Shown in pieces: positions 1 through 32,209 of a DNA stretch of 32,209 bases (position 1 is the stretch's first letter; the number at the start of each line of letters is the position of its first letter). The position numbers and the translations under genes were made by a program. Origin of the DNA: an uncultured Ruminococcus sp. (GTDB lineage: Bacteria > Bacillota > Clostridia > Oscillospirales > Ruminococcaceae); NCBI GenBank assembly GCA_947176345.1, contig CAMWQI010000008.1:1-32209 (forward strand). Direction: 5' to 3'. The notes under the pieces are model-generated. The model saw only the letters and a list, made by a program, of their open reading frames with translations, ran no database searches and was not told the origin of the DNA.

Positions 1-44
1 TCATTACGTTTTTCGCTATCCTTGATATTCCATTTTAAAATAGG

Positions 45-73
45 ATTACTATACATGAATTTTATGATATAAT
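45..73 (+). promoter_or_regulatory. Probable promoter of the first BspA-like gene
   Basis: A perfect TATAAT lies at 68-73. Seventeen bases upstream is only a weak -35 (ATTACT, 45-50). The -10 region (ATGAATTTTATGATATAAT) is nearly identical to that of the second BspA-like gene, so the promoter seems to have been duplicated with the gene. Positions 1-44 show nothing else recognisable. Confidence 0.6.
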
Positions 74-100
74 GAAAAAAATTATACAGGAGAAGTTATT

Positions 101-1147
101 ATGCCATTTGTTGAAGCAAAATGTACGAATTGCGGAGCTGTTTTGCCCGTAGATAACACAAAAGACGCATGGATTTGCAATTATTGCCAGACACCTTTTA
201 TAGTTGAAAAGGCAATAAAAAATTACCATGTCACAAATTATAATAATATCAACGCAAATACTGTGAATTTTTATGGCAACAAGGAGTCTGATTTTGTTAT
301 AAGGGGCGGAGTTCTTGAAAAATATACGGGTGAAAGCACAGATGTTGTTATTCCAGATAGTGCCGTAAGAATAGAGGAGAAAGCCTTTAAAGGTCTACCG
401 ATTACATCTGTTAAAATTCCTGATAGTGTTAAAGAAATTAGTAGATATGCTTTTTCAGATTGTACATATCTGAAATCTGTAACAATTTCGAAGAGTGTAA
501 CAAATATTAACAATGCTTTTTGGGGTTGTACATCTTTGACATCTGTAACGATTCTGAGTGGTGTAACAGATATTAGTGATGCTTTTCATAACTGTACATC
601 TTTGACATCTGTAACAATTCCAAACAGTGTAACAACTATTAAGGATGCTTTTAAGGGTTGTACATCATTGAAATCAGTAACCATTCCGAACAGTGTAACA
701 ACTATTAAGGATGCTTTTAAGGGTTGTACATCTTTGAAATCTATAACTATTCCAAATAGTGTAACATATATCAAAAGCGCTTTTAAGGGGTGTACATCTT
801 TGAAATCTATAACTATTCCAAATAGTGTAACATATATCAAAAGTGCTTTTAAGGGGTGTATATCATTGAAATCTATAACAATTCCGAACAGTGTAACAAA
901 TATTGGTGGTGCTTTTGAGAATTGTACATCATTGAAATCTATAACAATTTCGGGTAGTGTGAAAAATATTATTGAATATGATTTTGAGGGTTGTTATAAT
1001 TTAACTGACATAGATTATCCATATTTAAAAGAATTTGCAGATTATTTCCCTGCTATTAAAGAACGTAAAAGAAAAAGACTATGTATATATTGTGGTGGAA
1101 AATTATCCTTGTTAAAAGAATGTGAATCTTGCGGAATAAAAAATTAA
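101..1147 (+). CDS. BspA-type leucine-rich-repeat protein with zinc ribbons at both ends
   Basis: The protein has 348 residues. Residues 8-32 carry CTNCG...CNYC, a four-cysteine zinc ribbon. Residues 65-300 are LRR_5/BspA repeats of the type SVTIPNSVTTIKDAFKGCTSLK, with a 22-residue (66-bp) period; several neighbouring copies are almost identical in DNA. The C terminus has a second ribbon, CIYCG...CESCG. There is no signal peptide or membrane segment, which is unusual because BspA-like repeat proteins are mostly surface proteins; this one is probably cytoplasmic. The start follows an AGGAGAAG ribosome binding site 5-6 bases upstream. A terminator follows, then a paralogue with the same architecture. 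The function is unknown; repeat and ribbon together suggest a binding or scaffold role, not an enzyme. Confidence 0.85.
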   Translation: MPFVEAKCTNCGAVLPVDNTKDAWICNYCQTPFIVEKAIKNYHVTNYNNINANTVNFYGNKESDFVIRGGVLEKYTGESTDVVIPDSAVRIEEKAFKGLPITSVKIPDSVKEISRYAFSDCTYLKSVTISKSVTNINNAFWGCTSLTSVTILSGVTDISDAFHNCTSLTSVTIPNSVTTIKDAFKGCTSLKSVTIPNSVTTIKDAFKGCTSLKSITIPNSVTYIKSAFKGCTSLKSITIPNSVTYIKSAFKGCISLKSITIPNSVTNIGGAFENCTSLKSITISGSVKNIIEYDFEGCYNLTDIDYPYLKEFADYFPAIKERKRKRLCIYCGGKLSLLKECESCGIKN

Positions 1148-1154
1148 TAAATAA

Positions 1155-1183
1155 TTCCCTGTAACAAGGGGATTTGTTTTTTT
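1155..1183 (+). terminator. Terminator after the first BspA-like gene
   Basis: A six-pair stem (TTCCCT with AGGGGA, one G-T pair) encloses the loop GTAACA and is followed by a T-rich run. The run leads directly into the -35 box of the next gene, so terminator and promoter are back to back. Confidence 0.6.
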
Positions 1184-1184
1184 G

Positions 1185-1213
1185 TTGACATTATATGAAT
1201 TTTATGCTATAAT
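1185..1213 (+). promoter_or_regulatory. Promoter of the second BspA-like gene
   Basis: TTGACA at 1185-1190 and TATAAT at 1208-1213 are separated by exactly 17 bases. This is a consensus housekeeping promoter placed 28 bases before the chosen start codon. Confidence 0.85.
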
Positions 1214-1241
1214 AAGAATAATAAATACTGGAGGGATTATT

Positions 1242-2159
1242 ATGCCGTTTGTTGAAGCAAAATGTACAAATTGCGGAGCTGTTCTGTCAGTAGATAATAC
1301 AAAAAATTTATGGATTTGTAATTATTGTCAGACATCTTTTGTATTTGAAAAGGCAATAAATAATTATAATGTCACAAATTATAATAATATCACTGCCAAT
1401 ACCATTAACGTTTTCGACGTAAATGAACCTGATTTTGTTATCAAGGATGGAAAACTGAAAGTGTACAGAGGTATAAGCAGAGATGTTGTTATTCCGAATA
1501 TTGTTGAAGAAATTTGTGAAAGTGCTTTTTTGCGTTCTACATATTTGAAATCTGTAATAATTCCAAATAGTGTGCAAAAGATGAAATATGCTTTTAAGGG
1601 TTGTACATCTTTGCAATCTGTGGATATTCAATATGGTGTAACAAACATCAATAATGCTTTTGAAGATTGTACATCTTTGAAATCTGTAACTATTCCAAAT
1701 AGTGTGAAAAAGATGGAATATGCTTTTAAGGGTTGTACATCTTTGCAATCTGTAGATATTCAATATGGTGTAACAAATATCAGTAATGCTTTTGAAGAAT
1801 GTACATCTTTGAAATCTGTAACTATTCCAAATAGTATGAAAAAAATGGAATATGCTTTTAAGGGTTGTACATCTTTTCAATCTGTAATAATTCCTAATAG
1901 TGTAAAATATATCGGAAGTGCTTTTAGTGGTTGTACATTGTTGAAATCTATAAAAATTCCAGACAGTATTAAAAAGATTGATAAGAGTGATTTTGATGGC
2001 TGTGTTAATTTAACAGATATAGATTATCCATATTTAAGTGAATATGCAAATTGTTTTCCTGCTATTGCAGAGCGAAGAAAAAATGGATTGTGTATATATT
2101 GTGGAGAGAAGTTATCTTTGTTAGGAAAATGTAAAGTTTGCGGAACAAAGAATAAATAA
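1242..2159 (+). CDS. BspA-type leucine-rich-repeat protein with zinc ribbons, paralogue of the preceding gene
   Basis: The protein has 305 residues from the ATG at 1242, which sits 5-6 bases after GGAGGG and aligns with the first paralogue (MPFVEAKCTNCGAVL). An upstream TTG at 1182 in the same frame is rejected because it precedes the promoter. The order is N-terminal ribbon (CTNCG...CNYC), 22-residue LRR_5 repeats, and C-terminal ribbon (CIYCG...CKVCG). The repeats alternate between two types, SVTIPNSVKKMEYAFKGC and SVDIQYGVTNINNAFEDC, giving a 44-residue (132-bp) higher-order unit that the first paralogue lacks. No signal peptide is seen. The pair arose by tandem duplication including the promoter. 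Function unknown. Confidence 0.85.
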   Translation: MPFVEAKCTNCGAVLSVDNTKNLWICNYCQTSFVFEKAINNYNVTNYNNITANTINVFDVNEPDFVIKDGKLKVYRGISRDVVIPNIVEEICESAFLRSTYLKSVIIPNSVQKMKYAFKGCTSLQSVDIQYGVTNINNAFEDCTSLKSVTIPNSVKKMEYAFKGCTSLQSVDIQYGVTNISNAFEECTSLKSVTIPNSMKKMEYAFKGCTSFQSVIIPNSVKYIGSAFSGCTLLKSIKIPDSIKKIDKSDFDGCVNLTDIDYPYLSEYANCFPAIAERRKNGLCIYCGEKLSLLGKCKVCGTKNK

Positions 2160-2164
2160 ACTGA

Positions 2165-2196
2165 AACGCTGACGGCAATATGCCAGCAGCGTTTTT
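2165..2196 (+). terminator. Terminator after the second BspA-like gene
   Basis: AACGCTG pairs with CAGCGTT (7 bp) around an inner GGCA/TGCC stem, followed by TTTTT. Confidence 0.8.
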
Positions 2197-2213
2197 ATGC
2201 GTTTATGGAAAAT

Positions 2214-2246
2214 AAAAAAGAGACTTCCGGAAAAGAAGTCTCTTTT
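2214..2246 (-). terminator. Terminator of tRNA-Leu
   Basis: AAAAGAGACTTC (2216-2227) pairs with GAAGTCTCTTTT (2235-2246) over 12 bp around CGGAAAA. On the minus strand it lies just after the tRNA and ends in a T run. The stem is symmetric enough to act on the plus strand too. Confidence 0.8.
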
Positions 2247-2247
2247 A

Positions 2248-2332
2248 TGGTGCGAGTAATGGGACTTGAACCCATACGTCCTTCGACACACGCCCCTCAA
2301 ACGTGCCTGTCTGCCTATTCCAGCACACTCGC
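2248..2332 (-). tRNA. tRNA-Leu (anticodon GAG)
   Basis: Read on the minus strand it begins GCGAGTGTGCTGG and ends with the T arm (GGGTTCAAGTCCC), acceptor TACTCGC, discriminator A and an encoded CCA. The seven-base acceptor stem pairs, with one G-T. The anticodon loop TTGAGGG gives GAG. The long variable arm (GTGTCGAAGGAC region) is typical of class II tRNAs, and the total is 85 bases including CCA. A consensus promoter lies upstream inside tadA and a strong terminator downstream. Confidence 0.93.
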
Positions 2333-2384
2333 ATTGCAGTATAAATCAGGTTTTTCAAGGGGCTTATCACCTGACTGCTTTAAT

Positions 2385-2413
2385 ATTATATCACATAAAA
2401 ACTGATTTGTCAA
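2385..2413 (-). promoter_or_regulatory. Promoter of tRNA-Leu, overlapping the tadA 3' end
   Basis: On the minus strand TTGACA (2408-2413) and TATAAT (2385-2390) are 17 bases apart. The -35 box lies inside the last codons of tadA; the -10 box abuts the tadA stop codon. Confidence 0.85.
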
Positions 2414-2903
2414 GTACTTTTTGAAAATTTTTTCGGACTTTTGGAAATTTTTTTTTCTTTTCCCGTAAATTCCGGAAAAACAGCGTCAAAATATCTGCAC
2501 ATTCTTTTTCCATTACACCGCCGGTTACTTCCGGTCGGTAATTATAGGGCAGTTCAAACATATTCTGCACAGATACCACAGAACCGCTTTTCAGGTCATA
2601 AGCTCCGAAAATGACATTATCTATACGGGCGTTTATTATTGCACCACAGCACATGGGGCAGGGTTCAAGTGTGACATACATTTCACAATCGGGAAGTCTC
2701 CACCCTCCTAAAGTTCGGCAAGCCATATCTATAGCAATTATTTCAGCATGGGCAAGGGCATTTTTCTTGTTTTCACGCATATTTCTGCCTTCACCAACTA
2801 TTTCACCGGTTGTTTTCTTGACAATGACCGCTCCCACGGGTACTTCACCCTCACTGGCGGAAATTTCAGCCAGTTCAATGGCTCTTTTCATGTATATATC
2901 CAT
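2391..2903 (-). CDS. tadA: tRNA-specific adenosine deaminase TadA
   Basis: TadA deaminates adenosine-34 of tRNA-Arg(ACG) to inosine, allowing wobble decoding of CGN codons, and acts in the cytoplasm on the folded tRNA. The 170-residue protein has the cytidine/deoxycytidylate deaminase zinc motifs: HAE at 52-54 (zinc histidine and proton-shuttle glutamate) and PCPMC at 81-85 (two zinc cysteines), followed by GAIINARI. The C terminus is basic (REKKKKFPKVRKNF). The length is normal. The start ATG follows AGGTGA. The gene begins 12 bases after the stop of the upstream membrane-protein gene, so the two are probably co-transcribed. Its 3' end carries the promoter of tRNA-Leu, a tRNA that is not a known TadA substrate. 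Confidence 0.93.
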   Translation of the reverse strand: MDIYMKRAIELAEISASEGEVPVGAVIVKKTTGEIVGEGRNMRENKKNALAHAEIIAIDMACRTLGGWRLPDCEMYVTLEPCPMCCGAIINARIDNVIFGAYDLKSGSVVSVQNMFELPYNYRPEVTGGVMEKECADILTLFFRNLREKKKKFPKVRKNFQKVLDKSVFM

Positions 2904-2915
2904 AATTTCACCTGA

Positions 2916-4070
2916 TTAATATATTATTTTTATTACTGCTCCGATTATGCACACAGCCGTTACCGCCATGAAAGGAAACGTTCTCAACGAAAATATAAGG
3001 CGTTCTTTCAGCGATACATCTGAATAGTATTTAACAAGATAATTTTTGTTTTTTCTTGTAAAATGTATGACAATTACTGCAACTGTACTCAGAATAAAAA
3101 TTCCTGTCATAAGGAGGTTACGGGTAAGGAACATATTTTCTGAAGTGCTTGACTCAATAATTACAATAGTAAGCTGATACATCTTGAAAACCGTCCGCAC
3201 TGCAAATGCCGTGAAAATAGAACCGCTTTTCAGCATACCGGCTGAGGCGATTAAAGAAATAAGAAAAACCGTCAGCATATCCGGCAAATTTTGTGTAAGG
3301 AGTGATGCCATTACGGACGTGACAATAATAGCGAAAATATCTCCGAATTGCCTTAATGCCGAAAAAATAGCTCCCCTGAAAAGAATTTCAGCCGAAACAG
3401 ACATTATAATAACATCAAATATGGTATATATTACATATTCAGTCTGTCCCCATACGGAAATATCTGCATTTATGCTTTTGAAATAATCATATATTTCTTT
3501 GGCACTACTTGAATAAGCATCGGGAATACTTGTTATAGTGCATATAATAAGTGACATGGCAATTGCGCTTATAAGTTCTGTCGGGTGGTTCATTGTACCC
3601 ATAAATTCAACACTTAACGGCATTTTGAGTTTTCGATGTATATATATTGCCGGAGCATATATTTTTATAAGGGAAATTATTGTCATTATGGTAACGATTT
3701 CTATACTTCCACCATAGCATGATGTACTGAAAAACGTGGCGTGTATGTTTATTCCAAGAATATCAAGAATATATATAATAATTTTTCCGATTATATTTTC
3801 AACAGTCACCCACATAAGCATAGCCGAACCGATTATATAAAAAATTCTGCTTATCGTTTCACGTTCCGATACAGCAGGGGAATTATTTACAAAGCCTTTA
3901 CCGTCTATGAAAATACTTTCTTTTTTATTTAATGAAAAATTGAATGCAAAAGGATTATTTTTATTTTTCCGCCATTTCCGGAAATCATTGTTGTATTTTT
4001 CGTTTTGTGTTGAGTAGTCAAATTCCTCGACAACATCTATAATAGTTTTTGGTTCGTCGACAGCTTTCAT
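2916..4070 (-). CDS. CPBP-family membrane protein with degenerate protease motifs
   Basis: From the ATG at 4070 (after GAGGGGG, 5-6 bases) the protein has 384 residues; an in-frame ATG 17 codons upstream has no ribosome binding site. A hydrophilic N terminus of about 70 residues is followed by roughly eight hydrophobic segments. Residues 220-300 resemble the CPBP/Abi glutamic-type intramembrane protease core: SAEILFRGAIFSALR corresponds to motif 1 (EExxxR), VTSVMASLLTQ to the FxxxH helix and FAVRTVFK to the HxxxN helix. The catalytic positions are largely lost: the first Glu is Ala227, the motif 2 His is Gln260, and the motif 3 His/Asn are Arg292/Lys296, while Glu228 and Arg232 remain. I infer a non-proteolytic member. 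It is followed within 12 bases by tadA. Confidence 0.65.
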   Translation of the reverse strand: MKAVDEPKTIIDVVEEFDYSTQNEKYNNDFRKWRKNKNNPFAFNFSLNKKESIFIDGKGFVNNSPAVSERETISRIFYIIGSAMLMWVTVENIIGKIIIYILDILGINIHATFFSTSCYGGSIEIVTIMTIISLIKIYAPAIYIHRKLKMPLSVEFMGTMNHPTELISAIAMSLIICTITSIPDAYSSSAKEIYDYFKSINADISVWGQTEYVIYTIFDVIIMSVSAEILFRGAIFSALRQFGDIFAIIVTSVMASLLTQNLPDMLTVFLISLIASAGMLKSGSIFTAFAVRTVFKMYQLTIVIIESSTSENMFLTRNLLMTGIFILSTVAVIVIHFTRKNKNYLVKYYSDVSLKERLIFSLRTFPFMAVTAVCIIGAVIKIIY

Positions 4071-4180
4071 ATTATCCCCCCTCTGCACTGTCCTATGGTA
4101 TATATTATCATAATTTTGCACAATTAGTGTTATTATTTTAGCGGTATTATCCTAACATTCTGTTAATCAGTAAAATAATA

Positions 4181-4987
4181 TTATATAGACAGTCTGAGAA
4201 GTGCGTGTGCGTTACGGAAAAATATTTTTTCCTTGTCGTTATCGGAAATCGGAAGATTATTTATCATATTTATTTCATTTGCGGGATTATCCCACGGGCA
4301 GTCACTGCCGAAAAGTATTCTGTCCGTTCCGTGTGCCTGAATAATTCTCAATAACTGATTTTTATTTATATTGAAACTTGCAATAACGCTTATATCAAGA
4401 TATAAGTTATCGAATTTTCCGGCAAGATATTTTTCTACATCGTCCCATAAATTAAGTCCGCCTAAATGTGCGACAACGAATTTTAGTTCAGGGAATTTTC
4501 CCACAACCCGTGCCATACGTTCCGGAGTGCATCTTATTTCACCGTCACCGAAAGGGTCAAATCCTCCGTGAAATACAGCAATAAGACCATTTTCAGCTAT
4601 TTTTTCATATATAGGAAACATTCTTTCCTCATCTGGACAGAATTTCTGATATTCCGAATGAAATTTTATTCCATAGAGACCGAGTGACTTTATACGGTCA
4701 ATTTCAGCTATAGCATCATCGGCATCAGGGTGGATAGTTCCGCAAGAATAAAGCCCGTCGCCCATTATTTCGGAAGCCCAGTTATTTATTGTGGTTTGCT
4801 GTGAGGGTTTTGTTGCAACTGGCAATAAAAGAAATTCATCTATATTATTTTTCTGCATTATTTCACGAAGACCATTTACAGTACCGTCGGTAGTCGGAGT
4901 TTTTCCGCTTGTATCGGAAAGTCCCGACAATGCACGTCCGGCGAGATTATCTGTAAATGCGTGTGTGTGAAAATCAAAATATTTCAT
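4181..4987 (-). CDS. Metal-dependent amidohydrolase (Amidohydro_2, TIM barrel)
   Basis: The 268-residue protein has the Amidohydrolase_2 pattern: HTH at 7-9 on the first strand, KFHSE near 108-112, VFHGG with His140, VAHLGG with His174, and LFGSDCPW with Asp229. These are the expected metal ligands and catalytic aspartate of a mono- or binuclear hydrolase or decarboxylase of the ACMSD/2-pyrone dicarboxylate hydrolase type; the substrate cannot be read from sequence. The start ATG follows TGGAGTGA. It begins 6 bases after the stop of an ArsR/SmtB-type regulator with zinc ligands, so its expression is probably metal-linked. It is the last gene of a three-gene operon. Confidence 0.85.
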   Translation of the reverse strand: MKYFDFHTHAFTDNLAGRALSGLSDTSGKTPTTDGTVNGLREIMQKNNIDEFLLLPVATKPSQQTTINNWASEIMGDGLYSCGTIHPDADDAIAEIDRIKSLGLYGIKFHSEYQKFCPDEERMFPIYEKIAENGLIAVFHGGFDPFGDGEIRCTPERMARVVGKFPELKFVVAHLGGLNLWDDVEKYLAGKFDNLYLDISVIASFNINKNQLLRIIQAHGTDRILFGSDCPWDNPANEINMINNLPISDNDKEKIFFRNAHALLRLSI

Positions 4988-4993
4988 AAAAAA

Positions 4994-5344
4994 TCACTCC
5001 ATTACGTGTTCCATAGCATGATAGAAAATAGTTTTTACATGGTCGTCGCAAAGCGAATAGAAAATAGTTTTTCCGTCACGACGTGTCCGGACAAGACGTG
5101 CCTGTTTAAGTACACGGAGTTGGTGGGATATGGCAGACTGTGTCATTTCAAGACAGTTTGCTATGTCACGAACACATAATTCACCACGACAAAGTACAAA
5201 AATTATGCGTATTCTTGTTGCATCTCCGAAAACTTTAAGTAATTCAGCAGTATCAAAAAGTGCGGGTTCGTCGGGGGTCATTTCTGAAATTTTTGCCTCT
5301 AAATCACTGCCTGCTCCGTGAGTACAATTAAATTCCTTATTCAT
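4994..5344 (-). CDS. ArsR/SmtB-family metal-sensing repressor
   Basis: The 116-residue protein starts at the ATG at 5344, directly after AAGGAG; a longer reading from 5428 would overlap the upstream gene and lacks a site. It is a winged-helix dimeric repressor, with a recognition helix around MTQSAISHQLRVLKQARLV (67-85) and wing RRDGKTIFYSL. The last helix reads Asp100-x-His102-x10-His113-x2-Glu116, the exact spacing of the alpha-5 zinc site of SmtB/CzrA. The alpha-3 motif is ELCVRD, with only one of the two cysteines of CadC/ArsR sensors; an extra CTH lies near the N terminus. I infer Zn(II) or Co(II) sensing. It lies between a membrane-protein gene and an amidohydrolase gene and probably represses this operon. 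Confidence 0.88.
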   Translation of the reverse strand: MNKEFNCTHGAGSDLEAKISEMTPDEPALFDTAELLKVFGDATRIRIIFVLCRGELCVRDIANCLEMTQSAISHQLRVLKQARLVRTRRDGKTIFYSLCDDHVKTIFYHAMEHVME

Positions 5345-5358
5345 TTTTTTCTCCTTAT

Positions 5359-5796
5359 CTAAGCCGTGAGATACAGTATAACCGCTGTCGTCATAATGCC
5401 GATACAGACAAAAAAGCCTGTAACGCACGTAGTGAACGCAAAACGGTCATAGACGCGTTTCATACGGAGGTCAAGCCATACATTATATTTTTTATCTTTT
5501 TTATAGAGAGTATTAATCAATATACTTTCCGCCGGAAATACACATGGGTATTCCGTGTCGTCAACTATATAAAAGGCTGTCCGGAACTTAGTTTTTTCCG
5601 GTCTGTCAATCCGTGAAAAATCTGCTTTTGTTTTTTTAGAAAACAACAGGCGTATAAAAAAATATATAAATAAAATCGTCATGGCGGTAATGACAAGTCC
5701 GGTAAGTATAGCTATGCCCATTATGATTATATCAGTGCTTACCTGAAAAATCACACATAATACGGCTATGACCACTATAACAAGTATAAATTCCAA
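5359..5796 (-). CDS. Small membrane protein of unknown function
   Basis: The 145-residue protein has three hydrophobic stretches, at about 1-19, 24-53 and 121-143, with a basic soluble segment between (FSKKTKADFSRIDRPEKTKF) and VYDRFAFTTC before the last helix. The start codon is TTG at 5796, eight bases after CGGAGG; no ATG fits. It is the first gene of the operon with the metal-sensing regulator (14-base gap) and the amidohydrolase. I recognise no family. Transport or signalling in metal handling is possible only by association. Confidence 0.65.
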   Translation of the reverse strand: MEFILVIVVIAVLCVIFQVSTDIIIMGIAILTGLVITAMTILFIYFFIRLLFSKKTKADFSRIDRPEKTKFRTAFYIVDDTEYPCVFPAESILINTLYKKDKKYNVWLDLRMKRVYDRFAFTTCVTGFFVCIGIMTTAVILYLTA

Positions 5797-5820
5797 CTTA
5801 ACGTCCTCCGTTTTTTTTAT

Positions 5821-5849
5821 ATTATATCATATTAAATTAATTTAGTCAA
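5821..5849 (-). promoter_or_regulatory. Promoter of the membrane protein-ArsR-amidohydrolase operon
   Basis: On the minus strand TTGACT (5844-5849) and TATAAT (5821-5826) are 17 bases apart. The AT-rich spacer is where an ArsR-type operator would be expected, but I cannot point to a clear 12-2-12 palindrome. Confidence 0.8.
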
Positions 5850-5899
5850 ATGCAGTTTTTTGGCGGATAGTTAAAAGAAATGAAAAATATTCATATTTG

Positions 5900-5928
5900 T
5901 TGAAATAAAAATTTTTTTGTGTTATTAT
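5900..5928 (+). promoter_or_regulatory. Promoter of the 5968 gene group
   Basis: TTGAAA (5900-5905) and TATTAT (5923-5928) are separated by 17 bases, 40 bases before the start codon. Confidence 0.6.
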
Positions 5929-5967
5929 ATATGTATATTATTTTAATGAAACGGAGAATTTAAAACT

Positions 5968-6507
5968 ATGGATAATTTTGCAGAACAGCTTGTAAAGAAA
6001 AATCTCACAGCATCTGAAAAGACAAAACATACTGTCATGACAGTTGCCGGAATAATCGGTACACTTATTCTTATACTTTTCGGACTGCTTACACTTGGAA
6101 GACCTATTTTGTCAATAATAGGCTTTATTTTAGCTGTAGGTGCAGGATACGGGACTTTCAATACTATTCAGTCGTCATATATTGAGTATGAATATGCATT
6201 CACCAACGGTGAGCTTGATGTTGACAAGATAATAGCAAAGAAAAAACGTAAAGCCCTTATAAGCATTGAAGTAAATAAATTTACTGATTTCGGAAAATAC
6301 AATGATGACATTGACGAACCCGAAAATATGACTGTTGTCATGAGTTCTGATAATATAGCCTCCCATGAATATTATGCGGACTTTCAGCATGAAGATTACG
6401 GGCTTACACGGCTTGTATTTTCACCGAATGAAAAGATACTTGATAATATAAAACGCTATCTGCCGACAAATCTGAAAGTTAAACTTTCAAAAGAGGAAAT
6501 GATATGA
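5968..6507 (+). CDS. Two-helix membrane protein, possibly DUF6106
   Basis: The 179-residue protein opens with a short cytoplasmic stretch (MDNFAEQLVKKNLTASEK), two adjacent hydrophobic segments at about 23-43 and 47-66, and then a soluble domain of about 110 residues (YEYAFTNGELDVDKIIAKKKRKALISIE...). This layout, with a membrane hairpin followed by a YEY-FTNGEL-D-I strand pattern, resembles the DUF6106 family of Clostridia and bacterial PH-like membrane proteins; the assignment is from memory of the pattern. The start is supported by AATGAAACGGAG upstream. It overlaps the next gene by four bases (ATGA), so the two are translationally coupled. Confidence 0.6.
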   Translation: MDNFAEQLVKKNLTASEKTKHTVMTVAGIIGTLILILFGLLTLGRPILSIIGFILAVGAGYGTFNTIQSSYIEYEYAFTNGELDVDKIIAKKKRKALISIEVNKFTDFGKYNDDIDEPENMTVVMSSDNIASHEYYADFQHEDYGLTRLVFSPNEKILDNIKRYLPTNLKVKLSKEEMI

Positions 6508-6998
6508 AATGGCTTGACGGAAGTTACATTGATATAAAGAAGTTTTCTGGTTCGGAACTATGTGAAAAAATTTCGCTTGAGTTATGGGATTATGAGCGTT
6601 CAGAATGGCTTGAATTTGATGATTTTATTCAGACAGCAGTGTTTCTGATTGATTTTGATACAGAATTATGCATGGAGGGCATATTTACTTGTCTTGAAAA
6701 CTCAATAGGTCATTATTTACCTTATATAATAAAGGCGTTCCGGACTATCGGCGACTATAAAGACGCTGAAATACTTTCCGAAATATGCCGGCTTGTCTCT
6801 CCTGAACTTATAAGAGGTGAGCTTTTAAGCAAAGGTTATAATGAATATGATATTTCGGATTTTGACAGCGACCATGAACTAAGTGAAGAAGTTTTAGGTG
6901 AAATTGAAAGACTTGAAAGTAAATTATATCTGAATACCGGATTTGATATGTGGAAGTTGCTTTATGATTATCTGGACAGACGGATTTCTGAATTATAG
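6504..6998 (+). CDS. Acidic soluble protein, DUF4375/DMP19-like
   Basis: The 164-residue protein begins at an ATG overlapping the previous stop codon. It is acidic and helical, with no signal or membrane segment. The central part (DTELCMEGIFTCLENSIGHY followed by IIKAFRTIGDYKDAEIL) matches the pattern of DUF4375/DMP19 proteins, in which a helix containing DxELxxGGF is followed by a short aromatic segment and an AL-xIG-xxxA helix. Here the GGF is EGI, so the match is loose. The function of that family is not established. Confidence 0.55.
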   Translation: MKWLDGSYIDIKKFSGSELCEKISLELWDYERSEWLEFDDFIQTAVFLIDFDTELCMEGIFTCLENSIGHYLPYIIKAFRTIGDYKDAEILSEICRLVSPELIRGELLSKGYNEYDISDFDSDHELSEEVLGEIERLESKLYLNTGFDMWKLLYDYLDRRISEL

Positions 6999-7049
6999 GG
7001 AAAATTTAATATGAAAAATTTTAATTACTTGAAAAAGGAAGTGTAGAAA

Positions 7050-8555
7050 ATGCGTATAGTTACGCCTGAACAGATGCGTATTATTGAGGATAATTCCGAA
7101 AAATACGGTGTCTCAAAGGGTCGGCTTATGGTTAAAGCCGGATATAAACTTGCAAGGATTATTGACTTGCACTGTAGAAACAATACAGGCAAAAATATAG
7201 TTTTTATTGCCGGAGCAGGAAATAATGCCGGTGACTGTTTTGTCTCTGCTGAACTCCTTACGGAAGTAGGTTATAAAAATATATCTGTACTTATGGTATG
7301 CGGTATGCCGAAAACTGAACTTGCCAAAGAAATGTATAGTGATATTACCGGACGTATCCGGATAACAAATGATTACAGGCAGTGCTTGCCACAGGCGGAT
7401 ATAATTGTAGATGGTGTTTTCGGAACGGGTTTTCATGGTGAACTTGATAAGAATATAGCTGATATTTTCCGGATAAATTCTAAAGCCTACCGAATAGCAG
7501 TTGATGTGCCGTCCGGTGTCAACAGTCTGAAAGGTACTGTTTCTGAAGGTGCTTTTAAGGCGGACGAAACTGTTACTTTCGGTTTTGTGAAAACCGGAAT
7601 GACACAATATCCGGCACGGGATTTCTGTGGAAAAATAAGAATTGCAGATATAGGAATACCTGAAAAAGCTATGAATGTTCCGGAAAAATTCAAGAAATAC
7701 TCTCTTATTGACCGTGCGGAACTGAAAGATTTTCCACCGGAACGGAAAAGCACCGCACATAAAGGGACTTTCGGAAAAATCCTGATAATTGCCGGAAGTA
7801 ACGTAATGAGAGGTGCATCTTTCTTTGCAGTATCGGGAGCTTTGCGGAGCGGTGCGGGACTGGTTCAGCTTGCCACTACCGGAAAATGTATCAATACAGT
7901 TTCAATGCTTGCTCCGGAGGCGACTTTTATTGAAATTCCGGACAATAACGGCTTTATGCATTTCAGTCCGGATTTGATAAATCTGAAAAAATACAATGCT
8001 GTAGTGATAGGTTGCGGAATGGGTGCTACTCCTGATACGCTGAAATTGACGAAATTTGTCGTGGAAAATTCAGAAGTTCCCGTAATTATAGACGCAGACG
8101 GAATAAATTGTCTTGCATCGGACATAGATATTTTACTAAAGAAAAAGACAGACATTATATTGACTCCTCATGTTGCCGAAATGGCACGTCTGCTGAAATG
8201 CAAAGTCAATGAAGTATCTGAAAACCGCTTGCGTGCCGTGGGTATGCTTACGTCAAAATACAAGGGTATAACGGTGGTTTTAAAGGGAGCAGGTACTATT
8301 GTTGCCAACCGACACCAGACAGCAATAAATCCCACTGGAAATGCCGGCATGAGTCGTGGCGGAAGTGGCGATATACTTGCCGGTATGATAGGTGCAATAG
8401 CCGGACAGGGTTATAGTGCCTTTGAGTCAGCGTGTGCCGGAGTTTATATGCATGGACTTGCCGGAGATATTGCCTCAGCAAAATTCACACCGGAGGCTAT
8501 GTTGCCAAGAGATATTTTAAACTGTCTGTCCGATTCGTTCAGAAAAATAAAATAA
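7050..8555 (+). CDS. nnrDE: Bifunctional NAD(P)HX epimerase / ADP-dependent NAD(P)HX dehydratase
   Basis: This 501-residue enzyme repairs hydrated NADH and NADPH. The N-terminal YjeF_N half (about 1-215) epimerises the R and S hydrates; it carries GAGNNAGDCFV at 55-64, a variant of the usual GNNGGDG, and DGVFGTG at 121-127. The C-terminal ribokinase-like half (about 235-500) dehydrates S-NAD(P)HX using ADP; it shows HKGTFGKILIIAGS, ADGINCL, LTPHVAEMARLL (371-382) and the catalytic GGSGDILAGM (437-446). Length and domain order are normal for the fused enzyme. The start follows AAAGGAAG. It lies 51 bases after the preceding gene with no terminator between and may belong to that transcript. Confidence 0.93.
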   Translation: MRIVTPEQMRIIEDNSEKYGVSKGRLMVKAGYKLARIIDLHCRNNTGKNIVFIAGAGNNAGDCFVSAELLTEVGYKNISVLMVCGMPKTELAKEMYSDITGRIRITNDYRQCLPQADIIVDGVFGTGFHGELDKNIADIFRINSKAYRIAVDVPSGVNSLKGTVSEGAFKADETVTFGFVKTGMTQYPARDFCGKIRIADIGIPEKAMNVPEKFKKYSLIDRAELKDFPPERKSTAHKGTFGKILIIAGSNVMRGASFFAVSGALRSGAGLVQLATTGKCINTVSMLAPEATFIEIPDNNGFMHFSPDLINLKKYNAVVIGCGMGATPDTLKLTKFVVENSEVPVIIDADGINCLASDIDILLKKKTDIILTPHVAEMARLLKCKVNEVSENRLRAVGMLTSKYKGITVVLKGAGTIVANRHQTAINPTGNAGMSRGGSGDILAGMIGAIAGQGYSAFESACAGVYMHGLAGDIASAKFTPEAMLPRDILNCLSDSFRKIK

Positions 8556-8637
8556 CAGAAAATAAATTCAGGCGATTTATCATAACCGCTCAGATGTAAA
8601 AAGTCTTAAAAAATACATAGATTGGAGTAAAAGTATT

Positions 8638-9414
8638 ATGAAAAGACTTATTTCATTTGCGGTTATGATTATAACGGCGGTTATGTTCGTGGCGTGTTCG
8701 TCGCCAATTAAAAGCGAAACTTCACGAAAAAACGGTCTTAACTGTGCATTTGAGTCGTCGGTAAACATAACTATTGACAAGCTGAATGCTGAAGGCGTTA
8801 TAAAGCGTTTCGGTGACGGTGTATGGGACGTGGAGTTTTCAACTCCTAATACCCTAAGCGGTGTTAAACTGGCTTTTGACAGCGGAAATGTTACCGCCTC
8901 TTATAAGGGACTTGATTTTTCCGTGCCACAGTCGGCACTTCCCGTAAAAGCCATGATGCTTAATCTCATTGAGGCTGTCGATACAAATGCACGTCTTGAC
9001 GAACTAAAAGGCAGTGAGAATGATAATGTTCTTGAGGTCAGCGGAAGTCTTGACGGCGGAGAATATGTTATCTGTGTGGGAAAAGACGGCAAACTTATTT
9101 CTTTTGAAATGGAAAACAATAAACTAAAAATGATTTTTTCAGATATGAAAGAAATGCTTTCCGCTCCGGACGCATCACAGGTTACTGAAACAACTATGGC
9201 AGAAATTGTTTCCGAAACAACAACTGAATCAGAACCCACAAACTCAACAGAAGAAGTGGCTGAAATTTCTGAAGAAAACGCTGAAGAAGTACTTGAAAGT
9301 CCCGATGAAAATACTGAAGAAGTAGTTGAAGTTCCTGATGGAAACGCTGAAGAAACTGTTGAAATTATTGAAGAAGAGGCAGAACAAACATTTGAAGTTG
9401 CAGAGGAATATTGA
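8638..9414 (+). CDS. Putative lipoprotein with acidic repeat tail
   Basis: The 258-residue protein has a lipoprotein-type signal (MKRLISFAVMIITAVMFVAC) with the likely lipid-modified cysteine at 20. Residues 30-170 form a small domain with alternating beta-strand pattern (GVWDVEFSTPNTLSGVKLAF... YKGLDFSVPQSALPVKAMM). The last 75 residues are very acidic and repetitive, with an imperfect unit like EENAEEVLESPDEN repeated three to four times. No catalytic motif is visible and no family is recognised. The start is preceded by TGGAG. A strong terminator follows directly. Confidence 0.7.
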   Translation: MKRLISFAVMIITAVMFVACSSPIKSETSRKNGLNCAFESSVNITIDKLNAEGVIKRFGDGVWDVEFSTPNTLSGVKLAFDSGNVTASYKGLDFSVPQSALPVKAMMLNLIEAVDTNARLDELKGSENDNVLEVSGSLDGGEYVICVGKDGKLISFEMENNKLKMIFSDMKEMLSAPDASQVTETTMAEIVSETTTESEPTNSTEEVAEISEENAEEVLESPDENTEEVVEVPDGNAEETVEIIEEEAEQTFEVAEEY

Positions 9415-9419
9415 TTTTA

Positions 9420-9444
9420 AGCGGAGTATTACTCCGCTTTTTTT
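9420..9444 (+). terminator. Terminator after the lipoprotein gene
   Basis: AGCGGAGT pairs with ACTCCGCT around a three-base loop and is followed by TTTTTTT. Confidence 0.88.
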
Positions 9445-9471
9445 ATGAATAATATCAGTGTGGAGTAAATT

Positions 9472-9495
9472 TTCGTATAATTTAAATTATACGAA
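9472..9495. repeat. Perfect 24-bp palindrome with loxP-like core
   Basis: TTCGTATAATTT is followed directly by its exact reverse complement. Read another way, two inverted TTCGTATA arms flank the 8-base spacer ATTTAAAT. Those arms equal the inner eight bases of the loxP arms and the spacer fits NNNTANNN, but the outer five bases of each arm do not match. It could instead be an operator. It lies between a terminator and the promoter at 9673. Confidence 0.75.
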
Positions 9496-9672
9496 TAAAG
9501 TTTATTTATAAATATAATTTAAAAATAACCGGAAAAAATTTTCTTTAAAGTATCTGCAATACATGAGTAGGAAAAACAAAGTATTAATTCGTTTTTTATT
9601 ACAAAATAATAAAATTAGGGAAAATATAATCTTATAAATAATATAAAAATTTTCTTTAATTTGCATGATATA

Positions 9673-9701
9673 TTTACATTTATTGCGAAAAGTGTTATAA
9701 T
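9673..9701 (+). promoter_or_regulatory. Promoter of the ComM-like gene and rodA-like gene
   Basis: TTTACA (9673-9678) and TATAAT (9696-9701) are 17 bases apart, 30 bases before the TTG start codon. The stretch 9496-9672 is extremely AT-rich and shows nothing else I can name. Confidence 0.75.
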
Positions 9702-9731
9702 AATAAAAAAATATAACAGGGGTGAATTTTT

Positions 9732-11252
9732 TTGTTTGCTAAAATTTCAAGTCTTGGACTTATGGGAATAAATGCTTTTCCAGTAGACGTTGAAGTTGAT
9801 ATAAGGCGTGGAAGTCCTTACTTTGATATAGTAGGACTTCCTGATACGGCGGTAAAGGAAAGTCGTGAGCGTATAAGGTCGGCATTGTATTCATGTGATA
9901 TAAAATTTCCGGTAGCGTCTGTAATGGTAAATCTTGCACCGGCAGACACTAAAAAAAGCGGTTCGGTACACGATATGGCTATATTCATGGCAATTCTCCG
10001 TGCAACAAATCTTGTTGATACCATACCACCGGATTGTGCATTTATAGGTGAGTTATCACTTAATGGTGATATACATTCCATAAACGGTGTACTGCCTATG
10101 GTAATGCTTGCACGGGAAAAGAATATGAAGTCTGTATTTGTGCCATATGACAACTCACATGAAGCATCAGTCATTGACGGAATAAATGTATATGCTGTGA
10201 AAAATGTAATGGAACTGATAGAACATTTCCGGCATATTAAGACGTTAAAGCCATGTGAAAGATATATACCATCCGCGACTGAATACGGTGAACAGGTTGA
10301 TTTTTCAGAGGTAATGGGTCAGCAGTCTGCAAAAAAAGCTCTTGAAATAGCATCGGCAGGTGGTCATAACGTATTACTTATAGGCACTCCCGGCTGTGGA
10401 AAAAGTATGCTTGCAAAACGCATACCTACAATACTTCCTCCGCTGGAGTTTGAAGAGGCACTTGAAACTACAAAAATTCATTCAATCATGGGATTAGTTA
10501 CACCGGAAATGCCAATAATAACTAAAAGACCTTTCAGGTCTCCGCACCATACGATTTCGGCAGTGGGAATTGTCGGTGGTGGTACTGTTCCACGACCTGG
10601 CGAAATATCAATTGCACATAATGGGGTGCTTTTCTTTGACGAAATGGCGGAATTTAGCAGAAACAAACTTGAAATGCTCCGTCAGCCACTGGAAGACGGG
10701 ATAGTGAATATTTCCCGTGTGAACGGAAGTTATTCATATCCGTGTGAGGTTATTTTTGTAGGTGCAATGAATCCCTGTCCTTGCGGATATTATGGAAGTA
10801 CAAGGCATGAGTGCAGTTGCAGTAAGAAAAAAATAAATGATTACCGGTCAAAGATTTCAGGACCATTGATTGACCGTATAGATTTACACGTTGAAGTCGC
10901 ACCGCTTGAATTTAGTGAAATAACATCAAGTTCACAAAGTGAGTCGTCCGCGGATATAAGAAAAAGAGTTGTTTCCGCACGTCAGATACAGAAAGAACGC
11001 TTTAAAAATACTTCCATAAAATGCAACGCCTTAATGACAAAAAGAAAAATAAATGAATATTGCATTATTGACAGGGATTCAAGGGAATATATGGAAAAGA
11101 TTTTTAATACTATGGGGCTGAGTGCAAGAGGCTATGACAGTATTCTGAAAGTTTCACGGACTATTGCAGACCTTGACCAGTGCGAAAATATACAGAAAAA
11201 ACATATTGCAATGGCTGTACGTTACAGAAGTCTTGACCGTAAACCATTGTAA
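9732..11252 (+). CDS. ComM/YifB-family AAA+ ATPase (Mg-chelatase-like)
   Basis: The 506-residue protein has the full architecture of the YifB/ComM family. An N-terminal Lon-protease-like fold (about 1-170) contains FDIVGLPDTAVKESRERIRSA. The AAA+ Mg-chelatase core follows, with Walker A GTPGCGKS (218-225), FRSPHHTIS, Walker B VLFFDEMAEF (299-308) and MNPCPCGYYG with clustered cysteines. The C-terminal domain carries SARGYDSILKVSRTIADL. In naturally competent bacteria ComM is a hexameric branch-migration helicase that promotes integration of incoming DNA; the role in this organism is unproven. The start codon is TTG, after CAGGGGTG. The rodA-like gene follows after 26 bases, so the two probably share a transcript. 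Confidence 0.92.
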   Translation: MFAKISSLGLMGINAFPVDVEVDIRRGSPYFDIVGLPDTAVKESRERIRSALYSCDIKFPVASVMVNLAPADTKKSGSVHDMAIFMAILRATNLVDTIPPDCAFIGELSLNGDIHSINGVLPMVMLAREKNMKSVFVPYDNSHEASVIDGINVYAVKNVMELIEHFRHIKTLKPCERYIPSATEYGEQVDFSEVMGQQSAKKALEIASAGGHNVLLIGTPGCGKSMLAKRIPTILPPLEFEEALETTKIHSIMGLVTPEMPIITKRPFRSPHHTISAVGIVGGGTVPRPGEISIAHNGVLFFDEMAEFSRNKLEMLRQPLEDGIVNISRVNGSYSYPCEVIFVGAMNPCPCGYYGSTRHECSCSKKKINDYRSKISGPLIDRIDLHVEVAPLEFSEITSSSQSESSADIRKRVVSARQIQKERFKNTSIKCNALMTKRKINEYCIIDRDSREYMEKIFNTMGLSARGYDSILKVSRTIADLDQCENIQKKHIAMAVRYRSLDRKPL

Positions 11253-11278
11253 ATAATTTAATAGTAAAGGAGAATAAA

Positions 11279-12433
11279 ATGAAATCGGCTTTTAAAAATC
11301 TGTCAGATAATAAACATAGTGTTGATATAGGACTGCTTATAGCTGTGACAATATGTGCAGTAATAAGCACACTGCTGATTTATTCAATCAGCAAAAGCGG
11401 AATAAGTGAAAGTGAGGGAGTAGGGGACAGCTACTGGCGTACACAGCTTTTTTCAGCGGTTTTAGGAATAGGTGTAGCTATATTGTTATCTTTTGTTGAC
11501 TACCGGAAACTTGTAAAGCTATGGTTCATATATGTGCCAATAGCCCTTATATTAGTGGGGCTTACTTTCACATCATTAGGTATTCAGCGTGATGGTGCGG
11601 ATGATAAAGCATGGCTGAAAATTGGTTCTTTTCAGTTTCAGCCGTCGGAAATACTGAAAATAGTCTTTATACTAACATTTTCATATCATCTTTCACTTGA
11701 TGAGGAAGATATGAATAAACCATTGCATATGTTACTGTTGTGTCTTCATGCGGCTGTACCTCTTGCAATTGTCGGAAAACAGGGCGATTACGGAACGGCT
11801 ATTGTATTTGCAGTAATGTTTGCCTTCATGATATGTTCCGCAAAAATTTCATGGCAGTATCTTGTTTTAGCACCATTTGTACTAGTTGCAGGAATAGCTG
11901 GTATGTGGTTCTTTGCATTAAGTGAGTTTCATAAAAAAAGAATACTGATACTTTTTCACCCCGGCACAGACCCCGACTATATAGAATATCAGCAGGATTT
12001 AGGAATATCAGCTTTACAGTCCGGTGGTGTTTTCGGAAAAGGTCTTTTTGCAGAACCGGACGAATATATATATGTTCCGGAAATCCATAATGACTTTATT
12101 TTTACATTTGCCGGACAGGTTTTCGGATTTGTGGGTGTTGTAGGCATACTGATAATACTTGCGTATATATGCCTTAAAACTTTTGCGGACAGTCGTATTG
12201 CCCGTGACCGTTTAGGACGTTTTATATGTATGGGAGCATTCGGCATGATTTTTGCACACTGTGTAATGAATATAGGCATGGTTCTTAAAGCTGCTCCCGT
12301 TATTGGTGTGCCGTTGCCGTTCATGAGTGCCGGTGGTACGGCTATGGTGAGTATGTATGCAGTTATAGGGATAATTCTAAGTACGTACAGTCATAGGGCT
12401 TTGAATTATAACGTCTTTTACGACGATGACTGA
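11279..12433 (+). CDS. RodA/FtsW/SpoVE (SEDS) family peptidoglycan glycosyltransferase
   Basis: The 384-residue polytopic protein has the SEDS pattern. FVDYRKLVKL follows the second helix, then comes AWLKIGSFQFQPSEILKI (the conserved W-x-x-G-x-FQPSE motif), GDYGTAIVFA, LDYQDLG-type QQDLGISALQSGGVFGKG, and the periplasmic signature VPEIHNDFIFTFAGQVFGF. The C-terminal helices have GVPLPFMSAGGTAM. SEDS proteins polymerise lipid II, usually with a class B penicillin-binding protein. The overall pattern and length fit RodA best; FtsW or a sporulation paralogue cannot be excluded. A class B penicillin-binding protein is encoded 3.6 kb away on the other strand and could be its partner, but this is inference. 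The start follows AAAGGAG. Confidence 0.88.
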   Translation: MKSAFKNLSDNKHSVDIGLLIAVTICAVISTLLIYSISKSGISESEGVGDSYWRTQLFSAVLGIGVAILLSFVDYRKLVKLWFIYVPIALILVGLTFTSLGIQRDGADDKAWLKIGSFQFQPSEILKIVFILTFSYHLSLDEEDMNKPLHMLLLCLHAAVPLAIVGKQGDYGTAIVFAVMFAFMICSAKISWQYLVLAPFVLVAGIAGMWFFALSEFHKKRILILFHPGTDPDYIEYQQDLGISALQSGGVFGKGLFAEPDEYIYVPEIHNDFIFTFAGQVFGFVGVVGILIILAYICLKTFADSRIARDRLGRFICMGAFGMIFAHCVMNIGMVLKAAPVIGVPLPFMSAGGTAMVSMYAVIGIILSTYSHRALNYNVFYDDD

Positions 12434-12450
12434 TTTTATAAAAAAAAGTA

Positions 12451-12492
12451 ACACGCGAAACGCAAAAAACTCACACGCGAAATCCAAAAAAA
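12451..12492 (+). repeat. Dispersed A-tract repeat, two units
   Basis: Two related units, ACACGCGAAACGCAAAAAA (12451-12469) and TCACACGCGAAATCC plus an A run (12471-12492), lie between the rodA-like stop codon and the shared terminator. The same two units occur on the other strand at 26830-26872 in reversed order. Confidence 0.75.
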
Positions 12493-12524
12493 ACTCTCCG
12501 TTTCAAAAACGGAGAGTTTTTTTT
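12492..12524. terminator. Bidirectional terminator between convergent genes
   Basis: AACTCTCCGTTT pairs with AAACGGAGAGTT over 12 bp around CAA. A T run follows on the plus strand and an A run precedes it, so it can end both the rodA-like gene and the convergent adaptor gene. Confidence 0.9.
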
Positions 12525-12528
12525 ATTT

Positions 12529-13731
12529 TTATTGAGTAATTTCAGTAAGTTTTTTAGTAGTAATCGGGAAATCTTCAATACTTACCATATTAAGACCGAT
12601 AAGCTGAATAGCAAGTGCGTCCATAGCGGTCACGCCATCACCTTGATTTACAACATCGGCATTAGCTTTTCCCTGTTCTGTAAGTTTATATTCGTTTGGA
12701 TTTGAGAGAACCTGCATTATAAGTACAGCATCGGAAATATTTACATCATTGTCACCGTTTGCATCACCTGTTATAATATCGGATTTTTCTATTACTTCTA
12801 TGCTTATAATATTAAGAATACTTCCGGACGGTGCAATAAGTGCTTCAACAGAAACTTTACTGCCGACACCGGCGTTTTTTATTTTGTCCATGTTGTAGCC
12901 GTTGTTTAAAACAGCAGTCTTTCCGCGTTCAGCAAATGTAACTTTATCGTCGTCAATTGAAACAATAGTATCTTCAAACATTGTCCATTGTTCATAGCCT
13001 GTACCGGTTACAACGGGTACTGTAGTGGTAGTAGTGGTGGAAGTAGTTGTTTGGACTGGTTCTTCGGTGGTTGTGGTAGTTGTCATATCTGATAGGTATG
13101 TAGCAGTAGTAGTATAATAAGTAGTAGTTGGAGTATCAGTATAAGTGCTTCTTGTTGTGGTTGTTGTAGTGGTTGGCATAGTAGTATAAGTTGTAGTGGG
13201 GTAATATGTTATAACTGGGTATTCAATTCTTATACTTCCGTCAATACCAAATACCTGTACTTCATCACCTTCATTGTTTGTAAAGCTGATACCTCTAATG
13301 CATATCGGGTAAACTCCACATTCTATGTCATAAGGAAGACTGAACGTCATTGTATACATTATGCCTTCTTTGCCTGTGTTGCTTTCGCCTTCTGTTGTAA
13401 GTAATACACTATTTTTGCCATTATTATATTCGACGTTCGAAGAAAGAGCCTCAATATCGTATCCGGTTTCTACTTTACGTAAACTGAGTGGACTTTCATA
13501 ATTTATTTCCATACTTGTGTTGCAATAAGCGTTTTCTATATTATTTCCTGAAATTACAACATCAACGTTAACATCCTCTCCTGGTTTTGCAACTACCGTA
13601 TAAATTTGGACAAGTGCTACAGGTTCTTTTGTATTTTCATCAGCAAATGCATTTATACCTGAAAAATCAAGCGTTGATATACACATAGCAAATGCCGAAA
13701 GACAAGCAATAAATTTAATGAATTTTTTCAT
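12529..13731 (-). CDS. Adaptor-scaffoldin-like protein: cohesin-like domain, Thr linker, unknown domain, dockerin
   Basis: From the ATG at 13731 (after AAGGAGG) the protein has 400 residues. Residues 1-30 are a signal peptide ending in NAFA. Residues 36-170 look like a cohesin beta-sandwich: VAKPGEDVNVDVVISG at the start, IMYTMTFSLPYDIECGVYPI in the middle, and closing DGSIRI. A Thr/Tyr/Pro linker spans 175-240. Residues 245-318 are an all-beta domain I cannot name. Residues 321-380 are a dockerin: Ca loop 1 is DANGDNDVNISD, loop 2 is DVVNQGDGVTAMD, one residue longer than the canonical 12. Cohesin plus dockerin in one small secreted protein is the layout of adaptor scaffoldins such as ScaC of Ruminococcus flavefaciens. 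The dockerin is almost identical to that of the adjacent mannanase. Confidence 0.75.
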   Translation of the reverse strand: MKKFIKFIACLSAFAMCISTLDFSGINAFADENTKEPVALVQIYTVVAKPGEDVNVDVVISGNNIENAYCNTSMEINYESPLSLRKVETGYDIEALSSNVEYNNGKNSVLLTTEGESNTGKEGIMYTMTFSLPYDIECGVYPICIRGISFTNNEGDEVQVFGIDGSIRIEYPVITYYPTTTYTTMPTTTTTTTRSTYTDTPTTTYYTTTATYLSDMTTTTTTEEPVQTTTSTTTTTTVPVVTGTGYEQWTMFEDTIVSIDDDKVTFAERGKTAVLNNGYNMDKIKNAGVGSKVSVEALIAPSGSILNIISIEVIEKSDIITGDANGDNDVNISDAVLIMQVLSNPNEYKLTEQGKANADVVNQGDGVTAMDALAIQLIGLNMVSIEDFPITTKKLTEITQ

Positions 13732-13764
13732 AAAAAAATCCTCCTTAATATTCGTTATGATATT

Positions 13765-13793
13765 ATTATAACACAGATAGTATTTAATGTCAA
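13765..13793 (-). promoter_or_regulatory. Promoter of the adaptor-scaffoldin-like gene
   Basis: On the minus strand TTGACA (13788-13793) and TATAAT (13765-13770) are 17 bases apart, about 35 bases before the chosen ATG. Confidence 0.88.
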
Positions 13794-13856
13794 TCAGCAA
13801 GTAACAAAATCAACAATATTTACAATACACTATGCTGTAATTTATCAGAAATAAAT

Positions 13857-13886
13857 AAAATACGCTGTATTTACACAGCGTATTTT
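13857..13886 (-). terminator. Terminator after the GH26 gene
   Basis: AAAATACGCTGT pairs with ACAGCGTATTTT over 12 bp around ATTTAC, just downstream of the mannanase stop codon on the minus strand. Confidence 0.85.
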
Positions 13887-13900
13887 ATAGTATAATTTTT

Positions 13901-15880
13901 TCAGTTTTTGATAATTTCGTTAAGTTCTTCAGTAGTAATTGGGAAATCTTCAGCTTTTACCATATTAAGTCCGATAAGCTGAATAGCAAGCGCGTCCATA
14001 GCGGTCACGCCGTCACCTTGATTTACAACATCGGCATTAGTCCGACCCTGTTCCGTGAGTTTGTATTCATCAGGATTTGACAGTGACTGCATTATAAGTA
14101 CAGCATCAGAAACATTTACATTGCCATCATCGTTTGCGTCGCCTAATACTTTCGGTTTGATAGTATCCGTCTTGCTGGTTGTAGTGGTTGTTTTGGTTTC
14201 GCCTGAACCGGTTGTTTTGGCAGTAGTGGTTGTTGTGCTTGTATTTTTGCCTGTTGTAGCAGTAGTTTTCGGAGGTTCTTCACCGCCGTCAAAAGAATAG
14301 AGATTTTCCGGCAGTTCGTCAAGTGTTATACAGTATTCACTCTGATACATTTTAGTGAGTTCCTCATGGTCTTGATAATTTTCACCAAGGAAAGCCGTTC
14401 CGCCGTCCTCACCGCCGTCATACCATGGGCAGAAATACAGCCAGTTAGCATCTTCAATAAGCATATTTTCAAGTGCTGGTACAGTATCATTTTCAGCCAT
14501 AGCAACCATTTTTGTACCTTTGGTAAGCTTGAAAAGATAATCGAACTTTTCAGATATAGCACGGAGGTTAGGACCACTGCTCTTGCCGTCGCCTCTGTTG
14601 TTTTCAACGTTGTACTTGTCATATGCTACTATATCAACGTATTCGTCACCTGGATACCATGTATGAGAATTTGAGTAGTCATAGCTGTTAAATTCCCATA
14701 TGATATTATGGAGTTCATATTTTTCGGTAAGGGTTGTATATAGGAGTTTCCAGAGTTCCTTGTAGACTTCTGCACCTCTGTCGCCCCACCAGAACCATGA
14801 AGTGCCGTCGCCATAATTGCCCTCATTGCCTTGTGCCTCATGAAGCGGACGGAAAATAATAGGTACATTTTCGTCCTGAAGTTTCTGCAACTGTTCAGCA
14901 AGCATTTTCATTGCTTCTTCAAAATATTCACGTTCCTTAGTGTCTTCCTTTATTACATTTGCGGTATTGAAAGTGCTTCCTGATGCCTGATAATTCTGAT
15001 AAGTACATTTTTTCCAGTCCAGTTCGTCGCCGATTTCATAATTATCAAAATCAATCGGTACATTTATATGCCATGATGCAGTAATAATTCCGTTTTTTTC
15101 CTTAACCCATTCTATAGCACGTTCAGTAGAGCCATCGTCCCAGCCATAGAGCGGATTATAGTTCATGAAATCAAGTCCGCGTATAGCCGGAACTTTTCCG
15201 GTAAGTTTTTCAAGAAATTCATTTTCCCATTCATAGTTGCCACTATGACCACCGCCATAGATTTCCTGCTGACCGGATATTGTATGCTTACCGTAAATGC
15301 TTTTCAGGTATTTCATAAGGGATTTTGTTTCAGGTGTAGCTTCTGCGTCACAGGTTGCACCGGTGGCAAGAGAATAATCTTTCTTTTCGGCAACAGATAT
15401 AGTAACATTATCTACAGCCATATAGCCATATTTATTAAGGAAAGAGATTTCATTTTCACCGGCTTTGAGACGAACTGTGCCGAAATCAAAATCTGTCCAT
15501 TTATCATAATATGGAACATTTTTTGAGTATTCAGCACCATTTACAGAAATAGTCTGCATTCTTGCATTCTGGTCAAGTATCTGTGCGACTTTTGCTGAAA
15601 TGTTGTACATACCGTCTTCCTCAACTGTAACTTTGAAAGACAATGCACCACTTGTGAGATATGCAAAACCCTTACCGCTGTAATCCGGTATCTGATTTTC
15701 ATAGATTGAAGTCCAAAGTTCAGCACCCTCAAGGTCTTCACCCTCTATGGTATAAGGGAATTGTGTAAGTTCTGCTTTTGTTTCCTTTACAGCGTAAGCC
15801 GGAATTACTGAAGACAGCGAAACGGCAGATACTGCGACAGCTGATATGAGCGACAATGCCTTTTTAAGTTTATTTTTCAT
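13901..15880 (-). CDS. Cellulosomal GH26 beta-mannanase with N-terminal CBM35-like module and C-terminal dockerin
   Basis: The 659-residue secreted enzyme should hydrolyse beta-1,4-mannan backbones and attach to a cellulosome. Residues 1-30 are a signal peptide ending in AYA. Residues 38-164 form a CBM35/CBM6-like beta-sandwich (YTIEGEDLEGA ... VNGAEYSKNV ... GENEISFLN ... MAVDNVTI). Residues 182-515 are a GH26 barrel: HTISGQQE, IIFRPLHEAQG with the acid/base Glu348, EYVDIVAYDKYNV, and VAMAENDTVP with the likely nucleophile Glu463. A Thr-rich linker spans 538-572. The dockerin at 579-637 has DANDDGNVNVSD and the 13-residue second loop DVVNQGDGVTAMD. The start follows AAAGGAG. It has its own promoter and terminator, so it is separately controlled from the adaptor gene downstream. 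Confidence 0.92.
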   Translation of the reverse strand: MKNKLKKALSLISAVAVSAVSLSSVIPAYAVKETKAELTQFPYTIEGEDLEGAELWTSIYENQIPDYSGKGFAYLTSGALSFKVTVEEDGMYNISAKVAQILDQNARMQTISVNGAEYSKNVPYYDKWTDFDFGTVRLKAGENEISFLNKYGYMAVDNVTISVAEKKDYSLATGATCDAEATPETKSLMKYLKSIYGKHTISGQQEIYGGGHSGNYEWENEFLEKLTGKVPAIRGLDFMNYNPLYGWDDGSTERAIEWVKEKNGIITASWHINVPIDFDNYEIGDELDWKKCTYQNYQASGSTFNTANVIKEDTKEREYFEEAMKMLAEQLQKLQDENVPIIFRPLHEAQGNEGNYGDGTSWFWWGDRGAEVYKELWKLLYTTLTEKYELHNIIWEFNSYDYSNSHTWYPGDEYVDIVAYDKYNVENNRGDGKSSGPNLRAISEKFDYLFKLTKGTKMVAMAENDTVPALENMLIEDANWLYFCPWYDGGEDGGTAFLGENYQDHEELTKMYQSEYCITLDELPENLYSFDGGEEPPKTTATTGKNTSTTTTTAKTTGSGETKTTTTTSKTDTIKPKVLGDANDDGNVNVSDAVLIMQSLSNPDEYKLTEQGRTNADVVNQGDGVTAMDALAIQLIGLNMVKAEDFPITTEELNEIIKN

Positions 15881-15939
15881 AAAAATATTACTCCTTTATA
15901 TAAAAAATTAAAAATATATTCATATATTATGTCAAATAT

Positions 15940-15968
15940 ATTATAACGTTTTTTTAGCAGTTTGTCAA
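15940..15968 (-). promoter_or_regulatory. Promoter of the GH26 mannanase gene
   Basis: On the minus strand TTGACA (15963-15968) and TATAAT (15940-15945) are 17 bases apart. The leader to the ATG is about 55 bases and AT-rich. Confidence 0.85.
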
Positions 15969-15980
15969 TAATTTATTGTA

Positions 15981-16013
15981 AAAAAACGGGTTCTGTATCT
16001 GTTTGCAGAACCC
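15981..16013 (-). terminator. Terminator after the penicillin-binding protein gene
   Basis: GGGTTCTG pairs with CAGAACCC around a 10-base loop. On the minus strand it lies just after the stop codon and is followed by CGTTTTTTT. Confidence 0.85.
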
Positions 16014-16022
16014 ATCTGAATA

Positions 16023-17663
16023 TTATTGATTTGCAAGTATATTTATAATCCCCTGATACAGATAAGCCGATTCACTGGAAAAATTAAATCCATAGTCATT
16101 AGGGTTCTGCATCTGCATGACAACTATATAAGAACCGCCGTCCTCGTGATATGTTGAATAATCGCTATATATCGGACAATTTTCAGAATTATCATATATA
16201 TTTTTCATACAGCCTGTTATGTATAGAATATCATATCCGCCTGTTTCAGCCGTGCCGGTTTTTGCGTAAAATTCATAGTTTTCACCGGCATATATTCCTA
16301 AATCAGAACCCACGCCATACATACCATCAAGAATACCCTGCCGGCAGTTTTCGGGAACAGATGCTATAACCTCATAGGGCTGTGAGCCATGCTGAAGCAC
16401 TGTCTGCGCACCGCTGGAATCAATTATATTCTGCAACATGAATGGTCTTACCATATCGCCGAAAATAGCCTCACGGCAGAGTGTGGCAAGGAACATAGGG
16501 CTAGTGCGGACATATGCTTGACCAAATGCACTCCGTCTTAAATCGTCCATACAGGTAATATCCATACTGCTTGAAATAGTTCCGAAATCGCATTCTATGT
16601 CAAGGTTATCGCCGAAATGGAATATTTCCGCAAGGTCATTGCGAACTGTTTCTTCACCTAACTGGTCAAATACTTTCGCAAAGAATATATTGCTTGAATT
16701 TATAAAAGCTGAGTAAAGACTTCTTTCCATGGGATAGTATGAGTTTTTGTCATGGTCCCAGTCAACTATAATACCTTCGTCCGAATACCATGTACCCTCA
16801 TCATAGAGTGAGTATATTTCGTGTTTATCAGCAATTATTTCAGTCATAATCTTGAAACAAGAACCAGGGGGCTGTTTAGCCATAGATTTATTTTCAATCG
16901 CACCATAGCCTATTGTGTCTATGTAATCGGGATTAGTATAATATTTTACAGGGTCAAATGACGGATAGGAAATGTCCGCCATAACAGAGCCGTCTGTGCG
17001 GAGTACCACAACAGAGCCGACAATATTTACATTTTCCATGTACTGATATATCTGGTTCTGAATTTCCGCATCAATAGTAAGCTGTACAGATTTACCAAGA
17101 TTTTCAGAGGCGTGTTTTGAAACAGGGTTTGAGGCACTGAGAATATAGTCAAATGAAGTTTCTACGCCACCGGAGACTTCGCTTAATATATTGCCTAAAG
17201 CAGTGCCATATTTTGCGGAATACTTTCTGTTTCCGTCGGAGTCACTTTTAACAAGAACTATTCCATTTGTGTCATATATATTTCCTCTTTCAGACTGTTT
17301 TACGTTAATGACTGGAATTGTAGTAGTTGTTGAAGTAATTTCCATACCACTTACGGTGTAAGCAGTATTTGTTGTTGTGGCAATAGTAGATTTAATAGTT
17401 GTAGTAGTAGTTAAAACATTATTGTCTTCCTGTTCAGGATTTTTTCCCTGTTCTCGTCGGTTTTCAGCCTTTATTATTCCGGAATCAGCCGTTTCCATAA
17501 AGTTACCCTCTTGAGCGTTCATTACAACGGGTGGTGGCAGAGTGGTGACGGGTTCAGTTTCCACGGGAGTTTCCACTTTAGTATCTGAACCACAAGATAT
17601 TGCTAATGTCATCATTATTCCGGCAAGCAGAAGTAAGATAAAATCTTTTTTTCTGAATTTCAT
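16023..17663 (-). CDS. Class B penicillin-binding protein (transpeptidase), lipoprotein-like
   Basis: The 546-residue protein cross-links peptidoglycan outside the membrane. All active-site motifs are present: SxxK as S268-CF-K271, SxN as S323-S-N325, and KTG at 468-470, with the supporting FGQAYVRTSPM (380-390). Upstream is the short RGNIYDTNG element (126-134) typical of class B enzymes of the FtsI/PbpA/SpoVD type. The N terminus is odd: MKFRKKDFILLLLAGIMMTLAISC suggests lipid attachment at Cys24 (the -3 residue is Ala, not Leu), followed by about 95 residues of Thr/Glu-rich linker in place of most of the dimerisation domain. A plain membrane anchor is the alternative. A SEDS polymerase is encoded at 11279-12433. 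Confidence 0.88.
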   Translation of the reverse strand: MKFRKKDFILLLLAGIMMTLAISCGSDTKVETPVETEPVTTLPPPVVMNAQEGNFMETADSGIIKAENRREQGKNPEQEDNNVLTTTTTIKSTIATTTNTAYTVSGMEITSTTTTIPVINVKQSERGNIYDTNGIVLVKSDSDGNRKYSAKYGTALGNILSEVSGGVETSFDYILSASNPVSKHASENLGKSVQLTIDAEIQNQIYQYMENVNIVGSVVVLRTDGSVMADISYPSFDPVKYYTNPDYIDTIGYGAIENKSMAKQPPGSCFKIMTEIIADKHEIYSLYDEGTWYSDEGIIVDWDHDKNSYYPMERSLYSAFINSSNIFFAKVFDQLGEETVRNDLAEIFHFGDNLDIECDFGTISSSMDITCMDDLRRSAFGQAYVRTSPMFLATLCREAIFGDMVRPFMLQNIIDSSGAQTVLQHGSQPYEVIASVPENCRQGILDGMYGVGSDLGIYAGENYEFYAKTGTAETGGYDILYITGCMKNIYDNSENCPIYSDYSTYHEDGGSYIVVMQMQNPNDYGFNFSSESAYLYQGIINILANQ

Positions 17664-17709
17664 AATTAAAATATCGCCTCTTTGTGTGTCTTATAATGTT
17701 TACAAGTTT

Positions 17710-17738
17710 ATTATACTCTCTTTTCCGGATTTAGTCAA
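17710..17738 (-). promoter_or_regulatory. Promoter of the penicillin-binding protein gene
   Basis: On the minus strand TTGACT (17733-17738) and TATAAT (17710-17715) are 17 bases apart. No terminator separates it from the upstream 17755-25393 gene group, so read-through is possible. Confidence 0.8.
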
Positions 17739-17754
17739 CAGGATTTTTCAAATT

Positions 17755-19464
17755 TCAGTGTATAACACATTTTTCGCATGGTTCAAGACCAGCTGACAGT
17801 GCTTCTTCAAATGATACTTCATAATATGTACCGTTTCCGCAAGGATTTTCATAATGATATTTTTTACCTGATTTTGTTCTGTAAACATAATCAGGTGTTG
17901 TGACAACAGGAGCAGTAGTAGTTGTTGTCGTATAGTCTTCAATGCTGATATAATCCATACTTGCATAGCCGTAATAAGTTTTTCCGTTGTTTTCATAGCT
18001 GATATAAGCCCATCCGTCGTTGTGTCCGTATATATTTACTATAGTTGAATTTGGTATAGTAGTTATTATACCGGAGTTTGTTGTGGGCTTTGCACGGAGA
18101 TTAAGATTTGTACTGACGGTTATGACCTTTCCTTTTTCAGCAGAATAATTTTTATTGAATATAAAATCATAATCGGAGTCTGTTATATCAAAATATGTAT
18201 ATGGTTCATAGTTCATAATTCTGTTGATACCTGACATATTCGTCCAGTTATAAGCCGGAATGGCTATTCTGCGTTCTGTATCAGTGCTGATATTTTCGGA
18301 AGATACTTTTTCACCGTTGAATGAGATTTTTTCAACATACTCAATCTGATTTTGTCCAGCTACTTTATAGAGTGTTTCGCCGTCTGAGGCAAGATAGCTG
18401 TATTCTGCATCAATATCTCCGGCAAAAATCATCACACCGCCTTTCATGCTGTATACGGAATACTTGTTGTCTTCTTCAGTTTCGCCCATTTCCATAATCA
18501 GTTCATATGTGCCATCATTGTTTATGTCATGTACATAATATTCATGGTGGAGCATTGAGTCAGTAATTTTTCTAGCCATAAGCTGTACAGCCTCTACATA
18601 TGACGAATATTCAGGAGTTTCGGGGGCTGTAACGGCAGTAGTAGTTGTTGTCGTCGTTATAGCCGAAGTAGTGGTTGTAGTAGTAGTTTGTGTTGAAGTT
18701 GATATAGTAGTATTTTGATTTTCCGGCGGGATTTCCCATGTGGGATTTCCGTTTGTTGAAAGTTCTGCATAATAAATACTTATCATTGATGCATCAACTG
18801 CATCAATAAAGCCGTCCTTGTTTACGTTGGCGGAACGTTTCTGGCGTTCATTAAAAGTGCCTGTACCTTCTGTAGATAGCAAGGAATATTCAATACTAAC
18901 TATTGATGCGTCTACGGCATTAATAAAGCCGTCACCGTTTACGTCGCCCATTTCAGAATTTCCGTAATGTATGACTATATTTTTTTCTGTTTCGTTTTCA
19001 GAAGATACAGTCCATTCACTGCCGGAATAATCATTGTCAACGGAAAAATTATAATCACATTTCAGAAAGCTGTCGGGGTTGTCGTTTACGTCGGGAACAT
19101 TGAAAGTATCTGTATAAACAACAATATCGTCATATTCCGTGCTTGTAAGTGCCACGCGGAGCGTGTAATTTCTGTAGTCGTTTTCTGTAGTGTCTCTTCC
19201 CTCAATGTCCATTGAAACGGATTTTTTACCGTCCGCATTTATTATATAGTATGGTGTATCTGTTACTTCCGGAGAAGTGAAAGTAATCATTATTTCGGCT
19301 GTAGTATTTTCAGGAATATTTACATTGATATTTCCGTTTACGTCATTTACATTGAAATCGCTGTATACCATGCCTGTGCTTTCAGCGTATGTATAAGCAG
19401 GCACGGCAATAACCGCCGATATTGCAACAGCTGAAAAAACTGATAATATTTTTTTTATTTTCAT
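17755..19464 (-). CDS. Secreted protein with internal dockerin, SH3b domain and Cys/His C-terminal motif
   Basis: The 569-residue protein has a signal peptide (about 1-27), an N-terminal beta domain (30-168), a dockerin at 172-236, a Thr linker (251-280), a domain with DINNDGTYELIMEMG (about 285-440), an SH3b domain (449-506; LNLRAKPTTNSGIITTIPN ... GWAYISY), a second short Thr linker, and a C-terminal motif YVYRTKSGKKYHYENPC ... PCEKC (His537, Cys542, Cys563, Cys566), a probable metal-binding element. The dockerin loops are DVNGDGFINAVD and NVNKDGFIDAVD. It is internally symmetric, internal in the protein and unlike the dockerins of the two genes downstream, so it should bind a different cohesin. 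The gene begins 15 bases after the AlgJ-like gene. Probable role: surface attachment linked to wall glycan. Confidence 0.82.
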   Translation of the reverse strand: MKIKKILSVFSAVAISAVIAVPAYTYAESTGMVYSDFNVNDVNGNINVNIPENTTAEIMITFTSPEVTDTPYYIINADGKKSVSMDIEGRDTTENDYRNYTLRVALTSTEYDDIVVYTDTFNVPDVNDNPDSFLKCDYNFSVDNDYSGSEWTVSSENETEKNIVIHYGNSEMGDVNGDGFINAVDASIVSIEYSLLSTEGTGTFNERQKRSANVNKDGFIDAVDASMISIYYAELSTNGNPTWEIPPENQNTTISTSTQTTTTTTTSAITTTTTTTAVTAPETPEYSSYVEAVQLMARKITDSMLHHEYYVHDINNDGTYELIMEMGETEEDNKYSVYSMKGGVMIFAGDIDAEYSYLASDGETLYKVAGQNQIEYVEKISFNGEKVSSENISTDTERRIAIPAYNWTNMSGINRIMNYEPYTYFDITDSDYDFIFNKNYSAEKGKVITVSTNLNLRAKPTTNSGIITTIPNSTIVNIYGHNDGWAYISYENNGKTYYGYASMDYISIEDYTTTTTTAPVVTTPDYVYRTKSGKKYHYENPCGNGTYYEVSFEEALSAGLEPCEKCVIH

Positions 19465-19479
19465 AAAAATAATCCTTTC

Positions 19480-20874
19480 TTATTGTGAAGACACCGCTGT
19501 GCCATCATCATTTATGGATATAACTGTTATATCTTCCGGAATTACTCCCGAATCTGCCGGAATATATAATGAAAAGCCGTTATCGCTTGTTTCACCGTCA
19601 CGGTCAAGGAGCTTGTCTTCAAATGCATTGAATGCCCTGTAGGTCACACCGTTTGCTGTGATAAAGATTTTTGCATTGTCGGACGTGAAAAAATTGTTGT
19701 CAAGTTCTCCGAAAATATGTATATAGTTTCCGGAAGTCTGTTGATTTATAGTAATATCAGGGCATACAGTCAACTTTTTGAACTCAAGACTGTTTACAAC
19801 CGGAGCAGGCATTAACGGAGCATATTTCTGCAAATCGGACATATTTCTTTCTACTATCTCAATAATGAGCGTATCGGCATTTTCACCGCCTATTCTGTCA
19901 AGACGATAGGGGACTATACGGGAAAATTCGGCATTTCCGAAACATTCAGCCATAAACGGCAGTATAGCCTCACCGTATGAGTCACGGAACATGAGAAGAT
20001 TTCCGGTTTTTCCCTCACATACAGTATTTATCGTCATATCGTCAAGGGCTTTGAAGCGACCAGTGTATTTATATGTATATTGATAATCGCTGTAAACCTG
20101 TGTATCGTCAGCTTTTCCTGCTGGATAAATCATTTCCGTCAAATCTCCCATACGGTCATTGCGGACGGTCCAGTTTCCAGAGGGACAGACTTCTTTTTCA
20201 AGCATATTCATAAGTGCCATATGTCCGGTATAAGCACCTAAATTATTCCAGTGAGTATCTTTTTTGTGATAAAGCGGTATGCTTGCATCAGCACTTAAAA
20301 TGACTTCTTTCATGTTGCAGTATGGGAAATTTTCGTCAAGAATTTCTGAAAGTCTCTCATAGTTTCCGGTATCGTCAGCCGGAACGTATCGGGAGGGCAT
20401 ATGCTCCGGATAGACGGAATTTTTATTAGGTGCAATTGTAAATATGAATTTCACATTATTTTCATTGCAGTAATTATTTATAATTTCAAGATTATTTTTT
20501 ATGTTGTTTATTCCCCTGTCTGTGAGGGTGTTTATATTCAGAAAATCATTTACAGCTTCACCATAATATAACCAGCCGTCCTTGCCTGTGATTACATCGT
20601 CATTCGGAGAAGTGCCAAATAATTTAGATTTTACATAGCCGTCAAGTGTAACAAACTGCTGTCGGAACGCAAAGTGTTCTGAAAAATATGTTTCAAATTC
20701 ATTAAAGTATTCAAAATTTATTTTTCCTTCTTTGGTTTTTATTTCCGGAGCAGTGGAAAGTTTACGTTTTTCAGTGGAAGTATCGCTTTTCACAAACGGC
20801 ATGAATACCGACGGCACAAGACATATTCCGACGAATACGCACGAATATATTTTATATAAAATATTTTTATTCAT
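19480..20874 (-). CDS. AlgJ/AlgX-like SGNH-fold protein (DHHW family), partner of MBOAT acyltransferase
   Basis: The 464-residue protein has one N-terminal membrane segment (7-27), which anchors an extracytoplasmic domain. The family motifs are GKDGWLYYGE (97-106), KFIFTIAPNKNSVYPE, DTHWN at 206-210 (catalytic Asp/His pair) and LMFRDSYGEAI, with the probable nucleophile Ser299. AlgJ, AlgX and DltD-like proteins take an acyl group passed through an MBOAT membrane protein and transfer it to a polysaccharide or teichoic acid. The C terminus beyond 345 is an extra beta domain. Its start (after CGGAGGT) lies 14 bases after the MBOAT stop codon, the standard pairing. The acceptor polymer is unknown; no glycan-synthesis genes are nearby. 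Confidence 0.88.
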   Translation of the reverse strand: MNKNILYKIYSCVFVGICLVPSVFMPFVKSDTSTEKRKLSTAPEIKTKEGKINFEYFNEFETYFSEHFAFRQQFVTLDGYVKSKLFGTSPNDDVITGKDGWLYYGEAVNDFLNINTLTDRGINNIKNNLEIINNYCNENNVKFIFTIAPNKNSVYPEHMPSRYVPADDTGNYERLSEILDENFPYCNMKEVILSADASIPLYHKKDTHWNNLGAYTGHMALMNMLEKEVCPSGNWTVRNDRMGDLTEMIYPAGKADDTQVYSDYQYTYKYTGRFKALDDMTINTVCEGKTGNLLMFRDSYGEAILPFMAECFGNAEFSRIVPYRLDRIGGENADTLIIEIVERNMSDLQKYAPLMPAPVVNSLEFKKLTVCPDITINQQTSGNYIHIFGELDNNFFTSDNAKIFITANGVTYRAFNAFEDKLLDRDGETSDNGFSLYIPADSGVIPEDITVISINDDGTAVSSQ

Positions 20875-20888
20875 TAAAGTACCTCCGG

Positions 20889-22295
20889 TCAGAACCTGAA
20901 ATATATAAACGGATTATACGATGCCGACGAAAGTGTAAGTATGCATAGTATAAGCATTAAAATCGATACAACGTATGAACATATCTCACCGGCAGATATT
21001 ATTTTTTCGGAATTTATTTTGTTCCGGACTATCTGCCATACCGGTACACTGAATATACACGCAAGAAAAGCCATTATTATGTACATGGGTGTAAACTGCA
21101 TCATGAAAAGTGAATTATTTTCCGGTGAACTTCCCGAAAAACTGAACATTTTTCCGATATATACACAAGCTGTGGATATATCATCTGCACGGAAAAATAC
21201 AAATGCTAAAAGCGTTACAAGTAATGTATATATATGTCGTAAAGGCTTTAACCATTTTTCAGTGTTTACTATTTTATAGGACTCCAGCATCATGAATGCA
21301 CCATTGATAAGCCCCCATACTATGAAATTTAGGCTTGCACCGTGCCATAGTCCCGTGCAGAAAAAAACGAATAATTTATTGAATGCTGTACGGACTTTTC
21401 CTTTTCTGTTTCCGCCGAGGGGGATATATAAATATTCCTTGAACCACGTTGATACGGATATATGCCATCTTCTCCAGAACTCCTGCATACTTTCTGATAT
21501 GTAGGGATAGTTGAAATTCTCAAGGAAATCAAATCCGAACATTTTTCCGAGACCTATTGCCATATCGCTGTAACCGCTGAAATCAAAGAAAATCTGCATC
21601 ATGTACGAAAAAGCTCCCAGCCATGCAAGCGGTGCAGAGAGATTTTCCGTATCAAGTCCGTATATGAAATCAGCAGTAATCGCCATAGTGTTGGCTATAA
21701 GCAGTTTCTTTGAAAGTCCCGTGATAAAACGTTTTATGCCCTGTGCGGTTTTTTCAGGAGTGGTTTTTCTATGGTCTATCTGGTCTGCAAAGTCGTAATA
21801 TTTCACGATAGGACCAGCCACAAGCTGTGGGAAAAACGTTATATACAAAGCAAGTTTATAGGGATTTTTCTGAATGTATTCGGGATTTTTATAGGCATCT
21901 ATGACATACGACATAGCCTGAAATGTATAGAAACTTATTCCTATTGGCAAGGCTATATTTGGAATACTCATACTAAGGAACGGCAGACGGTCAAGCATTT
22001 CCGCACCGAAACCGGCATATTTGAAAATTCCCAATATAAGAAGATTTGCGGTTATGCTTACCACAAGAAAAACTTTTCTGTATCTGTTTGTTTCTTTCAT
22101 GGCAAGTCCGAAAACATAGTTTATAATTATTGAAATAATCATTAAAATTACAGCTTTCGGCTCACCATAAGTGTAGAATGCAAGACTGAAAATCAGCAAA
22201 AGTATGTTTTTTGCCGTAATAGTCGGTATAATTCTGTAGAGAATATATACCGACGTTAAAAATATAAACAGAAATACAGGACTGCTGAATACCAA
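20889..22295 (-). CDS. MBOAT-family O-acyltransferase (AlgI/DltB/PatA-like)
   Basis: The 468-residue polytopic membrane protein moves an acyl group, usually acetyl, across the membrane for O-acylation of an extracellular polymer. Signature segments are YTYGEPKAV, LPIGISFYTFQAMSYVID (117-133), FFPQLVAGPIVKY (154-166), FFDFSGYSDMAIGLGKMFGF, ESMQEFWRRWHISVSTWFKEYLYIPLGGNRKG with His278, and FFCTGLWHGASLNFIVWG with the catalytic His318. The start codon is TTG at 22295, eight bases after AGGAGG; no ATG fits. It follows the Thr-rich lipoprotein gene by 15 bases and precedes the AlgJ-like gene by 14, so all three are co-transcribed. Confidence 0.93.
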   Translation of the reverse strand: MVFSSPVFLFIFLTSVYILYRIIPTITAKNILLLIFSLAFYTYGEPKAVILMIISIIINYVFGLAMKETNRYRKVFLVVSITANLLILGIFKYAGFGAEMLDRLPFLSMSIPNIALPIGISFYTFQAMSYVIDAYKNPEYIQKNPYKLALYITFFPQLVAGPIVKYYDFADQIDHRKTTPEKTAQGIKRFITGLSKKLLIANTMAITADFIYGLDTENLSAPLAWLGAFSYMMQIFFDFSGYSDMAIGLGKMFGFDFLENFNYPYISESMQEFWRRWHISVSTWFKEYLYIPLGGNRKGKVRTAFNKLFVFFCTGLWHGASLNFIVWGLINGAFMMLESYKIVNTEKWLKPLRHIYTLLVTLLAFVFFRADDISTACVYIGKMFSFSGSSPENNSLFMMQFTPMYIIMAFLACIFSVPVWQIVRNKINSEKIISAGEICSYVVSILMLILCILTLSSASYNPFIYFRF

Positions 22296-22310
22296 GTACA
22301 GTTCCTCCTT

Positions 22311-23177
22311 TTATACGGGAGCATAGAAGAATATTGAAGTTACAGTGTCACCGTCGTATTCTATATCCATTTCATTGTTTCCGGTGTAATATACAGTCAT
22401 GTTACCGCTTGTTTCGCCTGTTCCGTATGCTGACTCAACTTCAGCACGGGTACAGCCTGTTTTTATATCATGGTCAGTGACATATTTATCATTTGTTATT
22501 TCGATGCTGAAAATATATTCAGTTGACCCGTCAATGTAGCACTGCACTTCCAGTCCATCATACTGGTAAATTTTAACATCATTGCCGTTGCTTGTACAGC
22601 CAGGTGCTTCACCGGAATAGTCAGGTGTTCCTAACATTGCAAGAAGTCCTGATGCGTCATTCAGCAGATTATCGACAGTGAATTTAAAATCCAGTGTATT
22701 GTTTTCTGTCCGAATTTCTGTAGCCGGTTCAGGAGTATCAGGTGCAAGAGTAATTGCCGGTGGTGTATCATTATTGTTGTTTTCTTCCGGAGCAGATGTG
22801 TTGTTTTCTGTCGGAGTCTCATCTGGAGCGGTTGTTTCAGGCGTTGCAGTAGTTTCAGCCTGTGCGGACGTTGTAGTAGTTGTTACTGCTGTATCTTCGC
22901 CTGATGTTTCAGTGGTGGTATTTTCTGCTGAAGTTGTTGAAACTGTTTCGGTAGTAGTGACAGTATCGCTTTGTGTAACCGATGTGGTAGAAGTAGTAGT
23001 GACTACTTCGGTAGTAGTTTTTTCAGCGGATTTTTCTGTTGTTTCAACTGTAGCGGTTGTATTTGTTGCTTCTCCGTAAGCTATACTTACAGAACTTTCA
23101 CTGTCGTCTTTTCCGCATGAGACAGCCGATAATGCAAGTATTGCCGCGGTTGCTGCCAATAAAGCCTTTGAATTCAT
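22311..23177 (-). CDS. Thr-rich lipoprotein with two BamE-like C-terminal repeats
   Basis: The 288-residue protein starts MNSKALLAATAAILALSAVSC, with the lipid-modified cysteine at 21. Residues 40-155 are Thr/Glu/Pro-rich and probably span the wall. The C-terminal part has two related segments, LLAMLGTPDYSGEAPGC (about 180-230) and IKTGCTRAEVESAYGTG (about 240-288), resembling the SmpA/OmlA/BamE-like fold. The first 38 residues and the upstream DNA are nearly identical to the next lipoprotein gene (23234), so the two share a duplicated export module with unrelated cargo. The gene ends 15 bases before the MBOAT start. The start follows CGGAGGAA. Function unknown. Confidence 0.78.
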   Translation of the reverse strand: MNSKALLAATAAILALSAVSCGKDDSESSVSIAYGEATNTTATVETTEKSAEKTTTEVVTTTSTTSVTQSDTVTTTETVSTTSAENTTTETSGEDTAVTTTTTSAQAETTATPETTAPDETPTENNTSAPEENNNNDTPPAITLAPDTPEPATEIRTENNTLDFKFTVDNLLNDASGLLAMLGTPDYSGEAPGCTSNGNDVKIYQYDGLEVQCYIDGSTEYIFSIEITNDKYVTDHDIKTGCTRAEVESAYGTGETSGNMTVYYTGNNEMDIEYDGDTVTSIFFYAPV

Positions 23178-23233
23178 AATATATTTCCTCCGTTTTGTTT
23201 TTTCAGATAAACATATAATTGTTTATGTATAAT

Positions 23234-23851
23234 TTAATTGCCGTCAACGCCCGTGCTTACATAAAGTATAATTGTTTCGCCCTTGTTTACTTCTGTTTTA
23301 GCCTCCGGCTCTGTGCTTATTACATAATCCGGCGTGATTTCAATGTTTGCGGTTTCCCTGATTTCACATTCAAGACCAATTAGTGCAAGCTGGTCTTTTG
23401 CAAGGTCGGAGTGCATATTTGTAACGTCTGGCATTTCAACAGTTTCCATATCAGAAATTTCCTCGATAGTTTCTTCTTCCGCACCCGTGCTTACATAAAG
23501 TACAATTGTTTCCCCCTTGTTTACTTCTGTTTTAGCCTCCGGCTCTGTGCTTATTACGTAGCCAGGCGGGATTTCAATGTTTTCGGAGTTCCTGATTTCG
23601 CATTCAAGACCAATTAGTGCAAGCTGGTCTTTTGCAAGGTCGGAGTGCATATTTGTAACGTCTGGCATTTCAACAGTTTCCACATCAGAAACTTCTTCGG
23701 TAGTTTTTTCTTCTTTTTCTTCCGTTATGGTTGTTCTTGTTGACTCTCCGTATGCTATGCTTGCAGAATTTTCACTGTCGTCTTTTCCGCACGAAACAGC
23801 CGACAATGCAAGTATCAAAGCGGTTGTAGCCATTAAAGCTTTTGAGTTCAT
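23234..23851 (-). CDS. Lipoprotein with two tandem PASTA domains
   Basis: The 205-residue protein starts MNSKALMATTALILALSAVSC, with the lipid-modified cysteine at 21. After a charged spacer come two PASTA domains at 60-123 and 138-201, each with VEMPDVTNMHSDLAKDQL, GLECEIR, YVISTEPEA and VNKGETI-LYVSTG. The two copies are nearly identical (78-residue, 234-bp period), indicating a recent internal duplication. PASTA domains bind peptidoglycan fragments and are usually part of Ser/Thr kinases or penicillin-binding proteins; here they stand alone on a lipid anchor. The gene begins 33 bases after the stop of the transglutaminase-like gene. The start follows CGGAGGAA. I infer a wall-contacting accessory protein. 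Confidence 0.85.
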   Translation of the reverse strand: MNSKALMATTALILALSAVSCGKDDSENSASIAYGESTRTTITEEKEEKTTEEVSDVETVEMPDVTNMHSDLAKDQLALIGLECEIRNSENIEIPPGYVISTEPEAKTEVNKGETIVLYVSTGAEEETIEEISDMETVEMPDVTNMHSDLAKDQLALIGLECEIRETANIEITPDYVISTEPEAKTEVNKGETIILYVSTGVDGN

Positions 23852-23884
23852 AATATTTTTCCTCCGTTATGATATTTGTATAAA

Positions 23885-25393
23885 TTAATTATATGTCGGA
23901 TAAACATAATTATAAAAAGTATAATTCTGTGACTGAAGATAACTGAAATCAACCATATAATAGCCGTTGCAGGTATCGATACAGTACCATGTGCCGTTTG
24001 CGTATATTTCATTCCAGTAGTGTTCGCCTGTGCCTCTGCCTGTGCCGTGAACTATTCTTGATTCCCATCCGGCTTGTTTCAGCAGAACATCAGTTATAGC
24101 AGCGAAATAATAACATACTATAAAGCGGTTATTGAATGCATAGTTAGCGAAATATGACCAGCCAATAGCCTCAATCTGTGCTTGTGACTTTGTTTCTTCC
24201 ATGAACTGATATCTGTTGTTGCTCCGCACGAAATTAAATATAGCCTCCGTGCTTGTACCTATCTGTGCAATGATGCTGTTTGCCTTTTGCTGAACTGCCG
24301 AAAGTGGCTGTACTTTTCCGTCTTCACCGATAGTTTTTCCGTCAATGGTAGTGTTTGTTACCATTATTCCATTATTATTGAAAAAATATTCATCATCATC
24401 AATAGTTTGCCAGCCGAAAGCCATTTTACCGTCCGGCAGGAAATAACACTGATTATTATTAACAGTCTGCCAGCCATTAAGCATAATGCCGTTATCATCA
24501 AAGAAATATGTTCCATCGTCCTTTATTGTGATAAGACCGGTTGCACGCGTGCAGTCGTCATTGAAATAGTAGGGGAGACCGTCTATATCCTGCCAGCCTG
24601 TTAGACATACACCGTCTTCATCGCTGTAGTAAACGTCACCGTCTTTTGACGTTGCCCAATCGGAAACACGCATAGCACCATCTGTTTCCGAAAAGAAATA
24701 TTTCTTTCCGTCTATTTCGGTTATGCCCCGTGACATAACGCCGTCTTCCTTGAAATAACGTGTATAGTCGCTTATATCATGCCAACCTGTGAGAGCTTTT
24801 CCGTCGTCACCTAAATAGAATACTTCATCATTATCACTCTCAACGAAACCACCAGTAAGCATATAGCCTGAATTTCCGTCAAAGCAGTATGTATCATCAT
24901 CAATAATAGTCTTGCCGATAGCAAGTTTTCCGTCTTCATTTATGTAGTAGGTTTTTCCGTCGGACTCTTTAAAGCCCTGCTCCTTGATTTCCTCACCTTT
25001 ATCGGACATAAGATGTGCTGTGCCGTCTGTTTCCTTGAAAAATCCGGTTGTTTTTCCGTTTTCTTCGTCAAGATAGTAGACATTTTCACAGTAATCAAGC
25101 CAGCCTGATAAAGCCTTTCCGGTTTCGTGGTCAAAGTATTTTCTTTGTCCTCCGACTGTACGCCAGCCGGTTTTAAGTACACCGTTAGCAGAAAAGAGGT
25201 ATTTTTCACCATCTATTTCCTGTTCGCCGGTAAGGTATTTACCGGCATCATCATAGTAGAAAATACGTCCTTTTTCGTCGGTATACCATTCTGATTTTTT
25301 TGTATCGTCTGCAAATGCCGATACAGGCATAACCGCTAATGCACTAATCATAGCAGTTAAGGCACATAATTTTAATTTTTTTGTTGTCTTCAT
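23885..25393 (-). CDS. Cell-wall/glucan-binding repeat protein with transglutaminase-like domain
   Basis: The 502-residue secreted protein has a signal peptide (1-28, ending in AFA). Residues 35-350 hold about fifteen choline-/glucan-binding-type repeats of about 20 residues (for example GWQTVNNNQCYFLPDGKMAF), which bind wall or glucan. The C-terminal 130 residues are transglutaminase-like: Cys427 in FIVCYYFAAITDVLLKQAGW, His458 in GEHYWNEIY and Asp473 in WYCIDTCNG form the expected triad. Such domains act as proteases, amidases or cross-linking enzymes; which applies here is not visible. The start follows AAAGGAT. A small cysteine-rich frame overlaps its ATG by four bases. It heads the minus-strand gene group ending at 17755. 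Confidence 0.88.
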   Translation of the reverse strand: MKTTKKLKLCALTAMISALAVMPVSAFADDTKKSEWYTDEKGRIFYYDDAGKYLTGEQEIDGEKYLFSANGVLKTGWRTVGGQRKYFDHETGKALSGWLDYCENVYYLDEENGKTTGFFKETDGTAHLMSDKGEEIKEQGFKESDGKTYYINEDGKLAIGKTIIDDDTYCFDGNSGYMLTGGFVESDNDEVFYLGDDGKALTGWHDISDYTRYFKEDGVMSRGITEIDGKKYFFSETDGAMRVSDWATSKDGDVYYSDEDGVCLTGWQDIDGLPYYFNDDCTRATGLITIKDDGTYFFDDNGIMLNGWQTVNNNQCYFLPDGKMAFGWQTIDDDEYFFNNNGIMVTNTTIDGKTIGEDGKVQPLSAVQQKANSIIAQIGTSTEAIFNFVRSNNRYQFMEETKSQAQIEAIGWSYFANYAFNNRFIVCYYFAAITDVLLKQAGWESRIVHGTGRGTGEHYWNEIYANGTWYCIDTCNGYYMVDFSYLQSQNYTFYNYVYPTYN

Positions 25394-25584
25394 TGAGTTA
25401 ATCCTTTCTTTTTGATTTTTTTTACATTAATACATTCGCATTGTCCGTCAATAAAAGGACAATTTTTTTTAATGCATAATTTATGGAAGGGAGGGGGAGG
25501 TTTTTTATTTTCATTTCCAATATCATTTCCAATATCATTCCCATTATCAATACCATTATCACCTGTAAATGCATACATTTGCAT
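25390..25584 (-). CDS. Possible small Cys-rich ORF upstream of the transglutaminase-like gene
   Basis: A 64-codon frame ends in a TGA that overlaps the downstream ATG by four bases (ATGA), as in coupled genes. The N-terminal part encodes GNDI tetrapeptides from a 12-bp DNA repeat. The C-terminal part reads KLCIKKNCPFIDGQCECIN, a C-x4-C-x6-C-x-C pattern, then a lysine-rich tail. Against it are the lack of a ribosome binding site at the ATG, repeat-derived low complexity and a terminator-like hairpin inside the frame. I have not recognised any family. Confidence 0.3.
   Translation of the reverse strand: MQMYAFTGDNGIDNGNDIGNDIGNENKKPPPPFHKLCIKKNCPFIDGQCECINVKKIKKKGLTQ
25440..25470 (+). terminator. 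Terminator-like hairpin with no plus-strand gene upstream
   Basis: ATTGTCC (25440-25446) pairs with GGACAAT (25457-25463) around a 10-base loop and is followed by T8 on the plus strand. All genes nearby are on the minus strand. On that strand it would be a leader hairpin preceded by an A run, about 50 bases before the transglutaminase-like start codon. Confidence 0.5.
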
Positions 25585-25609
25585 ACATTTGCATGCAATT
25601 GCATTTCAA
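25512..25609. repeat. Two adjacent short tandem arrays (4 x 12 bp and 4 x 10 bp)
   Basis: On the plus strand CATTTCCAATAT occurs twice, followed by CATTCCCATTAT and CAATACCATTAT (25512-25559). After ten bases come TGCATACATT twice, TGCATGCAAT and TGCATTTCAA (25570-25609). Both arrays lie between the lipid-kinase stop codon and the transglutaminase-like gene. Confidence 0.85.
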
Positions 25610-25619
25610 TTCATAATTA

Positions 25620-26561
25620 TTAATTATCAATTATTATTTCCTCACGCATGAATTTTGTTTCGTCACAGTCGCATATCATGAACGAAACGGCTTTCTGGCA
25701 GTTTGAGATAACGCACTGCATAGCGTCACCGCCGAACTCCCCGTCCCTTGTCCATGTAGCCGGTTCTTCGTCAAGACAGGTGAATGTTATCTTGTCAGTA
25801 CGGAAGAATTTAATATAGTCCTTGTCTATTTCCTCTGATATGTTAAGAAGAGAACGGACTATCTGATTTAACTGCACAAGATTTGAAGGCTTTTTAATCA
25901 GAACAACTTCAAAAACACCATCGTCAAGCATGAAGTCATTTATCGAAAGCATACCGGCAACAGATGCGGTATTTGTTACCATGCCGAAAAGGAAATCGTC
26001 TTCAATGACATTATCTTCATATTCAATACGCATACGCTTTGAACGGATAGTTTTCAACTGCATAAGACCATTTAGAATATAAGCAGCATGACCAAATGTA
26101 TTTTTTATACGCTGTGGTGTTTCGTATGTTATATTTGTGAATGCTCCGAATGCCACTATATACATGAAATAATCATCATTGAATTTTCCTACATCACAGT
26201 TTTTAGGCTTGCCGTCAATAATCCAGTGGACAGCGTTCATGATGTTACGGGGAATGTCAAGGCTTTGAGCAAAGTCATTTGTTGAGCCAGCCGGAATGTA
26301 CCCGATTGTAAGACGGTTTTCGCTTTTCATTATGCCCTGTAGGCACTGACATAAAGTGCCGTCACCACCGGCACATACTATTATGTCAAAATTATTCTCA
26401 CACGCATAGTATGCGGCTTCAGATGCATCATTACTGCTTTGTGTCGGGTGGACGGTTACTTCACCGCCTATTTTAGTGAACTCATTTATAATACTGCCAA
26501 GATTTTCGCTTATCATGGCTTTTCCGGCAACCAGATTAACAATCATATATATCTTTATCAT
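25620..26561 (-). CDS. Diacylglycerol-kinase-family (DagK/YegS) lipid kinase
   Basis: The 313-residue protein is a soluble lipid kinase of the DAGK catalytic fold, phosphorylating diacylglycerol or a related lipid at the membrane surface. Motifs are VNLVAGKA (8-15, the nucleotide-binding N/G motif), CAGGDGTLCQC with the GGDGT signature at 65-69, YIPAGSTNDFAQSL (PxGTxNDxA-type, 88-101) and the C-terminal DDGVFEVVLIKKP and WTRDGEFGGDA (usual DGE). Length is normal. The start follows AGGAGG. It has its own promoter, divergent from that of tRNA-Gln. Recycling of diacylglycerol is a plausible role; substrate is not determined. Confidence 0.9.
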   Translation of the reverse strand: MIKIYMIVNLVAGKAMISENLGSIINEFTKIGGEVTVHPTQSSNDASEAAYYACENNFDIIVCAGGDGTLCQCLQGIMKSENRLTIGYIPAGSTNDFAQSLDIPRNIMNAVHWIIDGKPKNCDVGKFNDDYFMYIVAFGAFTNITYETPQRIKNTFGHAAYILNGLMQLKTIRSKRMRIEYEDNVIEDDFLFGMVTNTASVAGMLSINDFMLDDGVFEVVLIKKPSNLVQLNQIVRSLLNISEEIDKDYIKFFRTDKITFTCLDEEPATWTRDGEFGGDAMQCVISNCQKAVSFMICDCDETKFMREEIIIDN

Positions 26562-26584
26562 AACAAAAATCCTCCTGTATGAAT

Positions 26585-26613
26585 ATTATATAATGATTTT
26601 TGCTTTTTTGCAA
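26585..26613 (-). promoter_or_regulatory. Promoter of the lipid kinase gene
   Basis: On the minus strand a weak -35 TTGCAA (26608-26613) lies 17 bases from TATAAT (26585-26590), about 24 bases before the start codon. Confidence 0.6.
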
Positions 26614-26655
26614 TAGTGCGGATTTAATTAAAATAAAAAAATATATAAAAACCTC

Positions 26656-26684
26656 TTGACTTTTTATTCCAGACGTGCTATAAT
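26656..26684 (+). promoter_or_regulatory. Promoter of tRNA-Gln
   Basis: TTGACT (26656-26661) and TATAAT (26679-26684) are 17 bases apart, 33 bases before the tRNA. Confidence 0.85.
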
Positions 26685-26717
26685 ATAAAAGCTGAATGAA
26701 ACAGCCATAAAAGACAC

Positions 26718-26793
26718 TGGGGTGTCGCCAAGCGGTAAGGCAACGGACTCTGACTCCGTCACTTCCGGGGTTCGAATCCCTGCACCCCAACCA
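26718..26793 (+). tRNA. tRNA-Gln (anticodon CTG)
   Basis: The 76-base sequence folds as a standard class I tRNA: acceptor TGGGGTG with CACCCCA, D arm GCCAAGCGGTAAGGC, anticodon arm ACGGA-CTCTGAC-TCCGT giving anticodon CTG, T arm GGGGTTCGAATCCC (the T loop with TTCGAAT), discriminator A and encoded CCA. The unusual T at position 1 is typical of bacterial tRNA-Gln. Promoter and terminator flank it tightly, so it is a single-gene unit. Confidence 0.95.
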
Positions 26794-26801
26794 GTAATAT
26801 T

Positions 26802-26835
26802 AAAATGCACTCATTTGTATGAGTGCATTTTTTTT
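26802..26835 (+). terminator. Terminator of tRNA-Gln
   Basis: AAAATGCACTCAT pairs with ATGAGTGCATTTT over 13 bp around TTGT, followed by more T. The dispersed repeat starts directly at its end. Confidence 0.9.
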
Positions 26836-26872
26836 GCGTTTTGCGTGTGATTTTTTTGTATTTCGCGTGTGA
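26830..26872 (-). repeat. Dispersed A-tract repeat, two units (second copy)
   Basis: On the minus strand TCACACGCGAAATAC plus an A run (26872-26851) and ACACGCAAAACGCAAAAAA (26848-26830) match the two units at 12451-12492 at about 21 of 22 and 18 of 19 positions, in the opposite order. Confidence 0.75.
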
Positions 26873-26880
26873 TATTACGA

Positions 26881-26921
26881 CAAGCCCTAAGAAATGTTTG
26901 TAAAGCAAATCTAAGGGCTTG
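26881..26921. repeat. Inverted repeat, probable RNA hairpin without T run
   Basis: CAAGCCCT (26881-26888) pairs with AGGGCTTG (26914-26921). After one mismatch a further AGA/TCT-type pairing and a TTTG/CAAA pairing are possible. No T run follows on either strand, so it is not a plain terminator. The rest of 26922-26951 shows nothing. Confidence 0.55.
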
Positions 26922-26951
26922 CCGGTTAGAATGATAGACTATTAGTGAGTG

Positions 26952-27404
26952 TTAAGTTATTTTATTATAATAAATCCATTTTGTAAGTGTTACAATACCG
27001 ATAAACAAAGAAACAGCAAGCAGTGTGAAGAAAACAGTTGAGCTTAAATATCCGGCAATAATTGTAGCCACGATAATCGGCATAATCAACGACTTATATA
27101 GTCTATATCCGGTAAGTTCAGAAATTTTTAAATTACGCTCATCTGTATTTTTTATGTAATCAGCTTTGAGTTGTTTTTCGTCTTTTAGTATTGCTCCTGT
27201 ACGTACTGTAGAAATAATCAGGCACATTGCAAGTCCAATAAAAATACCAATATGAAATCCTCTGAAAAAGTCGCCGAAATTCCCATGTGGATAGAATTTT
27301 GACAAATAACCTTGCTGACCGACAGTAAAAACAGCAGACAAACAGCAAAGCATAATAGCCTGTGATTTCAGTTTGTTTTGTAGTGTTTTCTTATAATTTT
27401 CCAT
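26952..27404 (-). CDS. Small four-helix membrane protein paired with an XRE regulator
   Basis: From the ATG at 27404 (after GGAGGTTTAAT) the protein has 150 residues; a longer frame to 27515 would overlap the regulator gene. Hydrophobic segments lie at about 15-32, 49-68, 104-121 and 123-143. Between the second and third is KADYIKNTDERNLKISELTG, a DERxxKI motif seen in DUF2178-type proteins that commonly accompany small HTH regulators. It lies 13 bases after the regulator gene. I infer a two-gene regulator/membrane-protein unit; the physiological signal is unknown. Confidence 0.7.
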   Translation of the reverse strand: MENYKKTLQNKLKSQAIMLCCLSAVFTVGQQGYLSKFYPHGNFGDFFRGFHIGIFIGLAMCLIISTVRTGAILKDEKQLKADYIKNTDERNLKISELTGYRLYKSLIMPIIVATIIAGYLSSTVFFTLLAVSLFIGIVTLTKWIYYNKIT

Positions 27405-27417
27405 ATTAAACCTCCGA

Positions 27418-27618
27418 TTAGTCGATATCCGAAAAGTCAAAAACTTCCTCGATAGTAAGATTAAAATAATGTGCGATTTTGTAGGCAAGAACAAGAGATG
27501 CGGTATATTTTTCACACTCTAATGAAGTTATAGTCTGCCTTGTGACATTCACAGCTTCTGCAAGTTCGTCCTGCGAAAGCTTGTTCTTCTTTCGCAACTC
27601 TTTGATTTTCGTTTTCAT
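27418..27618 (-). CDS. XRE-family HTH transcriptional regulator (short form)
   Basis: The 66-residue protein is a single Cro/CI-type helix-turn-helix domain: IKELRKKNKLSQDELAEAVNVTRQTITSLECEKYTASLVLAYKIAHYFNLTIEEVF. It matches the small YozG/YgzD-like group, which has no ligand domain. The start follows GAGGTGATTT. It is first in an operon with a small membrane protein. Its promoter region carries three TTTGCA boxes spaced exactly 23 bp apart around the -10 and -35 boxes, a likely autoregulatory operator. Confidence 0.92.
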   Translation of the reverse strand: MKTKIKELRKKNKLSQDELAEAVNVTRQTITSLECEKYTASLVLAYKIAHYFNLTIEEVFDFSDID

Positions 27619-27650
27619 AAATCACCTCATGTTGAATATGCTAAGTTAAC

Positions 27651-27702
27651 TTTGCAATTATAGTATAGCATGCTTTGCAAAAAATGTCAAGTGTATTTTG
27701 CA
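27651..27702 (-). promoter_or_regulatory. Promoter and probable operator of the XRE operon
   Basis: On the minus strand TTGACA (27685-27690) and TATACT (27662-27667) are 17 bases apart. On the plus strand TTTGCAA at 27651, TTTGCAA at 27674 and TTTGCAT at 27697 are spaced 23 bp, flanking both promoter boxes. Confidence 0.75.
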
Positions 27703-27726
27703 TTTTTTTGAAAAAATTTTTTTTCA

Positions 27727-27766
27727 TAAAAAAAGAAGCAGATTTCATGTGACGAAACCTGCTTTT
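27727..27766 (-). terminator. Terminator after the glycerophosphodiesterase gene
   Basis: On the minus strand AAGCAG/CTGCTT plus GAAA/TTTC form a stem with one mismatch around a 7-base loop, followed by CTTTTTTT. It lies about 80 bases after the stop codon; the bases between (27767-27842) show nothing else. Confidence 0.7.
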
Positions 27767-27842
27767 AAAAAAGAAGTCGGAGAAGTAATGACAATCACTT
27801 TTCTTGTTTTTTATTATACTCTCCATGTTCTGAAAATATTCA

Positions 27843-29669
27843 TCATGAGCCGAATATTTTTTCAAGAATTGTAAGAAATGTATCACTTATACTATTTGAG
27901 GTGATAATTTCAGATGCTCTGTCGGGTCGATTAGTAATAATATTGTCTACACCCATAGCTATCATGTGTTGAATGTCAGATTTTCTGTCAACAGTCCATA
28001 CAAAAACCCGCTTGCCGTTCTGGTGTGCCATATTGACAATACTTGAATTTACAAATATATAGTTAAGGCTTACAGCGTCAATATATTCAAGCTGTGAAAA
28101 TGATGTGGAAGTGGCAACGTTTGCAATAAGGGCGGTTTTTATTTTAGGATTTATTTTCTTTACGGCTTTAAGTGCGGTATATGAAAAAGATGTCACATAA
28201 CATGAACGCTCTATGCCGTATTCCTCAATTACCTCAACGGTTTTTTCAGCGGTTTTTTTGACATCTCCATGATTTTTGATTTCTATATTAAGAAGTATAT
28301 TATTTCCTACGTCCTCTAAAACGTCCGCAAGAAGTACTATTTTCTGGTCATCAAATTTCCCGTCATCACTAAACCACTTTCCAGCGGAAAATTCCTGTAA
28401 TTCCTCATAAGTCATATTGCTTAATTCGCCTTTGCCGTCGGTTGTGCGGTCAATGGTCTTGTCATGGAATACCACTAACTGTCCGTCTGCGGTAAGCTGT
28501 ACATCAAGTTCTATATAGTCCGAACCTATTTTAACAGCCTCCTCAAAAGCCGAAAGGGTATTTTCCGGTGCAACAGCCGAATATCCACGATGTGCGGTAA
28601 TCTGCGTTTTCGTTATAATTCCCATATTGAGATTTATATTGCCTTTATATAAGGCTTTTATATACGTCATGTTGAGAAGTCCAGCGGAGACAATCATTAC
28701 AGCAATGATGATTATTCTTGTTGAGGTTTTCATTTTGCGTCCGCTGTAGTCGGGTATAATAATTTCTTCAGTATCTTTTGTATCATCAAAGAAATGCTGT
28801 GTAATCCAACACATTACAACGGGAACAGACAAAAAAGACGACAATATACCGAAAATCTGTCCGGAGTATTTAAGGACTTTTAAAGCCGTTCGGAATGCGT
28901 GGGCAGGTTCGGAAAAACCTTTTACTATAAATACTATTATAAAGGCAAGCCCGAAAGTGACAAATGCACTTACAGCAAGCATACATATGCTCCATAGGAA
29001 CAGTGATATAGCCATGCGGAATTTGTTTCCATAAATTAACTGTTTGCTTTTCTGTGTGCAATCCTTGAATTTGTTTTCTGTGAGTACAAGATAATGCAGG
29101 CTGTAGCTTCTGTCAACTATCAGGATTACAAAAAGCACCTGTATCAGAACATATACAATTATTGCTGACGTATTGCTTACGGATTTGAATATAGTCCGGA
29201 CTATCGGCATTAATGGTGCTAAAAACTGTCCCGATGCAAATGTAAACTGAACTATCGGCATGAAAAGCATGAACACTAAAAAACGTGGAATACCAGTCCA
29301 GCGGAAAGCCTTTGTGAATGCTTTCAGTCCGGCTGTGAACATTCCGCCTACTGTGATTTTCTGATTCTGGCTGTGACTTGCAAAACACGCCACCAGTGCC
29401 GACAGTTCCACAAACGTAAAGAACGCCACAGCAAAAATTAACACTATGAATGCGAATATTGTAGTGGGGGTCTTTAGATATATAAGCAGATTTTCGTCTG
29501 AAAGGTATGTCACACCGGAGGCTTTCATTGTATATTTCAGCAGATAAGCCATTACCGGTGCACCTATCGCTAAAAGAAAAAGCCGTGCAAGCAGTTCAAA
29601 TATCACAAAATGCGGAAACGCCCGTATAAATACCGATGCAGAACTTAAAAATTTTTTCATTCTGTTCAC
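27843..29669 (-). CDS. Membrane-anchored glycerophosphodiester phosphodiesterase
   Basis: The best start is GTG at 29669, nine bases after GGAGAG, giving 608 residues (MNRMKKFLSS...); an ATG three codons later is possible. Residues 1-330 are a polytopic membrane domain of the GDPD-associated type (about seven hydrophobic segments). Residues 355-600 are the GDPD barrel: TAHRGYSAVAPENTLSAF with the catalytic HRG at 360-362, YIELDVQLTADGQLVVFHD (metal-binding ELD and general-acid HD), LNIEIKNHG, and the closing VFVWTVDR and DNIITNRPD. The enzyme should cleave glycerophosphodiesters or glycerophosphate polymers to glycerol-3-phosphate at the membrane. It is monocistronic. Confidence 0.9.
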   Translation of the reverse strand: MNRMKKFLSSASVFIRAFPHFVIFELLARLFLLAIGAPVMAYLLKYTMKASGVTYLSDENLLIYLKTPTTIFAFIVLIFAVAFFTFVELSALVACFASHSQNQKITVGGMFTAGLKAFTKAFRWTGIPRFLVFMLFMPIVQFTFASGQFLAPLMPIVRTIFKSVSNTSAIIVYVLIQVLFVILIVDRSYSLHYLVLTENKFKDCTQKSKQLIYGNKFRMAISLFLWSICMLAVSAFVTFGLAFIIVFIVKGFSEPAHAFRTALKVLKYSGQIFGILSSFLSVPVVMCWITQHFFDDTKDTEEIIIPDYSGRKMKTSTRIIIIAVMIVSAGLLNMTYIKALYKGNINLNMGIITKTQITAHRGYSAVAPENTLSAFEEAVKIGSDYIELDVQLTADGQLVVFHDKTIDRTTDGKGELSNMTYEELQEFSAGKWFSDDGKFDDQKIVLLADVLEDVGNNILLNIEIKNHGDVKKTAEKTVEVIEEYGIERSCYVTSFSYTALKAVKKINPKIKTALIANVATSTSFSQLEYIDAVSLNYIFVNSSIVNMAHQNGKRVFVWTVDRKSDIQHMIAMGVDNIITNRPDRASEIITSNSISDTFLTILEKIFGS

Positions 29670-29703
29670 CAGAAAAATCTCTCCTTTTTTTAATAGTATA
29701 AAA

Positions 29704-29732
29704 ATTATAACACAATATATAAAATAAGTCAA
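29704..29732 (-). promoter_or_regulatory. Promoter of the glycerophosphodiesterase gene
   Basis: On the minus strand TTGACT (29727-29732) and TATAAT (29704-29709) are 17 bases apart, about 35 bases before the GTG start. Confidence 0.8.
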
Positions 29733-29760
29733 TAATATGTTTGTTTGGGAAAAAAATTAT

Positions 29761-29790
29761 ACTCTCTGTTTAAAAACAGAGAGTTTTTTA
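29761..29790 (+). terminator. Terminator hairpin between divergent promoters
   Basis: ACTCTCTGTTT pairs with AAACAGAGAGT over 11 bp around AA, followed by TTTTTT. No plus-strand gene ends here. It matches the 12492-12524 terminator almost base for base, with one compensated C-G to T-A change in the stem. The bases 29791-29864 are AT-rich without other features. Confidence 0.7.
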
Positions 29791-29864
29791 TTTTCCGGAA
29801 AATTTTTTTACCTTAATTTTTGAAAAAATAAAGCAAATTTTTAGGAAAAATTTTTCAAAAACAC

Positions 29865-29893
29865 TTGACATTTCAGAAAAAATAGTGTATAAT
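29865..29893 (+). promoter_or_regulatory. Promoter of the CotH-family gene
   Basis: TTGACA (29865-29870) and TATAAT (29888-29893) are 17 bases apart, 41 bases before the start codon. Confidence 0.88.
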
Positions 29894-29934
29894 ATAGACA
29901 ATCCAATAAATCTTTCAGAAAGAAGGCTGATTTT

Positions 29935-32209
29935 ATGAGTAAAAATTATCGTGTCCTGTCGGCTATGCTGGCATCTATACTTATGGTATCATCAACAGGT
30001 ATGATGACCGTTATGTCAACAAGTGCTGTTGACAATGAAATTGTTGAGACTGAAGCTGTGGAGGAGCTTTCAGTTTCATTCAATAACCAGTATGCTTCCG
30101 CCGGTGAGGAAATGAGCGTGACAGTTTCCGGCGTTGAAAGCTATTCTCTCGTATGGTATATTAATGATGAAGAAGTTTCTACAGGAAATACTTACACTAT
30201 TTCCGAAAACGACCTTGAAAAGTTCGTGAAAGTTGATGTCGTTTCAGCTGGTCAGGTGGTTGCAAGCCAGTCTATGTATTGCAGTAATCTTCCTGTACTT
30301 TATATTGATTGTCCAGATTTCTATACAATGAACTGGTCTGCATCTCATGATACTTATTATGATGCTACTATGAAAGTTCAGGGCAACAGCAAGTACACTA
30401 AGGCTAAACAGCTTTATGACGGAGCTATTGAAATAAAGGGTCGTGGCAGCTCTACATGGGGTCTTGAAAAGAAACCATACAAACTCAAGCTTGACAGCAA
30501 AACTGATATGTTCGGCATGGGCAAGAATAAACACTGGGTTCTTATGGCTAACCACATGGACGGTACTTTCATGCGAAATACTATCGCTAGTGCTGTTGCT
30601 AAGGCTATCGGTGAAACTGCTATGGACACAGTATTCGTTGATGTTGTTGTCAATGGAGAATATCGTGGTAACTATCAGTTCTGCGAACACATAAGAATAG
30701 ACGAAAACCGCGTTGATATATATGACTTTGAAAATGCTGCTGAAGATGCTGCAAGTGCAGTTTATAAGTCACTCGGCATAAAGGATAAGGAATTTAAATC
30801 ACGTCTCGAAGACTACATGAAAGAAAATCTCGGCTGGATGTCAGCAGGTGTTGTTGAATTTGAGGGTACTTCATATGATGTTGCCTCTGTATATGCAGAC
30901 TGGGATTTACTCCGTGAAAAGATTGAAAGTAATGCAGGCTATCTCTTTGAAATGACAGTTGATGCAGGTCAAGACCCGTCACATCTCACAACAAACAAGA
31001 ACGTTCAGTTTGCAGTTGTAAAGCCTGAATTTACAGCTACTAACGACGAAATGATGAGCAATGTTAAAACATATCTCCAGAATTTTGAGAACGCTGTATA
31101 CAACAAGACCGGCAGTACAACTATTGACGGCGAAAAAGTCGCTTTCAATGAACTTTGTGATATGGAATCACTCCTTGGTTACTGGACTGTTGGTATGACA
31201 TTCATGAATGAAATCGGTCACAGAAGTAACTATCTGTATCTTGAAGACAATGAACTTAATTTCGGTCCTGTATGGGATTTCGACTGGGCATTAGGAAACG
31301 AAATTCCTGGCTGGCCTACACTTGATTATAATAAGTGGATTAATCAGGGTCAGTGGGCTGGCAGATGGTTCTATGAAGTGGGCAAAAACAGCTACTTTGC
31401 AGTAAAGGAACAGGAATACTACTGGAATAACCGTGATACTATACTTTCATATTTTGATACTTCAAATCCGGACAGCTATGTAAATCAGATTTACAACGAA
31501 ATATATGCATCTGCTAAGGCAGACGACTCTAAGTGGAAAGATACTGAATTTGAGTCATCATTTGATACAATGATTACATGGATTAACAAACGTATCGGCT
31601 GGCTTGATGAACAGTTCGCTACAGAACAGAGCATAGTTAAGAGCCTTGAGGGTACTGTAAGCGATAATCTCGCTGTATCTGTACAGAATACAGACGGTTC
31701 AGCACTTGAAGCTGATAATATGTCCGTTATTGCAGGTGGCGGAAAGATTCAGTCCGGTAAGGATTTCCAGATTACTGGTAAAGTTAATAATCCGTGGGAA
31801 GCTAACTACATGGATTTCTATGTAAACAACGTTTATATTGATACAGTAAAGACAGAAAACGGTATGGCAACTGTAACTGTTCCGGCTGAATACATGACAA
31901 GTGAAGTTGGTACAAAGAATGTTATTCAGGTTTACGGCAAGGGCAGTGCAGACAGTGAATACTTCTCATGCTCTAACTTTGTAAGTATTGTTACTTATGA
32001 GGGCGAAAGCACAGGCGATGTTGAAGAAGTTACTACTACAACTACTACAGAACCGACAACAACTACAACGACTACAACCACAACAACAACTACTAAGCCT
32101 ACAACTACAACAACAACTACTAAGCCTACAACTACAACAACAACTACTAAGCCCACAACTACAACAACAACTACTAAGCCTACAACTACAACAACAACTA
32201 CTAAGCCCA
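29935..32209 (+). CDS. Secreted CotH-kinase-family protein with Thr-rich linker (3' end beyond window)
   Basis: The frame runs open from the ATG at 29935 (after AGAAGG) to the window edge: 758 codons. Residues 1-31 are a signal peptide (MSKNYRVLSAMLASILMVSS..., ending near TSA). Residues 45-115 are an Ig-like beta domain. Residues 120-540 are the CotH domain: IEIKGRGSSTWGLEKKPYKLKL (GRGSSTW at 169-175, the nucleotide-binding part), MANHMDGTFMRNTIAS, and FGPVWDFDWALGN with the metal-binding D-F-D at 448-450. A second beta domain follows, then a Thr/Lys/Pro linker. CotH proteins are atypical protein kinases, known from the Bacillus spore coat and also found secreted in rumen cellulolytic Clostridia. 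The linker suggests a dockerin or wall anchor beyond the window. Confidence 0.92.
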   Translation, partial: MSKNYRVLSAMLASILMVSSTGMMTVMSTSAVDNEIVETEAVEELSVSFNNQYASAGEEMSVTVSGVESYSLVWYINDEEVSTGNTYTISENDLEKFVKVDVVSAGQVVASQSMYCSNLPVLYIDCPDFYTMNWSASHDTYYDATMKVQGNSKYTKAKQLYDGAIEIKGRGSSTWGLEKKPYKLKLDSKTDMFGMGKNKHWVLMANHMDGTFMRNTIASAVAKAIGETAMDTVFVDVVVNGEYRGNYQFCEHIRIDENRVDIYDFENAAEDAASAVYKSLGIKDKEFKSRLEDYMKENLGWMSAGVVEFEGTSYDVASVYADWDLLREKIESNAGYLFEMTVDAGQDPSHLTTNKNVQFAVVKPEFTATNDEMMSNVKTYLQNFENAVYNKTGSTTIDGEKVAFNELCDMESLLGYWTVGMTFMNEIGHRSNYLYLEDNELNFGPVWDFDWALGNEIPGWPTLDYNKWINQGQWAGRWFYEVGKNSYFAVKEQEYYWNNRDTILSYFDTSNPDSYVNQIYNEIYASAKADDSKWKDTEFESSFDTMITWINKRIGWLDEQFATEQSIVKSLEGTVSDNLAVSVQNTDGSALEADNMSVIAGGGKIQSGKDFQITGKVNNPWEANYMDFYVNNVYIDTVKTENGMATVTVPAEYMTSEVGTKNVIQVYGKGSADSEYFSCSNFVSIVTYEGESTGDVEEVTTTTTTEPTTTTTTTTTTTTTKPTTTTTTTKPTTTTTTTKPTTTTTTTKPTTTTTTTKP
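32095..32209 (+). repeat. 27-bp tandem repeat in the CotH linker
   Basis: Units beginning AAGCCTACAACT occur at 32095, 32122, 32149, 32176 and 32203, an exact 27-bp period, each encoding Lys-Pro-Thr7. The only visible variation is CCT to CCC. The array runs off the window. Confidence 0.92.

Follow-up and report, generated by a model that had tools for sequence, protein, structure and literature searches.

The closest described relatives of the gene group studied here are PatA/PatB of Gram-negative bacteria and PatA1/PatB1 of B. cereus, which acts in the O-acetylation of the secondary cell wall polysaccharide; common to all of them is an MBOAT with an acyl-Tyr hexapeptide and an SGNH neighbour. 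For peptidoglycan O-acetylation, the account in PMC12148441 describes two proteins, PatA and PatB, and defines FXYXXF as the motif of the acyl-Tyr shuttle in MBOAT-SGNH systems. A pair of an MBOAT and an AlgJ/AlgX-like protein is also found in AlgIJX alginate and CcsHI/WssHI cellulose O-acetylation, and teichoic acid D-alanylation by DltXABCD follows the same MBOAT-SGNH logic, with an accessory esterase in L. plantarum, DltE, that is presented as a serine D-Ala esterase and not a Cys-His-Asp protein (PMC10241514). The group-4 dockerins of R. flavefaciens (ScaH, ScaB, CttA and transglutaminase-like-Doc proteins) belong to a different literature: in FD-1 they are reported on transglutaminase-like proteins and as binding ScaE (PMC2930009, PMC5301203), and the Gly-Arg pair of ScaE recognition is given as used by ScaH and peptidase-Doc and common to ScaB and CttA (PMC5301203).

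The window (the whole stretch of 32,209 nucleotides of an uncultured Ruminococcus sp. that was analysed) carries a gene group that is probably a conserved operon for envelope O-acylation, of the PatAB/AlgIJ type, with the mechanism and accessory parts proposed below. Its features, in the order of reading, are as follows.

23885..25393, minus strand: first gene, secreted protein with choline/glucan-binding-type wall repeats and a C-terminal transglutaminase-like core at 23975-24250 (Pfam)
23234..23851, minus strand: accessory PASTA lipoprotein with two PASTA domains (Pfam)
22311..23177, minus strand: Thr-rich lipoprotein with a two-lobed C-terminal domain at 22314-22739
20889..22295, minus strand: MBOAT O-acyltransferase (PF03062, 116.7 bits), His318
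20892..20909, minus strand: C-terminal hexapeptide FIYFRF of the MBOAT, fitting the shuttle motif FXYXXF
19480..20874, minus strand: AlgX/AlgJ-like SGNH transferase (PF16822, 62.9 bits), Asp206, His208, Ser299
17755..19464, minus strand: dockerin protein with signal peptide, N-terminal beta domain (18967-19359), dockerin (18781-18948), Thr-rich linker, SH3 (about 17944-18108) and Cys-containing tail

The layout of six minus-strand genes claimed by the initial annotation is present, with gaps of 14 to 56 bases (15, 14, 15, 56 and 33 in coordinate order) and with the minus-strand terminator-like sites of the group all within genes and none in gaps. Pfam matches over the cut-offs were choline-binding repeats and a transglutaminase core in the first gene, two PASTA domains, MBOAT, AlgX plus DHHW, and dockerin plus SH3; the Thr-rich lipoprotein had no Pfam domain over cut-off. 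We infer a single transcript for the group, which the promoter-like sites neither confirm nor contradict. A 10 of 12 site stands just before the PASTA gene (23916-23888, minus strand), two more minus-strand sites lie inside genes (19703 and 19076), and an 11 of 12 site at 17738 falls after the six genes and before the next one. Weak 9 of 12 sites precede the lipoprotein gene (23247-23218 and 23206-23178) and the AlgX-like gene (20927-20900), and these weak sites before single genes may be promoters; such matches are frequent by chance (51 found versus 38.9 in shuffles). The only RNA element at gathering thresholds in 16000-28000 was a tRNA, and a plasmid origin of the region was set aside after no match in the plasmid collection.

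The order of transglutaminase-like wall-repeat protein, lipoprotein, MBOAT, AlgX-like protein and dockerin protein was kept in 67/67 loci of the R. flavefaciens group, cellulose degraders of the rumen, the loci taken being those with an MBOAT identity of 70% or more; two of them, L064 and L068, come from one assembly. All five genes are present in 62 of these loci, the remaining 5 being cut by contig ends, and the median gaps are 11 to 22.5 bases. The flanks vary: of the testable loci, 14 of 54 have a kinase gene upstream and 14 of 61 a PBP gene downstream. An order that is kept in every locus although its flanks change is far beyond chance. Twelve of 79 loci fell below 70%: in L066, L069-L072 and L074 the MBOAT adjoins an AlgX-like gene, in L077 the AlgX-like match is weak, and in five (L078-L082) no AlgX-like BLAST match was found beside the MBOAT. 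Several relatives encode a 955 aa protein on the downstream side. The copy that was scanned, that of L048, is an M16C peptidase, and we treated the protein as a neighbour.

Gene order in close relatives had been proposed as a check on the group, and it holds for these five genes, including the transglutaminase-like and dockerin proteins, which are real core members. It does not hold for the PASTA protein: its gene occurs in 2 of 67 loci, which rules it out as the core part it had been thought to be. The 5' end of the PASTA gene looks like a copy of that of the lipoprotein gene that follows it, with 81% identity over 173 bases (-26 to +147) to the lipoprotein gene start.

Surface O-acylation through an MBOAT and AlgJ-like pair was the central proposal of the initial annotation, and the conserved unit looks like such a system. 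The catalytic His318 of the MBOAT is invariant in 68/68 aligned sequences, FXYXXF forms the C-terminal end in 68/68, and the adjacent SGNH/AlgX protein has its Asp, His and Ser invariant in 67/67 and DxHW in 67/67. Given this tail and these invariant residues, the acyl relay that we propose matches the PatA/PatB mechanism as PMC12148441 sets it out. In this relay, the MBOAT would load Tyr465 in its C-terminal FIYFRF with an acyl group brought across the membrane, probably acetyl donated by acetyl-CoA. From this tail the group would pass to Ser299 of the AlgX-like protein, which would place it on a wall-associated polymer that is presumably made elsewhere in the genome. In contrast to the alginate and cellulose acetylation loci with their linked polymer synthase, no polymer synthase or export gene was found among the window proteins scanned with Pfam (21 of 34 ORFs, the other 13 being at most 215 aa each). 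The wall-repeat transglutaminase-like protein and the two-lobed lipoprotein would act outside the cell, at the acylated polymer, as accessory parts found regularly in many Clostridia, and the dockerin protein, confined to the genus, would be an addition whose beta domain is held at the surface by a cohesin.

Compared with PatA/PatB, the cassette adds a fixed wall-repeat transglutaminase-like protein, a two-lobed lipoprotein and a dockerin protein. It could be argued that these additions mean little and that the locus O-acetylates a secondary wall polysaccharide in the plain PatAB manner, the three extra genes being unrelated and merely sharing the operon. B. cereus PatB1 is indeed the nearest solved structure for the AlgX-like protein (5v8d, E 5.2e-10), PatA and PatB are the two proteins that PMC12148441 describes, and 8 of 17 AlgX-type lipoprotein loci are without a transglutaminase. 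However, the lipoprotein and a transglutaminase-like protein are found repeatedly next to three types of MBOAT system, across several families and in different gene orders, so that neither chance nor a shared ancestral order alone is sufficient, and we regard the plain version as unlikely.

This recurrence can be put in numbers. We took 30 genomes of the order, from 22 genera (the 29 best-scoring other genomes of the lipoprotein search plus G107). At a distance of at most 8 kb from the lipoprotein, 29 of them have a transglutaminase (1.07 expected) and 27 an MBOAT (0.77 expected), as read by eye from listed coordinates; the expectations come from match rows under random placement, with a few MBOAT genes counted in two rows each. 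Leaving G107 out gives 28/29 and 26/29. The misses are G291 for both partners, G117 for the MBOAT and G094 for the MBOAT, where the contig ends. Some genomes were left out although they score in between: G247, G214 and G055 have neither partner beside the lipoprotein, and G259, G161 and G231 have an MBOAT and an AlgX-like protein and no transglutaminase. At a wider scale, 70 lipoprotein loci had an MBOAT in 52 cases and a transglutaminase in 48; they comprise the loci of 50 of the 55 matches in the order and 20 loci of a second search (the 19 best outside the own genome plus G719, with G565 and G775 passed over). An acylation system of type A, B or C, type C having a racemase-linked adenylation enzyme, could be assigned to 57 of the 70, and 10 of the other 13 scored below 50 bits, the higher-scoring ones being L143 (67), L197 (88) and L173 (69, at a contig end). 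Scores of the profiles retrained on these same loci are biased upward, and the Pfam proximity counts serve as the independent check. Of the three MBOATs in the own genome, only that of the window adjoins the lipoprotein, of which there is a single copy, and a transglutaminase core, of which there are three.

The same two partners accompany true dlt operons as well as dlt-like ones, in other families. The operon of L125 has a DltB at 452 bits (cut-off 375) and a DltA at 488.6 bits, over the cut-off of 476 of one model, and at 473.1, under the 559.85 of another. Since the partners also travel with these systems, their main role seems to be tied to acylation and not to cellulosomes, a point that the first reading missed. 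The lipoprotein tree, built on few columns, gives a hint, short of proof, that the R. flavefaciens type falls among the dlt-like ones.

A bolder extension, which we offer tentatively and with rather low confidence, is that MBOAT-driven envelope acylation in Clostridia generally includes the transglutaminase-like wall protein and the two-lobed lipoprotein as parts not yet described. The enzyme would form a thioester with acyl or aminoacyl groups on a membrane-side polymer and move them to a wall polymer or remove them, and the lipoprotein would present the polymer, so that acylation would be relayed or remodelled at the wall, Dlt included. The R. flavefaciens group would then have swapped a Dlt-type loading part for an MBOAT of the acyl-CoA type and gained a cohesin-docked protein. 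The window protein is a member of the transglutaminase-like superfamily (PF01841, 31.7 bits, cut-off 23; the core of FD-1, whose locus is L045, has 21.0 bits and is under it), and its triad Cys427-His458-Asp473 is invariant in 65/65 aligned sequences, the window's included. This superfamily also includes peptidases and other acyl-transfer enzymes, and cross-linking would be a putative activity. The fold of the lipoprotein C-terminal domain resembles the N-terminal domain of extracellular SCP/CAP proteins, YfeY and YjgB. Among the open-licence papers searched we found no report of an MBOAT-transglutaminase operon in Clostridia, of a dlt operon with a transglutaminase together with lipoteichoic acid, or of an MBOAT with a racemase and an adenylation domain in a teichoic acid context; one paper mentions both an aspartate racemase and dltB.

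The wall-binding repeats and the intact Cys-His-Asp core would also suit a group whose main role is to tie surface or cellulosome components to the wall, where the transglutaminase-like protein would cross-link and the dockerin would dock to scaffoldins, as the initial annotation had guessed in part. The dockerin has two calcium repeats, as in cellulosomal proteins, it is over the PF00404 cut-off (the FD-1 copy reaches 22.8 against 22.9), and the own genome has 85 dockerin rows and 15 cohesin rows, one cohesin lying in the window (13225-13611). The cassette dockerin profile is nearest to the ScaH dockerin (8ajy, 6.7e-24; next best 2e-9), which recalls the FD-1 group-4 dockerins on transglutaminase-like proteins and their binding to ScaE (PMC2930009, PMC5301203). 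However, although the same residue pair stands in both repeats in 11 of 33 aligned cassette dockerins, the Gly-Arg pair (positions 11/12 and the second repeat) occurs in 0/33, and docking to ScaE is thus only putative. The dockerin is itself conserved, its profile being present in 64 of 65 orthologues; the exception, L044, is truncated at the end of its contig. The beta domain, which consists of beta strands without a clear PDB match in the fold search, was found in 2 of 295 order genomes, only in the genus and none outside it, whereas the lipoprotein is found beyond. The SH3b had been taken for a core domain as well, and the orthologue comparison rules this out: the window SH3 falls in columns that are gapped in more than half of 63 rows, and the conserved portion is the N-terminal beta domain plus the dockerin. 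We find wall tying as the main role improbable, and that cellulosome parts are tied to the wall is still a guess. Least probable is a Dlt-like aminoacylation system with adenylation and carrier proteins encoded elsewhere in the genome, which would explain the partners shared with dlt and dlt-like operons but for which the trio of DltA ligase, DltD and curated DltB was not found: the assembly gave no DltD match, the best DltA-profile match, in an 838 aa frame, has 113.9 bits against 559.85, the window MBOAT bears its own shuttle tail and reaches 146 against the DltB cut-off of 375, and the assembly is 90% complete, so that these absences are not proof.

How acyl groups are placed on, moved along and removed from the wall polymers of Gram-positive bacteria is only partly understood, and we know of no agreed enzyme for the step from the lipid-anchored polymer to the wall polymer. 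Direct candidates are two families that accompany acylation systems across many genera of a class, one of which has its acyl-transfer triad intact; their occurrence beside such systems in many related gut bacteria indicates that a known acylation pathway has parts missing from its description. In rumen bacteria, the cassette links envelope modification with a dockerin, a type of protein that is otherwise studied for its part in fibre breakdown.

Six open reading frames lie on the minus strand at 17755-25393, 14 to 56 bases apart as the initial annotation had described, and its statement that terminators are absent agrees with our finding of no terminator-like site inside any gap of the group. 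In order of transcription they are:

Gene 1, minus strand: secreted protein that combines repeats of the choline/glucan-binding type with a transglutaminase core
Gene 2, 23234-23851, minus strand: lipoprotein with two PASTA domains
Gene 3, 22311-23177, minus strand: Thr-rich lipoprotein
Gene 4, minus strand: MBOAT
Gene 5, minus strand: AlgX/DHHW protein
Gene 6, minus strand: dockerin/SH3 protein

The cassette, meaning the group less its PASTA gene, is most likely an O-acylation operon of the PatAB/AlgIJ type in which two members are accessories that accompany MBOAT-SGNH systems across many Clostridia, and the docked protein is most likely an addition seen in this genus only. The MBOAT search returned 79 loci, and the counts for the cassette use the 67 with MBOAT identity of at least 70%, whose records are mostly Ruminococcus, several of them R. 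flavefaciens, with a few labelled otherwise, for example Alistipes (L005 and L051) or Anaerotruncus (L053). Synteny of all six families had been proposed as a check, and five of them stood, since the order transglutaminase-like protein, lipoprotein, MBOAT, AlgX-like protein and dockerin protein is kept in 67/67 loci, while the PASTA gene is present in only 2. The five-gene set is complete in 62 loci, including that of R. flavefaciens FD-1 (L045), and the other five (L025, L043, L047, L057 and L059) each lack one gene at a contig end. The median gaps, in gene order, are 22.5, 14, 11 and 12 bases. The flanks vary, with the upstream lipid-kinase gene found in 14 of 54 testable loci and the downstream PBP gene in 14 of 61. 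In the window, a lipoprotein-like penicillin-binding transpeptidase (16023-17663, minus strand), preceded by an 11/12 promoter-like site, lies immediately downstream of the group. The start of the PASTA gene is 81% identical to that of the lipoprotein gene over 173 bases, and its leader therefore probably arose as a copy of the lipoprotein leader. Elsewhere in the window, two adjoining BspA-type leucine-rich repeat proteins are encoded at 101-2159 (plus strand).

The expected catalytic residues are intact in counts that include the window sequence each time: His318 of the MBOAT in 68/68, Asp206, His208 and Ser299 of the AlgX-like protein in 67/67, and Cys427, His458 and Asp473 of the transglutaminase core in 65/65. 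PatB1 of B. cereus is the closest solved structure to the AlgX-like SGNH protein. All 68 MBOATs end in FXYXXF (FIYFRF in the window), the tail through which PatA is described as passing acetyl to PatB in an acyl-Tyr shuttle, proposed also for the alginate, cellulose and secondary wall polysaccharide systems (PMC12148441). Since the source assembly (2.78 Mb, 90% complete; the window is its contig C8) gave no DltD and no DltA match over the cut-off, we infer that the donor is an acyl-CoA, probably acetyl-CoA.

The profile of the lipoprotein's two-lobed C-terminal domain matched 78/120 genomes of the genus, 52/295 of the order and 85/391 of the class (E ≤0.001, own genome included). In 30 genomes of the order, which represent 22 genera, the lipoprotein has a Pfam transglutaminase within 8 kb in 29 cases and a Pfam MBOAT in 27, where the 135 and 98 match rows over 60.7 Mb would give 1.07 and 0.77 by chance. 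In the transglutaminases of the order loci, Cys and His are conserved in 32/32 and Asp in 31, the remaining sequence being cut. The own genome has one copy of the lipoprotein and three transglutaminase cores, and its two other MBOATs adjoin neither. Of 70 lipoprotein loci fetched from outside the window (50 from the order, 20 from the class), 52 have an MBOAT and 48 a transglutaminase. An acylation system was assigned to 57. Of the 13 with none, 10 have profile matches below 50 bits and one (L173) ends at a contig end; L143 and L197 match the profile strongly, yet have no system. At L141 (about 4467-11517) the lipoprotein and transglutaminase-like protein are near AlgX-like, D-Ala-D-Ala dipeptidase-like and RCC1-repeat genes, and no MBOAT match was found anywhere on that contig.

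Acylation systems beside the lipoprotein, by type
Type A, AlgX-like: 17 loci; MBOAT 16/17; transglutaminase 9/17
Type B, dlt operons encoding DltA and an MBOAT of DltB size (377-379 aa): 9 loci; transglutaminase 9/9
Type C, DltA-like adenylation enzyme and/or second SGNH type, usually joined by a carrier and by an MBOAT some 525 aa long: 31 loci; MBOAT 27/31; DltA-like 27/31; transglutaminase 28/31

The type B locus L125 scored 452 for DltB (cut-off 375). The F-x-Y-x-x-F ending is present on the complete MBOATs of types A and C and missing from the type B DltB proteins, as expected if a DltX serves the latter. An Asp/Glu racemase stands between transglutaminase and ligase in both type C operons checked, and four (L122, L133, L135 and L144) contain an asparagine synthase. 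The Dlt-like operons at L195 (150-7624) and L202 encode a transglutaminase-like protein, an Asp/Glu racemase, an amino acid adenylation enzyme, a 74-76 aa carrier (its domain confirmed in L195), an MBOAT with a FIYNQF tail, an SGNH protein and the lipoprotein, and possibly carry out aminoacylation with an acidic D-amino acid. At L209, L214 and others, a gene of similar size occupies the racemase position.

Orthologues of the dockerin protein share an N-terminal beta domain and the dockerin, and differ in the Thr-rich linker, SH3 and tails. The beta domain was found in 2/295 order genomes, both of this genus, at one copy each. Against solved structures, the cassette dockerin profile best matched that of ScaH (6.7e-24; runner-up, 2e-9), a group-4 dockerin reported to bind wall-anchored ScaE through a Gly-Arg pair (PMC5301203). 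However, none of 33 cassette dockerins has this pair, with Ala-Lys, Ala-Val, Gly-Ser and similar pairs instead, and 11 have an identical pair across both repeats. Surface docking is plausible, and the FD-1 authors suggest, for some group-4 dockerins, a possible role in the structure of the cell surface and not in the cellulosome (PMC2930009). The cassette protein may be among the many dockerin proteins of unknown function listed in the FD-1 survey. A secreted cohesin and dockerin protein, a small scaffoldin, is encoded 4 kb downstream of the group (12529-13800, minus strand); its cohesin scored 37.3 bits in the genome search and was missed by hmmscan of the whole protein. A GH26 glycosidase with CBM35 and a dockerin (22.3 bits, marginally below the cut-off) lies near the group (13901-15880, minus strand), as in close relatives.

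The MBOAT-SGNH pair is already known; a transglutaminase-like wall protein and this lipoprotein as its fixed partners were not found in the open-licence literature searched. Because a transglutaminase-like protein accompanies both acyl-CoA and aminoacyl types, their common factor is probably a wall-polymer O-acyl ester. A cross-linker using a free amine as substrate would fit the aminoacyl types only, while a Cys-His-Asp enzyme transferring or removing a wall-polymer ester would fit both. An acyl esterase encoded within a dlt operon itself has been described in DltE of L. plantarum (PMC10241514); the transglutaminase-like protein may act on the O-acyl ester.
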